64,000 nucleotides of DNA, from IMG/VR virus record IMGVR_UViG_3300023084_000009, positions 30,337 to 94,336 of that record. One strand, 5' to 3'. The notes below the pieces were generated by a model, which was not told the DNA's origin, did no database searches, and saw nothing but the letters and a program-made list of their open reading frames with translations. Both the position numbers and the translations under genes were made by a program. This DNA is from a virus. The first letter of the stretch is position 1; every line of letters starts with the position of its first letter. Below, piece by piece: positions 1-64,000 of this stretch.

Positions 1-278
1 CCAACACCCGCCCTAATCTTTGCTGTAATTACACATCCAGCACTAAGTGGTAAGAAGTTATAAAGAGATCCACTTCTCTGTTGATTATCTTCTGTGGATT
101 TGGCAGCATCAATCGTGCTTACAATAACAACATTTCCAGTAATGTAAGGCGAGAGGATAGTTTCATAATAGTCGAATCTTGTAACTCTAAACTTACCACT
201 ATAAGCATCCACAGCATTAGAACCATCCTGTGAGATTATCTTGAATTCTTCGTATTTAAAGTCTTGTGCTTCTAACAT
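1..278 (-). CDS. Baseplate hub-like protein, N-terminal part (gp27-like?)
   Basis: This gene starts with ATG at 278 and runs off the left edge; about 92 residues are visible. The start overlaps the stop of the upstream gene by one base (TAATG). The visible part reads as a beta-rich domain with the phrase FDYYETILSPYITG, followed by VIVSTIDAAK and a LYNFLPLSAG stretch. That pattern resembles the first beta-barrel of phage tail hub proteins such as T4 gp27. In T4, gene 27 also follows genes 26 and 51 on the same strand, which fits the order here. The family call is an inference from a fragment; another baseplate protein is possible. Confidence 0.5.
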   Translation of the reverse strand, partial: MLEAQDFKYEEFKIISQDGSNAVDAYSGKFRVTRFDYYETILSPYITGNVVIVSTIDAAKSTEDNQQRSGSLYNFLPLSAGCVITAKIRAGV

Positions 279-1876
279 TATGGTATATTGTTAAGTGAGA
301 ATGCTGATCTTGGTTTTGTAATGTCAAATAAAACAGGAACCTGAGTTGGTGATGCGTTACCAGAACTGATAGGAGTAGATGGTGCTTGTGTCACAATAGG
401 TAATAATAAAAGTTTAGTTTGTGAGTCATCTACTGAGGTATCTATACTAAGTGGTTTCTTTTCAAGTCCTTTAAGTATGGCAAGTGTTTTCTTAGCTTCT
501 CTTTCTTGTTTTTTCCTCTCTGCTATTTTTTCTTGCTGTCTCTTTAGTAAAGAAGTTTCATCATCTGGACCAGAATTTAAATGGTTCAATGTATATTGAA
601 CACCATTGGATTCGATAATAACTCTATTGCCATATCCATCACCACGATTTGGAATAAATTGAACATACTTCAGTCCACCTTGTAGTGTTATCTTTTGATC
701 TGGATCTCCAGCATAATCTTCTCCTCGGTGCATACTACCCCATCTCATCCCAATACCAGAGGTAAATCTCAATCTTTGTGTCATTGGAATGCCACTTACA
801 AGAATATTATTCTTAACAGAGTCTGGTATAGACGCTCCTGGATTTGTGTAATTCTCAATATGAATATGAGATCCACCAGGTCCTGCTGGCACCGTTTTTC
901 CAGTGTATCCAACAGATCCAATTACTTCATCCGATCTTACAGCAACTGGTGTTAGATCCGATGCTGGTCTTGTTTTTGGACCTTCTCCTGGGGTTTCATT
1001 TGGTCTTTCGTTACCATCTCCACCAAATTTTTTAATAGTTTTTAGAGTTTTGACAATATCTTCAAACTTACTCATATTCTTATCATATAAATCAGTAGTT
1101 TCCTTGTTCTGTTCGGAAGTCTTAGAGAAAAGTTTTACTGGATTTGTTTTTTCATTACCAATTGTTGTTCTCTTTGGTTGTTGATTTGCCTGAGACTGTT
1201 TATTAACTGCTCCACCTTTGTTTCTCTTTTGTATTTTTGGAATACTACCTTCTGATGAACTTTGTGGTGGAGATATCTGTGGAGATGCTTGTGGAGTTTG
1301 TTGTGGGAACATATTCCCTGGTGCCATTGGAGCAAAAGGTATCTCTGGAATAACGATACCATCAGCATCAATCTCACCATCTAATCCACGTAGTTCTTTT
1401 TCTGATTGTTGTATATTTTTCTTAGCATCGTCTGGTTTGAAAAGAGAAGATATACTGTTATAGACTGATCCTATTCCACTTGCTATTACTCCAAGTGCCT
1501 TAACAGTTCCAACAACAAATGGTCCAACAGTTTTTATAAAAGAGGATACTTTTTCAATAATTATAGGTAACTTATCAACCAGAAATCCAAGAACAAGATA
1601 ACCAAAGAAGTTTATAATACGATCTTTGATGCTCATCACCATTCCACCAACACCCGATAGAATTTTTTTACCAAATCCCATTCCTGGTTTAATTTTTGTT
1701 TCTGCCTTTTGCTCTGCCTCTGCTCTTCTTCTGTCCTGAACTTCCTTACTAATTAATGCTGTTTTTTTAGAGTCAATTCTTCTAACTTGAGTATTAGATT
1801 TGATAAGAAAACTTTTAATGTTAGTGACATTAAGTTTTAAATTTTCTATTTGAGTTGTGGTGTTTAGTTCTTCCAT
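278..1876 (-). CDS. Virion structural protein with a circularly permuted M23-like peptidase domain
   Basis: A 532-residue protein in the tail hub operon. Residues 60-150 contain a hydrophobic segment (DRIINFFGYLVLGFLVDKLP) like one in the upstream 631-residue protein. Residues 170-300 are Pro/Gln/Ser-rich and probably flexible. Residues about 312-435 contain every signature of a LytM/M23 zinc peptidase, but in swapped order. The normally C-terminal piece (VIGSVGYTG, then H337-I-H339) comes first. It is followed by the normally N-terminal piece (H383-R-G-E-D387, GYGNRVIIE, and H432 in LNHLN). All expected zinc and catalytic residues are present, so peptidoglycan cleavage during tail penetration is plausible but unproven. 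Residues 440-475 form a charged, coiled-coil-like stretch. The gene ends four bases from the next start. Confidence 0.7.
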   Translation of the reverse strand: MEELNTTTQIENLKLNVTNIKSFLIKSNTQVRRIDSKKTALISKEVQDRRRAEAEQKAETKIKPGMGFGKKILSGVGGMVMSIKDRIINFFGYLVLGFLVDKLPIIIEKVSSFIKTVGPFVVGTVKALGVIASGIGSVYNSISSLFKPDDAKKNIQQSEKELRGLDGEIDADGIVIPEIPFAPMAPGNMFPQQTPQASPQISPPQSSSEGSIPKIQKRNKGGAVNKQSQANQQPKRTTIGNEKTNPVKLFSKTSEQNKETTDLYDKNMSKFEDIVKTLKTIKKFGGDGNERPNETPGEGPKTRPASDLTPVAVRSDEVIGSVGYTGKTVPAGPGGSHIHIENYTNPGASIPDSVKNNILVSGIPMTQRLRFTSGIGMRWGSMHRGEDYAGDPDQKITLQGGLKYVQFIPNRGDGYGNRVIIESNGVQYTLNHLNSGPDDETSLLKRQQEKIAERKKQEREAKKTLAILKGLEKKPLSIDTSVDDSQTKLLLLPIVTQAPSTPISSGNASPTQVPVLFDITKPRSAFSLNNIP

Positions 1877-1879
1877 TTA

Positions 1880-3775
1880 TCAACTCCCATATATTCCAAG
1901 TTCCATCATCGCATAAGCAACGTAGAAGTTTGATGGGTCTTCAGCATCAACCATTGGCATTGAACTACCTCTAGATGGTGGAGTTGCCATAGTTCCAGAA
2001 GGTGTCATAGTTTGATTTCCGCCACCCATGTTCATTGGTGGAAGAACCGCCAATGATGATCCCGATGAAGGTCTTCTCAGATCTTTGGTTGCTCTTCTTG
2101 GTTGCTTCAAATTAACACTAATTTGTCCAACAACTCCAGCAGAATTCATTTCAATTCCAGATTGAGCAGAACCCATTAGGTTGCCAACTTTTAGTTTCGG
2201 CATTGAGCGAAGATCACCACCACCATATATTCTTTGATATAAAGCAGGATCAGACTCTTTCAATTTCATCTTTTTAACAAAATCATCATAATCTTTCAAA
2301 GTGGTTTCAAACTTTTCATTTGCTGCTTTGAATATTTCATTATTTTCTTCTTGCTTCTTAAGGGCACCAATCATCATAGTATAAAGTTGTCCACCATTAT
2401 AAATGACATCATCAATGAATGGTCCAAATTTTTTGCTTTCATCTCTTGGAACAACCTTTTCTCCAGGAGTTGCCAAAAGTGGGACAATATCTCTATTCAC
2501 ATTTGGTCCAGGAACTGTTCCACCTCTATTCATTTCTAAACCAGAATTTTCTTGTTCTTCACCACCACCACCAGTCAACATGTCATAAACAGTACCACCA
2601 AGTAAGTCACCAACAAGACTACCAAGTAATGTACCAACTCCAGGAATAGGTATAAATGATCCTAACGCGCCACCTAACATGGCTCCAATAGACTTTGCTG
2701 CTGCTCTTCCAATAGGTTCTCCTAAAGCTAATGAAACAGCAAAATCAATTAGTGCTCCAAAAAAAGGTATTCTCTTAAGTAATGGTCTTAATAGTTTTCC
2801 AAGACCTTTGGCACCAGGACCCATGCCCATAGATTTCATCATTCCTGATCCAAGTCTTTTTAAACCTACATCAGCACGCTGGAGTCCTTTTGCTAATGGA
2901 TTTTTTGATCTTGTTACAACATCTAAATCTATTTTTTTCCGTGCGCCACCACCATCAAATTGAGCAGGTCCTGTTCTTCCACCAGTTCCAGTATAAAAAG
3001 ATCTAGTTTCTCTACCTATTGTTACACCCCTTCTTCCACCCGAGGCATTTCGAAATAATCCACCACCAGTTCCGCCAGTTCCGCCAGTTCCACCAAAACC
3101 ACGCCCAGTCGCAAATCTAGAAATACCACGGAGAAGACGGTAAAGACGTGTAATCTTTCTAACAACTCTAAGAACAAGAACACCACCAATAACCATCAAA
3201 ATGGTATTGGCATGTTTTGATAGGAAATCAAAAAATCCTTGTATCTTTTCTATACTACCTGGTTTGCTTAACCACTTCAGTCCCTGGTTGATTAAAAATC
3301 CACCAACCAGTGCTCCAAAGAACTGAAGTATTCTGTCGAATATATTCTTTGTTGGAGCAATAATTTTATCTACAGTTTTACCAATCTTTGATCCAAGTTT
3401 ATTGACAGTCTCTGCGCCTTCTTCTGCCTTACCTCTTTTTCTCTTATCGGTGGCACTTCTTATTTTCTTTACTTCATCTTCTTCTTTTGCTATTCTATAA
3501 GCAAAATCCAAAGAAAGTTGTTTTTGAATTTCTACAAGAATATTATTAGTCTCTACTAAAGTCTGTTCTATAGGAGCAGACTCTTTCTTTAAGTATTTTG
3601 GATCTACATAACTAGCGCGAGCACCAATCTGCATTCCCTTTGGAATTTTGATTGTAGTCGATTTACCTACCAGTGGTGACTCGCCACGAAATATTGAGGA
3701 AGAAACCGTTGTTTTTCCTAACTTAGGTTTTGCCTTTAGTGATGGTGCGGTAAATGCCTGACTACTAAATGCCAC
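1880..3775 (-). CDS. Tail structural protein, possibly tape-measure related
   Basis: A 631-residue protein starting with GTG at 3775, overlapping the end of the 58-residue gp51-like gene. The N-terminal third has a charged helix and then a hydrophobic segment (NIFDRILQFFGALVGGFLINQG) shared with the downstream M23-like protein. Residues 210-260 are Gly/Arg-rich. Residues 335-410 contain a long hydrophobic, Gly-rich stretch (GEPIGRAAAKSIG, IPIPGVGTLLGSLVGDLLGG). Next comes a GG-VPGP...D-VPLLATPGEKV motif, a pattern common in tail tape-measure and tail-lysozyme proteins. The position directly after a gp51-like chaperone gene supports a tail-core role. I do not recognise the family with certainty; the tape-measure link is an inference. 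Confidence 0.5.
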   Translation of the reverse strand: MAFSSQAFTAPSLKAKPKLGKTTVSSSIFRGESPLVGKSTTIKIPKGMQIGARASYVDPKYLKKESAPIEQTLVETNNILVEIQKQLSLDFAYRIAKEEDEVKKIRSATDKRKRGKAEEGAETVNKLGSKIGKTVDKIIAPTKNIFDRILQFFGALVGGFLINQGLKWLSKPGSIEKIQGFFDFLSKHANTILMVIGGVLVLRVVRKITRLYRLLRGISRFATGRGFGGTGGTGGTGGGLFRNASGGRRGVTIGRETRSFYTGTGGRTGPAQFDGGGARKKIDLDVVTRSKNPLAKGLQRADVGLKRLGSGMMKSMGMGPGAKGLGKLLRPLLKRIPFFGALIDFAVSLALGEPIGRAAAKSIGAMLGGALGSFIPIPGVGTLLGSLVGDLLGGTVYDMLTGGGGEEQENSGLEMNRGGTVPGPNVNRDIVPLLATPGEKVVPRDESKKFGPFIDDVIYNGGQLYTMMIGALKKQEENNEIFKAANEKFETTLKDYDDFVKKMKLKESDPALYQRIYGGGDLRSMPKLKVGNLMGSAQSGIEMNSAGVVGQISVNLKQPRRATKDLRRPSSGSSLAVLPPMNMGGGNQTMTPSGTMATPPSRGSSMPMVDAEDPSNFYVAYAMMELGIYGS

Positions 3776-3941
3776 TCTGCTGCTGTTTTAGATTTTCTTC
3801 TTCAATGTACTGTTGGAGAAGAGTAACATAAATTTCTCTCTCCCACGGTATCATATTTTCAATCTCCGTCAAACTATATTTATGGTGCTGAATGAGAGCA
3901 AAATTTGTTCTATAGTAGTTTTCCAGGCTTTCATGCGCCAT
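3765..3941 (-). CDS. 51: gp51-like baseplate hub assembly catalyst / tail chaperone (58 aa)
   Basis: A short gene starting with ATG at 3941, two bases after the gp26 stop, and overlapping the next gene by 11 bases. The 58-residue product contains SLTEIENMIPWEREIYVTLL, the helix-plus-IPWEREIY pattern of T4-type gp51 and related tail assembly chaperones, then a Gln/Glu-rich end. Gene 51 lies next to gene 26 in T4 as well. In T4, gp51 catalyses hub assembly without entering the particle. It is much shorter than the T4 protein, so only the core motif is retained. The call rests on motif and gene order. Confidence 0.6.
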   Translation of the reverse strand: MAHESLENYYRTNFALIQHHKYSLTEIENMIPWEREIYVTLLQQYIEEENLKQQQSGI

Positions 3942-3943
3942 CG

Positions 3944-4666
3944 CTAGCTGAAAAAACTTGCTAACCCTTCTAGAACCACTTCACTTTCAACACCTGTCTC
4001 TGGATTTTTAACTTTAACAGTATGTGTAAGTTTTGGCATCGTATTGAAGAACTCTTCAATATCCTTGAACTGTTTGGTGTTCATCTGTTCGATAAAATCT
4101 CTCAGTTCTTTCTTAGTACAGTCAGAAGCACTCCAAGACTCATCTTCTGTGAATACTTGACCAATACAAGCAACAATAACTTCAAGTGATTTGTCAACAT
4201 CACTTCCAGTCTCATTATACTCGAAGTTGTTCTCAACGAACTGTGCAAGAGAAGGATATTTCATTTGGATTGAAAGATTATCATCCAATTTAACAACATT
4301 TGAATGTTTTGGATCCTTTTCAACTTTAATGGCATCCAAATCAATTTCAACTTTTACTTTAGTTACATTATCATCTGGGCAGGTAATATTAACTTCTACT
4401 GTTTCACCAACAGAACGAGCACGAATATTCAGGAAGAGATACTCGATATCAAATGTTGAAAGATCATCAACTTTTACACCGCGTGTGCTAATACAATCAG
4501 TGATAACTGTTTTAATAGCACTTGAGATTTGTTTCATATTCTCAGACTCAAGTGCCATGATGAGAATTTTTTCTTCTCTTACAAGAAAGGGACGATACTT
4601 AATTTTCTTTCCAGTAGAAGGCAATTCCAACTCATATGTTGGCGTAGAGATCTTTGGTAATGGCAT
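3944..4666 (-). CDS. 26: Baseplate hub subunit gp26
   Basis: A 240-residue protein that opens with PKISTPTYELELPSTGK and continues with KYRPFLVREEKILIMALES. This is the conserved start of T4-type baseplate hub protein gp26 in cyanophages. The middle contains ITCPDDN and alternating acidic and hydrophobic strands; the C-terminus contains FFNTMPKLTHTVKVKNPETG. It belongs to the tail hub operon with gp51-like and hub-like genes downstream. A T4-type late element (ATAAATA on the minus strand, 4701-4695) lies about 30 bases upstream of the ATG. Confidence 0.85.
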   Translation of the reverse strand: MPLPKISTPTYELELPSTGKKIKYRPFLVREEKILIMALESENMKQISSAIKTVITDCISTRGVKVDDLSTFDIEYLFLNIRARSVGETVEVNITCPDDNVTKVKVEIDLDAIKVEKDPKHSNVVKLDDNLSIQMKYPSLAQFVENNFEYNETGSDVDKSLEVIVACIGQVFTEDESWSASDCTKKELRDFIEQMNTKQFKDIEEFFNTMPKLTHTVKVKNPETGVESEVVLEGLASFFS

Positions 4667-4694
4667 AATAACCTATGATATTGTCAGTTGAAAT

Positions 4695-4701
4695 TATTTA
4701 T
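4695..4701 (-). promoter_or_regulatory. Late promoter-like element upstream of gp26
   Basis: The minus strand reads ATAAATA here, close to the T4 late consensus TATAAATA. It lies about 30 bases upstream of the gp26 start, in the gap after the gp54-like gene. Placement supports a late promoter; activity is inferred. Confidence 0.5.
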
Positions 4702-4709
4702 TACTATTT

Positions 4710-5594
4710 TTAAAGTCCCCTTGGACCAGTTACACTTTCTCTCAATTTTCTGTCTCTGGCAGCATTTATTTTTTGGGTAGATTGGATTGTTCCTCCTTTA
4801 TAAGCATCAAACCATTCTTGATCAGTTAAAAGTCCCTTGAATGGTCTCTCTACTGGTTCATTTGTTACTGGATTAATAGGCACATCTTGTGCTGGTGATG
4901 GTTCTGGTTGGACAGGAGTTTCTCCTTGTGTATTTGAAGATCCTACTCCCCTTCCTTGAAGGATAAGATACCTATCATAGGCAAAAGAAACTGTTACCTT
5001 TAAAGTATCTGCTGGACCATAAGAAACAGGAATAGCAGACATTGATTTGGGAAAAGCATTAAAAAATTGATAAGTCAACATTGGAGATCCAGTTTTAGTA
5101 GTGTCTCTTTCAAACTTAGTAATATCAAACCCAGATTGACACTTATAACCTCCCTCTCCTTCTGGATAGTTAAATCTTCTATAGTATCGAGAATCAGTTT
5201 GCCCAAATCTTTGTATATTATTACCAGAAATATAATCCATCCATCCTTCAAAAACTTTAATCATTTGATAATTTTTATCGACATAAAAAGTGAAATCACT
5301 GTCTATGTAAAGTCTTGTATGGGCGAATTGTTGATTTACTCCATGAAAATTATCTTTTACTTCTGCTGTAGCAAATGAACTTGCTGGAAGTGTCGCATCA
5401 GCACACATTAAACCAGCCTGTTCTCTAATCCAATTAGATGGAACACCATACGTTTTACTAATATATTTTTTTACGACCTCAGGAATACCTCCAATATTAA
5501 CTTGATAATAATTGGTAAGAGATGGTTTAGCAATGTCCTTGGATTTAAGGACACTCATCTTAGGTTCTTGGACTACTGTCTTTGGCGATGCCAT
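4710..5594 (-). CDS. Baseplate tail-tube initiator-like protein (gp54/gp19 fold)
   Basis: A 294-residue protein with a globular part of about 225 residues and a Pro/Gln-rich, charged C-terminal tail. The globular part contains SLTNYYQVNIGG, FAHTRLYIDSDFTFYVDKNY and VFEGWMDYI. It ends with FFNAFPKSMSAIPVSYGPADTLKVTVSFAYDRY. The last segment resembles the C-terminal strand pattern of T4-type tail-tube-fold proteins (gp54, gp19). Location beside gp26 and opposite gp4/gp48/gp53 fits a baseplate component. The exact T4 counterpart is uncertain; gp54 is my best reading. A late element (CTAAATA on the minus strand, 5634-5628) precedes it. Confidence 0.6.
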   Translation of the reverse strand: MASPKTVVQEPKMSVLKSKDIAKPSLTNYYQVNIGGIPEVVKKYISKTYGVPSNWIREQAGLMCADATLPASSFATAEVKDNFHGVNQQFAHTRLYIDSDFTFYVDKNYQMIKVFEGWMDYISGNNIQRFGQTDSRYYRRFNYPEGEGGYKCQSGFDITKFERDTTKTGSPMLTYQFFNAFPKSMSAIPVSYGPADTLKVTVSFAYDRYLILQGRGVGSSNTQGETPVQPEPSPAQDVPINPVTNEPVERPFKGLLTDQEWFDAYKGGTIQSTQKINAARDRKLRESVTGPRGL

Positions 5595-5601
5595 CTAAAT
5601 A
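5595..5601 (+). promoter_or_regulatory. Late promoter element CTAAATA for gp4 operon
   Basis: A perfect CTAAATA on the plus strand, 33 bases before the gp4 ATG. CTAAATA is the cyanophage form of the T4 late element. It forms a divergent pair with the element at 5628-5634. Confidence 0.6.
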
Positions 5602-5627
5602 TCTCTAATGGAGCCTACATTATTAAG

Positions 5628-5634
5628 TATTTAG
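5628..5634 (-). promoter_or_regulatory. Late promoter element CTAAATA for the gp54-like/hub operon
   Basis: TATTTAG on the plus strand is CTAAATA on the minus strand. It lies 33 bases upstream of the minus-strand start at 5594 and directly abuts the gp4 start. The two elements face away from each other across a 40-base gap. Confidence 0.6.
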
Positions 5635-6072
5635 ATGTCATATAAGGGAAAATTTCAACCATCATACCCACAGAAATACAAAGGTGACCCAACAAACATA
5701 ATCTATCGTTCTCTTTGGGAGCGAAAGTTTATGGTCTACTGTGATAAAAACCAAAACATTCTAGAGTGGGGTAGTGAAGAAATTGCCCTTCCATATCGTT
5801 CTCCCATTGATAATAGAATTCACAGATACTTTCCTGACTTCTATATTAAGGTGCGAGAAACGAATGGTCAGATCAAGAAAATGATCATCGAGATCAAACC
5901 AAAGAAGCAAACAGTTGAACCAAAAGTTCAAAAGAAGAAAACAAAAGGATATATTTACGAAGTCTACGAGTATGCCAAGAACCAGGCAAAGTGGAAAGCA
6001 GCACGAGAATTCTGTAAAGATAGATTATGGGAGTTCAAAATCATCACAGAAGACGAACTAGGTATTAAGTAA
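5635..6072 (+). CDS. 4: Head completion protein gp4
   Basis: A 145-residue protein with IYRSLWERKFMVYCDKN, ILEWGSEEIALPYRSPIDNRIHRYFPDFYIK and IIEIKPKKQT. These are hallmarks of T4 head completion protein gp4 (gp50/gp65), a nuclease-fold protein. The D-F (PDF) and E-I-K elements match a PD-(D/E)XK active-site arrangement. It acts on filled heads before tail joining. It is the first gene of a plus-strand operon and overlaps the next gene by one base (TAATG). Length matches the T4 family (about 150 residues). Confidence 0.9.
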   Translation: MSYKGKFQPSYPQKYKGDPTNIIYRSLWERKFMVYCDKNQNILEWGSEEIALPYRSPIDNRIHRYFPDFYIKVRETNGQIKKMIIEIKPKKQTVEPKVQKKKTKGYIYEVYEYAKNQAKWKAAREFCKDRLWEFKIITEDELGIK

Positions 6073-6473
6073 TGCCGAGAAAAACTCTTAAACAGAGAAA
6101 AGAAAAATATCCAACAGAGAACGAAGTTAATCGAATTCGTTCCGTAATGGATAATATTATTGGTATGGAAGATCCTGATGACGTGATGATGGAACTTATG
6201 AGCACCATACCCGAAAGTGGCAGAGCACCAAGTGCTGGAAAGTATTATGCCTTTGTTTATAATCCCAAGACTCCTAATATACTGTATGATCAAAATCCCC
6301 TAGTTGCCGTCACTGATGTATTCGAATGGGGATTTCGTGGTCTTAACTATCACTGGGGTCAAGTGCGCCAATACACTTGGAATGAAATCCCAGGACAGTT
6401 GTATGAAATCTATCCCGAAGAACTTGCCGATGCCAGAGAACTGCCTTTTATGAAACAGCGTCTAAATAGTTAG
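6072..6473 (+). CDS. Conserved T4-like phage protein following gp4
   Basis: A 133-residue protein with a basic N-terminus, then a core containing GKYYAFVYNPKTPNILYDQNPLVAV and a GFRGLNYHWGQVRQYTW motif. I recognise this as a conserved protein found near head/baseplate genes in T4-like phages, but know no established function. It overlaps gp4 by one base and precedes gp48 by 13 bases. Co-expression with gp4, gp48 and gp53 suggests a role in late assembly; this is inference. Confidence 0.75.
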   Translation: MPRKTLKQRKEKYPTENEVNRIRSVMDNIIGMEDPDDVMMELMSTIPESGRAPSAGKYYAFVYNPKTPNILYDQNPLVAVTDVFEWGFRGLNYHWGQVRQYTWNEIPGQLYEIYPEELADARELPFMKQRLNS

Positions 6474-6486
6474 AAAAGTAGCCAAG

Positions 6487-7443
6487 ATGGCAGCAGCACC
6501 AGCATTTAACTATAGATACCCTAAAAGTACTATTGATAATTCTCAAGACTTTATTCAGTTTAACATATTTAAGTATGTTAGAGGGCAAAGGGGGATTAAT
6601 ATTAGAGTTGGGGATCCTGATTCAAGAGTAAATGTACCAAATCCAGATGGTTCTAGACCAGAAGATCCCCAAACAAAATATACAAAATTTATAGATAAAG
6701 AAATATCAAAAAATACTTTGATTGGTGGAGCAGTAAAAGGAGATTCTCAAGGAAGCATAATTTTACCAATTCCATCACAATTATCAGACACAAATGCTGC
6801 TAATTTTGGTGAAAGTTCACTAAATTCTTTTTATGCAGCAGCAATATCAGAAACACTAAACATAACTGGTTCAAATACACCTGGTCAATTTGTAGAGAAT
6901 CTTGGTAAGTCAGTGGTATCTGCTGCAGATATAGCAAAGGATCCATCAGTACAAAGTATAATAAAACTTTTTACAGCACAACAAGCAGTTAGTGCTCTTG
7001 GTGCTAATATTTCTTTTGAGCAGTTATTTGGACGAGCAACTGGTTCCATTATAAATCCAAATATGGAACTGCTATTTAATGGTCCAACACTAAGGCAATT
7101 TAAGTTTCAATTTAAATTCACTCCAAGAAGTCAACCTGAAGCAAAGGAAGTAAAAAATATTATAAAAAGTTTCAAAAAGCATATGGCACCAAGTGGAAGA
7201 GATACCAACTTTTTAAAGACTCCGGATGTTTTTGAATTGTCTTATCGGGGAAAATCATCTGAGTATTTAAACAGATTTAAACTCTGTGCTCTCACAAATA
7301 TGAGTGTCAACTACACTGGTGAAGGAAATTATGCCACTTATAGTGATGGTGCTCCAGTTTCTACGATTATGGATTTGGCATTCCAAGAACTATCACCAGT
7401 TTATCAAGAAGACTACAATGGAGTAGGAGGAGTAGGTTACTAA
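6487..7443 (+). CDS. 48: Baseplate tail-tube cap gp48
   Basis: A 318-residue protein beginning with a short Ala-rich stretch and YRYPKSTIDNSQDFIQF, typical of cyanophage gp48. It contains ILPIPSQLSDTNAANFGES, a hydrophobic Ala/Ser-rich middle and FGRATGSIINPNMELLF. The C-terminal half (RQFKFQFKFTPRS, then VNYTGEGNYATYSDGAPVS) has the tail-tube-like beta pattern. In T4, gp48 sits on the baseplate hub and, with gp54, starts tube polymerisation. The neighbour gp53, one base downstream, supports the assignment. Confidence 0.85.
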   Translation: MAAAPAFNYRYPKSTIDNSQDFIQFNIFKYVRGQRGINIRVGDPDSRVNVPNPDGSRPEDPQTKYTKFIDKEISKNTLIGGAVKGDSQGSIILPIPSQLSDTNAANFGESSLNSFYAAAISETLNITGSNTPGQFVENLGKSVVSAADIAKDPSVQSIIKLFTAQQAVSALGANISFEQLFGRATGSIINPNMELLFNGPTLRQFKFQFKFTPRSQPEAKEVKNIIKSFKKHMAPSGRDTNFLKTPDVFELSYRGKSSEYLNRFKLCALTNMSVNYTGEGNYATYSDGAPVSTIMDLAFQELSPVYQEDYNGVGGVGY

Positions 7444-7444
7444 A

Positions 7445-8092
7445 ATGGGATACTTTAGAGAACTTCCAAATCTATTATATCCTTCTTATCTTTCTGATAA
7501 GAATTCATCTCTCAATTACATTGAGGTCAAGAACCTCTTCCGTAGAGTCAAACTAAGAGACGATCTTCAAAATGTTTTAACTCTTTTCAATAAGTATGAA
7601 GTTCCAGAAGGATCAAGACCAGAACTTATTGCTGAAGAAGTTTATGGAGATCCAGAACTTGATTGGGTGGTTTTAATTACAGCAGGAATTATTAACGTTC
7701 GAGATGATTGGCCTCTTTCAGATCGAGATCTCTATAATTATGCCTACGAGAAATATGGAACCGATTTGAACGCAACCCGCTTTTATGAAACTACAGAAGT
7801 TAAAGACTCTAATGGTCGTTTAATTCTTCCCAAAGGAAAAGTAGTTGACGGCACTTTTACAATTCCAAATCCTGCTGATCCAACGGCAACTCTAAATCCT
7901 GTTACTGGCATTAGCAACTACGAATATGAAGTTCGCAAGAACAATAAAAAGAGAAGTATCTATCTATTAAAACCAAGATACTTACAACAGTTCTTGAATG
8001 ATATGAGAGACATCTTTACATATCAAAAATCTTCTCAGTATATTAACGAAAAATACATTCAAACTGAGAATTTAAACATCACTCTTCCATAA
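7445..8092 (+). CDS. 53: Baseplate wedge subunit gp53
   Basis: A 215-residue protein with the gp53 signature: DDLQNVLTLFNKYEVPEGSRPELIAEEVYGDPELDWVVLI. It is followed by a conserved DWPLSDRDLYNYAYEKYG segment. In T4, gp53 binds the wedge complex and lets six wedges close round the hub. Here the gene is the last of the plus-strand operon. Its last 21 bases overlap the end of the convergent Mom-like gene. A small inverted repeat (8081-8086 with 8091-8096) lies at this junction and could help end transcription, though it is weak. Confidence 0.9.
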   Translation: MGYFRELPNLLYPSYLSDKNSSLNYIEVKNLFRRVKLRDDLQNVLTLFNKYEVPEGSRPELIAEEVYGDPELDWVVLITAGIINVRDDWPLSDRDLYNYAYEKYGTDLNATRFYETTEVKDSNGRLILPKGKVVDGTFTIPNPADPTATLNPVTGISNYEYEVRKNNKKRSIYLLKPRYLQQFLNDMRDIFTYQKSSQYINEKYIQTENLNITLP

Positions 8093-8671
8093 GAGTTCTA
8101 GTTTCTTATCAAACATCATAACATATCGGTGCTTGCGGGAGCGTTCTTTCCATTCTCCCTCAGCACCTTTTACTTTGCCACGAGAGTGCTTAGTTCCGTC
8201 TGAATAGTAGAAATCTTTTTTTGGTTCTGTAAGACCACAATACTTAAAGTTACAAGCGCGATAGATTGTGCCAATATGAAAATCGTTATCAGCGTAAGAG
8301 ATGATTGCTTTAACTTTAGTATCCTTTCGTAACTGTTTAATCGCTCTTGAAACAAACCAAGAAGTGATATTATATTCTGATTGTTGGGTTTCAGGGTGTA
8401 TGCAAAGTCGTGAAAGTTCAAATAGTCCCTCTTGCTCATCTCTCCTTAAACCAAATGCTCCTTGTGCTATTTCTGGGACAGGGAGTCCAGTAAAAATACA
8501 GACTCCCTTAATACCACCAATATTCAGTGGACTGAAATCATTGCTCTCATATAAACCGTAGTTGTATCCAGATTTAAAAGACTTAGAAAAGTCCTTAAGA
8601 TAATGAAACCGCAGAAGTAACTCTGCGGCTTCGGATTTACTTACTCGATCGATATGGTAATTAGATTTCAC
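8072..8671 (-). CDS. Mom-like GNAT-fold acyltransferase, candidate DNA base modification enzyme
   Basis: A 199-residue protein starting with GTG at 8671, overlapping the stop of the tiny gene upstream (GTGA). It contains FELSRLCIHPETQQSEYN, then ITSWFVSRAIKQLRKD, AIISYADNDFHIGTIYRACNF and a C-terminal RKHRYVMMFD. This run (ELSR..., ISYAD...H-GTIY-A-NF..., HRYV) is the pattern I associate with phage Mu Mom and its phage relatives. Mom uses a GNAT-type fold to modify adenine in phage DNA against restriction. The gene belongs to the gp32 operon and ends in overlap with convergent gp53. The family call is by motif; an unrelated GNAT role cannot be excluded. Confidence 0.6.
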   Translation of the reverse strand: MKSNYHIDRVSKSEAAELLLRFHYLKDFSKSFKSGYNYGLYESNDFSPLNIGGIKGVCIFTGLPVPEIAQGAFGLRRDEQEGLFELSRLCIHPETQQSEYNITSWFVSRAIKQLRKDTKVKAIISYADNDFHIGTIYRACNFKYCGLTEPKKDFYYSDGTKHSRGKVKGAEGEWKERSRKHRYVMMFDKKLELLWKSDV

Positions 8672-8736
8672 TTGAACAGTAAGTTAAAATATGCTGCCAC
8701 AACTAAAAGTGTAAGACAGATTTGGTTGTATTTCAT
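8668..8736 (-). CDS. Tiny membrane peptide (22 aa)
   Basis: An ATG at 8736 overlaps the preceding TGA (CGATGAAA). It opens a 22-codon reading frame whose TGA overlaps the GTG of the Mom-like gene. The product is almost entirely a hydrophobic helix (ICLTLLVVAAYFNLLF). Its position, with stop/start overlaps on both sides, suggests real coupled translation. Function unknown. Confidence 0.45.
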   Translation of the reverse strand: MKYNQICLTLLVVAAYFNLLFK

Positions 8737-8852
8737 CGACCGAATTTACGATCCATACGAAGTTTAATATAATACATGCCGATGATCCAGAGGGAGAAGA
8801 GAAACCCTTCTCCGTAACTTAGATTCATCCAGGCATCTAGTGCCTCGCCCAT
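8733..8852 (-). CDS. Small single-pass membrane protein (39 aa)
   Basis: Starts at 8852 with TGATG coupling to the gp32 stop and ends overlapping the next tiny gene. The product has an acidic start, one transmembrane helix (GFLFSLWIIGMYYI) and a basic C-terminus (KLRMDRKFGR), predicting a cytoplasmic C-terminus. I do not recognise it. Its presence in the gp32 operon suggests expression with replication genes. Confidence 0.6.
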   Translation of the reverse strand: MGEALDAWMNLSYGEGFLFSLWIIGMYYIKLRMDRKFGR

Positions 8853-9781
8853 CACTCTTCTGCCAGTCGTGCGAAGTAGGACATTGCGTCATCATCATCT
8901 TCATCAGAGGATGAGGAGACAGTGCGAGTGGGTTGAAGAGTATTCAGTTCATCGCGGAGATCTTCGGTAAGATCACGAGAAGAACCACGGGTGTTCTCTT
9001 CCTCATCAAACTCTTCAGGATCCTGATAACGAGGAGTGCCCTTGTTACCCAGCACATAGTCCAGACGCTTCTTCAGATCATCATAGGACTTGAACTGATC
9101 GGCAGCAACGAGTTCGGCAAGAGAATACTCTTTCTTCCAGATTGCTTCCATAGCGTCATCATCGTCCAGAAGTGCATCAGGACGGGCAAACTCAGAAGAG
9201 TCATAGTTGCGGTAACCAGCAACGTTCTTTGCCTTCAGTTTGAAGTTAGCACCCTGCCAGAAATCGAACGGATCGATTGCTTCCTCATCTTCAAACTCAG
9301 GTTGCATAGCAGCAGTGAGTTTGTCGAAGATCTTCTTACCGAACTTGAACAGGAACACACGACCTTCATTGGAAGGATTAGCAGGATCCTTGACCACATA
9401 GATGTTTGCCATGTAAGTCAGTTTGCGCTTCTGCTTGCGTGCTGCTTCCTTACCAGCATCGGTGCCGTTGTTCCACAGCATCGTGTTGTACTCGGACACA
9501 GGATCCTTCTGACCAAGAGTAGTCAGAGAGTTCTCAATATACCAACCACCAGGACCTTGGAAGGCGTGACTGTAGAGTTTCACGAAAGGAAGGTCCTCAC
9601 CATCAGGAGCGGGAAGGAAACGGATAACGGCATAACCGTTGCCGCTCTTATCACATTCCAGTTTCCAGAGACGCTCATCGCTGCTGGAACCACCATTGTT
9701 ATTCATTTTTTCGACTTCCTTGACCAGTTTCGCGGTCAGGTTGCCAAGCTTAGATTGCTTTTTAAGGTCGGAAAACGACAT
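8852..9781 (-). CDS. 32: Single-stranded DNA-binding protein gp32
   Basis: A 309-residue gp32 homologue. It opens with MSFSDLKKQSKLGNLTAKLVKE, a basic start like the cooperativity domain. It continues with LWKLECDKSGNGYAVIRFLPAPDGEDLPFVKLYSHAFQ, the conserved OB-fold core. The acidic C-terminal tail (DEDDDD) matches the T4 protein, where it recruits replication partners. It coats ssDNA at replication forks and in recombination. The only cysteine is Cys43, so the T4 zinc site (three Cys and one His) is missing. A sigma70-like promoter (9826-9854) and an AGG ribosome-binding site precede the gene. Confidence 0.92.
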   Translation of the reverse strand: MSFSDLKKQSKLGNLTAKLVKEVEKMNNNGGSSSDERLWKLECDKSGNGYAVIRFLPAPDGEDLPFVKLYSHAFQGPGGWYIENSLTTLGQKDPVSEYNTMLWNNGTDAGKEAARKQKRKLTYMANIYVVKDPANPSNEGRVFLFKFGKKIFDKLTAAMQPEFEDEEAIDPFDFWQGANFKLKAKNVAGYRNYDSSEFARPDALLDDDDAMEAIWKKEYSLAELVAADQFKSYDDLKKRLDYVLGNKGTPRYQDPEEFDEEENTRGSSRDLTEDLRDELNTLQPTRTVSSSSDEDDDDAMSYFARLAEE

Positions 9782-9825
9782 TTGGATTACCTCGGATTAA
9801 TTGGATTCGGGGGATTTACTCGGAT

Positions 9826-9854
9826 AGTATAGCAAGGATGCCCTCAGTCGTCAA
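9826..9854 (-). promoter_or_regulatory. Sigma70-type promoter for gp32
   Basis: On the minus strand, TTGACG (9854-9849) is followed after exactly 17 bases by TATACT (9831-9826). Predicted start is near 9819, giving a leader of about 38 bases to the gp32 ATG. The -35 box lies inside the last codons of the DUF1825-like gene. Confidence 0.65.
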
Positions 9855-10176
9855 GATATTGCTTGAGGGATTCGATTGTTTGACTCATACTATTGAATAA
9901 AACAGACATATCGGTTTCTGCGGGAAATCCCATCAAAGAAACCGACTTGCGTAGGTTCTCTTTCATCTCAACCGCTTGTGGATCGTCTGAAAGAGATACT
10001 CTAGTATACATCACTCTTTGCTTTTCTAGCAAGGTTTGGAGTTTCTCAATGTGTTCTAATTTGGTTTCATTAGACATTGAACCAAAACTCAATATACTCC
10101 CATAAATTTGCTCTTGAAGTTTATTGATCTCTTTTAGTTCGTCTTGAATAATATCAGACTCAAAGAATTCACTCAT
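9844..10176 (-). CDS. DUF1825-like protein
   Basis: A 110-residue, mostly helical, acidic protein. Its layout (FFESDIIQDELKEI, then EKLQTLLEKQRVMYTRVSLSDDP, then LFNSMSQTIESLKQYLDD) matches the small cyanobacterial DUF1825 family, which many cyanophages also carry. The biochemical role is unknown. It sits between gp59 and gp32 and overlaps the start of its own upstream neighbour by eight bases. The position suggests a replication or host-takeover role, which is inference. Confidence 0.65.
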   Translation of the reverse strand: MSEFFESDIIQDELKEINKLQEQIYGSILSFGSMSNETKLEHIEKLQTLLEKQRVMYTRVSLSDDPQAVEMKENLRKSVSLMGFPAETDMSVLFNSMSQTIESLKQYLDD

Positions 10177-10342
10177 TTTCGGTTGCTACCAACTGCTCCT
10201 CTTTAGAAGCTTCGATTTGCTCCAGAACTTCAATTGCACCATTAAGACGCATAACAGTATTTCTGATAGTTTCAAACTGGTCAATTGCAGCTTGACGCTG
10301 CTCTTTCAATTGTGCAAGAACTGCATTATTTTCAAGTGCCAT
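10169..10342 (-). CDS. Small coiled-coil protein (57 aa)
   Basis: ATG at 10342 overlaps the end of gp59 by 11 bases, and the stop overlaps the next start by eight. The product is a single amphipathic helix rich in Glu, Gln and Leu (LAQLKEQRQAAIDQFETIRN, then LNGAIEVLEQIEASKEEQL). It probably forms a coiled coil. A GGAG ribosome-binding site (TCCTTC on the plus strand near 10355) supports the start. I do not recognise a family. Confidence 0.65.
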   Translation of the reverse strand: MALENNAVLAQLKEQRQAAIDQFETIRNTVMRLNGAIEVLEQIEASKEEQLVATENE

Positions 10343-10934
10343 AAGAAATAATCTCCTTCAAAATTTTTTTGTAATTAAACACGTCAATATTTATGAACGG
10401 ACTATACTTTTTGATTTTCAAACTTACGGTTTCCCACACTGGATCATCCAACTTTTTATCAAAGTTTTTTGAGAAATGGAATATTTTGTCGTAAATTACG
10501 AAGGTTTCTAGAGATATACTCCCGCTTAGAAACTTTTTGAGTATCAGGGGGTGTCCCTTGGTACATTTGAACAAACTCTCTAACTCGTTCTCCGATAACA
10601 ATTCGTTGCTTTGCTCTTTGAACAAGTACGTCAAACTCTGTTGGCGTCTCCTCCACTCGGAGTAATTTCTTTCGCCAGAATTGATAATTTCGCCAATCCA
10701 TAGGTTTTGCGGGTTGTCGGTGGCAGTGAAATTAGATACTAAAAAATCTACGACTTCTTTATCAGAATACTTACGCGAGGTCTTTTCAAACCAGTACTTA
10801 TCCTTTCGTTTATTGAAAGAAGTCATACTGGCACGAGTCCTCGCACCGTATTTGAAGAAATCGTATTTTGGATTTGTGAAGTGATTCTTTAGTGACAAAT
10901 AATGTTGATAAGTTTCAAAGGGAGTCACGGTCAT
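10332..10934 (-). CDS. 59: DNA helicase loader gp59
   Basis: A 200-residue protein when started at the ATG at 10934, which overlaps the gp33 stop (ATGA). A longer frame exists but would overlap gp33 by 61 bases. It begins TPFETYQHYLSLKNHFTNPKYD and contains FNKRKDKYWFEKTSRKYSDKEVVDFLVSNF and a DNPQNLWIGEI motif. These match T4 gp59 segment by segment (T4 length 217). The later FLSGSISLETFVIYDKI also aligns. gp59 binds forked DNA and gp32 and loads the gp41 helicase. The order gp33-gp59-gp32 mirrors T4. Confidence 0.88.
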   Translation of the reverse strand: MTVTPFETYQHYLSLKNHFTNPKYDFFKYGARTRASMTSFNKRKDKYWFEKTSRKYSDKEVVDFLVSNFTATDNPQNLWIGEIINSGERNYSEWRRRQQSLTYLFKEQSNELLSENELESLFKCTKGHPLILKKFLSGSISLETFVIYDKIFHFSKNFDKKLDDPVWETVSLKIKKYSPFINIDVFNYKKILKEIISYGT

Positions 10935-11191
10935 AGAGGAAGTTTTGCTCTCGATGTTCTCTTCATAAAGTTGAGGCGTGTTGCATCCCACTTCAATCTC
11001 TCTTTAAGAGGTTTTGAAACGAGTTTCGTGATAGATTCTACCTCAAGATTATTGATTTCGCAATAGTGGCAAATAGCATCAATGTAGTTGAAGTTTTCTT
11101 CTGCTACAATTTTTTCTATTTCCAGAGCAAATTTAGAAGGAGTCAAAAACTTACTTTCTATTGCTTGTTCTAGTTCTTTATTGGGTTCCAT
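10931..11191 (-). CDS. 33: Late promoter transcription accessory protein gp33
   Basis: An 86-residue protein starting with ATG at 11191, overlapping the nuclease stop by 14 bases. The longer frame to 11296 would overlap that gene by 119 bases and is unlikely. It contains FLTPSKFALEIEKIVAEENFNYIDAICHYCE and a basic C-terminus ending RAKLPL. This helix pattern and the position before gp59 match T4 gp33. In T4, gp33 bridges host RNA polymerase (beta flap) and the sliding clamp at late promoters. That fits the T4-type late elements in this window. Confidence 0.8.
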   Translation of the reverse strand: MEPNKELEQAIESKFLTPSKFALEIEKIVAEENFNYIDAICHYCEINNLEVESITKLVSKPLKERLKWDATRLNFMKRTSRAKLPL

Positions 11192-11858
11192 AGAGTTCCA
11201 GTTTATCTCTAACAAACTTTCTAATATATTGTGTGAGAAGTTTGATGTACTTTGATTTGTCTCGTTCTTCATAGACGACGCATTCTCCATTTTCACATGC
11301 CATGATAATTACAAGTTTTTTGACTGATATGCCAGTCAGTTCGTACAGCATACAACCATATGCCATGCACTGTACAAAATAGTGTTCGATCCACTCTCGT
11401 GGTTTGGGTTTTTTAGAAGTCTTAAAATCGATTATTGCTAACTCGCCGTCATATTCAGCGATACAGTCAACCGTGCCTGCAATGCCCAGTTGCTTACTAT
11501 ATAGGGAACCTTCTAAGGCGTAAATATTATTTATACGTTTTAGGTCTGTTTTTGAGATTTTGAATAAGAAATCTGACATTGGTTGAACCTTTGGTAGTTC
11601 CTCATTTTTGAGGTGATGTTCTACCAAGGTGTGCATATCTGTACCACGACTTGTTGCTTTCTTCGTGATACGATCCGCTTCTTCATCACCAACTTTTTTG
11701 CGCCAGTTGATAAAGATCTCCTTATTAAAATGACTGGTCACCGATGTAATCGAGACCAGTCGGAGAAGTTCTTCATCATCTGGAACTTTATAGTACCTTA
11801 CTCCATCAATAGTCTCCCTCTCAAGTTGAGGGAGATCAATATCAACATGATTGAACAT
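11178..11858 (-). CDS. PD-(D/E)XK exonuclease (Cas4/RecB-like family)
   Basis: A 226-residue protein with a full RecB-type nuclease motif set. RGTDMHTLVE has His76 and Glu80, Glu116 lies in YALEGSLY, and Asp131 in AGTVDCIAEY. Asp144 and Lys146 lie in AIIDFKTSKK, and Gln163 in HYFVQCMAYG (the Q-x3-Y motif). Such proteins degrade or trim DNA ends; T4-like cyanophages commonly carry one here. It lies between phoH and gp33 with a one-base overlap to phoH. Recombination, host DNA breakdown or DNA repair are all possible roles. Confidence 0.8.
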   Translation of the reverse strand: MFNHVDIDLPQLERETIDGVRYYKVPDDEELLRLVSITSVTSHFNKEIFINWRKKVGDEEADRITKKATSRGTDMHTLVEHHLKNEELPKVQPMSDFLFKISKTDLKRINNIYALEGSLYSKQLGIAGTVDCIAEYDGELAIIDFKTSKKPKPREWIEHYFVQCMAYGCMLYELTGISVKKLVIIMACENGECVVYEERDKSKYIKLLTQYIRKFVRDKLELYGTQ

Positions 11859-12616
11859 TAAAAACCTGCTTCCATTTTAGCAATAATGTATTCTTTAACG
11901 AGACCAGAACGTACAATGTCATCTACACCAAATTCAATTAAATCGAAGGATGGCATTTTACGCAAGATATTCATAAAATCATGAATACCATTACGCTCGT
12001 TTGACTTCTGCAAATCAGACTGAACAGCATCACCACAGAAGCAAATTTTGGTATTTTCACCAACACGAGTAATTATACTATCCAATTCGTGAAAATTCAA
12101 GTTTTGGTATTCATCAACGATAACAATAGCATTGTCAAGTGTAGTTCCACGAAGGAACGAAGTAGACCAGAACTTGATAGTTTCTTGTGATTTGAGATTG
12201 CCGTAGAGCATTTCAAAGTCAGCATCACTAGGCATCTGGAACATGTACTTCACCATATTCTTATATGGGATTTGGTAGATGTCTGCCTTATCTTCATGGG
12301 ATCCAGGGAGAAAACCGATCTCTCTGGTTGCTACAAGCGATCGTACAAGGTAAATACGCTCATAAGGTGTGGTCTCATCCAATACATCTTGAAGTGCGTT
12401 GTAGAGCGTAATAAAGGTCTTACCAGTACCAGCACAACCATAAGCAACAATGTGCTTACCATCTTTATATGACTCAAACAGAGTTTTTTGGTTTTCTGTA
12501 AGTGGTTCAATATCTACCAAATAGTCACTATTAAGAGGTTTTTTCCTCTTCATCTGCTTTGCCGTGAGTCCAACCCCGATGGGTTGCTCTGCAGATGATC
12601 TTTTTCTTCTTGCCAT
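11858..12616 (-). CDS. phoH: PhoH-like ATPase
   Basis: A 252-residue P-loop ATPase. Walker A is GCAGTGKT (60-67) and Walker B is AIVIVDEYQNL with Asp168-Glu169. The segment ERIYLVRSLVATREIGFLPG and FCGDAVQSDL follow the PhoH family pattern. PhoH is a widespread cyanophage auxiliary gene, named for the phosphate-starvation regulon of bacteria; RNA helicase/ATPase activity is suspected. It shares its start with the end of the 82-residue gene upstream and its stop with the nuclease start. Confidence 0.9.
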   Translation of the reverse strand: MARRKRSSAEQPIGVGLTAKQMKRKKPLNSDYLVDIEPLTENQKTLFESYKDGKHIVAYGCAGTGKTFITLYNALQDVLDETTPYERIYLVRSLVATREIGFLPGSHEDKADIYQIPYKNMVKYMFQMPSDADFEMLYGNLKSQETIKFWSTSFLRGTTLDNAIVIVDEYQNLNFHELDSIITRVGENTKICFCGDAVQSDLQKSNERNGIHDFMNILRKMPSFDLIEFGVDDIVRSGLVKEYIIAKMEAGF

Positions 12617-12864
12617 TAGATTTTCTTTACTCTAGAACGAGGTGCTTTTGCTGCTTTACCTAGGACATCATTCCAACCAGGATTCTTGGCGATGAGTTTA
12701 TCTCGCCACTCTCCAACTTCCCCAGGTTGTGGACAAGTAGATGGATCTGACCAATCCCGTTGCCAATCGGGATTGTCTTTACACCACTGAGACCAGTCGT
12801 GAACACTCATGCTCACTTCTTTCTGCTCTCCAGTTTCTTTGTGAATAACAGGATAAGTCGCCAT
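12616..12864 (-). CDS. Small conserved phage protein upstream of phoH (82 aa)
   Basis: The product begins YPVIHKETGEQKEVSMSVHDWSQWCKDNPDWQRDW, resembling the N-terminus of FmdB-type small regulatory proteins but without their paired CxxC zinc knuckles. It ends in a basic tail (KAPRSRVKKI). It overlaps phoH by one base. A CTAAATA element lies just upstream at 12892-12886 on the minus strand. Function unknown. Confidence 0.65.
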   Translation of the reverse strand: MATYPVIHKETGEQKEVSMSVHDWSQWCKDNPDWQRDWSDPSTCPQPGEVGEWRDKLIAKNPGWNDVLGKAAKAPRSRVKKI

Positions 12865-12888
12865 AGTTACAAATTCAAGATGATTTAT

Positions 12889-13524
12889 TTAGACCCACTC
12901 CAGTGCTTCTGCCACTGTGGGAAACTGCTCTGAAAAGATTTTCTTACATGCTTCTGCGATATCCATGTGCTCTTTCTGGGTTCCATTAGCAGAACGCAGT
13001 TGAATGTAATGAATCCAAGAACGACAGGAACCAGACATATAGAGTCGGGTAGGAGTTGCCAGAGGAAGCACAAAGCGAGCACACTCTTTGGCAATACCCT
13101 CATCAAGCATCGTTTGATACAATGCCATCGCGTCCCTGAAGTGATCCTGCATCAACATTTCATACTTCTGCTTGACGAAAGGATCAATGTCGTCAATAGA
13201 ATTCTGACGATTCTTGGTATCTTGACGACGAAGTTCTGGGAGCGGGATCGTCTCCGAGAGTAGGGAAGAATCAGCATAGCGTTGCGAAAATTCTTGATAT
13301 GTGAAAGAACGGTGCCGCAAAATTTGAGCTGCCAGACCACGAGTAGTCTCAATCTCAAGCGTCATGAACGACTGTTCAAAGACACTCCAGTGGTTGTGCT
13401 TAATACAATAACCCAACAACTTAGCATAATTGGGATTTTCCTGATTATTAGGATTGCTCACACGAGCAACATATGCCATTGTTTGCTCCGCATCAGGAGT
13501 CACACTAACCAGTTTTACACTCAT
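12889..13524 (-). CDS. thyX: Flavin-dependent thymidylate synthase ThyX
   Basis: A 211-residue protein with the ThyX signature RHRSFTYQEFSQRY at residues 70-83, matching RHRx7S. The NH-W-S-F-E-Q motif (HNHWSVFEQ) and ARFVLPLATPTRLYMSGSCRSWIHYIQLR also match the family. It converts dUMP to dTMP with FAD, NADPH and methylene-tetrahydrofolate, supporting phage DNA synthesis. The start overlaps the stop of a small coiled-coil gene (ATGA). Length fits the family. Confidence 0.93.
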   Translation of the reverse strand: MSVKLVSVTPDAEQTMAYVARVSNPNNQENPNYAKLLGYCIKHNHWSVFEQSFMTLEIETTRGLAAQILRHRSFTYQEFSQRYADSSLLSETIPLPELRRQDTKNRQNSIDDIDPFVKQKYEMLMQDHFRDAMALYQTMLDEGIAKECARFVLPLATPTRLYMSGSCRSWIHYIQLRSANGTQKEHMDIAEACKKIFSEQFPTVAEALEWV

Positions 13525-13685
13525 TTACCAAATCCTTTCGATGTTTTCTTTTCTATTTCTGCGAGTTGCTCTTTCAACTCACGAAGTTGTGCCTTCATCT
13601 CTATGATCTTTTCTTCTGTATAGAGATGATCTTGCTTGATTAGGCGCTCAAGCAACTTGATAAGTTTTTTAGATCTACTAACCAT
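13521..13685 (-). CDS. Small coiled-coil protein (54 aa)
   Basis: ATG at 13685 forms TAATG with the previous stop, and the TGA overlaps the thyX ATG. The product is basic and helical (SRSKKLIKLLERLIKQ, then EMKAQLRELKEQLAEIEKK), predicting a coiled coil. It is translationally linked to thyX. I do not recognise a family. Confidence 0.6.
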   Translation of the reverse strand: MVSRSKKLIKLLERLIKQDHLYTEEKIIEMKAQLRELKEQLAEIEKKTSKGFGK

Positions 13686-13855
13686 TAGTCTGGGTATCCA
13701 TCGTCGTCATCAAAGATTTCATCATAGTCGTGAAGTCCTCCTTTTACATCCTCATAGTTCAAATAACTCTGAGTATCAGAATAAACTTCTGCTTTAAGAG
13801 AATCTACAAGAAGTTCAAGATTACGGACGATGAGTTTAAGTTTTTCTTTGTCCAT
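13685..13855 (-). CDS. Small acidic protein (56 aa)
   Basis: The likely start is the ATG at 13855 (DKEKLKLIVRNLELLVDSL), because the longer frame runs back into the promoter. The product has a helical N-terminal half and a strongly acidic end (DEIFDDDDGYPD). It is the first gene after the promoter at 13877-13905 and is coupled to the coiled-coil gene and thyX. Function unknown. Confidence 0.6.
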   Translation of the reverse strand: MDKEKLKLIVRNLELLVDSLKAEVYSDTQSYLNYEDVKGGLHDYDEIFDDDDGYPD

Positions 13856-13876
13856 GAGATACGGTTCTCTCAAGCA

Positions 13877-13905
13877 ATTATACACAAAAAAAGAGGGTTC
13901 GTCAA
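13877..13905 (-). promoter_or_regulatory. Sigma70-type promoter embedded in a terminator
   Basis: The minus strand reads TTGACG (13905-13900), a 17-base spacer, then TATAAT (13882-13877). The -35 box occupies the loop of the hairpin at 13893-13913, and the spacer contains the terminator's T-run. Predicted start is near 13870, 15 bases before the small acidic gene. Confidence 0.65.
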
Positions 13906-13913
13906 GAACCCTC
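13883..13913 (-). terminator. Rho-independent terminator
   Basis: An 8-bp perfect stem GAGGGTTC/GAACCCTC (13893-13900 with 13906-13913) has a five-base loop and is followed on the minus strand by seven T. It ends the operon of small genes at 13902-14564. Confidence 0.8.
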
Positions 13914-14057
13914 AGATCTTAATAAGTTTTCAAACCATTCTCGCAGATGGATTCGGTAACATGACCAATAGTTACATCCCCGATATTTGAGTTGATAACA
14001 TGATGGTGGTCTGTTATCTCTATCCATATCATCGTAATGATACCGATAGTCTTCCAT
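13902..14057 (-). CDS. Small Tyr/Arg-rich protein (51 aa)
   Basis: ATG at 14057 follows a strong GAGG ribosome-binding site at a good distance (GAGGAAGTAAAATG). The product is rich in Tyr, Asp and Arg (DYRYHYDDMDRDNRPPSCYQ) and contains three Cys. The last codons form part of the terminator stem. This frame is preferred over the longer overlapping one because of the ribosome-binding site. I do not recognise a family. Confidence 0.55.
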   Translation of the reverse strand: MEDYRYHYDDMDRDNRPPSCYQLKYRGCNYWSCYRIHLREWFENLLRSEGS

Positions 14058-14058
14058 T

Positions 14059-14154
14059 TTACTTCCTCGTTAGAAGAAGTACTTCTCCGTATAACAAGCA
14101 AATAAAAGCAACGCTAAAAAGGGTTCCGAACCCAGCTACTTGAAGTGCTTGCAT
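14059..14154 (-). CDS. Tiny single-pass membrane protein (31 aa)
   Basis: The frame from ATG at 14154 gives one hydrophobic helix (VAGFGTLFSVAFICLLYGEVLLL) with a short basic end. It fits between the DUF4278-like gene and the Tyr-rich gene with four- and one-base gaps. Size and shape recall small photosystem or cytochrome subunits, but I see no specific match. Function unknown. Confidence 0.5.
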   Translation of the reverse strand: MQALQVAGFGTLFSVAFICLLYGEVLLLTRK

Positions 14155-14158
14155 GGTT

Positions 14159-14323
14159 TTACTTATTGTAAGTGTGACCGCGATAGCAGAATGTTCCGTG
14201 AATTTCGTCAACACCTTGCTGACACTCATACTTAACACCACGATAGGATGTCATAGCAATTTGTGCGTCGTGCAGTGCTGATGCTTTCTGGATTTGCTTT
14301 TTGATCAGAGTGAGTGTGTTCAT
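14159..14323 (-). CDS. DUF4278-like small protein (54 aa)
   Basis: Start at ATG 14323, preceded by CAGGT. The product has a helical start and then TSYRGVKYECQQ and FCYRGHTY. The two YRG-x-Y motifs are characteristic of the cyanobacterial DUF4278 family, which also occurs in cyanophages. Function unknown. It belongs to the small-gene operon driven from 14643-14671. Confidence 0.6.
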   Translation of the reverse strand: MNTLTLIKKQIQKASALHDAQIAMTSYRGVKYECQQGVDEIHGTFCYRGHTYNK

Positions 14324-14369
14324 TTGTCGTACCTGAAATACTAGGGTGAGTTTTAAGTCTCCCGTTCCT

Positions 14370-14564
14370 TCAGTCGTTTGCGTCCTGTGCTTCAAAACAC
14401 TTAGGGTCTGTATGTTCCATCCAATGGATGTAGATATCAGCCTTTTCAAAAGGAGTGAAGAGAGTTGTCTCATCTAATCCTTGCTTCAACCATTTCAAAT
14501 CTTCACAGCGAAGATAATTCTCCACTGGGACATGACTAAAAAAGATGAGTGCTAATGATAACAT
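14370..14564 (-). CDS. Small conserved cyanophage-type protein (64 aa)
   Basis: The product has a short hydrophobic N-terminus (LSLALIFFSHVP), then a charged helix and a HTDPKCFEAQDAND end. I recall a similar HTDPKCF phrase in small cyanophage proteins. It is the first gene after the promoter at 14643-14671, with a leader of about 70 bases containing a strong hairpin. The hydrophobic start could be a signal or anchor. Function unknown. Confidence 0.55.
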   Translation of the reverse strand: MLSLALIFFSHVPVENYLRCEDLKWLKQGLDETTLFTPFEKADIYIHWMEHTDPKCFEAQDAND

Positions 14565-14598
14565 AGGATGAACGCTCCGTTCCGCGACTTACTTGCGT

Positions 14599-14628
14599 CC
14601 TATTCGCTATTCGCAAATAGCGAATGGG
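14599..14628. repeat. Stem-loop in 5' leader
   Basis: A 10-bp perfect inverted repeat ATTCGCTATT/AATAGCGAAT (14602-14611 with 14616-14625) has a four-base loop. It extends three more pairs, one of them G-T. No T-run follows on either strand, so it is not a typical terminator. It begins only about eight bases from the predicted transcription start near 14636. Confidence 0.7.
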
Positions 14629-14642
14629 ATGAACGTAAGGGT

Positions 14643-14671
14643 ATTATACCCCTAATGTGAGTATTTATCAA
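14643..14671 (-). promoter_or_regulatory. Sigma70-type promoter
   Basis: The minus strand reads TTGATA (14671-14666), 17 bases, then TATAAT (14648-14643). It would drive the small-gene operon 14564-13902. It lies in the 183-base gap between 14564 and 14748. Confidence 0.65.
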
Positions 14672-14728
14672 GTAAGTTCTGTAAAATACGATACAAAACC
14701 TTACAGAGCAAAAATTTTGCCGGGAATT

Positions 14729-14747
14729 TTTCCCTCGCTCAGGGAAA
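14729..14747 (-). terminator. Possible hairpin terminator
   Basis: A 7-bp stem TTTCCCT/AGGGAAA with a five-base loop starts directly at the stop of the 119-residue gene. The following T-run is weak (a TTTTT occurs about 15 bases later), so termination is likely but not certain. Confidence 0.45.
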
Positions 14748-15107
14748 TCACTTCCTCTTTTTGGTTTTGGGTGCTTGATATCCCCAGGTCTTTGGGTTGT
14801 GCCTACCCTCTCCGTACTTTATACCTTTAAGTCCTTCACGAAACTTATCCCAGTACATATCAAACACATTTACTGCCTTTTGACTTCTGGTCAAGTCAAA
14901 ACATGTAATACCATCAACTTCATAGGTTACAATCCTTGCATCATTGGGGACGTCCTTGGTACACACCTGTTCCCAAGTTCCATTTTCAACTAGGATTTCA
15001 CATCCATATTTCTTTCTAGAGTTTTCCTTTTCTGTAGGTGTCCAGTTATACATAAGGTCTTCCTTTACAGGTGCCTCTTCAGACACCCTTGCCGTGTTTC
15101 TTGCCAT
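14748..15107 (-). CDS. Conserved-looking basic protein (119 aa)
   Basis: Start at ATG 15107, with GGAG eight bases upstream (a longer frame would need GTG right beside this site). The product contains DLMYNWTPTEKENSRKKYGCEILVE, WEQVCTKDVP and GITCFDLTRSQKAVNVFDMYWDKF. It ends very basic (APKTKKRK). Cys residues are scattered, not in knuckles. It is the last gene of the 15951-14748 operon. I do not recognise a named family. Confidence 0.65.
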   Translation of the reverse strand: MARNTARVSEEAPVKEDLMYNWTPTEKENSRKKYGCEILVENGTWEQVCTKDVPNDARIVTYEVDGITCFDLTRSQKAVNVFDMYWDKFREGLKGIKYGEGRHNPKTWGYQAPKTKKRK

Positions 15108-15134
15108 TATAAACACTCCAATTGGTATTATATA

Positions 15135-15758
15135 TTACGAACGATTACCCCATTGAATATCAGGGAAAGCTTCCGCAACAATTTCTTTTGTAATTTTGTA
15201 CTTTTCTCCTAGTCTCTTGTCCTTAGTAAGGATAAGGATCTCTGCTTCAAGCGGATGAAGACCTTGGAGAATATTAATAAACATAGTCTCTCTACGAAGA
15301 GAACTCAACCCATCGTTACCACCTTTAACAAAGTTGTAAAAACGCTTGAACTCTTTACGAATAGAAGACTTTCCTTGATCTTGTGATCCAAGAGAGTTAG
15401 AACCCAACTCATTCATCTTGGAAACAGCATCACTAACTTTCTCTGATAGAGTGCCACTGAAAGAATTCTGCTCATCAGTTCCAGCATATGGAACATCACC
15501 AGGAGGGAGAAGACTAACTACACTCTCATCAAAGTTCCAGATCAATACAACCTTAGTGGCAGGATCATTAAACTTACGCAATGCCTCAACCTTCCTTGCT
15601 TTTGTCCTTTCTGAAGAAACTACATTCAGAATTTCATATACGAAAGGATTAGTAGGAAGGTCGGGGATTGGTTTTTGTGCTGCCTTTGGTTTGGTTGCTT
15701 TAGCAGCAGGTTTTGCCTTACTCGTCGATGTCTTCTTCGTCGTTTGTCTCGTAGTCAT
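15135..15758 (-). CDS. Conserved T4-like phage protein (207 aa; DUF6433-like)
   Basis: The preferred start is ATG 15758; the longer frame begins with TTG. The first 35 residues are Lys/Ala/Thr-rich and low-complexity. The core contains NPFVYEILNVVSSERTKARKVEALRKF, LIWNFDESVVSLLP and a C-terminal LHPLEAEILILTKDKRLGEKYKIT. This core resembles a conserved T4-like protein I associate with DUF6433; the number is from memory. Function unknown. Its 5' end overlaps the upstream membrane protein gene by 41 bases in another frame. Confidence 0.65.
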   Translation of the reverse strand: MTTRQTTKKTSTSKAKPAAKATKPKAAQKPIPDLPTNPFVYEILNVVSSERTKARKVEALRKFNDPATKVVLIWNFDESVVSLLPPGDVPYAGTDEQNSFSGTLSEKVSDAVSKMNELGSNSLGSQDQGKSSIRKEFKRFYNFVKGGNDGLSSLRRETMFINILQGLHPLEAEILILTKDKRLGEKYKITKEIVAEAFPDIQWGNRS

Positions 15759-15951
15759 GATAGTTTTCAAAGTTAAATGCGATCACCTCATCTGGTATCA
15801 GGTTACCCTGACTGTCAAACATTTCGGGGTGAGGTCTTGGTACTTCCCGATAGTTCATCATGTATTCTCTTGCCACCCAACCTGCCATTACTCCCACTAC
15901 AAGAAACAATACGGTTAGAAATGAACCGAATACTAAACTAACTGCTAACAT
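15718..15951 (-). CDS. Small membrane protein (77 aa)
   Basis: Starts at ATG 15951 after a GAGG ribosome-binding site. One N-terminal transmembrane helix (VFGSFLTVLFLVVGVMAGWVA) leads into a cytoplasmic region with HPEMFDSQGNLIPDEVIAFNFEN and a highly acidic end (YETNDEEDIDE). The HPEMFD...DEVIA phrase recurs in T4-like cyanophages as far as I recall. Function unknown. It opens an operon with the next two genes. Confidence 0.7.
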   Translation of the reverse strand: MLAVSLVFGSFLTVLFLVVGVMAGWVAREYMMNYREVPRPHPEMFDSQGNLIPDEVIAFNFENYHDYETNDEEDIDE

Positions 15952-16148
15952 TTCTTTTACCTCGGGAAACTACTTTTCTCTTCCTTGTTTTTAAGGAGAA
16001 TTCGAAATAGATGGTAACTTCCCTGTTCAGAAAGCAAACCATCTTCTCAAAAATTACATGTAATGGTTGAGTTTGCTTTCTTTTACCTCCATGAAGAATA
16101 AGTTCAACCCCGCGATTAACACGGATCTTGCTTTTATTTATGTTGTTA
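15952..16148 (-). other. Structured intergenic/leader region
   Basis: About 200 bases between the glutaredoxin stop and the membrane protein gene. It contains an 11-bp inverted repeat (16029-16039 with 16071-16081) whose loop holds a 12-bp palindrome ATTACATGTAAT (16053-16064). An ATAAATA late-type element lies on the minus strand near 16140-16134. A reading frame of up to 83 codons crosses it on the minus strand, but it has no ribosome-binding site and overlaps glutaredoxin, so I treat the stretch as a leader. Confidence 0.5.
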
Positions 16149-16385
16149 TCAGACGATTCGTTGCTCTTTGAGGAATTTGATTGTGTCAACTGATCCTCCT
16201 AGTTTCTTTTCGTCACAAATTACCTGAGGAAAAGTAGATCCTTCTCCAAATTCAGAATAGAACTCTTCCTTAGTAAAGTCCCTATCAAGAGTATAAACCA
16301 CAAAGGTGCTTCCCGTCAACTCAAGAACTTGTTTTACCTTTGAGCAATAGGGACAATCTGGTTTGGAATAAACAGAAAAATTCAT
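16149..16385 (-). CDS. Glutaredoxin
   Basis: A 78-residue protein with the active site CPYC at residues 11-14 (SVYSKPDCPYCSKVKQVLE). The cis-Pro loop is STFPQVICDEK and the glutathione-binding GGS follows. It reduces disulfides with glutathione and may supply electrons to phage ribonucleotide reductase, which is common in cyanophages. The frame is open further upstream, but those codons form the promoter at 16414-16442, so I choose the ATG at 16385 (or, less likely, 16403). Confidence 0.9.
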   Translation of the reverse strand: MNFSVYSKPDCPYCSKVKQVLELTGSTFVVYTLDRDFTKEEFYSEFGEGSTFPQVICDEKKLGGSVDTIKFLKEQRIV

Positions 16386-16413
16386 AAATTGATTTCGAAA
16401 CATTTTTTGATAG

Positions 16414-16442
16414 ATTATATATGGTAAATGATATAGTGTCAA
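16414..16442 (-). promoter_or_regulatory. Perfect-consensus sigma70 promoter for glutaredoxin
   Basis: The minus strand reads TTGACA (16442-16437), 17 bases, TATAAT (16419-16414). Both boxes and the spacing are ideal. Predicted start is near 16407, giving a leader of about 22 bases to the ATG at 16385. Confidence 0.85.
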
Positions 16443-16444
16443 TA

Positions 16445-16620
16445 TTATTCTACATTATCAAATGTTGGAAGAAGATCATTCACATTTTGTTGAATCAGAA
16501 CATCATTCGAAAAATCATACGTGCAGATTCTTCTCTTACGAACCAAATCTACATCATCATATGCTACAACAATATAGTGTTCATATGTGCCAACTAGTCA
16601 GATATGCCATAATTGATTAC
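16445..16620 (-). pseudogene. Possible decayed gene fragment
   Basis: This gap between the glutaredoxin promoter and the next gene lacks a normal gene. On the minus strand an ATG (about 16610) reads MAYLTSWHI then stop, close to the MAYLTCWHM start of the oxygenase at 29707. In another frame, 51 open codons without an ATG (16597-16445) read protein-like sequence (HYIVVAYDDVDLVRKRRIC, ending LLPTFDNVE). It may be a broken gene or a start-less remnant; this is tentative. Confidence 0.3.
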
Positions 16621-16632
16621 AATTTTCAGATA

Positions 16633-17004
16633 TTATATAAGTTTTGGTTCTGGTCCTTCAGGTTTAGGATTATTTTCTTTGACTGCGTCGATAGCAGCAA
16701 TCCAAGCACCATTAGATAAATTACCAGACTTTATATCGTGGTAAAGCATATCCAACTGGTCTTTAACATGTGGATACTCTTTCTCACGAGTTCTCTCATA
16801 GAGATAGTAGTTATAAATTTCTACTTCTCTTACAATTTCGGCTTCAACTTCTTCCCAAGTGGGTGGTTCTCTACCTTCATCATCTTCCCACCCAACAAAG
16901 GTGGTATTTGATAAGTCCCAACGGGCACCTGGACGAAGTGTATTGATAGCGGTATCTACACCAGGAACTGGGTACTCGATACCCTTAAACTTTCTGTAAG
17001 CCAT
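16633..17004 (-). CDS. Tail-fibre-region accessory protein (123 aa)
   Basis: The product has a GIEYPVPGVDTAINTLRPGARWDLSN start, a charged helix, and then EYPHVKDQLDMLYHDIKSG with WIAAIDAVKENNPKP. The second part is shared with the 109-residue protein at 45151-45480 (EYPDITEQLDDLF...RIQAVKDRY). The YP-x3-DQLD-x-L-x-HD phrase is frequent in small proteins next to phage tail-fibre genes. A role in fibre folding or attachment is inferred. A CTAAATA element precedes the gene. Confidence 0.65.
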   Translation of the reverse strand: MAYRKFKGIEYPVPGVDTAINTLRPGARWDLSNTTFVGWEDDEGREPPTWEEVEAEIVREVEIYNYYLYERTREKEYPHVKDQLDMLYHDIKSGNLSNGAWIAAIDAVKENNPKPEGPEPKLI

Positions 17005-17030
17005 ATAATCAAATAAGTGATATACGATGT

Positions 17031-17037
17031 TATTTAG
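17031..17037 (-). promoter_or_regulatory. Late promoter element CTAAATA
   Basis: CTAAATA on the minus strand, 27 bases upstream of the 17004 start. It pairs divergently with a plus-strand TAAATAAATA at 17042-17051. Confidence 0.5.
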
Positions 17038-17041
17038 ATCG

Positions 17042-17051
17042 TAAATAAATA
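17042..17051 (+). promoter_or_regulatory. Late-type element for the halogenase-like gene
   Basis: TAAATAAATA on the plus strand, about 20 bases before the TTG start at 17072. It resembles the T4 late element TATAAATA; activity is inferred. Confidence 0.45.
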
Positions 17052-17071
17052 CCGTAGTTATATCAAATACT

Positions 17072-18241
17072 TTGAAAATAGTAATTGTTGGTGCGGGTAA
17101 TGCTGGGTGTCTTACGGCATTACATTATGCTTGGCATACAAGAAAAGATGAATCTATAGAAATAGAATTAAGATATAATCCAAACATTCCCACAGAAAAA
17201 GTAGGACAGGCAACAGTACAAGAACCACCGAAACTTCTATGGGCAGCAACAGGATTTGATTGGTACAGCAATCCAATTCATGCAACGTTTAAAACTGGAA
17301 TACTGTATGAGAATTGGGGAAAGAAGCATGAAAACTGGTTCCACCCATTCTCTGCGGACCAAATGGCAATGCACTATTGTCCAAAAGAGATGCAAGATTA
17401 TGTGCTAGGTTGTGGTCTATTCAAAGTCGTAGAAGATGATGTAAAAGATATATCAAACATTGATGCTGATTACATCTTTGATTGTAGGGGAAAACCAGAA
17501 GATTACGCCGAGTATGATCTTCTTAATCACCCAATCAATTCATGTATTCTCGCAAAACCAAATTGGGACACTGAGAAAGTTTCTTGGAGTCGACATGTGG
17601 CAACTCCAGATGGATGGACATTTGTAATTCCAACGGTTAAGGAGTCACCATCAAATCCATACTGCGTTGGATATTCTTATAATGACAAGATAACTTCAAA
17701 AGAAGAAGCAGAAAAGAATATGTTGGATTTGTTTGATGTAGAGATAACCAAGCATGTATCCTTTAAGAATTACATCGCTAAAAATCCAGTTATAGATGAA
17801 AGAATTATCTTGAATGGAAATAAATTCTTCTTCTTTGAACCACTAGAGTCAACATCAGTTCAAAGTTATCTTGTATGGGCTAGAAAAGTTTATGATGTAA
17901 TCATTGATAAGAAAACTACCTGGCAGAAAGCAACAGAAGATATGATGAATTACTTAGATGAAACCAGAAACTTTATTCTCTGGCACTATCACTTTGGTTC
18001 AAAGTATGATACTCCTTTCTGGGACTATGCCAAGACAATAACATTCAAAGATAAAAAGTTTGGTGCAATCTTAGAGTACATAAAGACAACAAACCACCAT
18101 GACATTCTACCAGAAAGTTATGGTGGTTCGACCTATGATAGTTCAAAGTATTCTCAGTGTTATCTATGGAGTCTTAAGAACTGGTATGATGGTATGACTA
18201 TGCGTCAGGATCATCCTCATCAGGTGGCTCTGTTAAAATGA
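17072..18241 (+). CDS. Flavin-dependent (tryptophan) halogenase-like protein
   Basis: A 389-residue protein read from a TTG codon; an in-frame TAA lies 30 bases upstream and no ATG fits. Residues 7-12 (GAGNAG) form the FAD-binding GxGxxG loop. HATFKTGILYENW places Lys74 where tryptophan halogenases have their catalytic lysine. GWTFVIP (181-187) corresponds to the WxWxIP signature with Phe for the second Trp. FFEPLESTSV (255-263) matches the PLEST motif. These enzymes use FADH2, chloride or bromide and oxygen to halogenate aromatic rings. The substrate here is unknown. It is the only plus-strand gene in the fibre region and converges on the next gene with a 44-base overlap. Confidence 0.75.
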   Translation: MKIVIVGAGNAGCLTALHYAWHTRKDESIEIELRYNPNIPTEKVGQATVQEPPKLLWAATGFDWYSNPIHATFKTGILYENWGKKHENWFHPFSADQMAMHYCPKEMQDYVLGCGLFKVVEDDVKDISNIDADYIFDCRGKPEDYAEYDLLNHPINSCILAKPNWDTEKVSWSRHVATPDGWTFVIPTVKESPSNPYCVGYSYNDKITSKEEAEKNMLDLFDVEITKHVSFKNYIAKNPVIDERIILNGNKFFFFEPLESTSVQSYLVWARKVYDVIIDKKTTWQKATEDMMNYLDETRNFILWHYHFGSKYDTPFWDYAKTITFKDKKFGAILEYIKTTNHHDILPESYGGSTYDSSKYSQCYLWSLKNWYDGMTMRQDHPHQVALLK

Positions 18242-18674
18242 ATTCAGCATACTCCTCTGCGGTTTTCCAAAGGATCCAAGTCTGTGTTGCTTCGTCCCAA
18301 TCATATTGCCCACCATCAGTTGGATATGGTAGTGGTGGTTCCCAATCACAGGTATCCTCATTCAAAGTCCATGTATCAAAAGGTTTTGGTGGAATGAAAG
18401 CATCTCTATCTGGATCATAGGTCCCACCAATTACAGCATAATTTTTTCTTAAAGGTTGTTTTGCCGTACTTGGTTCTAAATCTTGATTAAGATATACACC
18501 TTGTCTGGTATTATAAGATGTTTGAACCCAAGTCAAATGTCCAGTATTGTTTATCAATCTTTGGATCGCGTTCTCTTCACTACGATTTCCTTCTCCATCT
18601 TCAAAAAAAGACTCATCAACAACGACAATATTTTTAACGACGTTGTTTAATCCTATTTGAGCAAAGTGTGCCAT
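18198..18674 (-). CDS. Tail-fibre-region protein with FIPPKPFDTW / WEPPLPYP motifs (158 aa)
   Basis: The N-terminus (AHFAQIGLNNVVKNIVVVDESFF) and GGTYDPDRDAFIPPKPFDTWTL...WEPPLPYPTDGG pattern define a cyanophage protein type. The same motifs occur in the 190-residue protein at 26839-27411, so the two are paralogues. The C-terminus is acidic. Location downstream of fibre genes suggests a fibre-attached or capping role, but function is unknown. It ends in a 44-base antisense overlap with the halogenase-like gene. Confidence 0.7.
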   Translation of the reverse strand: MAHFAQIGLNNVVKNIVVVDESFFEDGEGNRSEENAIQRLINNTGHLTWVQTSYNTRQGVYLNQDLEPSTAKQPLRKNYAVIGGTYDPDRDAFIPPKPFDTWTLNEDTCDWEPPLPYPTDGGQYDWDEATQTWILWKTAEEYAEFILTEPPDEDDPDA

Positions 18675-18678
18675 GTGA

Positions 18679-19215
18679 TTATGAAAATTTGTTTTTTACA
18701 TATTCAGTAGAAATATAAAGATTTCCACTTACTATTATTCTTTCTTTATTTATTTTATGTTGGGGCACTCTATGTTCAAGTAGAGATGGAAATATTAGAA
18801 TATCCCCTTCTTTTGGGTGAAATTCAAACTCATTGAACACTAGTGGTGCAGATCCCTCTGGACAACGAACATAATATACAAAGGAATATGTTGCTGGAAA
18901 ATGATGATGCGTTAAAGCATATTCATTTTCTCTGTAGATTAAACCCCATATATTACCAACCTCCCAGGAACCACGCCATAGTTCATTAAAGTTTCCATGA
19001 TCATTTAAGCACGCAATAATATAGTCCATCAGTTTTTTAAATGATGGTGTTCTCATATTAAAAGAAGTCATGTAACATCTACATGAAGTGTTCTTGTTTT
19101 GAACATCTCCACTACTTCTTATATCTTTTTCTAGTTCATCATTCAATTTCTCAAAGTAGGGATATTTAAACTCATATATCCCTACTTTTTGATTTACTTC
19201 AATTAAGTGCTCCAT
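18679..19215 (-). CDS. 2OG-Fe(II) oxygenase-like protein (178 aa)
   Basis: Start chosen at ATG 19215, which forms TGATG with the stop of the glycine-rich gene upstream. The pattern EYALTHHHFPATYSFVYYVRCPEGSAPLVF, then PKEGDILIFPSLLEHRVPQH and ERIIVSGNLYI, matches the 2OG-Fe(II) oxygenase class of marine phages and bacteria. In that class His-x-His and a distal His, with an Arg, form the site. Candidate ligands are the HHH cluster (103-105) and His148; Arg159 could bind 2-oxoglutarate. The canonical Asp of HxD is not obvious. The substrate is unknown; the upstream fibre protein is a candidate. Confidence 0.7.
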   Translation of the reverse strand: MEHLIEVNQKVGIYEFKYPYFEKLNDELEKDIRSSGDVQNKNTSCRCYMTSFNMRTPSFKKLMDYIIACLNDHGNFNELWRGSWEVGNIWGLIYRENEYALTHHHFPATYSFVYYVRCPEGSAPLVFNEFEFHPKEGDILIFPSLLEHRVPQHKINKERIIVSGNLYISTEYVKNKFS

Positions 19216-20219
19216 CAACCGGAAAGATATCTAACAATAACAATTCCAGATCCACCATTACCACCACCTGAGTTTGGTCCTACGGTTCCACCGCCGCCAC
19301 CACCTCTATTTGCTAGACCACTTCTTGGGGATTTACCTGGTCTTCTACCTCCACCATATCCAATTCCATTAGTCGGAACTTCTGGATCTGGTCTACCATT
19401 TCCTGGTTCTCCACCACCAGCATAACCAACAGAAGATCCAGAAATACTATAAGTTAATCCTCGACCAGAAGTGGAAGCATTCCATCCAACGGTTCCAGTT
19501 GGTCCTCCTTGTCCGGCACCACCACCACCGCCACCACCATATCCAGGTGCTCTCCATCCAGGATGTCCCCATCCAGAACCAGGAGAATTAGAACCATCGG
19601 TTCCTCCAGTGGAAGAGTTGGTTGAACCGCCGTTTTGTGGTCCAGGGTCAGCCCATCCACCACCACCACCTGAACCGCCACTCTGACCGCCGCCAGCAGA
19701 TGGTCCTTGCATACCAATTCCACCACCACCGCCGCCAGGGGAGGTAATAGGACCGAATGTAGTGGTCCCTCCACCACCACCATTTGCTGAACCAGCACCA
19801 CCAATGCTTACTGCATAACTTCCAACAGATACTGCAAAACTATTTGAATAATATAATCTTCCAGCACCACCTGCTCCTCCACCACCTAGTGTTCCGGGAG
19901 GAGCAGATCTATGCCCAGCACCGCCGCCACCAAGAACTAAAACTTCAACAGATCCAGCACCTGCGGAAGTAACCTGAAATGTATCTGGACCAGAAGTAAA
20001 TGTATGAATTTTATATCCACCAGAAGTTGTTACTGTTCCACCAGATGCTTGTAGTGTTCCTTGGTCACCAATTGCCTGCCAAGCTGATCCAGTATAGATT
20101 TCAACATTTCCACTGGTCGTATTATAAACAACCATTCCAGTGGTAGCACTTAAGGAATTTCTCTGTGAAGTAGTTACAGAACTAATTTCAATATTATTTG
20201 AATTTAATCTGGTTGCCAT
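19215..20219 (-). CDS. Glycine-rich adhesin-like tail-fibre protein (334 aa)
   Basis: The N-terminus has SSVTTSQRNSLSATTGMVVYNTTSGNVEIYTGSAWQAIG, a common phage fibre module. A Gly-rich region with long GGGG runs separated by short loops follows, and the end is GGNGGSGIVIVRYLSG. The GGGGAG...GG-x-G-VIVR pattern resembles the polyglycine-helix adhesins described for T-even-type phages such as S16 gp38. It lies after the S74-type fibre gene and overlaps an oxygenase gene. A receptor-binding tip role is inferred. Confidence 0.7.
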   Translation of the reverse strand: MATRLNSNNIEISSVTTSQRNSLSATTGMVVYNTTSGNVEIYTGSAWQAIGDQGTLQASGGTVTTSGGYKIHTFTSGPDTFQVTSAGAGSVEVLVLGGGGAGHRSAPPGTLGGGGAGGAGRLYYSNSFAVSVGSYAVSIGGAGSANGGGGGTTTFGPITSPGGGGGGIGMQGPSAGGGQSGGSGGGGGWADPGPQNGGSTNSSTGGTDGSNSPGSGWGHPGWRAPGYGGGGGGGAGQGGPTGTVGWNASTSGRGLTYSISGSSVGYAGGGEPGNGRPDPEVPTNGIGYGGGRRPGKSPRSGLANRGGGGGGTVGPNSGGGNGGSGIVIVRYLSG

Positions 20220-20220
20220 A

Positions 20221-22977
20221 TCAATTATTACCTTTAAGATTATTTATTTCTTCTTTAAGTAAATAAATTTCAGATCTAAGTTCTTTAATTGCTTCAACTA
20301 AAAGAGCAACAAAGTTTTGATACGCAACTGACTTTGGATCATCACCAAATACAAGTTCAGGAATAATATTTTCAACCTCTTGTGCAATAAATCCAAGAGA
20401 ATGTTGTCCATTTTCTTTATAATCAAACTCAACACCCCTTAATTTACAAACTTTTTCAAGAGCATCTGCAATAGTTGTAATGTTAATTTTGAGTTTAATA
20501 TCAGAATTGGATGTTACTGATCCAGCACAAGTTAAGTTTGTTCCATCAAAAGTTAGATTACTAGAAGTAGTTGCTACGTTAGATCCATTTTTGTAAAGAA
20601 CTTGGTTTGCTGATCCAGCAACTGGTCCAGGTATGCCTTGAATACCCTGAACACCTTGAGTACCATAAGTGCCTTGAGTACCAGTGATTCCCTGAGTTCC
20701 ATTAGTACCTTGAGCACCTGTAATTCCTTGAATACCCTGAGTTCCTTGAGTACCCTGAGTTCCTTGAGTACCCTGAGTTCCTTGAGTACCCTGAGTTCCT
20801 TGAGTACCCTGAGTTCCATTAGTACCCTGAGTTCCATTAGTACCCTGAGTTCCTTGAGTACCCTGAGTTCCTTGAGTACCCTGAGTTCCATTAGTACCCT
20901 GAGTTCCTTGAGTACCTTGAATACCTTGGATGCCCTGAGTACCTGTAATTCCTTGAATACCCTGAGTTCCTTGAATACCTTGAGTGCCTTGAACACCCTG
21001 AAGAGCAGCATTGGAAATAGTTGCCTTCTTTAAGTCTCCAACATCAGCATCATAAAGAAGAATATAATCGCTACCAGATGGTTGTCCAGAAGTTAGTTCA
21101 GCGCGATTACTAATAACTCCAGCACCAACAGTAGTCAGAGAAGAATTGGTAACTCCTGCTCCAAGAGTGGTCGCTGAAAGAACATCAGCACTGTTAATCT
21201 TATAAGTTCCACCAGTATATACATCTATTCCTCCAGAAACAACATCTACTCCAGATTGGAATGTAGATACACCAACTACATTTAGACCACCATCTGTGAT
21301 TCTAAGACCAGAACGAGCGGTAGAAATATAAACCGCATCAACGTTAGTAACGTCTTCATAAACTAATGTACCAAGAACGGTAAGATCTCCACTAACTTCT
21401 GCATTACCAGTAATACTTACACCACCAGAAGTGGTCTCAAATTTCTTATCACCGAAAGCATAGTATAACTCTACACCTGCATTATCAATAAACTTTGCTA
21501 TAGGTTGATTTCCACCAGTTCTAATTTCGGTAGAATTACTTTTTATCCATAAAGCACTACTAGCGCCAGTTTCCTGAATATAACTTGTACTCCCATCACT
21601 AAAGATTTCTAAATCTACACCATCACCAAATCTCAGTTTATCATTATCACCAAGATTTACATTACCTTGGAATGTGGCGATACCAGCAACTTCTAATTGA
21701 TTAAATGATGCTGTTGTGGTATGAATTGTTACTCCAGATCCAACACTAATTGTATTAGTATCTCCATTAAGAGTAACCGAAGATGAACCAACAGTAAGAA
21801 CACCAACGATACGAGCATCACCAGCAATACTTAGATCATTACCAACAAAAAGATTATCTTGTGTGGTAACAATGCCAACGAATGTAGAAACACCAGAGAC
21901 ATTCAGTTGATCAGTATCTGTTGTTCCTGTTACATCAATACCAGTAGACTTGGTAGCAAACTTCTGAATGCCATAATGGGAAAGAATAACCTCACCAGTA
22001 AGACCATTTGCATGGATGTATCCAGTCGTGCCTGAACCTGAACCATTGTCGGCAGAAATATAGATACCCTTGTCAGCAGCGGCATTTCTAATTATTAAGT
22101 GATCAGTAGTGTTGATAATGTAACTGCTAGTATTATGATAAATCTGTAAGTCTTGACCAGCACCAAATATTATCTTATCATCATCACCAAGATCTACATT
22201 ACCTTGGAATGTAGAGACACCAGAAACATTCAGTTGGTCAGTCTGGATCGTTCCAGTTACGTCAATACCATAGTTTTGCGTTTTAAGTTTTTCGTTCTCG
22301 TCTTGATAAAGTGAAATGTATTTACCAACCTGCTCACCATCATCAAATACAGAACTTGGCCACGTTTTTAAATATCTGGTTCCACCATTGTCTGCAATGT
22401 CGATATAATCACTACCACTACTTCCAGATCTTATCGACAAAGGAGTCCCACTTTGCGCCTGAATGTAATTTCTGCCTGGAGAACCAGATTGGTGCCGAAT
22501 GTATAAATCATAGCTAGCACCAAAATAAAGTGAATCATTATCACCAAAATATGCATCACCTTGGAATGTAGAAACTCCTACTACATCTAATCCACCACCA
22601 GTGATTCTTAGACCAGATCTTGCCGTAGCGATACCAACAGAATCAACATTAACTACGTCCTCATAAGTAAGAGTTCCACCAACCGTTACATCACCACTGA
22701 ATGATGCACTAGTAGCAGTAAGAACACCAGATATTCTTACATTATCCAGTTCTGTATGCCCATCTACATCTAGATCACCAGAAGCACTTAAATTTCTTGT
22801 AGTAATATCTTCTCCAACTGATCCTCCACCTTCAACATTAAGTGTTGATGCATGGAGAGTACCTCCAACATAAAGATCGTTTTGGAACGTACCAACTCCA
22901 ACAAATGTGGATATTCCAGCGTCTACGATATTTCTACTATCATCAACAATAGTAGAATTAGAAATCTTAATTGCCAT
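20221..22977 (-). CDS. Tail fibre with collagen-like repeats and S74 chaperone domain (918 aa)
   Basis: The N-terminal two thirds consist of repeated fibre modules (GHTELDNV-x-ISG, VSTFQGN, LGDDDK-I-FG-x-DLQIYH). Residues about 657-785 are collagen-like Gly-Thr-Gln triplets encoded by 18-base tandem repeats (GTQGTQ). The C-terminus (about 820-918) is a peptidase S74 intramolecular chaperone. It contains NSDIKLKINITTIADAL, with the Ser and the Lys five residues later as the self-cleaving pair, then LGFIAQEVENIIPELVF and a coiled-coil end. S74 domains trimerise the fibre and then cut themselves off. The glycine-rich gene follows after one base. Confidence 0.8.
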   Translation of the reverse strand: MAIKISNSTIVDDSRNIVDAGISTFVGVGTFQNDLYVGGTLHASTLNVEGGGSVGEDITTRNLSASGDLDVDGHTELDNVRISGVLTATSASFSGDVTVGGTLTYEDVVNVDSVGIATARSGLRITGGGLDVVGVSTFQGDAYFGDNDSLYFGASYDLYIRHQSGSPGRNYIQAQSGTPLSIRSGSSGSDYIDIADNGGTRYLKTWPSSVFDDGEQVGKYISLYQDENEKLKTQNYGIDVTGTIQTDQLNVSGVSTFQGNVDLGDDDKIIFGAGQDLQIYHNTSSYIINTTDHLIIRNAAADKGIYISADNGSGSGTTGYIHANGLTGEVILSHYGIQKFATKSTGIDVTGTTDTDQLNVSGVSTFVGIVTTQDNLFVGNDLSIAGDARIVGVLTVGSSSVTLNGDTNTISVGSGVTIHTTTASFNQLEVAGIATFQGNVNLGDNDKLRFGDGVDLEIFSDGSTSYIQETGASSALWIKSNSTEIRTGGNQPIAKFIDNAGVELYYAFGDKKFETTSGGVSITGNAEVSGDLTVLGTLVYEDVTNVDAVYISTARSGLRITDGGLNVVGVSTFQSGVDVVSGGIDVYTGGTYKINSADVLSATTLGAGVTNSSLTTVGAGVISNRAELTSGQPSGSDYILLYDADVGDLKKATISNAALQGVQGTQGIQGTQGIQGITGTQGIQGIQGTQGTQGTNGTQGTQGTQGTQGTQGTNGTQGTNGTQGTQGTQGTQGTQGTQGTQGTQGTQGIQGITGAQGTNGTQGITGTQGTYGTQGVQGIQGIPGPVAGSANQVLYKNGSNVATTSSNLTFDGTNLTCAGSVTSNSDIKLKINITTIADALEKVCKLRGVEFDYKENGQHSLGFIAQEVENIIPELVFGDDPKSVAYQNFVALLVEAIKELRSEIYLLKEEINNLKGNN

Positions 22978-23010
22978 CTACCGTCCTCGTTTGCACTAGG
23001 TAGTTTTTAG

Positions 23011-23017
23011 TATTTAG
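23011..23017 (-). promoter_or_regulatory. Late promoter element CTAAATA
   Basis: CTAAATA on the minus strand, 34 bases upstream of the 22977 start, followed by CTAAAAAC. Late promoter by position; it overlaps no gene. Confidence 0.55.
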
Positions 23018-23021
23018 GAAA

Positions 23022-26000
23022 TCACTCCAGTGCAGATATTCTTTGTTCGAGTTCTTCTATCTTTTGTTGTTGTTCTTTTACAACTTCAATCAAAAGACCC
23101 ACTAAACCATTGTAATTTACACCCTTCTTAGTATCACCATAAACCAATCGTGGCATCACTGCTTCAACTTCCTGTGCTATGATACCAGCAGAAGGTAATC
23201 CACCTTGGGATTCTATCCAATCAAAGGTAACTCCACGAATCTGAGAAACTTTTCCGATTGGATCATCAATTACTGCAATATTTTCTTTGAATCTTTCATC
23301 TGAAGTGGTATTGAAGTCTGCTGCTTGTACTGTTCCTTGAGCAAAAATAGTTCCAACAAAAGTAGAAACTCCAGTAACATTTACCTGGTTAGTAAATGTA
23401 GTTCCAACAACTGTTACTCCATACCCTGTGGTTTCAAGTTTCTTAGAACCATTATAGAAGAGTCTTACAGTTCTTCCAGATCCATCATTAAGTGCTTCAA
23501 CCCAATTCTCATTTGATTGTGATGGGTTTTGAAGTTTTAAATCTTGACCACGGAGAAGTAGTGTTCCTGTAGAACTATCTTCATGAAGAATGAGGTTATC
23601 AGTGTCAGAATATAACCACCCATCATTATCATTTCCAAAATAAATTCTATTGTTATCACCAAAGTATGCGTTATCATTAAAGGTTGAAACTCCAGTTACC
23701 TCAAATCCACCACCAGTAATTCTTAATCCAGATCTGGCAGTGGCAATACCAATAGAGTCTTGATTGGTAACGTTCTCATAAGTAAGGTCGCCAAGAACTG
23801 TTACGTTTCCACTGAACTCAGCACTAGTGGCAGTGAGAATACCAGAGATATTAACATTATCAAGTTCAGCATGTCCAGTGATGTCAACACCACCTACTGT
23901 GGTTTCAAATTTCTTGGAGTTGTTGTAGTAGAGTGATACCTCAGCATTTTGATTTGCCTCTATTGCCAGTTCATTAGAGTTTGATCTTATATGAACACTA
24001 CTTCCATCTAAGTATAGTCTTCCTGTTCCAATCTCTCTAATAAAACTATGACCTCCACCATGGTAAATCTGTAAATCATCACCATCACCAAAATACAATC
24101 TATCATCATCACCAAGATATACATTATCTTGGAATGTAGAAATACCAGAAACAGTAAGATTTCCTCCATTAACATCTAAACTTCCATTGATAATTGTCTT
24201 ATTAGATGCTGCAGGATCAATGTTAATGTTACCAGTAGTTGAAGAGAATGTATTAGCAGCAAGTTGAAGGTTACCAACAGTTAAACTTGTTGGAGTAATG
24301 AGAGTTTGATTCGAAACTCCATCAGTAACAACCAGGTTTCCAACATTCTCTAGGTCGTAAGATGTAGAGGCAAAACTTACTTGCCCAGTTTCTTGATTGA
24401 TATAAAGAGAATCGCCAACTCTAAAGTCTCCAGATTGATCAATACTTACAAAAGAAACTTGACCACTGTTAAGTTCAACTACTTCATTAGACTGTACTAC
24501 AAGTGTTGCGTCATTGGTAAAATCTTTACCTGTTCCAACATGATTAAAGTTAGTAGCAAATAGTCTTAACTGAACACCAACCCCATCTGCAACAACACCT
24601 TGAGATCCATATTCAACGGCACAACCGACTGAACGCATCTCAGCACCAAACATAGTATAGTCGGCAAGAGTAATAGCACTAGCAATACCAGTTTGAGTTA
24701 CGCCATCAGATTGGAAGAACCTAACATCCTGTGTGGTTCCAATACCAACCGATGTAAATGTACCATATCCTTTACCACTAATTCTAGCGTAATCAGTATT
24801 ATAATTAGTGATCGTACCAACAGCAACTACTGAACCACCAGAGTCATAAAGTTTAACAACATCATTAACTGATGGTGTTACTCCAGGAGTTCTAAACTTA
24901 AGTCTTGTTTCAGCAGTACCTGCAATACCAACCGTACCACCAAGACCAACAATTGCCTGAGAAGCAAAGTAGTGGAAGCAGTTTAGGTATTCTGCACGAG
25001 CACCATTTGTTAGGATGATACCTTTGTTGTTTGGTGTAAAGAATGTTACTTCATTGAAAAGCATTCCTGCTTCTAATGAATTACTTGCTACCTTAGATCC
25101 ATCAACTAACGCACCTCTACCTGCCAGGTATGTTGTTGGTGGATTATCAGGAGTATCATATCCATATGGATCACTTGTAGTTACTGTAGATCCAGTATTA
25201 AGAACAGTTACTCTCTGGATATAAGGACTTCTAGTCGTGATTGCGATACCAGTTGCATATGCGAAAGCATATCCTGTATCGGTAGAAGAATTATAGAAAG
25301 AATCTTTAATAGTAAAGTCTTCTAATGTAGAGATATCATTTAGTTCAAATACATTATTAGTCTTTGTAGCATCTGAAGGTTTAATTGTTGTTGCTCTTAA
25401 ACCAGCACCCTTAACAGTTACTCCTCTAGGAACTGTAAGAGGGCAAGTTTCCTCATAAGTACCAGCAGAAATGTTGATTATGTCACCATTCGTAACAACA
25501 CTCAGTGCCTGTGCAATGGTGAGATATGGTTCATTAATATTATCACCAGAATTCGAGTCGCTACCAGTTGTAGCAACATAGTAAGTCTTTCCAAGTGCAT
25601 TAAGATCACCATCAAATCTGGTTGCCGTTGCGACGCCAGATACATTCAATGCATCAAGTTCAGTGTGTCCATCAACATCTAGTTCAAATGCAGTAACAAT
25701 ACCACTAATATTAACGTTATCAAGTTCAGTATGCCCATCAACATCAATTGTATCAACACCATTGTTAAAAGTAGCAACTCCAACTACATCCAATCCACCA
25801 CCAGTGACTCTGAGACCAGAACGAGCGGTGGCAATACCAACAGAATCTACATTGGTTACGTCCTCATACTTAAGGACACCACCAACAGTTACATCACCAC
25901 TAAATGATGCTGTGGTTCCTGAAATCTGACTAGCAAAGGTAGAAATACCATTTGTATATAAGTTTCTAGTTACAATATCATCACCAATCGAAGCTCCTCC

Positions 26001-26777
26001 ACCACCAGATCCAGCAGTAAGAGATCCAGCAATAAAAAGATCACTTTGGAAAGTTCCAACTCCAGCAACTGTAAAACCGCCATCAAAATATGAAGATGTT
26101 TGAGTAATTGTTACTCCAGATCCAATATGAACACTGTTATTATCTCCATCAATAACTACAGAAGAAGATCCAACAGTCAATATGCCAGTAATCCTAGCAT
26201 CACCATGTACATCTAATGCATAAATTGAACTTGCTGTTGTTGTTGAAACACCAAGATTTGCCGTAGTGCTAATACCATTAACACCTGATACCCAATATCT
26301 ACTACCCTGAACCCCTTGAATACCTTGAATGCCTTGAGTACCCTGAACCCCTTGAACACCCTGAACGCCGGTGGTTCCTTGAGGTCCAGCAGATTCAAAG
26401 GTAACTACATCTACAATATCTCCAGCAACTAATGCAGAATTTAGAATTAAAGTATTACCAGCAGAAGTTGTGTATTCTGTCGTGGTTAAGTGGACGCCAT
26501 TAACAAAGACATCCATAGAACCAATCAGTGCATAATTTACACTGAAGTTGGTTTGTCCTTCTGTTGCTACAAATCTATATTCATCCCTATCAAAGTTAGA
26601 ACCTTGAATACCTTGAATACCCTGAACACCTTGAACTCCTTGTGTTCCTTGAGTACCTTGAGGTCCTAGTTGGCCAAGTCTTTTCCAGGATGACCCATTC
26701 CACTGCCATCTATTGCCATTGGCAACGTAAATGTCATTTATAGATGGACTTAACGGAAAATCTAGTGCTGCTGCCAT
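23022..26777 (-). CDS. Tail fibre with beta-helix domain and S74 chaperone domain (1251 aa)
   Basis: Two collagen-like blocks lie near the N-terminus (about 38-60 and 133-158), around a YRFVATEGQTNFSVNYALIG domain. Fibre modules (TELDNVNISG, VSTFND) follow. Residues about 386-848 form a beta-helix (pectate-lyase-like) domain. It starts YYVATTGSDSNSGDNINEP and contains TIAQALSVV and GTYEETCPLTVPRGVTVKGAG. Nearly the same domain occurs in two other fibres here. The C-terminus is a full S74 chaperone (TSDERFKENIAVIDD, IIAQEVEAVMPRLVYGD, coiled coil), with the canonical SDxRxK Ser-Lys pair. Beta-helix domains in fibres often bind or cleave surface polysaccharide; no catalytic residues could be identified. 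Confidence 0.8.
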   Translation of the reverse strand: MAAALDFPLSPSINDIYVANGNRWQWNGSSWKRLGQLGPQGTQGTQGVQGVQGIQGIQGSNFDRDEYRFVATEGQTNFSVNYALIGSMDVFVNGVHLTTTEYTTSAGNTLILNSALVAGDIVDVVTFESAGPQGTTGVQGVQGVQGTQGIQGIQGVQGSRYWVSGVNGISTTANLGVSTTTASSIYALDVHGDARITGILTVGSSSVVIDGDNNSVHIGSGVTITQTSSYFDGGFTVAGVGTFQSDLFIAGSLTAGSGGGGASIGDDIVTRNLYTNGISTFASQISGTTASFSGDVTVGGVLKYEDVTNVDSVGIATARSGLRVTGGGLDVVGVATFNNGVDTIDVDGHTELDNVNISGIVTAFELDVDGHTELDALNVSGVATATRFDGDLNALGKTYYVATTGSDSNSGDNINEPYLTIAQALSVVTNGDIINISAGTYEETCPLTVPRGVTVKGAGLRATTIKPSDATKTNNVFELNDISTLEDFTIKDSFYNSSTDTGYAFAYATGIAITTRSPYIQRVTVLNTGSTVTTSDPYGYDTPDNPPTTYLAGRGALVDGSKVASNSLEAGMLFNEVTFFTPNNKGIILTNGARAEYLNCFHYFASQAIVGLGGTVGIAGTAETRLKFRTPGVTPSVNDVVKLYDSGGSVVAVGTITNYNTDYARISGKGYGTFTSVGIGTTQDVRFFQSDGVTQTGIASAITLADYTMFGAEMRSVGCAVEYGSQGVVADGVGVQLRLFATNFNHVGTGKDFTNDATLVVQSNEVVELNSGQVSFVSIDQSGDFRVGDSLYINQETGQVSFASTSYDLENVGNLVVTDGVSNQTLITPTSLTVGNLQLAANTFSSTTGNINIDPAASNKTIINGSLDVNGGNLTVSGISTFQDNVYLGDDDRLYFGDGDDLQIYHGGGHSFIREIGTGRLYLDGSSVHIRSNSNELAIEANQNAEVSLYYNNSKKFETTVGGVDITGHAELDNVNISGILTATSAEFSGNVTVLGDLTYENVTNQDSIGIATARSGLRITGGGFEVTGVSTFNDNAYFGDNNRIYFGNDNDGWLYSDTDNLILHEDSSTGTLLLRGQDLKLQNPSQSNENWVEALNDGSGRTVRLFYNGSKKLETTGYGVTVVGTTFTNQVNVTGVSTFVGTIFAQGTVQAADFNTTSDERFKENIAVIDDPIGKVSQIRGVTFDWIESQGGLPSAGIIAQEVEAVMPRLVYGDTKKGVNYNGLVGLLIEVVKEQQQKIEELEQRISALE

Positions 26778-26815
26778 CAGGGATTATCTCTATTTATTTA
26801 CGATGTGATATTCTA

Positions 26816-26829
26816 TTTTAGTTATTTAT
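26816..26829 (-). promoter_or_regulatory. Late element ATAAATAACTAAAA
   Basis: One of four identical 14-base elements upstream of minus-strand genes (others at 28367, 41368 and 59897). It lies 39 bases before the 26777 start; a second ATAAATA lies closer at about 26791-26800. Confidence 0.55.
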
Positions 26830-26838
26830 GTCAACGAA

Positions 26839-27411
26839 TTACATGCCTAATAATTCTCTAAGATCATTAACAGACAAACCAAGTTTATCCAACTTTCTTT
26901 GCGCTTCTGTCTTATAAACCCACCCTTGAGTATTATCAGATTGGTAAAGTTCTTCATCCCATTCGAAGACTACTCCAGTGGTTTGTACACTACTATCCGT
27001 TAGATAATTTCTGAAGTTACTAGGATATGGAATTGGGGGAATCCAATCATGAGAATTTCTATCGTAAGTCCATGAAGTATACGGTTGTGGTGGAAAAAAC
27101 TTATTATTTTCTCTATCATAAGTGTATCCTGTTACAGCTGTTCTTTCTCTTTCAGATTTCATCTCTTCGGTTAGATCGGGATAAGTATTATCATATCTGA
27201 AAGTTCCATCGAGATTTAAATTTAAATATGATTTAACAGTTTCTGAAGCTGAAATTACCCACTCACCACCATATTTTCTTACACACTCACTTAAACCATA
27301 ATCCAAATCAATTTCATTTGTTTCTGGATTTGTGACATCATTATCATCAAGATGTATAACTCTTTCAACTATATTATTTTCATTTATTGAGGCAAAATAA
27401 TGGTTTGACAT
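26839..27411 (-). CDS. Tail-fibre-region protein with FFPPQPYTSW / WIPPIPYP motifs (190 aa)
   Basis: Opens with NHYFASINENNIVERVIHLDDND and contains GGEWVISASETVKSYLNLNLDGTF, then YDRENNKFFPPQPYTSWTYDRNSHDWIPPIPYP. The Pro-rich phrase is shared with the 158-residue protein at 18198-18674, so these are paralogues. It ends with a helical KLDKLGLSVNDLRELLGM. It lies between a glycine-rich protein gene and a fibre gene. I know it only as a cyanophage-type hypothetical protein. Confidence 0.7.
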   Translation of the reverse strand: MSNHYFASINENNIVERVIHLDDNDVTNPETNEIDLDYGLSECVRKYGGEWVISASETVKSYLNLNLDGTFRYDNTYPDLTEEMKSERERTAVTGYTYDRENNKFFPPQPYTSWTYDRNSHDWIPPIPYPSNFRNYLTDSSVQTTGVVFEWDEELYQSDNTQGWVYKTEAQRKLDKLGLSVNDLRELLGM

Positions 27412-27415
27412 TTTC

Positions 27416-28357
27416 TTACGCTTGATAACCTTCTACTTTAATTATAACAATTCCTGGGCATCCAGCGCCACCAGAAGCACCTCCAGTAGTGCTTCCACCA
27501 CATTCAGAACCACCGCCGCCACCGCCGCCACCGCCGCTAAATCCAGTTCCACCGCCGCCGCCACGAGCACCATTACCACTATACTCACAAAGACCAGCAG
27601 CCTGATTTCCATCGGTTCCATTTCCTGGAGTTGGAACAGCAGGTGCTAAAGAAGTTGGTAAAGCACTACTTCTTGTTATAACTAAACCACCGCCGCCACC
27701 GCCGCCACCGTTTCCAGCAAACGAAGATCCACCGTTTTGACCACCAGGTCCACCATTTCCATTAGAAAAAGTATAGTCTGAAAAGAAAGGAGACCAAGGA
27801 CTAATAGTATATGAAGCATTGGTGCCAGCAGGACCTGCGTAAGCACCACCACTTCCTGGAGTACTCGGTCCACCAGAATATGGTCCGCCACCAGGAGAAG
27901 AACCACCTGGAAATAAAGAACCAGGAGCAGATGGAAGAGTGATTGGAACAGAAGATCCCAAAGTCGCTATTGTATTGTTCAATTTATATACTAGTGTTCC
28001 ACTAGCACCACCTCCACCAGAACCACCACCAGAGTCACTACCACCATTACCTGGTGATCCACTACCACCCGATCCACCTGGAGTTAAGTGTATAACATCA
28101 ACTCTGGCATCGGGAGCAAAAGAAATATCTGCTGTTAAATTCGCTGTTCCAGGAGAAGTAAATACAAAATATTGTGTCTCCCTATTCATATTTTTAACTG
28201 AAAGCCAACCACCTTCTCCAGAATAAGATTCTATGGAAGAAGTGGTTGAGTTAAAAATAACAGTACCTATAGCAGTTCCAACACCAGCATTTCTACCAGC
28301 ACTATCAGTAGAAGCAATACCAAGGTAACTTTGTGATAGATCTCTATTTCTGGACAT
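27416..28357 (-). CDS. Glycine-rich adhesin-like tail-fibre protein (313 aa)
   Basis: Opens with SQSYLGIASTDSAGRNAGVGTAIGTVIFNSTTS, a fibre-type start. After a TQYFVFTSPGTANLTADISFAPDARVDVIHL strand region it turns into long Gly runs with Ser/Pro loops and ends GGAGCPGIVIIKVEGYQA. The layout matches the other three glycine-rich proteins here. Five Gly-only stretches would fit packed polyglycine helices. Probable receptor-binding tip; inferred. A late element (28367-28380) precedes the gene with a very short leader. Confidence 0.65.
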   Translation of the reverse strand: MSRNRDLSQSYLGIASTDSAGRNAGVGTAIGTVIFNSTTSSIESYSGEGGWLSVKNMNRETQYFVFTSPGTANLTADISFAPDARVDVIHLTPGGSGGSGSPGNGGSDSGGGSGGGGASGTLVYKLNNTIATLGSSVPITLPSAPGSLFPGGSSPGGGPYSGGPSTPGSGGAYAGPAGTNASYTISPWSPFFSDYTFSNGNGGPGGQNGGSSFAGNGGGGGGGGLVITRSSALPTSLAPAVPTPGNGTDGNQAAGLCEYSGNGARGGGGGTGFSGGGGGGGGGSECGGSTTGGASGGAGCPGIVIIKVEGYQA

Positions 28358-28366
28358 TACAGAACT

Positions 28367-28380
28367 TTTTAGTTATTTAT
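28367..28380 (-). promoter_or_regulatory. Late element ATAAATAACTAAAA
   Basis: Identical to the elements at 26816, 41368 and 59897. It ends only ten bases before the 28357 start and overlaps the stop codon of the oxygenase gene upstream. Confidence 0.6.
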
Positions 28381-29090
28381 CTAACGTCATTCGCATACTG
28401 AACAAAAGGTCCTTGAGAATTAACGTAGTGAAGAAAGATCTGATGATGGTATGTATCATCTTCTTTTCTCCTAATCGTTCTCCAAAGATTCTTGACCTTG
28501 CTATGCCTACTTTCTAGTGGATCTCTCCAGTGCTCACGCTCGCAACCCTTATAAACAGCAGCATCACCATTCTTCATTACAACACATGACTCACTACCAT
28601 CAGGTCTTTCAAACCAAATAGGCCAAGGTTTATCTGAGTTTGTACTAATTTGAAGAGTTACACTAATTTCACATGCTGGACGATCACTATGCCGACTTAA
28701 CTCTTGACCAAGATAATAAAAGCGATCATAGAAATAAGTGGGAAGTAAATCAATGCCTAAGCATTTTTCTATTTCTTTACGAACAATGTAATGTAACTGC
28801 TTGTACATTGGTACATTATATCTGGCAAGAGATCCATTTACTTGCATCTCTTCTGGTTCAAAAATAACCTTATCCTTACGGACATAGTTCATTTGACCAG
28901 ATAGTCTTTTGCCAGTTTCATCCAGTGGAGGAGAACAATACAGGTTTTCAGGATCTAAGATAAGTCCAGGAAGAAAAAGATAACCATTCTCTTCAAAGGA
29001 CTTATTCTTTGTCATGTCTGTGGTTGTTGGAAGGCAAGTACGACTATACCCCTCAGCATAAGAACCACCAGTCGATACATACTCTTTCAT
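28377..29090 (-). CDS. 2OG-Fe(II) oxygenase-like protein (237 aa)
   Basis: Start at ATG 29090, forming TGATG with the stop of the first oxygenase. The core has QELSRHSDRPACEISVTLQIS with His134 and Asp136 as the HxD pair. GDAAVYKGCEREHWRDPL supplies His187 with a nearby Arg. HHQIFLHYV gives the last strand. This is the double-stranded beta-helix iron enzyme layout. The N-terminal 60 residues read as an anchoring or substrate-binding part. Substrate unknown. It is the second gene of a two-gene unit behind a perfect sigma70 promoter. Confidence 0.72.
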   Translation of the reverse strand: MKEYVSTGGSYAEGYSRTCLPTTTDMTKNKSFEENGYLFLPGLILDPENLYCSPPLDETGKRLSGQMNYVRKDKVIFEPEEMQVNGSLARYNVPMYKQLHYIVRKEIEKCLGIDLLPTYFYDRFYYLGQELSRHSDRPACEISVTLQISTNSDKPWPIWFERPDGSESCVVMKNGDAAVYKGCEREHWRDPLESRHSKVKNLWRTIRRKEDDTYHHQIFLHYVNSQGPFVQYANDVR

Positions 29091-29707
29091 CACTTCCACC
29101 TCGGACCAACTACCCATCCAACAATACTCTTACGCAAACCAGAACGTACTTTACGAACTCTATGGGGAGTACGTGAATCAAATACCATCAAAGTTCCTCT
29201 TTGCTTTGGTGCAAAATAGGTCTTACCACTATTGTCTAAGAACTGAACTTCACCACCAGTATATTCAGAAGGATCAGAAAGTTGTAGTGCAAAAGAAAGT
29301 TTCCTTATGTATTCACCATTTAAAGTTACTTGATCCTCGGCAAGATTGTTACCAGAACCAGCAACGATTTGTGGTTTATAACAAGTGTCTATACCAGCAT
29401 CAATGTGCCACTTATAGAATTGTCCTTCTCCATACTGTGTGTATTGAATATTTCCACCATCAATCTCTGTCAGATCATAGCAAAAATTCTCACGATTTAC
29501 CTTGTCAATGTAGTACCACAACCAACCACCAATCCAGTGAGAGGTTGGAACCCATACATTTTTGCTATTACGAATGACTTTATCTACTTCTGCACCCATG
29601 ATTTGAGAATCTTGTGCCTGTTCATCAAATCTTTTAAGGTCTTTTTCGATAATTTCTACAATGTCAGTTGGCATCTCAGTCATGTGCCAACATGTTAAAT
29701 ACGCCAT
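29090..29707 (-). CDS. 2OG-Fe(II) oxygenase (prolyl-hydroxylase-like, 205 aa)
   Basis: A classic 2OG-Fe(II) oxygenase. The HxD motif is FYKWHIDAG (His101, Asp103), the distal ligand is RTPHRV (His182) and the 2-oxoglutarate anchor is LRKSIVGW (Arg192). KLSFALQLSDPSEYTGGEVQFLD is the family's strand region. It hydroxylates a protein or small molecule with iron, oxygen and 2-oxoglutarate. Prolyl 4-hydroxylase/PiuC-type enzymes are its closest look-alikes. It is driven by the promoter at 29732-29760, in the midst of late fibre genes. Collagen-like fibre repeats on both sides make attractive substrates, but this is inference. Confidence 0.85.
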   Translation of the reverse strand: MAYLTCWHMTEMPTDIVEIIEKDLKRFDEQAQDSQIMGAEVDKVIRNSKNVWVPTSHWIGGWLWYYIDKVNRENFCYDLTEIDGGNIQYTQYGEGQFYKWHIDAGIDTCYKPQIVAGSGNNLAEDQVTLNGEYIRKLSFALQLSDPSEYTGGEVQFLDNSGKTYFAPKQRGTLMVFDSRTPHRVRKVRSGLRKSIVGWVVGPRWK

Positions 29708-29731
29708 ACTTGAATAATATCCTTCAGGTTG

Positions 29732-29760
29732 ATTATATAGTAAAGTATCAAAGATGTCAA
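29732..29760 (-). promoter_or_regulatory. Perfect-consensus sigma70 promoter for the oxygenase pair
   Basis: The minus strand reads TTGACA (29760-29755), 17 bases, TATAAT (29737-29732). Predicted start is near 29725, about 18 bases before the ATG at 29707. It is the same ideal layout as at 16414 and 45126. Confidence 0.85.
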
Positions 29761-29764
29761 TAAT

Positions 29765-30010
29765 TTATTCTTCAGATGATTCCTGTAAGAGAGCAATGAG
29801 TGCTAGTTTTTGCTCACGAGTTAGGGATTCGAAAGGATCTGATTCTTCAACTGGTTCTACTACTGTTGGATGATCGTTTTCAATTGGATGACAACACTCA
29901 TCATCACACACAGCAGTACATCCTTCTGGTGGAGACCATACAGAAGTGTCTCCGTCCCATACAACGCGATTAATACACTTGCCTTCTGAATTTAAGATTG
30001 CGTAGATCAT
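29765..30010 (-). CDS. Small tail-fibre-region protein (81 aa)
   Basis: Starts with IYAILNSEGKCINRVVWDGDTSVWSPPEGC, a short beta domain found in small proteins next to phage fibre genes. A Cys cluster (C-x3-DDECC) and an acidic region follow, then a helix SLTREQKLALIALLQESSEE. It has a strong GGAGG ribosome-binding site. It follows the glycine-rich collagen-like gene and probably works with it. Function unknown. Confidence 0.65.
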   Translation of the reverse strand: MIYAILNSEGKCINRVVWDGDTSVWSPPEGCTAVCDDECCHPIENDHPTVVEPVEESDPFESLTREQKLALIALLQESSEE

Positions 30011-30027
30011 TTTTTTACCTCCTTATT

Positions 30028-31248
30028 TTACCATGCCCAAACACGGATTCGACCGTCGCCGCCGTTTCCGCCAGCGCCAGAATCGCCTTGACCGTCAAAC
30101 GATGCGCCACCACCGGCGCCACCACCACCTATCGCTGCATTACCACCAGCACCAGCATCTCCAGTTTTATTCGGAGCACCGCCGCCAGCACCACTAAGTC
30201 CACCGGCAGAAATGCTTCCACCCGATTCACCATCAGTCGATCCAGCATTATTGGTGAATGGAGCATCAGAAGGATTCCAACCTCCAGGAGTTGCTAGATA
30301 ACTAGTAGTGTTATATGCAGCACCGCCACCACCGCCAGCGCCGCACCAGCCTTGAAAACCACCGGCTGAAGCGTAAATCTGTGGATAATTATTGGTGCGG
30401 GACCCGCCGGGTCCTAGATATCTGAAGTTATTGTAAGCTGAATATTGTCCCCAGGCAACTGGGACTGTGTTGTTGTAAGGATTAGTCCCAACACTGTCAT
30501 CGTCACCACCTTTACCTTTTGTTCCAAAACCACTAGTAAGGTGAGATCCAAATGATGATGTGCCACCATCTGTACCATCATTACCATTTGTACTATCCGC
30601 TGTAACAGAAGCTCCACCGGTTCCGCCAGCGGCAATAGTAATTGACTCTGTTGATCCTAGAGAACTAGCAGCAAAAATTTTCTTAGTTATAGGACTTCCC
30701 CAACCACCTGATCCACCATTGGTTCTAGTATTGGAAGCACCTTTTCTTCCACTACCGCCGCCGCCCCCGCCGCCGATAACTTCGACTTCAACCCAGGTTA
30801 CACCAGCAGGTTTTGTCCAAGTTCCGTTAGATGTAAATTCTTGGAAATCAAGTGAAGAACCACCACCAGACCCAGTAATACCTTGGGTGCCTTGTGTTCC
30901 AGATCCAGTAGTACCTTGAATTCCTTGAACTCCCTGGGAACCAACAACTCCCTGAGTACCTGTGGTTCCTTGTCTTCCTTCAGTACCTTGAATCCCGTAT
31001 CCCTGAACACCCTGAGTTCCTGTGTTTCCTTGAATGCCCTGAGTTCCTTGAGCACCATCGGAAGGTCCTTGAAGACCCTGCACTCCTTGAATCCCTTGGA
31101 CACCAGATGAAGGTCCTTGTGTTCCTTGAGTACCTTGAGTGCCTAGATTCGATCTAACCCAAGACGATCCGTTCCATTGCCAGGTAGTACTATTCGCACT
31201 ATAAGTTTGATTTAAACTTGGATTATCTGGAAAATTAAGTGCAGGCAT
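30028..31248 (-). CDS. Collagen-like, glycine-rich adhesin-like fibre protein (406 aa)
   Basis: The N-terminus reads NFPDNPSLNQTYSANSTTWQWNGSSWVR, the same head domain as in the 1251-residue fibre. Residues 33-128 are collagen-like (GTQGTQGPSSGVQGIQG). Then FTSNGTWTKPAGVTWVEVEVIGGGGGGG begins a Gly-rich domain that ends GGNGGDGRIRVWAW. So a fibre shaft and a polyglycine-type tip seem fused in one chain. A late-type element (ATAAATATTTC) lies just upstream. Receptor binding is inferred. Confidence 0.7.
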   Translation of the reverse strand: MPALNFPDNPSLNQTYSANSTTWQWNGSSWVRSNLGTQGTQGTQGPSSGVQGIQGVQGLQGPSDGAQGTQGIQGNTGTQGVQGYGIQGTEGRQGTTGTQGVVGSQGVQGIQGTTGSGTQGTQGITGSGGGSSLDFQEFTSNGTWTKPAGVTWVEVEVIGGGGGGGSGRKGASNTRTNGGSGGWGSPITKKIFAASSLGSTESITIAAGGTGGASVTADSTNGNDGTDGGTSSFGSHLTSGFGTKGKGGDDDSVGTNPYNNTVPVAWGQYSAYNNFRYLGPGGSRTNNYPQIYASAGGFQGWCGAGGGGGAAYNTTSYLATPGGWNPSDAPFTNNAGSTDGESGGSISAGGLSGAGGGAPNKTGDAGAGGNAAIGGGGAGGGASFDGQGDSGAGGNGGDGRIRVWAW

Positions 31249-31272
31249 TATTCAACTTTTTAGAAATATTTA

Positions 31273-33543
31273 TTAGAGAGCAACTGCATATGCAATTGCT
31301 ATGGCTTCAGAAACTCCACCACCACCGCCACCTGCTCCAGAAGGACCTTGAACACCCTGAGCACCTTGAGCACCACCAGTGTCACCCTGAATACCTAAAA
31401 TACCTTGAGCACCCTGAACGCCAGCGCCCGTAATACCTTGAACACCCTGAGTACCATATGTACCCTGAAGACCTGTTATACCCTGTGTTCCTTGAGTACC
31501 AGCACCTGTAGTACCTTGAGCACCTTGAGCACCATCAATACCTTGAATTCCCTGAGTGCTGCCGCCACCACCACCAGAGAATATCGAACCATTTTGATAA
31601 AGGTCCCCAGTGAAATATATGTCTCCAGCAACAGTTACACCAGTACCAATAGTTTCAAGTTTCTTAGTATCCTTGTGATAAAGTTCGGCACTTCCAGATC
31701 CAGTGAACACTGCCGTTCTTCCACTGCTACCAAGATAAGTACCAGATACGCCACCACTTGAGATAACTACATCACCAGAGGTTCCACCAGAATCATTAGA
31801 CTGCAGATGCAAATCATTACTAGCATTAGCAGATACCTTGAGTGCTGATGATTGTGGAGTTAATCTCCCTTTTAGAGAACCACTAAATTTGACATCTAAA
31901 GCACTATTAGTGGTAGATCTATCAATAATAACTCTATCACTAAATGTAGAAAGACCAGTTGCAGTTACACCACCAGTAATACTTACACCAGCACCAGTTG
32001 TTCTGATTCTACGAGTATTATCATAATAAAGAATACACGATCCATCATCAATATACTGTGCTTTTATTTCCGTTCCTGCTTGATTATTGAATATAATCTG
32101 ATTTGCCTTAATAACTAAAGACCCGCTGGCATCTTCTTCCGAGAAGACAGTGTGACCACCTTGGGCTGCTGGCAATTTATAAATTTGCATTCGATCGCCA
32201 GCACTAGATCCAATGTTCAAAACATTGTTATTATTTCCATCTAGTGTTCTAACAACAATATTATTACCATTGGTATCTAAATCACCACCGAGTTTTGGTG
32301 TAGTATCTTCAAAAATACTAGAGATTCCAGATCCACCACCGCCACCACCACTTGAAACATTAGAACTGGTGAAGACCGCATTACCCATATAATCATGGGC
32401 TGAGCACTGATAATGTAGAACTGCTGGTGTGGTATCTGTGATTGTTATCTCAGTATATGCACCAGAACTTCCTGCAGTTCCTGCTGTTGTTACGTTAGTT
32501 GTGTATTGAGTGGTCTTGTCTGCAGTGGTATAAAAACGTAGAGGGTGAGTACTATTAGAAGAATGACTTTGATCAAATCTATAAGTTCTACCAGGCTGAA
32601 GATATAAGAAAGGAGATTCAAAACCAGTCTCTACATTCCTTCTTAAATAATAAGCACTAGAAGATCCTTGGCCACTATATCTGTGATTACCACTCTTAGA
32701 TTGTACAGATACATTAAAAATTACAGTACCACTGTTATGTTTTGCTGCAATAAATTCTGAATATGATAGTTGAGAAGCTGATGCTATGCCAGTTACATTA
32801 ATTCCATCAAATGTAGTTTCTAATTTTATCGATGATGAAGTGGGGTCTCCATGATAAAGTGTAACTCCATTATCATTATCAATAACTAATCTCTGTTCAT
32901 AAAGTCCTACACCTTGTCCAGGAGTAGCTCCCCGCCCAAAGGTAAACGTACCGCCTCTACCATATAATTCCCAGTCACTATTTCCACCGGTTTGATATAC
33001 ATGTGCGGTTCGACCAACGCCTAGAATTTTACCATGAACAAGAGAATCCGGAATTAAAAATGAAAGTCCATTACCAAATGTAGAAACACCAGAGACATTT
33101 AATTGCTCAAAATTACCATCTAGAGCATAAGCAGTCCTCCACTTATTACTGCTAGTACCAAAATCTACTTGCTTATTTACTTGTGGAGATAAAACTCCTT
33201 GGTCTGATAGACTAATTAATGCTGTGGAAGTTCCGTTATATTTTCTTGCAATATTTAATGCAACTGACGATCCAGAAGTATTCGGAACTGTAAAAAGAAA
33301 TCCGTTTGTAGCAGGACCAGAAACGTCTCTGGTTAGTTCAATTGCAGGACCAACTGATCTAAAAAATGTAGTGACACCAGAAACATTTAATCCAACAACA
33401 CTCGCATCACCCTTAACATCGAGTTTTGCTATTGGATTTGTCGTACCTATACCAATATTTTTACTGGCAGACGTGGCAATTATACTTGCACCGACACCAA
33501 CGTCTAAACCATCTTTTACTATAAAATTCTTATAATCGGCCAA
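31273..33543 (-). CDS. Tail fibre with a cupredoxin-like domain (756 aa)
   Basis: The reading frame starts with TTG at 33543. Fibre modules fill most of the protein, and residues 661-737 are collagen-like. Residues about 262-397 look like a cupredoxin. The sequence has [27 protein letters not shown], then [18 protein letters not shown]. This gives the His...Cys-x2-His-x2-Met series of type-1 copper sites. The C-terminus ends [13 protein letters not shown], similar to the end of the 1591-residue fibre. Copper binding on a tail fibre would be unusual; the domain may be only structural. Confidence 0.7.
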
Positions 33544-33585
33544 GGTACTGTTCCCCCATATATTCTGGGTTTTTATACTTTCAAG

Positions 33586-33592
33586 TATTTAG
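33586..33592 (-). promoter_or_regulatory. Late promoter element CTAAATA
   Basis: CTAAATA on the minus strand, 43 bases upstream of the TTG start at 33543 and directly before the stop of the next gene. Confidence 0.5.
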
Positions 33593-36229
33593 TTAATAAT
33601 TATATGTGTAAGTTCCTAGCACTCTAACAACATAACTGTCAGAATTTCCAACCCCAGTATTATTAACAAGAAGTCTTATAGAACCTGAGTCTCCATTCGA
33701 ATCAAGATCAAAAGAAGCAATCGGAGAAGTTAAATTCTCGCCTTGACATACCGTTCCATATTCAATAAATGAAATTCTATTGGATCCTTCACTGGCGACT
33801 AGAAGTTTTGATATTTGTTGATCATTTCTACCTCCAAAACTGGTATTAGTAGGATAGATTGAAATAATCATTTCAATTGTAGATGGCAATGTTCCACTTG
33901 TACCAACGAGAGATATTCCCGTTGATCCTACTCCAACACCACCTTTCCATGAAGAAGTGGAAAACTCAGTTGGGTCGTACTGACCAGCACCAACAGAAAA
34001 ATATCCAAACTGGGTTGCATTTACACTATTGTCAAAGCCTTCATAACGATAAAGACTACCATATACTGAACCAGTTACTGTTCCACTTAAAGAAGATATT
34101 AATCTATTGTTAGTAGCATCATATTTAAGAAATGCATCGCCATATAAACTCTGACGAGAACTTGCAGTAATATCTCGTACAAATGGAATATAGCAACTAG
34201 TATCAGTAATATTGGTGCCTGCAAGTTTAACAGTATCATCAAATGCAAATGTTATTGCTTTAGAGAAAGTAGTTCCAATTCCAGCAGAAGCAACTGATTT
34301 TGTAGTAATTGCTATTCCAGCTCCAGCAATTATCTCAATTGGTTCCTCACCAGATGCAGAAAGAGTGTCTTCCCCATTAACATACCAAGGATTAAATGTA
34401 CTTCCAAGATCAACAAAGGCAGTTCCACCACCCTCATCAGTAACATTAAATCCACTACCATTATTAAATTGAATCTCGCTTACATTACTTACTGTTACGT
34501 TTGTGGCACCACCTTGACTTGCAACTTCCTTAACAGTTAAGGCAGTACCGCCTCCACCACCCTGGAAGAATACGGTAGCAATACCACTATAATCTCCAGA
34601 TCCAAAATACGCTGTTGAAACACCAGGACCACTAAAATGTATTGATGTAGCTGCAACTCCTGCTCCAGAAATCGCATCCGTGCGAATTCCAATAGGAGCT
34701 GTAGGTCCTGCAGATTCAAATGTTATGATATCAATAATATCACCAACAGATGCTCCAATATCAAGAACTACACTTGTTCCATTAGTTGCAGTATAATCTG
34801 CCGGTGTTAAACGAACACCATTTAGATATACATCAATGTCTGTACCATCAACATACGTTGCTGCAAATGTTTGTTGTCCAGCAGTTGCAGTGTAATTAAA
34901 TTCAGATCTATTGTAAGTAGTTCCCTGAGTACCTTGAGTACCCTGAGTACCCGTTGTACCTTGAGTACCATAAGTACCCTGAGCACCAGTAATTCCTTGA
35001 ATACCTTGAGTTCCATCAGTACCTTGAGTACCTGTCGTTCCTTGAGTTCCTGTTGTACCCTGTGCTCCAGTGGTTCCTTGAGCACCATTGGCACCTTGAG
35101 TTCCATCAGTACCTTGAGTACCTGTCGTTCCTTGAGTACCTGTGGCACCTTGAGTACCATCAGTACCTTGAGTACCTGTCGTACCTTGTGGTCCAGTGGT
35201 TCCCTGAGTTCCATCAGTACCCTGAGTTCCATCAGTACCTTGAGTACCTGTCGTACCTTGTGGTCCAGTGGTTCCCTGAGTTCCATCAGTACCCTGAGTT
35301 CCATTAGTACCTTGAGTACCTGTTGTACCCTGTGCTCCAGTGGTTCCCTGTGCTCCAGTGGTTCCCTGAGCACCATTGGCACCTTGAGTTCCATCAGTAC
35401 CCTGAGTACCTGTGGTGCCTTGAGCACCCGTATCACCTTTGTCTCCAGTTCTAGCAAAGGTGATAATAACGTCATCATCATTAGAGAAAGAAGTTACGCT
35501 TCCAGAAACATGTGAGCAACTGACTGTAAAGTATCCAGTATTCTCAGTGACACTAGAAATAGTGAAAAGAACAAAATTGTCTGCATTTAGACGAGTAGAA
35601 ATTCTAAAATGACCCTTTATAGTAGAAGTAGAGTCATCAATAGTTCTTAAGAATGGTTGTATATCGGTTTGATTATTGTCGCTATCATCAATATAAAGGT
35701 TTGTTGAAGAACTAAATGGAAATCCATTAACCTTTAATTTTCCTGTTCCTGGATCACTATTAGAAATATTAGTACTAAAAGTGTAATCAAAGGTAGCACC
35801 ACCAAAATTTCCATCAGTACCTTGAACCCCCGTCGTACCTTGAGTTCCATCAGTACCTTGAGTACCTGTTATACCTTGAGTACCATCAGTACCTTGGATT
35901 CCAGTGGTTCCTTGAGTTCCATCAGTACCTTGAGTACCTGTTGTACCCTGTGCTCCAGTGGTTCCTTGAGCTCCAGTGGTTCCTTGAGTTCCATCAGTAC
36001 CCTGAGTACCTGTAGTACCTTGAGTTCCATCAGTACCCTGAGTACCTGTAGTACCTTGAGGACCTTGAGGTCCTCGAAGTCCTTGGGAACCATCCGTACC
36101 CTGAACTGAAGGTGCCCATTCGACACCACTACCAGTCGATGTAAGAACAGAAGCGGCAGCACCTACACTTCTGTTGTTATCATAAACTATACCAGGAAGA
36201 TTAACAGGAGACTTACCTTGATATCCCAT
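33593..36229 (-). CDS. Tail fibre with two long collagen-like blocks (878 aa)
   Basis: Opens with GYQGKSPVNLPGIVYDNNRSVGAAASVL. Two collagen-like blocks (about 38-142 and 260-440), mostly GTTGTQGTDGTQG, flank a beta domain. A YNRSEFNYTATAGQQTFAATYVDG domain follows, also present in the 1251-residue fibre. The C-terminal 350 residues are beta-rich, including SSWKGGVGVGSTG and DSYVVRVLGTYTYNY, without an S74 domain. The collagen-coding part carries a perfect 72-base tandem duplication. A long flexible shaft is the likely role. The 110-residue protein gene precedes it. Confidence 0.72.
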   Translation of the reverse strand: MGYQGKSPVNLPGIVYDNNRSVGAAASVLTSTGSGVEWAPSVQGTDGSQGLRGPQGPQGTTGTQGTDGTQGTTGTQGTDGTQGTTGAQGTTGAQGTTGTQGTDGTQGTTGIQGTDGTQGITGTQGTDGTQGTTGVQGTDGNFGGATFDYTFSTNISNSDPGTGKLKVNGFPFSSSTNLYIDDSDNNQTDIQPFLRTIDDSTSTIKGHFRISTRLNADNFVLFTISSVTENTGYFTVSCSHVSGSVTSFSNDDDVIITFARTGDKGDTGAQGTTGTQGTDGTQGANGAQGTTGAQGTTGAQGTTGTQGTNGTQGTDGTQGTTGPQGTTGTQGTDGTQGTDGTQGTTGPQGTTGTQGTDGTQGATGTQGTTGTQGTDGTQGANGAQGTTGAQGTTGTQGTTGTQGTDGTQGIQGITGAQGTYGTQGTTGTQGTQGTQGTTYNRSEFNYTATAGQQTFAATYVDGTDIDVYLNGVRLTPADYTATNGTSVVLDIGASVGDIIDIITFESAGPTAPIGIRTDAISGAGVAATSIHFSGPGVSTAYFGSGDYSGIATVFFQGGGGGTALTVKEVASQGGATNVTVSNVSEIQFNNGSGFNVTDEGGGTAFVDLGSTFNPWYVNGEDTLSASGEEPIEIIAGAGIAITTKSVASAGIGTTFSKAITFAFDDTVKLAGTNITDTSCYIPFVRDITASSRQSLYGDAFLKYDATNNRLISSLSGTVTGSVYGSLYRYEGFDNSVNATQFGYFSVGAGQYDPTEFSTSSWKGGVGVGSTGISLVGTSGTLPSTIEMIISIYPTNTSFGGRNDQQISKLLVASEGSNRISFIEYGTVCQGENLTSPIASFDLDSNGDSGSIRLLVNNTGVGNSDSYVVRVLGTYTYNY
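35160..35303. repeat. Perfect 72-bp tandem duplication in a collagen-like block
   Basis: Bases 35160-35231 and 35232-35303 are identical. The unit encodes 24 residues (eight Gly-x-y triplets), so length changes keep the frame. It lies inside the 878-residue fibre gene. Confidence 0.9.
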
Positions 36230-36245
36230 TTAGTGTATCCCCCTA

Positions 36246-36578
36246 TCAAGTTTGTTCAAGAACACTTACGATAACATCTACACTTGATGCAGTGCTTGAA
36301 GTTACTTGTATTTTATCACCCGTCTGCAAAACAATCTTATTTCCGGCATTAAAATCATATAATGACCCATCAGGAATCAAAATTCCCTTTACAATATAAA
36401 CATCATCAGCAGAAACATCTGCTTTATCAATCTGAACATCAGCAGTTACAGAAGACCCAGTTCTATTCGAAACGCAGAAGCCAATCACAGTAGCAGTTGT
36501 TGCACCCGGAACAGTATAAACGTCTTGCGTTACGGTGCCAATCGATGCTTTAGTATAACTTTTAAAAGTGTTTGCCAT
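36246..36578 (-). CDS. Small fibre-associated protein (110 aa)
   Basis: A beta-rich protein with VYTVPGATTATVIGFCVSNRTGSSVTADVQID, then PDGSLYDFNAGNKIVLQTGDKIQVTSS and VDVIVSVLEQT. It is a paralogue of the 109-residue protein at 57244-57573, which shares the YT-P...VVL...LESGDSLQL...LTVSILET order. Both sit between fibre genes. The fold looks like a small jelly-roll or immunoglobulin-like domain. It may join or cap fibres; unknown. Confidence 0.65.
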   Translation of the reverse strand: MANTFKSYTKASIGTVTQDVYTVPGATTATVIGFCVSNRTGSSVTADVQIDKADVSADDVYIVKGILIPDGSLYDFNAGNKIVLQTGDKIQVTSSTASSVDVIVSVLEQT

Positions 36579-36584
36579 TTTTTA

Positions 36585-39500
36585 TTATCCTAATGCGATT
36601 GCCAACGCGATTGCTTCATCACTTGCAGTAGTAAGTACACTGACTCCATCTATCTGAACATCCGTCGAACTATTTATACTACCGTTTGCGTCTAGACCAC
36701 CTGTAATGGTTACACCAACACCAGTGGTTTCAAGTGTCTTATTATTATTGTGGTAAAGTTCTATAGCACCACCACTAAAGAATTTAGCTAAAGTAGAAGT
36801 CTTGGTGGTAAATAATATATCACCACTTGTAGTATTATTCTTAATGGTAAGATCACCACTTCCATTAAAAGTCAAAGCATCAGAACTGAGAGATGTTCTA
36901 TTTGAACCTCCTGTAGCATGAACTTCAATCCTATTTTGGAAGTACGAAAGACCAGTAACACCGAAAGTACCTGCTACTGATACGTTGTCATGGAACGTAG
37001 AAACACCAACAACATCTAATCCACCACCAGTAACTCGAAGACCAGCACGAGCAGTGGCAATACCAATCGAATCTTGGTTGGTAACATTCTCATAAGTAAG
37101 ATCACCAAGAACTGTTACGTTTCCACTGAACTCGGCACTAGTAGCAGTAAGAACACCAGATACATTTACATTATCTAATTCGGTATGACCAGTTACATCA
37201 ATACCACCAGCAGTGGTTTCAAACTTAGTAGAACCATTATGATTTAACTTAACTGATCCTCCACCAGTTGCATAGATTGCCGTTGTTCCACCAGCAACCT
37301 GAACTTCAAAATCATCTCTAGATTTAATAACAATATCATCTCCACCAGGACCCTCACCAGCCGTAGTGGTTTCAATAATAAGATCTCCTTCTCTATTAGT
37401 AATAGAACTATTAGTTCCGTCATGTTTAATGGTTAGATCCTGCGAAGAACCGAAAGTTACATAAGAACTATCTGGAAGCGAAAAATATCCAGGAGATGAA
37501 TTCCATGATGCAGTATAAGTATCACCCCTAAAAGCAACATAACCCTCAGCGTTAATTCCTTGAGAGAATGTAGAGATTCCAGAAACACCTAATTGATTTG
37601 AGAAAGTAGTTCCAGTGACAGTAACACCAGCACCAGTGGTTTCAAATGTTTTACCTCCACCATAATATAATGATACGCCAGCATTATTGGCAGCGTACAG
37701 CATAGTGGTGCCATCTTCATCTGCTAGATAAAGATCACTACCACGAATCTCTAATCTCCCAGATCCAGATTCGTTAATATAACTGCTATTTGTTGCAGAG
37801 TCATGATAAATCTGTAAGTCTTGACCAGCACCAAATCTTAGTCTGTCGTCATCACCAAGATTTACATTACCTTGGAATGTAGAAACACCAGTTACATTTA
37901 ACTGACCAGTCGTTGTGGTTCCAACGATGTTGACACCCGATGTAGCAGTTTCAAATTTCTTAGAGTTGTCGTAGTAGAGTTCTACTGCTCCGTTTGTGGT
38001 GAATTTTGCTTTGGTTTCCGAAATTGACCCATCAGTAATAACAACATCATTATTACCACCAATATATAAACTTCCAGTTCCAGCATCAGTAATATTACTG
38101 CTTGATCCATTATGCCAAATCTGTAAGTCATTACCATCACCAAGATTAATCTTATCATTATCACCAAGGAATACATTGTCATTAAAGGTGCTGACTCCAA
38201 CTACATCTAATCCACCACCAGTAATTCTTAAACCAGCACGGGCAGTAGCAAGACCAACAGAATCAACGTCAGTAACGTCCTCATAAGTCAAATTACCAAG
38301 AACGCTTAGGTCTCCAGTAATTACTGCACTAGCAGCAGTAAGAACACCAGATACATTTACATTATCTAATTCGGTATGACCATCAACATCAATGTCAGCA
38401 TTAAGATCAATATCACCAGTGAATACTGAAACTTGCTGATTGTTAATTCTAAATGCTTCAGATCCATCAGTATTAAATCTAATAGTTCCATCAGATCCAG
38501 TATCATCAAGAGAAATCGAAGTATCACCCTTTTGTAATGCAGATACTTGGAGAACGGATGCCGTTAGAATTCCACTAACATTTAAATTACCAGTAATATT
38601 AGTCTCACTGGATCCACCAGGATCAATAGTGATGTCACCAGAAGTCGATGAAAATGTGTTAGCAGCAAGTTGAAGGTTGCCAACAGTTAAACTAGTTGGA
38701 GTAATTAAAGTCTGATTGGATCCACCATCAGTAACGACAAGGTTTCCAACATTCTCTAGGTCGTAAGATGTAGAAGCAAAACTTACTTGACCTGTTTCTT
38801 GATTAATGTAAAGAGAATCACCTACGCGGAAATCTCCACCTTGGTCAATACTTACAAAAGAAACTTGACCACTGTTAAGTTCAACTACCTCGTTTGCCTG
38901 AATAACTGTGGTTGGATCATTGGACATATCCTTTCCAGATCCAACATGGTTGAAGTTCATGGCAAAGAGTCTTAACTGAACTCCTACACCATCAGCAACT
39001 ACACCCTGAGATCCGTATTCAACAGCACAACCAACCGAGCGCATTTCTGCACCAAACATGGTGTAATCAGCAAAACTGATTGCACTAGCAATACCAGTGA
39101 AAGTAGTACCATCAGACTGATAAAACTCAACTCTTTGAGTGGTTCCAATACCTACCGAAGTAAATGTCCCATATCCTTTGCCACTAATCTTGGCATAAGG
39201 ATCATCATAATTTGTAATTGTTCCGACAGCAACTACAGAACCACCAGAATCAAACAACTTAACAACATCATTAACTGATGGTGTAACACTTGGTGTTCTA
39301 AACTTAAGTCTTGCTTCGGCAGTTCCAGCAATACCAACTGTTCCCGAAGTACCTACAATAGCTTGAGAAGAGAAATAATGGAAGCAATTCAAATACTCTG
39401 CACGAGCACCGTTCGTGAGAACAACACCTTTATTATTTGGAGTGAAGAAGGTAACCTCATTAAAGAGCATACCTGCTTCTAATGAATTACTTGCTACCTT

Positions 39501-41360
39501 AGATCCATCAACTAACGCACCACGACCAGCAATGTAACTAGTTGGTGGTGAATCTGCAGTATCATAACCATAAGGATCAGTGAAACTAGTAGATGATCCC
39601 TTGTTTAAAACAGTTACTCTCTGGATATAAGGACTTCTAGTCGTGATTGCGATACCAGTTGCATAAGAGAATACATAACCAGTATCATCAGTAGAATTAT
39701 AAAATCCATCTTTGACTGTAAAATCTTCAACTGTGGAAAGATCATTTAGTAAGAGAATATTATTTGTCTTTGTAGCATCGGTTGGTTTAATAGTTGTTGC
39801 TCTAAGACCCGCACCCTTTAGAGTAACTCCTCTAGGAACTGTAAGGGGAACTGTCTCTTCATATGTACCAGAAGAAACATTAATTATATCCCCATCTGCT
39901 GCTACACTTAATGCTTGAGCAATAGTAAGATATGGTTCATTTATATTATCACCACTATTCGAATCGCTACCTGTAGTGGCAACATAATAAGTCTTTCCAA
40001 GTGCATTGAGATCCCCATCAAATCTGGTTGCAGTTGCAACACCAGATACATTCAATGCATCTAACTCAGTATGACCATCTACATCTAGATCAGCATTTAG
40101 ATCAATATTATTATTAAAAGTAGAAACTCCTACTACATCTAGACCACCATCAGTAATTCTTAAACCAGATCTAGCAGTAGCAATTCCTACAGAATCGACA
40201 TTAACTACATCCTCATACTTAAGAACACCACCTACTGTAAGATCACCACTGAAAGTTGCGCTAGTAGCAGTGAGAACCCCAGCAATATTAACGTTATCGA
40301 GTTCGGTATGACCATCAACGTCTAAATCACCATCGACATAAAGATCACTTTGGAAAGTACCAACACCAACGAATGTGGAAACACCAGAGACTCTTAGAGT
40401 ATCAAGTTCAGCATGACCATGTACATCTAGATCAGCATTGAGATCAATGTTTCCTGAGAATGTAGAAACACCAGAGACTCTTAGAGCATCAAGTTCAGCA
40501 TGACCATTTACATCCAGATCAAATGTGGTAACAATACCACTAATATTAACGTTATCAAGTTCAGTATGCCCATCTACATCGAGATCACCATTGAGATCAA
40601 TGTTTCCTGAGAATGTAGAAACACCAGAAACGTTTAAGTTATCAAGTTCGGTGTGTCCATCTACATCTAAATCACCATTAAGGTCTGTGTTTCCTGAGAA
40701 TGTAGAAACACCGGATACTCTTAATTGATCTACTTCAGCATGACCAATTACATCAAGCGTATCAATACCATTATTAAAAGTAGCAACACCAACTACATCT
40801 AGACCACCATCAGTAATTCTTAAACCACTTCTCGCTGTGGCAATACCGATGGCATCAACGTTAATTACATCTTGATAAGTAAGAGTTCCACCAATTGATA
40901 CATTACCACTAAACTCAGCACTACTAGCAGTAATAACACCAGTTACGCTCATGTTCGTAACTGTTTGTTGATTAACCTGGAAGGTTGTTGCAGTAAGTAA
41001 TCCTACGTTAAACTGGTCAGCTTCAATACCAGTTGAGTGAAGGAAAGAACTACCAATTCTAAATCCATCACTATCAATTGTTGCTGCAGTTCCTACAGTA
41101 ATTTTATTTTCATTTGGGTCAAGAGTAATAGTTCCCGATCCAACGGAAAGAATGCCTACTACTCTTGCATCACCATTAACATATAGTTGTGTTCCCGCAG
41201 CACCAACAGCACCAACTTCTAATGTGTATCTTGGCAGAGTCGTTCCGATACCAACACTAGTGACTCCCACCGTAGCAGAAATGCTTACCTGTGAGACATC
41301 ACCCTGTTTATCGTAATTTAGAGCTCTTGCTACTTGAGATAACTCAGAAGGAAATGCCAT
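36585..41360 (-). CDS. Large tail fibre with beta-helix domain (1591 aa)
   Basis: The N-terminal domain (PSELSQVARALNYDKQGDVSQV) leads into many copies of the module [21 protein letters not shown]. Residues about 447-906 are the beta-helix domain shared with the 1251- and 2223-residue fibres (YYVATTGSDSNSGDNINEP start). The remainder alternates between LGDNDKINLGDGNDLQIWHNG strands and TATSAEFSGNVTVLGDLTYE modules. It ends SDEAIALAIALG with no S74 domain. A trimeric beta-structured shaft is probable. Two of three beta-helix copies share long identical DNA stretches (see findings). A late element (41368-41381) precedes it. Confidence 0.75.
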   Translation of the reverse strand: MAFPSELSQVARALNYDKQGDVSQVSISATVGVTSVGIGTTLPRYTLEVGAVGAAGTQLYVNGDARVVGILSVGSGTITLDPNENKITVGTAATIDSDGFRIGSSFLHSTGIEADQFNVGLLTATTFQVNQQTVTNMSVTGVITASSAEFSGNVSIGGTLTYQDVINVDAIGIATARSGLRITDGGLDVVGVATFNNGIDTLDVIGHAEVDQLRVSGVSTFSGNTDLNGDLDVDGHTELDNLNVSGVSTFSGNIDLNGDLDVDGHTELDNVNISGIVTTFDLDVNGHAELDALRVSGVSTFSGNIDLNADLDVHGHAELDTLRVSGVSTFVGVGTFQSDLYVDGDLDVDGHTELDNVNIAGVLTATSATFSGDLTVGGVLKYEDVVNVDSVGIATARSGLRITDGGLDVVGVSTFNNNIDLNADLDVDGHTELDALNVSGVATATRFDGDLNALGKTYYVATTGSDSNSGDNINEPYLTIAQALSVAADGDIINVSSGTYEETVPLTVPRGVTLKGAGLRATTIKPTDATKTNNILLLNDLSTVEDFTVKDGFYNSTDDTGYVFSYATGIAITTRSPYIQRVTVLNKGSSTSFTDPYGYDTADSPPTSYIAGRGALVDGSKVASNSLEAGMLFNEVTFFTPNNKGVVLTNGARAEYLNCFHYFSSQAIVGTSGTVGIAGTAEARLKFRTPSVTPSVNDVVKLFDSGGSVVAVGTITNYDDPYAKISGKGYGTFTSVGIGTTQRVEFYQSDGTTFTGIASAISFADYTMFGAEMRSVGCAVEYGSQGVVADGVGVQLRLFAMNFNHVGSGKDMSNDPTTVIQANEVVELNSGQVSFVSIDQGGDFRVGDSLYINQETGQVSFASTSYDLENVGNLVVTDGGSNQTLITPTSLTVGNLQLAANTFSSTSGDITIDPGGSSETNITGNLNVSGILTASVLQVSALQKGDTSISLDDTGSDGTIRFNTDGSEAFRINNQQVSVFTGDIDLNADIDVDGHTELDNVNVSGVLTAASAVITGDLSVLGNLTYEDVTDVDSVGLATARAGLRITGGGLDVVGVSTFNDNVFLGDNDKINLGDGNDLQIWHNGSSSNITDAGTGSLYIGGNNDVVITDGSISETKAKFTTNGAVELYYDNSKKFETATSGVNIVGTTTTGQLNVTGVSTFQGNVNLGDDDRLRFGAGQDLQIYHDSATNSSYINESGSGRLEIRGSDLYLADEDGTTMLYAANNAGVSLYYGGGKTFETTGAGVTVTGTTFSNQLGVSGISTFSQGINAEGYVAFRGDTYTASWNSSPGYFSLPDSSYVTFGSSQDLTIKHDGTNSSITNREGDLIIETTTAGEGPGGDDIVIKSRDDFEVQVAGGTTAIYATGGGSVKLNHNGSTKFETTAGGIDVTGHTELDNVNVSGVLTATSAEFSGNVTVLGDLTYENVTNQDSIGIATARAGLRVTGGGLDVVGVSTFHDNVSVAGTFGVTGLSYFQNRIEVHATGGSNRTSLSSDALTFNGSGDLTIKNNTTSGDILFTTKTSTLAKFFSGGAIELYHNNNKTLETTGVGVTITGGLDANGSINSSTDVQIDGVSVLTTASDEAIALAIALG

Positions 41361-41367
41361 GGAAGGT

Positions 41368-41381
41368 TTTTAGTTATTTAT
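41368..41381 (-). promoter_or_regulatory. Late element ATAAATAACTAAAA
   Basis: Identical to the elements at 26816, 28367 and 59897. It ends eight bases before the 41360 ATG, and no ribosome-binding site is evident in the short leader. Confidence 0.6.
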
Positions 41382-41383
41382 GG

Positions 41384-41977
41384 TTACTCAGTATCAAAGA
41401 AGAACATATGAAATAGTCTAGAATCATACTTATCGTATCCAAAATATTTAGATGCTGTGTGGGGACACTTGGCATCCCAGATTACCAATCTATTAAAAAC
41501 ATTGGCGACAACATCAATGTGATCCCATGGTGTGGGATCTAAATGTTTGTTCCTCCAAATGATGTCGGATCCCTCAGTACTTACATGTCTAATGCGTGTT
41601 TCTTTATGAGAAAGTAAAGAAGTGCCACATTCATACGGTGCATCTGGTGTCAGATAAACAGTCGCTGCCCAAGTCTGAGCATCGGCATGATAAACCAGAG
41701 CATCTTCACAAGTACAGTGCTGGAACCTAGCACACATACCATGAACATCTGTCCAATTAGTAATTCTCCTCCCCATAATGGATTCAAATTTTTCTTTAGT
41801 TCCAGTAACTTCATACTGATGCTCAGTTCTCCTACCTCGGTGATAATCACTAAAGTGATAGTCTAAGGAAAGAGCAAAGTTTCGAATAGCAATTGGATCT
41901 TCATAAAAGTTTTCAACAACCCAAAGAGTGGGATTTGGGTTTTGATTTAATTTTGCATCTCCTAGGAAATATTTCAT
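41384..41977 (-). CDS. 2OG-Fe(II) oxygenase-like protein (197 aa; DUF6445-like)
   Basis: NPTLWVVENFYEDPIAIRNFALSLDY is the typical N-terminus of this oxygenase group. VYHADAQTWAATVYLTPDAPYECGTSLL supplies HxD (His97, Asp99) and the strand region. NRLVIWDAKCPHTASKYFG supplies the distal His173, and Arg187 (SRLFHMFFF) could hold 2-oxoglutarate. The family number is from memory. The start overlaps the stop of the radical-SAM fusion gene (ATGA), so the two are translated together. Substrate unknown. Confidence 0.72.
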   Translation of the reverse strand: MKYFLGDAKLNQNPNPTLWVVENFYEDPIAIRNFALSLDYHFSDYHRGRRTEHQYEVTGTKEKFESIMGRRITNWTDVHGMCARFQHCTCEDALVYHADAQTWAATVYLTPDAPYECGTSLLSHKETRIRHVSTEGSDIIWRNKHLDPTPWDHIDVVANVFNRLVIWDAKCPHTASKYFGYDKYDSRLFHMFFFDTE

Positions 41978-44130
41978 GTCAGTTCTGGGGGTTTAACGGC
42001 ATTCTCACAAAAACGGCAGAGATTAAAGCATTGGAAGTTATCTGGGATAACATCTTCATAAGATTGTTCATAGAGATTTCCAAGAATATGCTCAAGACCA
42101 TAGTCCATACAACAGAGTGATACATCACCATTTGGGAGCATCACATTGTGATACATCTTCTCAAGACAACCACAGGTCATCTCTTGCTCACCATGATAAA
42201 TGGAACGATACTCATCCTTGCGATTGAGTAGTTCTGGTTTCATAATACTTTCACCAAGAAGATTTCCTGCTCTAGACCACATAGCATATACGGGAGCATC
42301 CGTGAAAACATGTCGCACACTTTCATGTACTGTTCCCATACACATAGTAGTAAAGTTATTGATCTGGGGCCAAACTTTACTGAAGTGTTCGATCACTTCA
42401 ATGTATCTCTTAGTGATAGGATGCTTTGCTTTTCTTTCTTGATCGGGTAAGTGAAGAACAAATCCACCATTTGGTCCACCAGCAAAAGGAATGTGTTTGA
42501 TGCGATCAATATCCTCAATACTCATGCCAATACCAGTGGTAAAGATTGAGATGGGATGACCCTTTTCATGAGCATAAAGAACCATATCAGTGCAGTTCTT
42601 ATTCAACCAAGGTTCAGTAAATCCAGCAAAGGTTACACGAACTTCTTGTGGAAGTTTATCAACTGCTTTCTTGAAGTTATCGAGCGTCATAAAACGCTCA
42701 CCTTTGTAAGACTTTTGAAGAGTTCTTTGTGGGCAGAAGACACAATCAACTACACAACCGTTTTGAGTGTCGATAGAAGTGGTGAATTCCATCGTTGGGG
42801 CAATAGAGTTTTTCCACTTGTCTTTTGGTTGCTCTCTATTGTCAATGTATAGATTGATTTGTTCATACTTTTCAATGAACCAATCATCCCATAAAGCCCA
42901 CTTCATATCAACATAGTCGATAGAATAGATTTCATGTTTTGGAAATTCTCTGAGATAAGTATCCCTAAACTTTCTAAACTTAACTTTGTTTTCTGGAGTA
43001 TCTAGGTGCCACTCACCAGCAATCTTACTGACATTTTTGCGAATCCAATCCATATTTTCATCATTGAAAATATCATACTCACCACCTTCACAATCAGTCT
43101 TAAGAAAATCAATTTTTGGAATATTATTTTCCCTAACAAAATTCATAAAATTAACAGATGGAATTGTATTCTCATTTTCATCCTCAGAGGCATAAACAAG
43201 ACTCTGATTAAAAAGACCACATGTTTTTAATGAACCATCTTCTGGTCCAATTGCTTTATTTGTAAGAACAGTATTACTATCCTGCACATTTTCAACAAGA
43301 TCTTTGAAAAGATCTGGGTGTGGTTCAAAGCAATAAACCTTTGCTGGATTTTGTTCTTTGATTAAATGTACAAATGGACCAACACTCGAACCAATATCAA
43401 AAACAATATCTCCTTCTTCTACCTTAAAGAATTTTTGATAGACATTATCAACAAAAATTTCTTTTTCGACAGTTCTCTTAAACCATTCGTTATTTGCAGC
43501 ATGTCCCCAATTGAAATCTCTCAATCTCTTGGGTAGATAAACTCGATGGAGATCTTTTCCAGTATCTCCCAGTTTTTGGAGATTGTTTTTAACTGCAGTT
43601 AAATGAATTTCATCCAGAGGATAGTTCAAGAAAAGATCTTCAAGAATATCTCTAGCTTCATTGCACAGTCCAACCCACCATGCTGCTACTGCTTTTTCAA
43701 AACGAATACCATAATATCCAGGATATTCAACATCAACACCAAGTTTTTCTTCTGGATCTTTATCGGCAACTTTCTCACCGATAGAAGCAATCAAAAATGC
43801 ATCGTGATAGTTCTCTTCTCTTTCATAAAAGCGACTCAGAAGAAAATACCCTTCAGGACGATTTGGCATAATTGTCAAACCATGCTGATACAATCCCTTA
43901 ACGGTAAAGTTTCTACACCCCTGCTTACTGAAACAAATGCCAGCACGAAGAATACATTGATACTTAATAATATCTTGATCGGTTCTCTCTGCTGCTCTCA
44001 AATAGTAGGAGACTGCAGATGCTGTTTGATTAAGTTTATCGTAATAGATTGCCAGATTTAAATTGTTATCAACATTTTCTGGATCGGCAATAAAACTATA
44101 AAGCAAATTGCTCAACATTTTATCATTCAT
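41974..44130 (-). CDS. TPR / FkbM methyltransferase / radical SAM fusion protein (718 aa)
   Basis: Three parts are visible. Residues 1-200 are TPR-like helices (NLNLAIYYDKLNQTASAVSYYLRAA, RPEGYFLLSRFYERE). Residues about 205-410 form an FkbM-type SAM methyltransferase. This part has VFDIGSSVG with Asp245 and Gly247, VYCFEPHP and FLKTDCEGGEYDIF. Residues about 445-718 form a radical SAM enzyme with NGCVVDCVFCPQ (Cys459, Cys463, Cys466) for the 4Fe-4S cluster. Its C-terminal auxiliary-cluster region is SPASM-like (LPNGDVSLCCMDYGLEHILGNL, then CFNLCRFC). FkbM enzymes usually O-methylate sugars; radical SAM/SPASM enzymes modify peptides or sugars. Both neighbours overlap it, so it is part of one operon. 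Confidence 0.82.
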   Translation of the reverse strand: MNDKMLSNLLYSFIADPENVDNNLNLAIYYDKLNQTASAVSYYLRAAERTDQDIIKYQCILRAGICFSKQGCRNFTVKGLYQHGLTIMPNRPEGYFLLSRFYEREENYHDAFLIASIGEKVADKDPEEKLGVDVEYPGYYGIRFEKAVAAWWVGLCNEARDILEDLFLNYPLDEIHLTAVKNNLQKLGDTGKDLHRVYLPKRLRDFNWGHAANNEWFKRTVEKEIFVDNVYQKFFKVEEGDIVFDIGSSVGPFVHLIKEQNPAKVYCFEPHPDLFKDLVENVQDSNTVLTNKAIGPEDGSLKTCGLFNQSLVYASEDENENTIPSVNFMNFVRENNIPKIDFLKTDCEGGEYDIFNDENMDWIRKNVSKIAGEWHLDTPENKVKFRKFRDTYLREFPKHEIYSIDYVDMKWALWDDWFIEKYEQINLYIDNREQPKDKWKNSIAPTMEFTTSIDTQNGCVVDCVFCPQRTLQKSYKGERFMTLDNFKKAVDKLPQEVRVTFAGFTEPWLNKNCTDMVLYAHEKGHPISIFTTGIGMSIEDIDRIKHIPFAGGPNGGFVLHLPDQERKAKHPITKRYIEVIEHFSKVWPQINNFTTMCMGTVHESVRHVFTDAPVYAMWSRAGNLLGESIMKPELLNRKDEYRSIYHGEQEMTCGCLEKMYHNVMLPNGDVSLCCMDYGLEHILGNLYEQSYEDVIPDNFQCFNLCRFCENAVKPPELT

Positions 44131-45100
44131 TAGTCAAAAACTCCTCCAAAACAGTCTCAGGAAACTTAAGCAAATAGGCAGCATTATCTTGGAATCCAAA
44201 AGTCATGAGCATATTTTCCTTATGTATGGCAAGACCAACGCAGAACTCTACGTGACCACCCATGATAAAGAACTTGTTTGACCACTTCACAAGATTAAAA
44301 TCTTTATCCCAGAAAAGAACTCTGTGATAATAAACAGCATCTTTTCTACCAACTTCACTCTTGAACAAATCAACTTCATGAGTGATAGCAACATACCCAC
44401 CTTTCCAAGGAATGACCTGAGATCCTCCACGAGGATACCCATCCATGTTTTTACCTTCCCTTGTGAATAGTTGTTCAGAAGTTCCAGTTGTAGGATTAAC
44501 TTTAACCAGTTCTGTCGGATTGCTCCACTTAATATAGTGGTATGGCATATCAGTAACTGGCATCCAATTCTTTTCACAATAAGAATTTGGATCTAGTGGT
44601 GGTTGAATTCTTGTTTGTGATACTTGCTTTACGGCATTGTTCTCAACAACAAGTTCGCACAATTCCATTCTTCCTGTTCCAACAGTGTCCTCATCTCTAC
44701 GGACACCAGAATAGAATAGTTTGTTACCCCAACGGAAAAGACGAGCATCTTCTAGACCAACAAAATCCCAGAGCTCCTTGTCTGGAAACTTTGATGTATC
44801 TACTTTGTTGCAGCGAACAACATCATAATTATCATTCAATTCCAAATAATAATTCCAAGTTCTAAGATGAATATCATCCTCAGGATGGACATAAGTCAGA
44901 GGACCATACTGATGTTGAAATAATTTTTCTTCGGAATGGTAGAAAGTATAATTAACAGATCTAAGATTAACCATAACCTTATCACCATCAACAAAAACTG
45001 ATGGGTTCATCAAACCCAGACCACCAGTTAAGTTGGGATCAACAATTAAAGGATGTATAGATCCACCCTGCTCAATGGCAGATTGTGCGAATATCTTCAT
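44123..45100 (-). CDS. GH130-like five-bladed propeller protein (325 aa)
   Basis: The protein contains LMNPSVFVDGDKVMVNLRSVNY and WDFVGLEDARLFRWGNKLFYSGVRRDE. It also has EKNWMPVTDMPYHYIKWSNP and GGSQVIPWKGGYVAITHEV. The GLEDARL, EKNW and G-G-xxV...H-V elements match the GH130 family of glycoside phosphorylases and its relatives, which act on beta-mannosides and related sugars. So it may cleave, transfer or bind a sugar. It is the first gene after a perfect sigma70 promoter and overlaps the methyltransferase/radical SAM gene by eight bases, suggesting a shared sugar or peptide substrate. Confidence 0.7.
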   Translation of the reverse strand: MKIFAQSAIEQGGSIHPLIVDPNLTGGLGLMNPSVFVDGDKVMVNLRSVNYTFYHSEEKLFQHQYGPLTYVHPEDDIHLRTWNYYLELNDNYDVVRCNKVDTSKFPDKELWDFVGLEDARLFRWGNKLFYSGVRRDEDTVGTGRMELCELVVENNAVKQVSQTRIQPPLDPNSYCEKNWMPVTDMPYHYIKWSNPTELVKVNPTTGTSEQLFTREGKNMDGYPRGGSQVIPWKGGYVAITHEVDLFKSEVGRKDAVYYHRVLFWDKDFNLVKWSNKFFIMGGHVEFCVGLAIHKENMLMTFGFQDNAAYLLKFPETVLEEFLTNE

Positions 45101-45125
45101 TCAATGAATACTATTTCTCAGTCAC

Positions 45126-45154
45126 ATTATATATTAGATTATCAAAAGTGTCAA
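45126..45154 (-). promoter_or_regulatory. Perfect-consensus sigma70 promoter for the tailoring operon
   Basis: The minus strand reads TTGACA (45154-45149), 17 bases, TATAAT (45131-45126). Predicted start is near 45119, about 19 bases before the ATG at 45100. The -35 box overlaps the last codons of the 109-residue gene. Confidence 0.85.
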
Positions 45155-45480
45155 TCGCGTGGAGTTTCTGGTTCTGGATCTGGAATTACTGGTTCTACTT
45201 CACCTCTTTCCAATCTAGCATAATAGTCCTGATATTCATTAACTCTTGCTTGGAAAGCATCCTCAGTTTCTTTAGCATATCTATCTTTAACTGCTTGAAT
45301 TCTAGCAGTCATTGCATCAGAAAATGCACCAGCTTTGAAGAGATCGTCCAGTTGTTCGGTGATATCTGGATACTCTTCTTTTCTTTTTTCACCATATCTC
45401 ATCAATCCCGAATTTTCAGGAATTGATTTTGTTCCAATCTCTTTAATCAAAGAATCTTCGCCTTCATCAAAGTAAGCCAT
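45151..45480 (-). CDS. Tail-fibre-region accessory protein (109 aa)
   Basis: A charged helical protein with RYGEKRKEEYPDITEQLDDLFKAGAFSDAMTARIQAVKDRY and a Pro/Glu-rich end. The EYP...QLDDLF...AVK phrase is shared with the 123-residue protein at 16633-17004, so the two are paralogues. A GAGGAG ribosome-binding site supports the start. It follows the glycine-rich protein gene, matching the pattern of small accessory genes next to fibre tips. Function unknown. Confidence 0.65.
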   Translation of the reverse strand: MAYFDEGEDSLIKEIGTKSIPENSGLMRYGEKRKEEYPDITEQLDDLFKAGAFSDAMTARIQAVKDRYAKETEDAFQARVNEYQDYYARLERGEVEPVIPDPEPETPRD

Positions 45481-45517
45481 TTGTTTTCTCCTCTGTATGG
45501 TTTATTAAATTATTTAA

Positions 45518-46705
45518 TTAGGTTAATCTCCAACGGATCATTACACGTCCAGGAGCACCATTTCCACCGAAGTTTGGATGTCCATAAGATGGACCGTTGT
45601 GATAACTACCAGCACCACCACCAGCGCCTGTTCCAACAATAGCATCAAGTTCTTTAGATCCAGCACCGTTTCCAAGTGGTTCTACACCTGTTACCATATT
45701 GGTATAAGGTTGTGTAGGAGTAGATCCAGATCCTCTACCACCACCATATCTTCCGTTTCCAGCAACCTCAGAAGAGTTTCCTCCTCCTCCGCCACCACCA
45801 GCGATATATTCTGCAGATCCTGTTCTCCAAGGTACTGCAACACCAACGCCACCCCATCCGTTTCCTGGAGATGATGTAGGAGCAGAACCACCAGCACCAC
45901 CAGCACCACCGCCACCAGCACCAGTCCAAGTGTTTGCATTATTTCCGCCCGCATTCCCATATCCCTTAACAATACCCGTGTTCATGTATGGAGTATTATT
46001 AAAGGCAGTGATAGGCATTGGGGATGGGTCATATCCTGCCTGAGTTGGGTTCCATTGACCACCAAGATAAGTTGGGTTTGTTGGAAGTCTATATCCTTGT
46101 GCAGCGCCGCCGCCAGATCCACCTCTTACATCAATTCTCTGATAGGAGCTACTGAATCCACCCTCTGTAGATCCACCACCACCACCATCAGCAACATATG
46201 GTAGTGGAGATGCTGGTGGTCCTTCAATGTAAGAAGGAAGTCCTCTTTCTCCAAATCCACCAGGATAATATCCTCTTCCTTTACCACCACGTCCTACTCT
46301 AATATAATAGTTTCCAGCAGGTAAATCAACACCTCTACCAATAACAACTCCGCCTGCTCCACCGCCACCATTTCCATTTGTGGAGTGGAACATGCCGCCG
46401 GCACCACCACCACCAATAATCATGAAATCAACTCTGATTTTACTATTAACTGTTAGTGTTCCATCACCCCAGAAAGTTCTCGATTCATACTGATATCCAT
46501 TTTCAGTATAGGTATTAACTTCACCACCAATAACACTAGCAGCGTATCCAACTGGTTGAGTAACTCCACCAACCGTAATACCATTACTATAACTAACACC
46601 ACCAGCAACATCCAGTGTTCCATCAACGTTTAGAGTTGTTCCTGATGGAATAGTAACCTGAGAACCAGTTCTGCCTTGGATACTATCGACTCTTAATGTA
46701 GACAT
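45518..46705 (-). CDS. Glycine-rich adhesin-like tail-fibre protein (395 aa)
   Basis: Opens with STLRVDSIQGRTGSQVTIPSGTTLNVDGTLDVAGG, a common fibre module. YESRTFWGDGTLTVNSKIRVDFMIIGGGGAGG then begins the Gly-rich domain. Many Gly runs with Tyr/Pro loops follow, ending GGNGAPGRVMIRWRLT. It is the fourth glycine-rich protein of the same kind in the window. A tip adhesin role is inferred from resemblance to polyglycine-helix adhesins. A late-type element (ATAAATAG) lies about 35 bases upstream. Confidence 0.7.
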   Translation of the reverse strand: MSTLRVDSIQGRTGSQVTIPSGTTLNVDGTLDVAGGVSYSNGITVGGVTQPVGYAASVIGGEVNTYTENGYQYESRTFWGDGTLTVNSKIRVDFMIIGGGGAGGMFHSTNGNGGGGAGGVVIGRGVDLPAGNYYIRVGRGGKGRGYYPGGFGERGLPSYIEGPPASPLPYVADGGGGGSTEGGFSSSYQRIDVRGGSGGGAAQGYRLPTNPTYLGGQWNPTQAGYDPSPMPITAFNNTPYMNTGIVKGYGNAGGNNANTWTGAGGGGAGGAGGSAPTSSPGNGWGGVGVAVPWRTGSAEYIAGGGGGGGNSSEVAGNGRYGGGRGSGSTPTQPYTNMVTGVEPLGNGAGSKELDAIVGTGAGGGAGSYHNGPSYGHPNFGGNGAPGRVMIRWRLT

Positions 46706-46747
46706 TCTTTCTTCCGTTTACGGCAATTTTGTTAAAACTATTTATAA

Positions 46748-49700
46748 TTATAAAACTAATACACAGGTATCGTCAACCGTAACGGTGACTCCATTTTCAA
46801 TATCATATGTAATATCATCTTGCAGATATGATGGAATTTTTCCATATCCGACTTTTTGCATTCCACCCAATGTAATACTAGTTTGGAACACTGAGCGAAT
46901 GTTATCATCAAAAGAGTCACCTCTAAGTAAATTAGTTCCACCAATTTCTCTACCATAGTAGTTCATATCAAAATCAGTTTTATCTGTTATGGCAAGAACA
47001 CATCCATCATCAACATAAACAGTAACACCACTCTCAATATCAACTGTCGATGATGGGTGAGTAAAGACTTCACCAAACTTTTGGGGAGATCCGATCGTGG
47101 TATTAGTATCAAACCCACCATAGTGAGTGAATAATACCTTATTAATTTGTTCTATGTTACGAACATCAGGATCAATGGTAATATCAGCTCTCGATCCAGT
47201 AATTGCAAATGTATTTCCAACACCAAGGAAGTTTAGTGTTGTCAGTGGTCCATAAGAAACAGGAGATCCATTAGAACTAATACCAATATTATATCCTTGA
47301 GTTGCTGTTACATAACCAACCAAGGAGACTTCATTGGAAGAAGCAAAATATCTCAGATTATTTGAACCAGTTGCAACGTTAGATGAGTTCTTGAAAAGAA
47401 TCTGGTTAGCACTAGCGACAACTGGTCCAGGAATACCTTGAGTACCCTGTGTTCCATTAGTTCCTTGTCTTCCCTGAACGCCCTGAGCACCGGTAGCACC
47501 CTGAGCACCAGATGTTCCCTGTCTTCCCTGAATACCTTGGATACCTTGAACACCCTGAGTACCAAAAGCACCCTGAGCACCAGTTGTTCCTTGAATACCT
47601 TGAACACCCTGAGTACCCTGCCTTCCTTGTGTTCCCTGAGAACCTGTAATTCCTTGGATACCCTGAGTACCCTGAGTTCCTTGAACACCTTGGATACCTT
47701 GAGTACCTTGAGAACCTGTAATTCCTTGGATACCCTGAGTACCCTGAGTTCCTTGAACACCCTGAGTTCCTTGAACACCTTGAGTTCCTTGAGTTCCTTG
47801 AACACCTTGGATACCCTGAATACCTTGAACACCCTGCAGAGCTGCATTAGAAATAGTCGCTTTTTTCAGATCACCAACATCAGCATCATAAAGAAGAATA
47901 TAGTCACTTCCAGAAGGTTGACCAACAGTCAATTCTGCACGATTATTAATAACTCCAGCACCAACCGTAGTTAGAGAAGAATTAGTAACTCCTGCACCAA
48001 GAGTTGTAGCAGAGAGAACATCGGTGCTATTAATTTGATAAGAGTTACCACTGGTGACATTTACATCATCATTAAATGTAGAAACGCCAACTACATCCAA
48101 TCCACCACCAGTAATTCTTAAACCAGAACGGGCAGTGGCAATACCAATAGCATCAACATTGACAACGTCTTCATATTTAAGAGTTCCACCAACAGTAACA
48201 TCACCACTAAATGATGCAGAGGTTGCTGTTAGGAAACCAGTAATTCTTGCATTATCAAGTTCAGTGTGTCCAGTGATGTCAACACCACCAACAGTGGTTT
48301 CAAATTTCTTGGAGTTGTTGTAGTAGAGTGATACTGATCCATTGGGTGTTGCTACTAACTGATTTTCATTTCCTGTTCTCGTCCTTAAAAGAATAGAACT
48401 ATCAGACCTCAATACAAGAGAACCAACATTAACATCGTCAATAATACTATTAAGTCCATCGTGGAAAATCTCTAAATCTCCACCATCACCCAATCTTATC
48501 TTATCATTATCACCAAGATTTACATTACCTTGGAATGTAGAAACACCAGAGACGTTTAAGTTATCAAGTTCAGTATGCCCATCAACATCTAAATCACCAT
48601 TAAGATCAGTATTACCAGTAACCGTAACAATACCAGAAGCAGAAATATTTCTTGTGGTGATATCTTCACCAAGAGATGCTCCACCATCAACAACAAGATC
48701 AGTTACATAAAGTGTCTTAGCATATGCATCATTTTGGAAAGTAGCAATTCCAATAAAAGTCGATAATCCAACAACTTCTAATTGATTAAATGATGCTGTT
48801 GTGGTATGAATTGTTACTCCAGATCCAACACTAATTGTATTAGTGTCTCCATTAATAGTAACAGATGAAGATCCAACTGTTAGAACACCAACGATTGATG
48901 CATCACCAGCAACATTTAGAGAATCATTAACAAAGACATCGTTCTGGAATGTTCCAATACCAGAGAAGGTAGAAAGACCAGCAACTTCAAGTTGATTGAC
49001 AGATACTGTTGTGGTATGAACGGTAACACCAGATCCAACACTAATTGTATTAGTGTCTCCATTAATAGTAACAGATGAAGATCCAACTGTTAGAACACCA
49101 ACAACTTGAACATTATTAGAAATGGTCAGGTCACCAGAAACAGTAGCACCAACACCAGTGGTCTCAAATTTCTTGGAGTTGTCGTAGTAGAGTTCTACTG
49201 CTCCGTTTGTGATGAATTTTGCCTTTGTTTCATTTATAGAAGCATTTGCAATAACAACTTCGTTGCTACCAGCAATATACAAATTGCCTTGTCCAGTATC
49301 AACTAAATTAGTATGAGCACCAGTGTGTCTAATACTAAAATCATCATTATCACCAAAATTTAGTCTTACATTATCACCAAGATTTGCATTTCCTTGGAAT
49401 GTAGAAACACCAGAAACATTCAGTGTTCCACGAACATCTAACTTAGCAGTTGGATTTGTGGTTGCAATGCCAACATTACCATCAGAATCTATAACTGCTC
49501 TCTCCGACCCTGCAGTAAAGAATGTCAGAGCATCTTCATCTGATCCAGGAGAAGACTCTGGTTTAATATAAGTATCTCCATCAACGTCCTTAACACCACC
49601 AAGAGATCCCCAATCATTACCAGGACCAAATCCTTCAAACTGTGAATTAGTTGTATTATATCTAATCTGGCCAGTGACTGCAGTTCCTACTGCATCTTTT

Positions 49701-52700
49701 TCTGCATCAGTTCCAACAGGAATTTGAATAGAGTTAGTGCTATCAAAGATAACTCTATCTCTAAATGTAGAAACACCAGTTGCTTCTACACCACCGGTAA
49801 TACTTACACCAGCACCAGTGGTCTCAAATTTCTTGGAGTTGTCGTAGTAGAGTTCTACTGCCCCATTTTCAGTATAAAGTAATGCGTCTTCGGTATTACT
49901 TTGATTGCGAAGACGTATAGTTGAACCAGTGATGAATATACCACCAACTCCAGTATCTTGAATAAAACTATTACTTCCACTATGATAAATCTGTAAGTCA
50001 TTACCATCACCAAGTCTCAGTCTATCATTATCACCAAGATCTACATTATCACTAAAAGTAGCAACTCCTACTACATCTAGACCACCACCAGTAATTCTTA
50101 ACCCAGAACGAGCGGTAGCGATACCAATAGCATCTACATTAACTACATCTTCATAGGTAAGAGTTCCACCAACAGTAACATCACCACTGAATGATGCACT
50201 AGTAGCAGTAAGAACACCAGCAATATTAACATTATCTAATTCTGTATGACCTTCAACATCTAGGTCTCCATTGAGATCAGTATTTCCAGATATTGTTGCA
50301 ATGCCTGCTACAGATAAATTTCCACTAGCAGTTAAACTTCTTGTACTTAAATCATCTCCAAGAGTAGCACCACCTTCAATATTAATCGAAGGTGCTGATA
50401 GAGTTCCTCCAACAAACAGATTACCCTCAAAGGTTCCAATACCAACAAAAGTTGATACACCCGAAACTCTGAGATTATCTAATTCCGTATGACCTTCAAC
50501 ATCTAGGTCACCATTAGCATCAATGTTTCCAGTAAAAGTAGAAACACCAGAAACAGTAAGATTGCCTCCATTAACATCTAAACTTCCATTGATAATTGTC
50601 TTATTAGATGCTGCAGGGTCAATAGTAATATCACCACTCAGTGATGAGAAAGTCGCATCGGCAAGCTGCAAATCACCAACTGTTATACTTGTTGGTGTAA
50701 TTACTGTCTGATTTAATCCACCATCAGTAACAGTCAAATTACCAGTGGTTTCTAAATCATAAGTTGTTGCAGCAAAACTTACATTACCACTTTCTTGATT
50801 GATATAGAATGCTTCACCAACTCTGAAGTCACCTTTATGGTCAATACTTACATAAGATACTTCACCATTATTCAGTTCTGTGACTTCATTTGCCTGAATA
50901 ACTGTAGTTGGGTCATTAGAAAAATCTTTACCAGATCCAACGTGGTTAAAGTTTAGAGCGAATAGACGTAGATTTACACCTAAACCATCAGCAACAACAC
51001 CCTGATCACCATACTCAACAGCACAACCAACTGAACGCAAGTCTGCGCCAAACATCTTATAGTCTGCAAGACTAATTGCACTGGCAATACCTGTAAAAGT
51101 AGTTCCGTCAGATTGGAAGAACTCAACTCGTTGAGTTGTACCAATACCAACGGAGGTAAAAGTGCCATATCCCTTTCCACTAATCTTAGCATAAGGTGAA
51201 TTGTAATTGGTAATCGTACCAACAGCAACTACAGAACCACCAGAATCAAACAACTTAACAACGTCGTTGACTGCTGGTGTCACTCCAGGAGTTCTAAACT
51301 TAAGCCTCGTTTCTGCGGTTCCAGCTATACCTACTGTACCAGATGTACCAACAATCGCTTGAGATGCGAAGTAGTGGAAACAGTTAAGGTACTCGGCACG
51401 AGCACCGTTCGTGAGAACAATACCTTTATTATTTGGAGTGAAGAAAGTAACCTCATTGAAAAGCATTCCTGCTTCCAATGAATTTGAAGCAACTTCAGAA
51501 CCATCAACCAATGCTCCACGTCCAGCAACATAAGTCGTTGGTGGATTGTCAGCAGTATCATAACCATAAGGATCAGTAGCACTAAGTGTAGATCCAGTAT
51601 TAAGAACCGTTACCCTTTGAATATAAGGGCTTCTGGTCGTGATGGCAATACCAGGAGCATATGCGAAGGCATAACCAGTATCATCGGTAGAATTATAATA
51701 TGAATTTCTGACAGTAAAATCTTCTAATGTTGATACATCATTCAGTAAGAAGACATTATTTGTTTTTGTAGCATCACTAGGTCTGATTGTAGTTGCTCTT
51801 AAACCAGCACCCTTTACAGTAACACCTCTAGGAACTGTCAGTGGAACTGTTTCTTCATAGGTTCCTGCCGAAATATTAATAAGATCCCCATTACCAGCAA
51901 CACTCAGTGCCTGAGCGATAGTAAGGTATGGTTCGTTTATGTTGTTACCACTGTTCGAATCGCTACCTGTAGTGGCAACATAGTACGTTTGTCCAAGCGC
52001 ATTGAGATCACCGTCAAATGAGGATGCGGTAAGAATGCCAGATACATTTACATTATCAAACTCGGCATGACCATCTACATCTAGATCAGCATTTAGATCA
52101 ACGTTTCCTGAGAACGTAGAAACACCAGTTGCTTCTACACCACCAGTAATACTTACACCAGCACCAGTGGTCTCAAATTTCTTGGAGTTGTCGTAGTAGA
52201 GTTCTGCCGAACCGTCAACATTAAACTTTGCTAGTGTTTCAGTGTTTACCTGATTGCCAATAACTACTGAAGCATCTCCAAGTAGATTTAGATTTCCAGT
52301 TCCAGTATCTTGAATATAACTTTGTCCACCAGAATGATATATTCTTAAATCATTACCATCACCCAAATAGATTGTATCATTATCACCAAGATATACATTT
52401 CCTTGGAATGTAGAAACACCAGAAACATTTAAGTTATCAAGTTCAGTATGCCCATCAACATCTAGATCAGCATTAAGATCAATGTTTCCTGAGAAAGTAG
52501 AAACACCAGTAACACTTAAATTCCTAGTTGAAATATCATCTCCAATTGATGATCCACCTTCAACATTAAGAGCTGGTGCATATAAAGTACCACCAACATA
52601 AACATCACTTTCAAACGTACTAACACCAACGACAGTAGAAACACCAACTACATATAAAGTTCCACCCTCAATATTTCCAGCAACGTCTAAACTCTTATCA

Positions 52701-53419
52701 ACAATAACATCTTCATAAAAAGTAGAAAATCCAGTAATGCTTAACTGGTTTGCAAAACTAGATCCAAAGACAGTAACACCAGCACCAGTGGTTTCAAACT
52801 TCTTAGAGTTATCATAGTATAGTTCTACTGAATCATTGGGTTTGAAAACTGCTATTGGTTCATCACTAGTATCCTTTCGGATAGTCATGTTTGAATCACT
52901 TTCTACAAATAATTCACCAGTATTATTTTTGATGTAACTATTAGTTCCATCATGATGTATTTCTAGATCATTACCAGCACCAATTCCCAGTGTAACATTA
53001 TCATCAAGATTTACATTATCGTTAAAAGTAGAGACTCCTACTACATCTAGTCCACCACCAGTAACTCTCAGTCCAGCTCTTGCTGTTGCAATTCCTACAG
53101 AGTCAACATTGACTACATCTTCATACTTAAGAACACCACCAACGGTTACATCACCACTGAAGTTAGCGGATGTTCCATTTATTGAACCGATAAATGTTGA
53201 AATACCATTTGCAGTTAAGTTTCTAGTTATAATATCATCGCCAATCGAAGCACCACCACCAGAACCCGAAGTTAAAGCGCCAGCAATATATACATCGCTC
53301 TGAAACGTACTTATTCCAGAAACAGCAAAAGCACCACCAACAAAAGCGTCTGTTGAAGTGATAGTTGATGCTGTACCTATCTCTAGACCGTTCTTTACCC
53401 TAAAATTTTGTGTTCCCAC
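46748..53419 (-). CDS. Giant tail fibre with beta-helix domain and collagen-like block (2223 aa)
   Basis: The largest gene in the window, starting with GTG at 53419. Repeated modules ([57 protein letters not shown]) make up most of it. Residues about 467-926 are the third copy of the beta-helix domain (YYVATTGSDSNSGNNINEP start). Residues about 1860-2006 are collagen-like. The C-terminus repeats DIE-x-GVTV-x-VDD-x-CVL twice and lacks an S74 domain. A 74-base perfect repeat (48819 and 49029) and a 72-base-period repeat near 47640 show internal duplication. It is probably a long trimeric fibre. Confidence 0.75.
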   Translation of the reverse strand: MGTQNFRVKNGLEIGTASTITSTDAFVGGAFAVSGISTFQSDVYIAGALTSGSGGGASIGDDIITRNLTANGISTFIGSINGTSANFSGDVTVGGVLKYEDVVNVDSVGIATARAGLRVTGGGLDVVGVSTFNDNVNLDDNVTLGIGAGNDLEIHHDGTNSYIKNNTGELFVESDSNMTIRKDTSDEPIAVFKPNDSVELYYDNSKKFETTGAGVTVFGSSFANQLSITGFSTFYEDVIVDKSLDVAGNIEGGTLYVVGVSTVVGVSTFESDVYVGGTLYAPALNVEGGSSIGDDISTRNLSVTGVSTFSGNIDLNADLDVDGHTELDNLNVSGVSTFQGNVYLGDNDTIYLGDGNDLRIYHSGGQSYIQDTGTGNLNLLGDASVVIGNQVNTETLAKFNVDGSAELYYDNSKKFETTGAGVSITGGVEATGVSTFSGNVDLNADLDVDGHAEFDNVNVSGILTASSFDGDLNALGQTYYVATTGSDSNSGNNINEPYLTIAQALSVAGNGDLINISAGTYEETVPLTVPRGVTVKGAGLRATTIRPSDATKTNNVFLLNDVSTLEDFTVRNSYYNSTDDTGYAFAYAPGIAITTRSPYIQRVTVLNTGSTLSATDPYGYDTADNPPTTYVAGRGALVDGSEVASNSLEAGMLFNEVTFFTPNNKGIVLTNGARAEYLNCFHYFASQAIVGTSGTVGIAGTAETRLKFRTPGVTPAVNDVVKLFDSGGSVVAVGTITNYNSPYAKISGKGYGTFTSVGIGTTQRVEFFQSDGTTFTGIASAISLADYKMFGADLRSVGCAVEYGDQGVVADGLGVNLRLFALNFNHVGSGKDFSNDPTTVIQANEVTELNNGEVSYVSIDHKGDFRVGEAFYINQESGNVSFAATTYDLETTGNLTVTDGGLNQTVITPTSITVGDLQLADATFSSLSGDITIDPAASNKTIINGSLDVNGGNLTVSGVSTFTGNIDANGDLDVEGHTELDNLRVSGVSTFVGIGTFEGNLFVGGTLSAPSINIEGGATLGDDLSTRSLTASGNLSVAGIATISGNTDLNGDLDVEGHTELDNVNIAGVLTATSASFSGDVTVGGTLTYEDVVNVDAIGIATARSGLRITGGGLDVVGVATFSDNVDLGDNDRLRLGDGNDLQIYHSGSNSFIQDTGVGGIFITGSTIRLRNQSNTEDALLYTENGAVELYYDNSKKFETTGAGVSITGGVEATGVSTFRDRVIFDSTNSIQIPVGTDAEKDAVGTAVTGQIRYNTTNSQFEGFGPGNDWGSLGGVKDVDGDTYIKPESSPGSDEDALTFFTAGSERAVIDSDGNVGIATTNPTAKLDVRGTLNVSGVSTFQGNANLGDNVRLNFGDNDDFSIRHTGAHTNLVDTGQGNLYIAGSNEVVIANASINETKAKFITNGAVELYYDNSKKFETTGVGATVSGDLTISNNVQVVGVLTVGSSSVTINGDTNTISVGSGVTVHTTTVSVNQLEVAGLSTFSGIGTFQNDVFVNDSLNVAGDASIVGVLTVGSSSVTINGDTNTISVGSGVTIHTTTASFNQLEVVGLSTFIGIATFQNDAYAKTLYVTDLVVDGGASLGEDITTRNISASGIVTVTGNTDLNGDLDVDGHTELDNLNVSGVSTFQGNVNLGDNDKIRLGDGGDLEIFHDGLNSIIDDVNVGSLVLRSDSSILLRTRTGNENQLVATPNGSVSLYYNNSKKFETTVGGVDITGHTELDNARITGFLTATSASFSGDVTVGGTLKYEDVVNVDAIGIATARSGLRITGGGLDVVGVSTFNDDVNVTSGNSYQINSTDVLSATTLGAGVTNSSLTTVGAGVINNRAELTVGQPSGSDYILLYDADVGDLKKATISNAALQGVQGIQGIQGVQGTQGTQGVQGTQGVQGTQGTQGIQGITGSQGTQGIQGVQGTQGTQGIQGITGSQGTQGRQGTQGVQGIQGTTGAQGAFGTQGVQGIQGIQGRQGTSGAQGATGAQGVQGRQGTNGTQGTQGIPGPVVASANQILFKNSSNVATGSNNLRYFASSNEVSLVGYVTATQGYNIGISSNGSPVSYGPLTTLNFLGVGNTFAITGSRADITIDPDVRNIEQINKVLFTHYGGFDTNTTIGSPQKFGEVFTHPSSTVDIESGVTVYVDDGCVLAITDKTDFDMNYYGREIGGTNLLRGDSFDDNIRSVFQTSITLGGMQKVGYGKIPSYLQDDITYDIENGVTVTVDDTCVLVL
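47638..47761. repeat. Collagen-block repeat with 72-bp period
   Basis: Bases 47638-47689 recur at 47710-47761, identical over 52 bases and spaced by exactly 72 bases. The unit encodes Gly-x-y triplets of the 2223-residue fibre. Confidence 0.85.
48819..49102. repeat. Duplicated fibre module (74-bp perfect repeat)
   Basis: Bases 48819-48892 and 49029-49102 are identical and lie 210 bases apart, which keeps the reading frame (70 codons). They encode the VLTVGSSSVTINGDTNTISVGSGV module. Confidence 0.85.
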
Positions 53420-53455
53420 AGGTTCACTTTCCCCCGATGGTTTTTTAGGTATTTA

Positions 53456-56400
53456 TCAAACCTTTACTGCATCGAAGATTATATTATAAGTTGTGATACC
53501 AGAACTTGCTGGTGTGGCAAGAAGTCTTAAGTTTCCACCAGATACATCCACATCATATGTAGCAACTACGGATGTATTGTAAATTGCACCATACTCATTA
53601 TAGTATGCTGTAGATCCATCATGAAGTGCAGTAATCTTAGTCGTGTGATAATTTCCACCCTCGGTCGCTTGGATTGTATAGTCTATAGAACGATAGGATG
53701 CTACTGGAACTGCAGAGTGAATTCCAATCTGTGAAGTTGTTGTTGTCTCTGCTGTTGTTGTACCATAAGAAACCCTATCATCAATAGAAATATATCCATG
53801 AACATCAAGAGATTCATTTGGAATAGTTGTTCCAATTCCAACATTATAATTGGTATGAATACCAACATATGGTGGATCTGAAGAAACCCAATAGTTACTA
53901 ATTCCAGCATTGCTTGTATCAACCCACTGCTGACTATTACCATCATCATAGTAAATCTTGAGTTGACCATATACGCTATCCCACCACAGGTCTCCTGCAA
54001 GTGGTGATACTGGTGGGAACTCACCAATAACTGCTAGATTCTCACCACCATTTGTATCAACCCACTGAGTACTATCACCATCAGCATAATAAACTTTCAG
54101 GTCTCCAGTGTCACTTTCCCACCAGAGGTCGCCTGCCCTTGCACCACCTGGTGGTTCGGTTGAAACAGAAACTCTTGCACCACCAACACTATCAAGGTCA
54201 ATAACAACAGTGCTTCCATATCCAGTGATACTGAGACCAGTACCAACAAAGTTAATATCAGTAAATCCAGTACCAACTCTTGCCTCTGGGGTTATAACTC
54301 CAGAAGTTGGATTTACTTCGGTAGATCCAATACCAACACCAGCAACGAATAAGATGCCATCCTTATAGAGATCACCGTTGAAGTTAATATCACCATTAAC
54401 GTCCAGGTCATAATTTGGATCGGTAGAAGCAACACCAACAGGACCAGCAAAGTATGCTCCACTATCAACTTGGAATGCTTGTGCGCTAGTTCCTGTAGAA
54501 GTTCCCGTTCCTACCAGTACTGGACCAGTTGTAAATGTTGTTAATCCAGAAATGATGAGAGTATCACCATTTATATTACCTGTAAGGGTGGCATTACGTG
54601 CCGTGAATTCATCAAATACCAGATCATCAGCAACGTAAAGATCACCACCAACATAGAGATCACTTTGGAATGTACCAATACCAGTGAAAGTAGAAACACC
54701 ACCAACATTAATTGGTCCAGTGATATCTACGAAAGAATTGATATCAAGGTAAGAACCAAATGTTGTTACTCCAGATATATTAACATCATCAAGTTCAGTA
54801 AGTCCATTTACATCTAGATTTCCTTCTAAGTCTAGATCAGCATTAGCATCTATGTTACTGGTGAATGTGGAAACACCATTAACATTTAATTGTGTGGAAG
54901 TGAGATCACCAATATCATAAATCTCTGTTCCTGTACCAACAACTCCTGTAATTTCCTTATTGACTATCTCAAACCAGGCACCACTATGTGCAAAGAAAGC
55001 TTTACCATAACTATGAACATGAGCAAATGCACCATGATATGTTCCAGCATCAGGAAGATCTGAATAGTTAGAATATAGGAAAGGTATTACGTTACTTGTG
55101 CCAGCACCAACAATTCTTCCACCAAAAGTAGAAGCGCCAGATACATTTACAGTGTTTAATTCAGTATGTTGCTCTACATCTAGATTACCGTTGGCATCAA
55201 TATCACCAGTAAATGTAGAAGCGCCAGATACATTTACAGTGTTTAATTCAGTATGACCATTTACATCTAAGTCAAATGCGGTTACAATCCCACTAATATT
55301 AATCTGTGGGACTTCTAAAGTATTGTATATTGTTACTCCGTAACCAGTAGTCTCAAACTTTCTAGAATTGTCATAATAAAGTTCTACTGCACCATCAACA
55401 TTAAAGTTTGCATAACTTTCACTACCATCAGCATTTGCAAAATAAATTGCTGCAGTTCCTCTGATATTAAGATTACCAATACCATCATCTACGATGTAAG
55501 AATTTGATCCATCATTATAGATCTGTAAATCATTGCTTCCACCAAGATTAATTCTGTCGTCATTACCAAGATAAATGTCATCTTGGAAAGTAGCAATTCC
55601 AGTGAATAGTGAAGTATGAGTAACTTTTAAATGGCGAGTGGTTGTAAGACCAGTAACATCAAGAGTTGAAGATCTTACATGATCAATGGAAGAGATTCCA
55701 ATATAATCCAGAGTTGTACCCTGGAGATGAGTAGCAAATCCTACATCAATATATGATGTTTTTGCATCAAGAACTTCAAAGTTTCCTCTTGTGATTGTTG
55801 CGGCAGTACCTGTAATATTTCTCGCGCTGATGCTAAAATCGCCAACCTTAACATCACCAACAGCAAGTCTAATCTCGTTAGGAACAAGAGTAGATCCAAT
55901 ACCAACTGCCTGATTAGTCAACCATGCATCAGTGGTTCCAACACCCATTGTGTTGTGCTTATACCACAACCACTGCTTATAAGTATTTGGTAAGCTATTA
56001 ATTCCAGTAACTTGAAGAGGAACTAAGTAATGTCCTTCAGTACTAGCAACAGCAATACCAGAAGAATTTGCAGTATTATCTGTTGGAGTTGTTGTAGTAG
56101 TAAATCCAAGAATTAATTCTTTGTCTTCAATTCTTACTGTTTCAGCATCAAGAAGAATTGAAGTTCCACCAATACTTACGTCACCTTGAATGGTGAGGTT
56201 TCCATAGAATACTGAATCTGGAGCATGAATATCAAAGTCATTAGTGACTTCTAAGTTATATGCTGTAAGAGTTCCAGATACATTTACATTATCAAGTTCA
56301 GAATGTCCATTTACATCAATATTTCCTTCTAGATCTAAATCACCATTAGCATCTAGATTACCACCAATTGTAGTAACGCCAGAAATATTAACATTGTCAA

Positions 56401-57232
56401 GTTCTGTATGCCCTTGAACATCTAAATCACCACCAACTGATACATCACCACCAAGAGTCAAATCACCACTAAGTGTGGAGATACCAGCAACATAAAGATT
56501 GCCCTGTATATCAGTTTGCTTACCAATTGAAGTAAATCCGGTGATTACACTATCACCAATTACTTCTAATTGATATAGTGGATCAGAATTACCTACTCCA
56601 AGTTTTCCAGAAACGTAAGCACCACCAGTAACTTGCAGTTTTTGATTACTTATTCCTGTTGAGTAATCATTGTTAATGAGTACCTCACCAACAGTATTAA
56701 TCCGCATTCTATTCGAACCGGATTCAGATGGTCTAACTTGATAGTTTGCTGTTCCAGTTTGGAAGATAATGTGCCCAGCAGTACCACTTCCAGACTCTGA
56801 TCTAATATACAGATCGCCAGCATTGTCCTCAAAAGCAGAACTAGATTGACCAGGATCTACAAGAGCAATCCAAGGTCCACTTTGATCAAATACTGTTAGA
56901 TTAGCAAATGGATTCGTATATCCGATACTAACATAGGTTGAAATATAAGCACCACCATCAACCTGCAACGTTTGGTTGAAAGTTCCTGTTGATGTGGCAC
57001 CACCAACTAAAAGAGTACTCTCTACTGTAGTAACACCAGCAACATATACAGTGTCATCTACACGAAGATTCCCACTTACTCTTTCATTACCTATAACATA
57101 TAAAGAGTTTTCTTCAGCGGTACTGGTTCCAATACCAACCTTACCGATAGTTTGTAAAACGGTACTACTCTCGGTAAATGATGATATACCAAGATTTAAA
57201 TTAGATTTTCTGCCGCTGAGAAACTTGCCCAT
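53456..57232 (-). CDS. Large modular tail fibre (1258 aa)
   Basis: Opens with GKFLSGRKSNLNLGISSFTESSTVLQTIGKVGIG. The modules are similar to the other fibres (GHTELDNVNISGVTT, GNLDVNG). Distinctive parts are a SDLPDAGTYHGAFAHVHSYGKAFFAHSGAWFEI segment and two copies of GDLWW-S--G-LK-YY-DG-S-QWVDT near residues 1035-1100. No collagen block, beta-helix domain or S74 domain was seen. The end (VDVSGGNLRLLATPASSGITTYNIIFDAVKV) is beta-rich. A fibre shaft or linker is the likely role. The start lies 11 bases after the stop of the 109-residue gene. Confidence 0.72.
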   Translation of the reverse strand: MGKFLSGRKSNLNLGISSFTESSTVLQTIGKVGIGTSTAEENSLYVIGNERVSGNLRVDDTVYVAGVTTVESTLLVGGATSTGTFNQTLQVDGGAYISTYVSIGYTNPFANLTVFDQSGPWIALVDPGQSSSAFEDNAGDLYIRSESGSGTAGHIIFQTGTANYQVRPSESGSNRMRINTVGEVLINNDYSTGISNQKLQVTGGAYVSGKLGVGNSDPLYQLEVIGDSVITGFTSIGKQTDIQGNLYVAGISTLSGDLTLGGDVSVGGDLDVQGHTELDNVNISGVTTIGGNLDANGDLDLEGNIDVNGHSELDNVNVSGTLTAYNLEVTNDFDIHAPDSVFYGNLTIQGDVSIGGTSILLDAETVRIEDKELILGFTTTTTPTDNTANSSGIAVASTEGHYLVPLQVTGINSLPNTYKQWLWYKHNTMGVGTTDAWLTNQAVGIGSTLVPNEIRLAVGDVKVGDFSISARNITGTAATITRGNFEVLDAKTSYIDVGFATHLQGTTLDYIGISSIDHVRSSTLDVTGLTTTRHLKVTHTSLFTGIATFQDDIYLGNDDRINLGGSNDLQIYNDGSNSYIVDDGIGNLNIRGTAAIYFANADGSESYANFNVDGAVELYYDNSRKFETTGYGVTIYNTLEVPQINISGIVTAFDLDVNGHTELNTVNVSGASTFTGDIDANGNLDVEQHTELNTVNVSGASTFGGRIVGAGTSNVIPFLYSNYSDLPDAGTYHGAFAHVHSYGKAFFAHSGAWFEIVNKEITGVVGTGTEIYDIGDLTSTQLNVNGVSTFTSNIDANADLDLEGNLDVNGLTELDDVNISGVTTFGSYLDINSFVDITGPINVGGVSTFTGIGTFQSDLYVGGDLYVADDLVFDEFTARNATLTGNINGDTLIISGLTTFTTGPVLVGTGTSTGTSAQAFQVDSGAYFAGPVGVASTDPNYDLDVNGDINFNGDLYKDGILFVAGVGIGSTEVNPTSGVITPEARVGTGFTDINFVGTGLSITGYGSTVVIDLDSVGGARVSVSTEPPGGARAGDLWWESDTGDLKVYYADGDSTQWVDTNGGENLAVIGEFPPVSPLAGDLWWDSVYGQLKIYYDDGNSQQWVDTSNAGISNYWVSSDPPYVGIHTNYNVGIGTTIPNESLDVHGYISIDDRVSYGTTTAETTTTSQIGIHSAVPVASYRSIDYTIQATEGGNYHTTKITALHDGSTAYYNEYGAIYNTSVVATYDVDVSGGNLRLLATPASSGITTYNIIFDAVKV

Positions 57233-57243
57233 TTCTTATATTA

Positions 57244-57573
57244 TTAGTTAAGTGTTTCCAGAATGCTGACGGTTAATTTCAAATTACTATCGTTGCTACC
57301 AGATAGTTGCAACGAATCACCAGACTCAAGAATCAATCTGCCATTTATAAGACTAAGAGTGTCTTTCCCCTCAATAGGGAAGTCTTTAACAATTTCAGTA
57401 GTAGTTACCGTTCTCTGATGAGAAAGAGAAACAGAATGTGATACAGAATCAATGTTAGCGACTTGTGCTAACAGAACAACACCACTGTACCCAACGGGAG
57501 CAGTGTAGATACCAACAGGACTTGTTGGTGCAACATATGTAACTGTTTTAAATACGTTTAATGGTAAAGCCAT
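57244..57573 (-). CDS. Small fibre-associated protein (109 aa)
   Basis: A beta-rich protein (VFKTVTYVAPTSPVGIYTAPVGYSGVVLLAQVAN, then LINGRLILESGDSLQLSGS and LKLTVSILETLN). It is the paralogue of the 110-residue protein at 36246-36578. Both lie immediately before a large fibre gene in transcription order, which suggests a joint or adaptor role. Four bases separate it from the upstream gene's stop. Function unknown. Confidence 0.7.
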   Translation of the reverse strand: MALPLNVFKTVTYVAPTSPVGIYTAPVGYSGVVLLAQVANIDSVSHSVSLSHQRTVTTTEIVKDFPIEGKDTLSLINGRLILESGDSLQLSGSNDSNLKLTVSILETLN

Positions 57574-57577
57574 TTTA

Positions 57578-59452
57578 TTAATTTCCTCCTAGTGCTAGAA
57601 TTAATGGCGTCACGTTTGCAAACAAACTCTTCGAATAGAAATTACCAGAAATAGTTCCAGTCAATTGATTGATAATAACACCTTCACCAATTCTAAAGTT
57701 TCCAGCCTGATCGGTACTGGTATAAACGACCAATCCACCATTAGTCATATCAACTTCATTATCTTGAATTACAATACCACCATTCTTAGGAAGAGCAGCG
57801 GCAATAGTTGTACCAGATCCAACATACTCAAAAGAATGACCAGATGCTAGCAAACGACTTTGCTTAAAGAATGGAACTGTAGTTCCTACTCCAACAGAGA
57901 ATGGAATATTTTCATTAACAGTTATAGTACATATTCCAGATGAAGTAATTTCTGTCGAACTTTCAATAGCAAAGTATGAAGGAAGAGTTTTAACATATCC
58001 CGTTGCCGTATTAAAACCAACGTCTGGAGCAGAAAAAGTTACACTAGGTGTAGTAGTATAACCTCTTCCACTTGAAATCAATAAAACGTCACTAACAGAC
58101 CCATCTAGAGTTTCTGCAGCTGCAGTGGCAGTAATTCCCCATTCAGTGGATGGGTCATCAATAGTTACTGTTGGTGGAGAAGTATATCCAGTTCCACCAG
58201 AACTAACAACAACTTTAGAAACTGTGTTGTAGAGATGGTCAAAATAAACAACTTGACCATCAAAAGGTCTAGTAACATTTACAGAAACACTTCCAGGACT
58301 ATAAAAAGTGTGGCGAATCGTTGAAACAGATCCAACATTTACTTCAAAAGTTGTAGTTGATGGAGTTGCTTTAACCTCAAAAACGTATCCATTATTTCCT
58401 GATGGATAATATAGTGGTGTTACTCCACCATCATAATCACAAGTAAATCCAACACCGTTAAGTGTAACACCCATTCCAACGTTAAACCCATGAGCAGATG
58501 CTGTGGTTGCCGTTAAAACGCCAGTAATATGATCATAATCAGCACCAGTGACTTGTAAGGTGCTCACACCAACATTAACTGTAAATACTGATGAATTAAC
58601 TGGTGCTGATTCAAGAAGAGTTCCAGAGAACTTTAACGGACTCACACCATCAGAAACTAATCCGTAGTTACCAAATGATGAGTTTGAGTTGGTTAGGTCG
58701 CAAGCACCACCAGAACCAGTAAATACAGCAGTTTCATCACAGATAGTAAAGAGAGAAACTAACTGAGCATATCCCTCGTTCGTAATAGATGCTCCAATTC
58801 CTGCTTCATTATACTGAGTATAAGAGTCAAGAACCATTGACTTCAATGGTCCAAGAGCATGATTTCCATCGACTCTCAGACCAATACTTCTTGGGATAAA
58901 GTTTGTGCAGTTTTGAATATAAGGAGATTGTGCAAAATATTTGATATCATTTGGATTGAAAGCAAAGATTGCTCCAGTATTGGCCGAACCAACAAATGAC
59001 ATCTCGGTAATATAATTACCAGGACTTACATAAAAGAGATCACCTTGATTTTGTGGAGTAACCGATACCTCTCTCAGATTATCTCCAACAATACTTATTT
59101 GAGATGGAAGTGCAATAGGATTATCTTCTAGATAAGTCCCAGCACTAACTTTAATAACAGTTCCTGCTGTTGCGATTCCAACTGCTGCTTTGATTGTTCG
59201 TTTGGCGTCTCCGAGTTTGACTCCTGTGTTGTCGTCGTCTCCGTCTGTTGTGACATATAAAACATTAGTGACTTCTGTACCGGCGGTAAGATTAACAACC
59301 TCCGTAGCGATACCAGTAGCTGCAAACCTATCTCTTATCGTAAATAGGTTCGCATCATAAGTGTTAAGAGCTAATTCTCCCGTCTGTAAATCGGAAACCT
59401 GGGGAATTTTTCCAGGCACCGCAGATCGTTTGATTCTATACGGTGTTGCCAT
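57578..59452 (-). CDS. Structural protein with beta-helix domain (624 aa)
   Basis: Opens with PYRIKRSAVPGKIPQVSDLQTGELALNTYDANLFTIRD, a common start of phage tail proteins. VLYVTTDGDDDNTG then begins a beta-helix domain (TIKAAVGIATAGTVIKVSAGTYLEDNPIALP). It is a diverged relative of the three fibre copies. The middle contains SPPTVTIDDPS and VLLISSGRGYTTTPSVTFSAP repeats, and the end resembles the fibre beta-helix end (DQAGNFRIGEGVIINQLTG). It is the first gene of the fibre region in transcription order. It could be the fibre hub or attachment protein; inferred. Confidence 0.72.
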   Translation of the reverse strand: MATPYRIKRSAVPGKIPQVSDLQTGELALNTYDANLFTIRDRFAATGIATEVVNLTAGTEVTNVLYVTTDGDDDNTGVKLGDAKRTIKAAVGIATAGTVIKVSAGTYLEDNPIALPSQISIVGDNLREVSVTPQNQGDLFYVSPGNYITEMSFVGSANTGAIFAFNPNDIKYFAQSPYIQNCTNFIPRSIGLRVDGNHALGPLKSMVLDSYTQYNEAGIGASITNEGYAQLVSLFTICDETAVFTGSGGACDLTNSNSSFGNYGLVSDGVSPLKFSGTLLESAPVNSSVFTVNVGVSTLQVTGADYDHITGVLTATTASAHGFNVGMGVTLNGVGFTCDYDGGVTPLYYPSGNNGYVFEVKATPSTTTFEVNVGSVSTIRHTFYSPGSVSVNVTRPFDGQVVYFDHLYNTVSKVVVSSGGTGYTSPPTVTIDDPSTEWGITATAAAETLDGSVSDVLLISSGRGYTTTPSVTFSAPDVGFNTATGYVKTLPSYFAIESSTEITSSGICTITVNENIPFSVGVGTTVPFFKQSRLLASGHSFEYVGSGTTIAAALPKNGGIVIQDNEVDMTNGGLVVYTSTDQAGNFRIGEGVIINQLTGTISGNFYSKSLFANVTPLILALGGN

Positions 59453-59509
59453 TTATCGCATTCGGTATGTACCAAAAGAAGCAGTATATACTGCCTTTGA
59501 TTTATTTAT

Positions 59510-59881
59510 TCAAGTTGCGTTATTCCTTCTTGGGCGATACGCAAACAAGTTAGTCGGTGGATCTGGTTTCATCCAGTCCTTAATTTTTTCATATCTCTGA
59601 ATACTAAAAAACTCCTGAGAAAGATACCAATCTTCCCAAGGAGTATGACCTTTATCTTGATTGCAATCATGGCAGGCACACACAACATTCTTTGTGTAGT
59701 CTGCTCCACCCTTTGAACGGGGAACAATGTGATCTAATGTGAGTCCTTCTTCAGACCCACAATAGGCACATTTATTACCCCATTCTTCCTTTATCTTCCT
59801 CCTCCACATTCTTTTCGCTTCTGCCGAACTTGTTGTCTGGAGATTGAAGACATAGGCTTGCGGGGAGTTGTATAGGGGCAT
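59510..59881 (-). CDS. HNH endonuclease (123 aa)
   Basis: The HNH core is NKCAYCGSEEGLTLDHIVPRSKGGADYTKNVVCACHDCNQDKG. It has the two CxxC pairs of a structural zinc site and the DH...N...H catalytic residues. An N-terminal helix (EAKRMWRRKIKEEW) and a Trp-rich C-terminus flank it. It could be a free-standing homing endonuclease or a nuclease used in packaging. Its position at the border of the fibre region fits a mobile element. A late element (59897-59910) lies just upstream. Confidence 0.85.
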   Translation of the reverse strand: MPLYNSPQAYVFNLQTTSSAEAKRMWRRKIKEEWGNKCAYCGSEEGLTLDHIVPRSKGGADYTKNVVCACHDCNQDKGHTPWEDWYLSQEFFSIQRYEKIKDWMKPDPPTNLFAYRPRRNNAT

Positions 59882-59896
59882 AAAAGAATTTTGCCG

Positions 59897-59910
59897 TTTT
59901 AGTTATTTAT
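59897..59910 (-). promoter_or_regulatory. Late element ATAAATAACTAAAA
   Basis: Fourth copy of the identical 14-base element. It overlaps the stop of the zinc-ribbon gene and lies 16 bases before the HNH start at 59881. Confidence 0.6.
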
Positions 59911-60058
59911 TTGTTTTGAAATCAACATGTTTCTTTTTACATGCTCCACGTGCCCATGCTCTTGCCATGCTGTCTACATGAGAACAAGGTTTTCCTTTCT
60001 CACCACAGTAGGGACACTTAGCATCATTTGGATCATTAGGGTATGAAAACTTCGGCAT
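59903..60058 (-). CDS. Small zinc-ribbon-like protein (51 aa)
   Basis: The product contains AKCPYCGEKGKPCSHVDS and later ARGACKKKHVD, so a CxxC pair plus further Cys and His that could bind zinc. The C-terminus is basic. Its start overlaps the end of the 88-residue gene by 23 bases in another frame. A CxxC with H-V-D-S-M-A-R-A-W-A-R suggests a nucleic-acid-binding small protein. Function unknown. Confidence 0.6.
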   Translation of the reverse strand: MPKFSYPNDPNDAKCPYCGEKGKPCSHVDSMARAWARGACKKKHVDFKTNK

Positions 60059-60302
60059 TGTCTTCCTCTAAGATAGGTTGAACTTCCCATGATCCACCAA
60101 CACCACCATCCATATTCACAACAATATCCCGAGTAGGAAGTTGCTTACCGAAAGATACATCAACAATATCACCAGGATAAGGTGTAAATTGATAGTAGTG
60201 TCCATCACCTTTCATGGCAACAAGAGTGGTTGCATCTTGAAGAGATCCACAATCAGCAATCTTTTTACCACCTGGTTGAAATACAGAATAAAAACCGTTC
60301 AT
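60036..60302 (-). CDS. Small conserved-looking protein (88 aa)
   Basis: A compact, beta-rich protein (NGFYSVFQPGGKKIADCGSLQDATTLVAMKGDG, then TPYPGDIVDVSFGKQLPTRDIVVN). An acidic end (EEDNAEVFIP) follows. Its ATG overlaps the stop of the upstream gene (ATGA). I recall similar proteins only as cyanophage hypotheticals; no function can be assigned. Confidence 0.65.
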   Translation of the reverse strand: MNGFYSVFQPGGKKIADCGSLQDATTLVAMKGDGHYYQFTPYPGDIVDVSFGKQLPTRDIVVNMDGGVGGSWEVQPILEEDNAEVFIP

Positions 60303-60583
60303 TTCTTTTCGTATGGGTGTGCCTGTTTCAAATCAGGATTTGGTTGGGAAGGAACTACTGGGTTCCTAGTTACATTTTCAATTACAATAAAGGCATCACT
60401 TTGATAACTTACTGTACCATAAGGTTTTGCCCACTTGGGGTTAGCACCTTCAGTCTGGTGAATGCCGCTGTTGGCAACTCCACCAATCTTGACACGAAGT
60501 TCATCATTTGGATCCCAATCCATCTTACCAAGAGCAATTGCTAGTTGCCCTAGCATATCAGCACTTGGGAATTTCTCTTTCAT
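60299..60583 (-). CDS. Small conserved-looking protein (94 aa)
   Basis: Start at ATG 60583, eight bases after an AGAGGA ribosome-binding site; a longer frame exists but lacks one. The product has a helical start (PSADMLGQLAIALGKMDWDPNDELRVKIGG) and a beta-rich end with YQSDAFIVIENVTRNPVVPSQPNPD. It overlaps the next gene by four bases. Function unknown. Confidence 0.65.
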   Translation of the reverse strand: MKEKFPSADMLGQLAIALGKMDWDPNDELRVKIGGVANSGIHQTEGANPKWAKPYGTVSYQSDAFIVIENVTRNPVVPSQPNPDLKQAHPYEKK

Positions 60584-60695
60584 CACATTTTCCTCTGGTT
60601 CCAGGTTTCCGATCATCTCTTTTCAAGTAGTAAAGATTTGGCCAAGTATCCATTATTATAGCACGAAGTTTGTCTGGTGTCTCAGAACTAATCAT
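60558..60695 (-). CDS. Possible small protein (45 aa)
   Basis: An ATG at 60695 overlapping the talC stop opens 45 codons (ISSETPDKLRAIIMDTWPNLYYLKRDD, basic end with two Cys). It overlaps the following gene's start by 26 bases in another frame. GGGG lies directly before the ATG, too close for an ideal ribosome-binding site. Weakly supported. Confidence 0.35.
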   Translation of the reverse strand: MISSETPDKLRAIIMDTWPNLYYLKRDDRKPGTRGKCDEREIPKC

Positions 60696-61347
60696 TCCCC
60701 TGAACAGAGTCCCAATCTTTTTGGAATTGCTCAAGACCCTTGTCGGTCAGAACGTTTTTGTACATTCCCCAAAAAACTTTAGGAGGAATAGTAACTACAT
60801 CAGTTCCAGCAAGAGCACATTGTTCTACTTGACGTACATCACGAACTGATGCACTCAAAATTTGAGTCGTTGTAAATTGACCGTTGCCAGTATATGCCTG
60901 ACGAATATCCTTAATAAGTCCAATACCATCAATAGAATTGTCCATCCAACGACCGACAAATGGTGAGACATATGCTGCACCTGCTTTCTCTGCAAGGATT
61001 GCCTGAGCAACAGAAAAAATTAGAGTTACATTAACCTTATACTGATTCATTGCAAGTGCCGTACAAGCTTTGAGACCCTCAACTGTACATGGAACTTTAA
61101 TAGTTACGTTCCACAAACCATTGAATGCTTGTGCTTGATCTATCATCTCTTCGGCAGTATCAGCAACGACTTCTGCAGAAACGGATTGCAAACTAGAGAA
61201 AGAAGTAGAGATCTCTTTAATAACTTCTACCGGATCTCTTCCACTTTTTTTGATAAGAGTTGGATTAGTCGTTACCCCATTTACTAATCCAGTTTCATGT
61301 GCCTTTGCAATTTCGGTAACGTCGGCGGTATCTAGAAAAATTTTCAT
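60688..61347 (-). CDS. talC: Transaldolase TalC
   Basis: A 219-residue TalC/fructose-6-phosphate aldolase-type transaldolase. MKIFLDTADVTEIAKA is the family start and NGVTTNPTLIKKSG the substrate loop. Lys84 in VTIKVPCTVEGLKA is the Schiff-base lysine. ISPFVGR-type sequence (AAYVSPFVGRWMD) and a Thr/Ser-rich late strand also fit. It moves dihydroxyacetone units between sugar phosphates. In cyanophages it pushes host carbon toward the pentose phosphate pathway for NADPH and nucleotides. It is in an operon with plastocyanin. Confidence 0.93.
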   Translation of the reverse strand: MKIFLDTADVTEIAKAHETGLVNGVTTNPTLIKKSGRDPVEVIKEISTSFSSLQSVSAEVVADTAEEMIDQAQAFNGLWNVTIKVPCTVEGLKACTALAMNQYKVNVTLIFSVAQAILAEKAGAAYVSPFVGRWMDNSIDGIGLIKDIRQAYTGNGQFTTTQILSASVRDVRQVEQCALAGTDVVTIPPKVFWGMYKNVLTDKGLEQFQKDWDSVQGND

Positions 61348-61481
61348 GGATTGTGATTCTTGTTTTCCTTAATTTTTTGATATCCCCAAACAGCGAGGGT
61401 GCCGATACCTAGACCAGCAATACAACAGAGTAACATATGAATAATGTGTTCGAAGGTTGTGTGATCAGCGTGGTTCATCAT
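61344..61481 (-). CDS. Tiny membrane protein (45 aa)
   Basis: Two adjacent ATGs (61481, 61478) overlap the previous stop, and the TGA overlaps the talC ATG. The product has a His-rich N-terminus (NHADHTTFEHIIH), one transmembrane helix (MLLCCIAGLGIGTLAVWGY) and a basic end (QKIKENKNHNP). Translational coupling on both sides supports it. Function unknown; the His cluster could bind metal. Confidence 0.55.
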   Translation of the reverse strand: MMNHADHTTFEHIIHMLLCCIAGLGIGTLAVWGYQKIKENKNHNP

Positions 61482-61561
61482 TTAGGTTTTTTAACGGGAA
61501 AGGTTGATTCCATTGCCGTAGTCAACAGCAATGCAAATCCAAAAACAAATAAGTGTTCCAT
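61478..61561 (-). CDS. Tiny hydrophobic protein (27 aa)
   Basis: A 27-codon frame from ATG 61561 with a hydrophobic N-terminal helix (HLFVFGFALLLTTAMEST) and a basic end (PVKKPK). It overlaps the next start by three bases and follows its neighbour after one. Position within the petE-talC operon supports it, but it is very short. Confidence 0.4.
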   Translation of the reverse strand: MEHLFVFGFALLLTTAMESTFPVKKPK

Positions 61562-61562
61562 G

Positions 61563-61685
61563 TCATCCAAAGTACATTACACTAAGAGTAAATACAACAA
61601 AGATGATGACCGTGAAGATCATCAATCCTACACCTGCCCAGGGAACCCAGGCAGGCATAGGTTCATAGTTGTGGTTATGAGACAT
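61563..61685 (-). CDS. Small single-pass membrane protein (40 aa)
   Basis: Starts at ATG 61685, overlapping the end of plastocyanin by 11 bases. The N-terminus (SHNHNYEPMPAWVPWAG) is followed by one long transmembrane helix (VGLMIFTVIIFVVFTLSVMYFG). It might be a partner in photosynthetic membranes because it is coupled to plastocyanin, but I do not recognise it as a known photosystem or cytochrome subunit. Confidence 0.6.
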   Translation of the reverse strand: MSHNHNYEPMPAWVPWAGVGLMIFTVIIFVVFTLSVMYFG

Positions 61686-61998
61686 GTAGTGTTCCAATCA
61701 TACCAGCACCCTTGTGAGGATCACACCAGAAGGTATAGTCTCCTGCTTCGGGGAAGGTGATATCAAAACTCTCACCAGGAGCAAAAGCAAGGTCTCCGTG
61801 TGAGAGTTCGGGGTGATCTTCAACGATCACATTATGGGGTGGGAGCATACCATTCACAAAATGAACGGTGTCTCCTGCGGATATTGTAACATCTGCTGGG
61901 TCAAAAATCAAGTTACCATTTGATCCCATTGTAATATCTACTGCCCAGGCGGGAGCAGCAAAAAGAATTGTAGCAAACAGTGCAAGAAGAAACTTCAT
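61675..61998 (-). CDS. petE: Plastocyanin
   Basis: A 107-residue precursor with a signal peptide (KFLLALFATILFAAPAWA, cleavage after residue 19) for the thylakoid lumen. The type-1 copper ligands are His55 (LPPHNV), Cys92 and His95 (FWCDPHKGAGM) and Met100. It carries electrons from cytochrome b6f to photosystem I or cytochrome oxidase. Cyanophages carry it to keep photosynthetic electron flow going during infection. It is followed by three tiny membrane protein genes and talC on one transcript. Confidence 0.95.
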   Translation of the reverse strand: MKFLLALFATILFAAPAWAVDITMGSNGNLIFDPADVTISAGDTVHFVNGMLPPHNVIVEDHPELSHGDLAFAPGESFDITFPEAGDYTFWCDPHKGAGMIGTLHVS

Positions 61999-62017
61999 TA
62001 GGTATTTGTAACTATCA

Positions 62018-62242
62018 CTATCTAGGAGGTTTTCTTTTCCCAGGAAACAATTCTATGTCTTTATACCGTGGGTTTGTTAGGAATTCCTGATGAATCATTT
62101 CACCAAGTTCATCAGCACACTTACACCACTCTTTTCTCAGTTCTTTTGCCTTTGGGTCTTTATTACAATACAACTCAAACCATTCACGCCATAGGACAGC
62201 ACATTCATCAGACTTCTTTTGAAGATGTGGTTCCCTATACAC
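62018..62242 (-). CDS. Small helical protein (74 aa)
   Basis: The frame starts with GTG at 62242 (no ATG fits without losing most of the protein), with GAGGG about 12 bases before. The product is charged and helical (AVLWREWFELYCNKDPKAKELRKEWCKCADELGEMIHQEF) with three Cys in the middle and a basic Pro-rich end. It lies between the aldolase-like gene and plastocyanin. Function unknown. Confidence 0.55.
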   Translation of the reverse strand: MYREPHLQKKSDECAVLWREWFELYCNKDPKAKELRKEWCKCADELGEMIHQEFLTNPRYKDIELFPGKRKPPR

Positions 62243-62285
62243 GGGAGGAACCCTCTGTTTGGGTTGTGTGCCCTAGACTACATTA

Positions 62286-62951
62286 CTATTTAACGAAGTA
62301 CATGCGGCGACGATACTGCTCACCAGGACAATTTTCAAGGTGGTCAATCTCTTCTTCTGGGAGGAAGTTGATACCTCCAAGCAGTTTGGCACCAATGAAA
62401 ATATCAGCAGACTTCTCACACATTAAAGTGGCAGCAGCACAATCCTTTTGGTAGGGGGATGCTGTAATGATACCATGATTTTCCAAAAGAACTAACTTAG
62501 GAAAGTATCCATGCTCATCAACGAAAGCACCAACATACTTCTCTACATTTTTGAGTAGGCGAGCACCAGGAGGAGCATAAGGAACAAGGCAGGATACGAC
62601 ACCGTTTCTTACGATCTGATCTGGGAACCAACGTTGATAAGCAAAATCTTCTATCGCAGGAGAACAAAGAATCTGTGTGGTCTTTGGTGGATGTGTATGA
62701 GCAATATAATTGATTTCTGGAAAGTGCTTCATAATCCATGCATGGAATAGCACTTCAATACTTGGTTTCTTTTGATTTGGATTAATCTGTTTAGCGTCGG
62801 TATTTACTAATACTAAGTCTTCGTCTGTTAATGTATGAAGACTTGTGCCACTTGCTTTAATCAAAAATACATCTTCTTTCCATCTTTCTGATACATTTCC
62901 TTCACCACAGATAGTATAGTCAGCAATGGTATGTGCGAGGTCTAGTAGCAT
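62286..62951 (-). CDS. Class II aldolase/adducin-family protein (221 aa)
   Basis: Motifs of the class II aldolase family (fuculose-phosphate aldolase, ribulose-5-phosphate epimerase): GEGNVSERW, KASGTSL, catalytic Glu66 (SIEVLFH), zinc ligands His85 and His87 (AHTHPP) and His159 (LLENHG). These zinc enzymes cleave or epimerise sugar phosphates or methylthioribulose phosphate. Together with TalC it suggests redirected sugar-phosphate flow. The substrate cannot be told from sequence. A CTAAATA element precedes the gene. Confidence 0.8.
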   Translation of the reverse strand: MLLDLAHTIADYTICGEGNVSERWKEDVFLIKASGTSLHTLTDEDLVLVNTDAKQINPNQKKPSIEVLFHAWIMKHFPEINYIAHTHPPKTTQILCSPAIEDFAYQRWFPDQIVRNGVVSCLVPYAPPGARLLKNVEKYVGAFVDEHGYFPKLVLLENHGIITASPYQKDCAAATLMCEKSADIFIGAKLLGGINFLPEEEIDHLENCPGEQYRRRMYFVK

Positions 62952-62968
62952 TTACCTATTGTAAAATT

Positions 62969-63181
62969 TTATTTAGAGTTTGCACAAGATGTTAATTGTG
63001 GTTTTGTTTGGTAATCAACATCATCCCAATGCCTCACTGCGTTAGCCACGATAGCGATATTAGTAACCATGTAACAAATAAGAATAATGGTGCGTATGCC
63101 AGCAATAGTATCTGCTTCTCGATCATCTCTTCCTTCCTTTGCTCCTAATGCCTTTGCCCAAATTCTCCAAATCTTATTCAT
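62969..63181 (-). CDS. Small membrane protein (70 aa)
   Basis: Opens with NKIWRIWAKALGAKEGRDDREADTIAG, then one transmembrane helix (TIILICYMVTNIAIVANAV) and a soluble tail (RHWDDVDYQTKPQLTSC). The start overlaps the stop of the previous gene by eight bases in another frame. I recall similar proteins as cyanophage hypotheticals. Function unknown. Confidence 0.65.
   Translation of the reverse strand: MNKIWRIWAKALGAKEGRDDREADTIAGIRTIILICYMVTNIAIVANAVRHWDDVDYQTKPQLTSCANSK
62970..62976 (-). promoter_or_regulatory. Late promoter element CTAAATA
   Basis: CTAAATA on the minus strand, 19 bases upstream of the aldolase-like start at 62951, and overlapping the end of the 70-residue gene. Confidence 0.5.
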
Positions 63182-63350
63182 CCAACTTAATCTCTCTCAT
63201 TCCTTTAACTTCAACACCACGTTTAATCATTGACATCATTGCTTGTTGTGCCGAAACCATATCAAAGTGAACGGCAACTCTATTTTTACCCCAAAGCATA
63301 TAATCAACTCCATAGAATCCATACTTTAAAGGGTCTCTAAATCTTGCCAT
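63174..63350 (-). CDS. Small protein (58 aa)
   Basis: Start at ATG 63350 directly after the terminator's T-run. The product is basic and mixed alpha/beta (ARFRDPLKYGFYGVDYMLWGKNRVAVHFD, then SAQQAMMSMIKRGVEVKGM). It overlaps the next start by eight bases. It resembles small conserved cyanophage proteins, but no function can be given. Confidence 0.6.
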   Translation of the reverse strand: MARFRDPLKYGFYGVDYMLWGKNRVAVHFDMVSAQQAMMSMIKRGVEVKGMREIKLDE

Positions 63351-63374
63351 AAAAAAGGAGGGTTCGAACCCTCC
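63351..63374 (-). terminator. Rho-independent terminator
   Basis: An 18-base perfect palindrome GGAGGGTTCGAACCCTCC (63357-63374) is followed by six T on the minus strand (63356-63351). It ends the operon of the 126-residue gene. Confidence 0.8.
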
Positions 63375-63375
63375 A

Positions 63376-63404
63376 ATTTTATCAAAATTTTATTCGTCAG
63401 TCAA
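63376..63404 (-). promoter_or_regulatory. Possible sigma70-type promoter just before the terminator
   Basis: The minus strand reads TTGACT (63404-63399), 17 bases, TAAAAT (63381-63376). Transcription would begin near 63369, inside the terminator stem, so this transcript could not form the full hairpin. It would drive the 58-residue gene. Confidence 0.5.
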
Positions 63405-63770
63405 ATGGTCGGCACAAGCTAGTGTGTCACAAGGAGGACATTCTTTGTTAATGTGATAAGCACTAATGGCAGCTTCGAGTGCTTCAGTCACATTCTCTTT
63501 GAAAGAACGATAAGGAATGAAGAGTTCATCATCTTCAGTCTTATAGTCCTGGTGTGTCTCTTTGAACTTACGATCTACATCATACAGGAGATTTGTTACG
63601 ATGTCATTGATGACTTCCATGTGTCCAGATGTGAGTCCATTCCAGGATGTATTGGGGAATAGATCATCCTTGACACGATTCAGCAGTGCTCGCCTACAAT
63701 GCCATTGATTATCAAAGATCTGGGTAAATGCTTCCCAGTCGTGGTTGCTTTTGAAATGTGGGATGCTCAT
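63390..63770 (-). CDS. Conserved-looking cytoplasmic protein (126 aa)
   Basis: A mostly helical protein (HFKSNHDWEAFTQIFDNQWHCRRALLNRVKDDL, then HMEVINDIVTNLLYDVDRKFKETHQ). The C-terminal end has a Cys-rich CPPCDTLACADH stretch. It overlaps the upstream gene by four bases (ATGA). The last codons carry the -35 box of the promoter at 63376-63404. I do not recognise a function. Confidence 0.65.
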   Translation of the reverse strand: MSIPHFKSNHDWEAFTQIFDNQWHCRRALLNRVKDDLFPNTSWNGLTSGHMEVINDIVTNLLYDVDRKFKETHQDYKTEDDELFIPYRSFKENVTEALEAAISAYHINKECPPCDTLACADHLTDE

Positions 63771-64000
63771 TTGTTCTTCTCACAATAAAGGAAATACTTG
63801 TACTCTGCAACTTGGTGTGGTGCGTATCTTACTATATCACATCCTTTGTACTTATCAACCACCTCAAATGATGATTCGTTGATTGGTTTATCACCAGCGG
63901 TAAAGTATGCTAGTACAATCAGAATAGTAATGAGGATAACAGCACAAGCAGCAAATACACCAGCACCACGCATAAACTCTTTGAGAGCATACTTATCTTC
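63767..64000 (-). CDS. Membrane protein, possibly partial at 5' end
   Basis: An ATG at 63973 would give 68 residues, but the frame stays open to the right edge (EDKYALKEFMRGAG), so the true start may lie outside. One transmembrane helix (GVFAACAVILITILIVLAYF) is followed by a soluble part with DKYKGCDIVRYAPHQVAEYKYFLYCEKNK. Such topology suggests a small inner-membrane protein. Function unknown. Confidence 0.6.
   Translation of the reverse strand, partial: EDKYALKEFMRGAGVFAACAVILITILIVLAYFTAGDKPINESSFEVVDKYKGCDIVRYAPHQVAEYKYFLYCEKNK

Follow-up and report, generated by a model that had tools for sequence, protein, structure and literature searches.

A viral fusion of TPR, FkbM methyltransferase and radical SAM-Twitch modules is one permutation of a re-wired cassette with a candidate role in glycan tailoring

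A viral gene that joins TPR-like helical repeats (T), an FkbM-type methyltransferase (M1) and a radical SAM-Twitch enzyme (R) in a single polypeptide is one permutation of a modular cassette, and what stays constant among viruses is the cassette as a whole and not the T-M1-R fusion. The gene lies in a 64,000-nucleotide stretch of DNA (the window), positions 30,337 to 94,336 of the IMG/VR virus record IMGVR_UViG_3300023084_000009, where it overlaps an upstream gene, A, by 8 nt and a downstream gene, D, by 4 nt. The features of the region, in window coordinates, are:

36585-41360, minus strand: downstream flank, tail-fibre or baseplate-wedge-like protein (1591 aa; PHROGs)
41384-41977, minus strand: D, 197 aa, DUF6445-like, with 2OG-Fe(II)-oxygenase-type residues
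41974-44130, minus strand: T-M1-R fused gene, 718 aa, TPR plus FkbM methyltransferase plus radical SAM-Twitch
41986-42825, minus strand: R, residues 436-715, radical SAM and C-terminal Twitch (PF04055, CX3CX2C, Twitch cysteines)
42835-43515, minus strand: M1, residues 206-432, FkbM-type methyltransferase (PF05050, TIGR01444, motif conservation)
43516-44130, minus strand: T, residues 1-205, TPR-like helical repeats (profile of relatives, modelled helix hairpins)
44123-45100, minus strand: A, 325 aa, GH130/GT108-like five-bladed propeller
45126-45154, minus strand: sigma-70 consensus promoter TTGACA-17-TATAAT before A
46748-53419, minus strand: upstream flank, tail-fibre-like protein with collagen-like repeats (2223 aa; PHROGs and sequence)

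A sequence-only reading of the window had reported an uninterrupted frame of 718 codons at 41974-44130, and we confirmed it as a single open reading frame on the minus strand, with stops interrupting the plus-strand reading. Since full-length relatives exist in other viruses (55-85% identity) and change is concentrated at third codon positions (differences of 0.12, 0.07 and 0.42 at positions 1, 2 and 3 in comparison to the relative at locus L003), the frame did not arise by chance. Pfam, NCBIfam and a TPR profile agreed with the proposed order of TPR, FkbM and radical SAM parts: Methyltransf_21 (PF05050) matched residues 245-390 (2e-11; 44.6 bits, Pfam cut-off 22.7), TIGR01444 (FkbM) scored 73.2 bits (E 2.8e-20; NCBIfam cut-off 37.7), and Radical_SAM (PF04055) matched residues 455-591 (2e-9; 38.3 bits, Pfam cut-off 29.5). 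TPR_17 stayed under its Pfam cut-off in the single sequence (2e-4), and a profile of residues 1-205 from ten relatives matched consensus TPR proteins, whose repeats are degenerate hairpins of 34 residues, at 1.5e-19. The motifs quoted in the earlier reading were all present as described and are conserved in about 50-70 relatives: VFDIGSSVG (243-251), KTDCEGGEYD (344-353), C459-x3-C463-x2-C466 and the Cys-rich LPNGDVSLCCMDYGLEHILGNL (665-686). The main FkbM residues of the SAM-binding and K-x-D-x-E-G motifs are kept in 48-49 of 49 relatives (S249 in 44), and the CX3CX2C cysteines in 68 of 68. Structure prediction, which that reading had put forward as a check alongside domain searches, bore it out in part: in the model, successive helix hairpins lead into a methyltransferase of good model quality, and the R region, with 12 sequences in the alignment, was modelled poorly (pLDDT only 35-85) with the barrel unreadable there. 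Homology of the whole 718-aa model to O-GlcNAc transferase was rejected, the best PDB fold matches having a TM of about 0.15 for a concatenation of TPR and Rossmann-like parts.

The same reading had called the C-terminus of R SPASM-like, and a SPASM Pfam match above cut-off does cover residues 655-702 (1e-4). A SPASM domain is defined by CX9-15GX4C-gap-CX2CX5CX3C-gap-C with two auxiliary clusters, and a Twitch domain is its truncated form with one auxiliary cluster, CX9-15GX4C and two downstream cysteines (PMC6231123). In R we found CX14GX4C and then only CX3CX2C; the pattern C653, G668, C673, C705 and C708 is kept in 68 of 68 relatives, the window lacks the later half of the SPASM motif of seven cysteines, and in 67 relatives no cysteine lies past C708. 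Because this pattern agrees with the published Twitch definition (PMC6231123) and the second half of SPASM is missing, the domain fits Twitch rather than SPASM, and from its sequence one auxiliary Fe-S cluster would be expected. As identities for R, the NCBIfam maturases, heme b synthase and viperin all scored far under cut-off. The only sensible match of R to a solved sequence, a weak one (E 0.004), was BtrN, which we take to be an oxidase acting on a cyclitol precursor.

The upstream protein A was modelled with a pLDDT of 88.9 and matched the GH130/GT108 propeller fold (Foldseek probability 1.00, TM 0.5-0.6, best E 5e-10), its top PDB neighbours being a gut mannoside synthase and GH130 mannoside phosphorylases, with Leishmania GDP-Man mannosyltransferases further down. 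At the sequence level A gave no significant match to GH130/GT108, its profile found no GH130 chain in the PDB, and there was no Pfam match. The same propeller fold also serves enzymes that cleave other sugars. At two loci (L136 and L174) a normal A gene is accompanied by a second A-like segment joined to M1 or T, which suggests duplication of the propeller module. The downstream protein D matched PHROG 1644 at 1e-27 and PF20043 (DUF6445, presumably a 2OG-Fe(II) oxygenase family) at 19.4 bits, below the cut-off of 24 that is passed by its relatives at L014 (31.7 bits) and L020 (26.4 bits); the HxD...H...R residues are kept in 73-74 of 74 relatives. The same tail-fibre run contains another 2OG-Fe(II) oxygenase gene (29090-29707, minus strand; PF13640, 3e-14), next to three genes that have no Pfam match.

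The virus is a T4-like cyanophage. Its record (94 kb) encodes T4-type tail tube, baseplate, single-strand-binding and tail-fibre genes, and the cassette sits within a run of tail-fibre, baseplate-wedge-like and collagen-like genes. Elsewhere in the window (11858-13524, 60688-61347, 62286-62951) are genes for PhoH, ThyX (Thy1), a transaldolase/fructose-6-phosphate aldolase and a class II aldolase, which are usual accessory genes of T4-like cyanophages. The sigma-70 site, about 25 nt before A, is the sole 12/12 site in 36-54 kb. The motif NATAAATA/CTAAATA, presumably the T4/cyanophage late motif, occurs 20-50 nt ahead of many structural genes of the window; a late promoter for the window's cassette was rejected, as no exact motif is present and the sigma-70 site stands there instead. 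In relatives, the corresponding position before A is taken by either kind of motif: sigma-70-like sites with at most one mismatch in 8 of 84 distinct loci (0.4 expected), and late-type motifs in 34 of 82 (11.4 expected), many of them at -30 to -45. Judged by these promoter-like sites, the cassette appears to be transcribed as a unit of its own, under an early-type promoter in some phages and a late-type one in others.

To describe the cassette across viruses, we ran eight module profiles (A, T, the FkbM types M1 and M2, the MT24-type M3, R, D and the GT17-like G) over fetched loci. These were the matches listed for pattern-based A or R queries of IMG/VR, and absolute frequencies are conditional on this choice. 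A was found in at least 590 and R in at least 204 IMG/VR viral stretches, so virus contigs from aquatic habitats commonly carry the module set; it is nearly missing from named phages, where A occurs in two cyanophages only and a full-length relative of T-M1-R in Synechococcus phage DSL-LC02 only. Among the matches listed, 111 distinct loci (de-duplicated via shared peptide keys; near-copies may remain) yielded 31 multi-module proteins, including T-M1-R (11 distinct loci), T-M2-D (10), T-R (8), T-M2-M1-R (7), A-M1-R (6), A-R (4) and T-M1-M1-R (3), and R stands alone in many; some rarer combinations, such as M1-R and M2-M1-R, may be contig-end fragments of longer proteins. The R tree implies at least 14 changes of fusion partner, and in relatives with R fused to A, T has moved to another gene. 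Module genes all lie on the same strand in 108 of 108 viral loci, A adjoins or is fused to T in 80 of 90, and of the 71 viral loci that have R, 60 contain A or T as well, most of the others being contigs shorter than 7 kb. The 31 combinations, the repeated partner changes, the single strand and the adjacency of A and T together argue that the modules work together. Carriers include T4-like phages, since gp23 is present in 6 of 12 large records tested.

This survey also bears on what the fusion had been taken to mean. Two consecutive SAM-dependent steps on a substrate held by the TPR part had been suggested; such a pairing is possible, but T-R proteins without a methyltransferase, R alone and A-R fusions exist, and because M1 is dispensable and R often separate, obligatory paired steps are not required. 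The architecture proved to be one permutation, present in 11 of the distinct loci, of a module set that is widespread in viral contigs and uncharacterised. That the three-part fusion had no prior description held in the literature searched, and the DSL-LC02 record says only 'FkbM family methyltransferase'. Likewise, the module set, the TPR/FkbM/radical SAM-Twitch fusion and its repeated re-wiring were not found in that literature, which covered few subscription journals.

Outside viruses, R has three Bacteroidales relatives, and a polysaccharide pyruvyl transferase gene precedes R in two of them, the third having unrelated neighbours; as both cases show the same local arrangement, they count as about one observation. 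At these two loci (L176 and L182), R is a distant relative preceded by MiaB-like radical SAM and polysaccharide pyruvyl transferase genes, with a sulfotransferase on the other strand; each is an uncharacterised cellular polysaccharide cluster. Two candidate cellular sources of R were rejected. The 3.5-kb Acidimicrobiia contig L175 (RGSV01000150.1) is probably a mis-binned phage contig, because its R groups at zero length with that of viral L065. The WOR-3 copy is the only one among 147 genomes of the phylum and was more likely acquired.

The fold of A, the glycosyltransferase partners and the Bacteroidales polysaccharide neighbours point to sugars, and we consider a glycan the probable substrate of the cassette, with moderate confidence. 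Cassette relatives include GT17, GT25, GT2, WavE, GT4/GT9 and rhamnosyl-O-methyltransferase-like domains, either as fusion partners or interleaved among the modules, and in named cyanophages D-like genes stand next to GT25, GT11 and fucosyltransferase genes. The window's operon has no glycosyltransferase gene; a GT17 profile gave no match over the window's own record, where a control was equally silent, and no member of the GDP-mannose dehydratase family turned up in the 94-kb record, itself perhaps incomplete. For the full mechanism, in which A, T-M1-R and D form a self-contained phage-encoded glycan-tailoring operon, we see the chances as evenly balanced. We infer its reactions, order of steps, acceptor and the role of T as follows. 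A would form or rearrange a mannosyl linkage, the FkbM domain M1 would O-methylate a sugar, and R would make one radical change on the same substrate class, our first guess being a BtrN-like oxidation of a sugar hydroxyl and our second an epimerisation. D would hydroxylate a sugar or an acceptor residue. T may be a docking scaffold that gathers each phage's enzymes on a shared acceptor or complex; because it would dock whichever enzymes are present, modules could be swapped without loss of the pathway.

The most likely target would be a glycan of a tail fibre or other virion protein, followed by a host surface glycan. Given a glycan substrate, a virion target seems to us roughly an even call, and a host-surface target a lesser but real possibility. 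Tail-fibre proximity and late-type promoters favour the virion: 61 of 99 loci are bordered by genes for tail fibres or collagen-like proteins. The sigma-70-type promoter of the window's clade lends no support to a virion target and, together with the way host recognition clusters are usually interpreted (PMC7029224), favours the host surface. Collagen-like genes as such were rejected as the target: the association is suggestive, but in four large genomes fractions of 0.04, 0.06, 0.31 and 0.57 of random positions lay as near, which is no nearer than chance in two of the four.

Of the rival explanations, the same glycan chemistry could act on the host envelope, altering LPS or exopolysaccharide during infection, for instance to exclude other phages. 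The early-type sigma-70 promoter of the window's clade, LPS-type domains such as WavE in relatives and the interpretation given to glycosyltransferase-bearing host recognition clusters (PMC7029224) are in keeping with this, but the operon showed neither a flippase nor a membrane glycosyltransferase, many relatives have late-type promoters and the cassette lies among structural genes; we regard this explanation as unlikely.

TPRs usually bind proteins. The T part would also suit modification of a protein or peptide. In this case T would bind a small peptide or a phage protein such as a collagen-like tail fibre, R would alter a side chain by radical chemistry, the FkbM domain would methylate either the backbone or a side chain, and D would install a hydroxyl on a residue, with glycosylation of that hydroxyl as the most that A would do. 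Twitch/SPASM enzymes act on peptides in other systems (PMC6231123), FkbM enzymes are tied to peptide products elsewhere (PMC9259500), Mimivirus L230 hydroxylates and glucosylates viral collagen (PMC9614988), and the NCBIfam radical SAM matches include, for one relative and below cut-off, the peptide maturase AlbA. We nevertheless judge this quite improbable: an unsystematic look at the operon noticed no precursor-peptide gene or peptide-recognition domain, and the fold of A and the glycosyltransferase partners indicate sugars. Phage accessory regions are mosaic, and a fortuitous joining of unrelated accessory genes with no shared function is conceivable on that ground, but the conserved motifs, neighbours and overlaps, the repeated re-joining of the same modules and the synonymous-biased change make it very improbable indeed.

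Returning to glycan tailoring, a broader and tentative reading, which we consider rather unlikely, is that aquatic T4-like phages combine a shared TPR/mannosyl-enzyme core with radical-SAM, methyltransferase, oxygenase and glycosyltransferase modules that can be exchanged, with re-wired fusions continually altering the sugars that coat the phage's tail fibres and a radical-SAM step taking part in virion decoration. If true, phages would have something comparable to antigenic or serotype variation. The cassette is often located where cyanophages hold receptor-binding genes; decorated tail fibres would add a glycan layer to host recognition by marine and freshwater phages, and an altered host surface would have consequences for superinfection and for which phage infects which host. 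Where radical SAM and FkbM chemistry is to be tested on sugars, domain boundaries can be taken from the fusions already swapped in nature.

Several known systems resemble parts of the cassette. The GH130/GT108 mannoside phosphorylases and mannosyltransferases share their fold with the model of A, but no significant sequence similarity. BtrN and other Twitch enzymes combine a radical SAM core with a Twitch domain and one auxiliary cluster, as R appears to from its cysteines; R differs in being fused to TPR and methyltransferase parts, and its match to BtrN is weak. PBCV-1 A064R is a single viral polypeptide with several consecutive domains, including a methyltransferase, that build glycan and act on a virion glycan (PMC9614988); it differs from T-M1-R in belonging to an algal virus and having neither TPR nor radical SAM parts, and is not homologous as far as tested. 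The host recognition cluster of pelagi- and cyanomyophages, a tail-fibre region with glycosyltransferases and radical SAM gene cassettes, resembles the window's region, but the module set, the fusion and the re-wiring are not described there (PMC7029224). In Synechococcus phage S-SCSM2R, whose recorded host is Synechococcus WH7803, genes 194-195 (PQ898602) encode A and then a T-containing fusion, with D, as in the window, but this fusion is T-M2-D, without R and M1. The same phage (L220, 32599-47258) has four genes annotated as 2OG-Fe(II) oxygenase in about 15 kb, besides D. Synechococcus phage DSL-LC02 (OR032571) annotates its genes WJZ48256-WJZ48258 only as a beta-mannosyltransferase and FkbM methyltransferases, its paper does not describe the radical SAM part or the architecture, and the orientation relative to the tail fibres is flipped, unlike in the window; these genes are the same three-gene cassette, with 71% identity across the fused protein.
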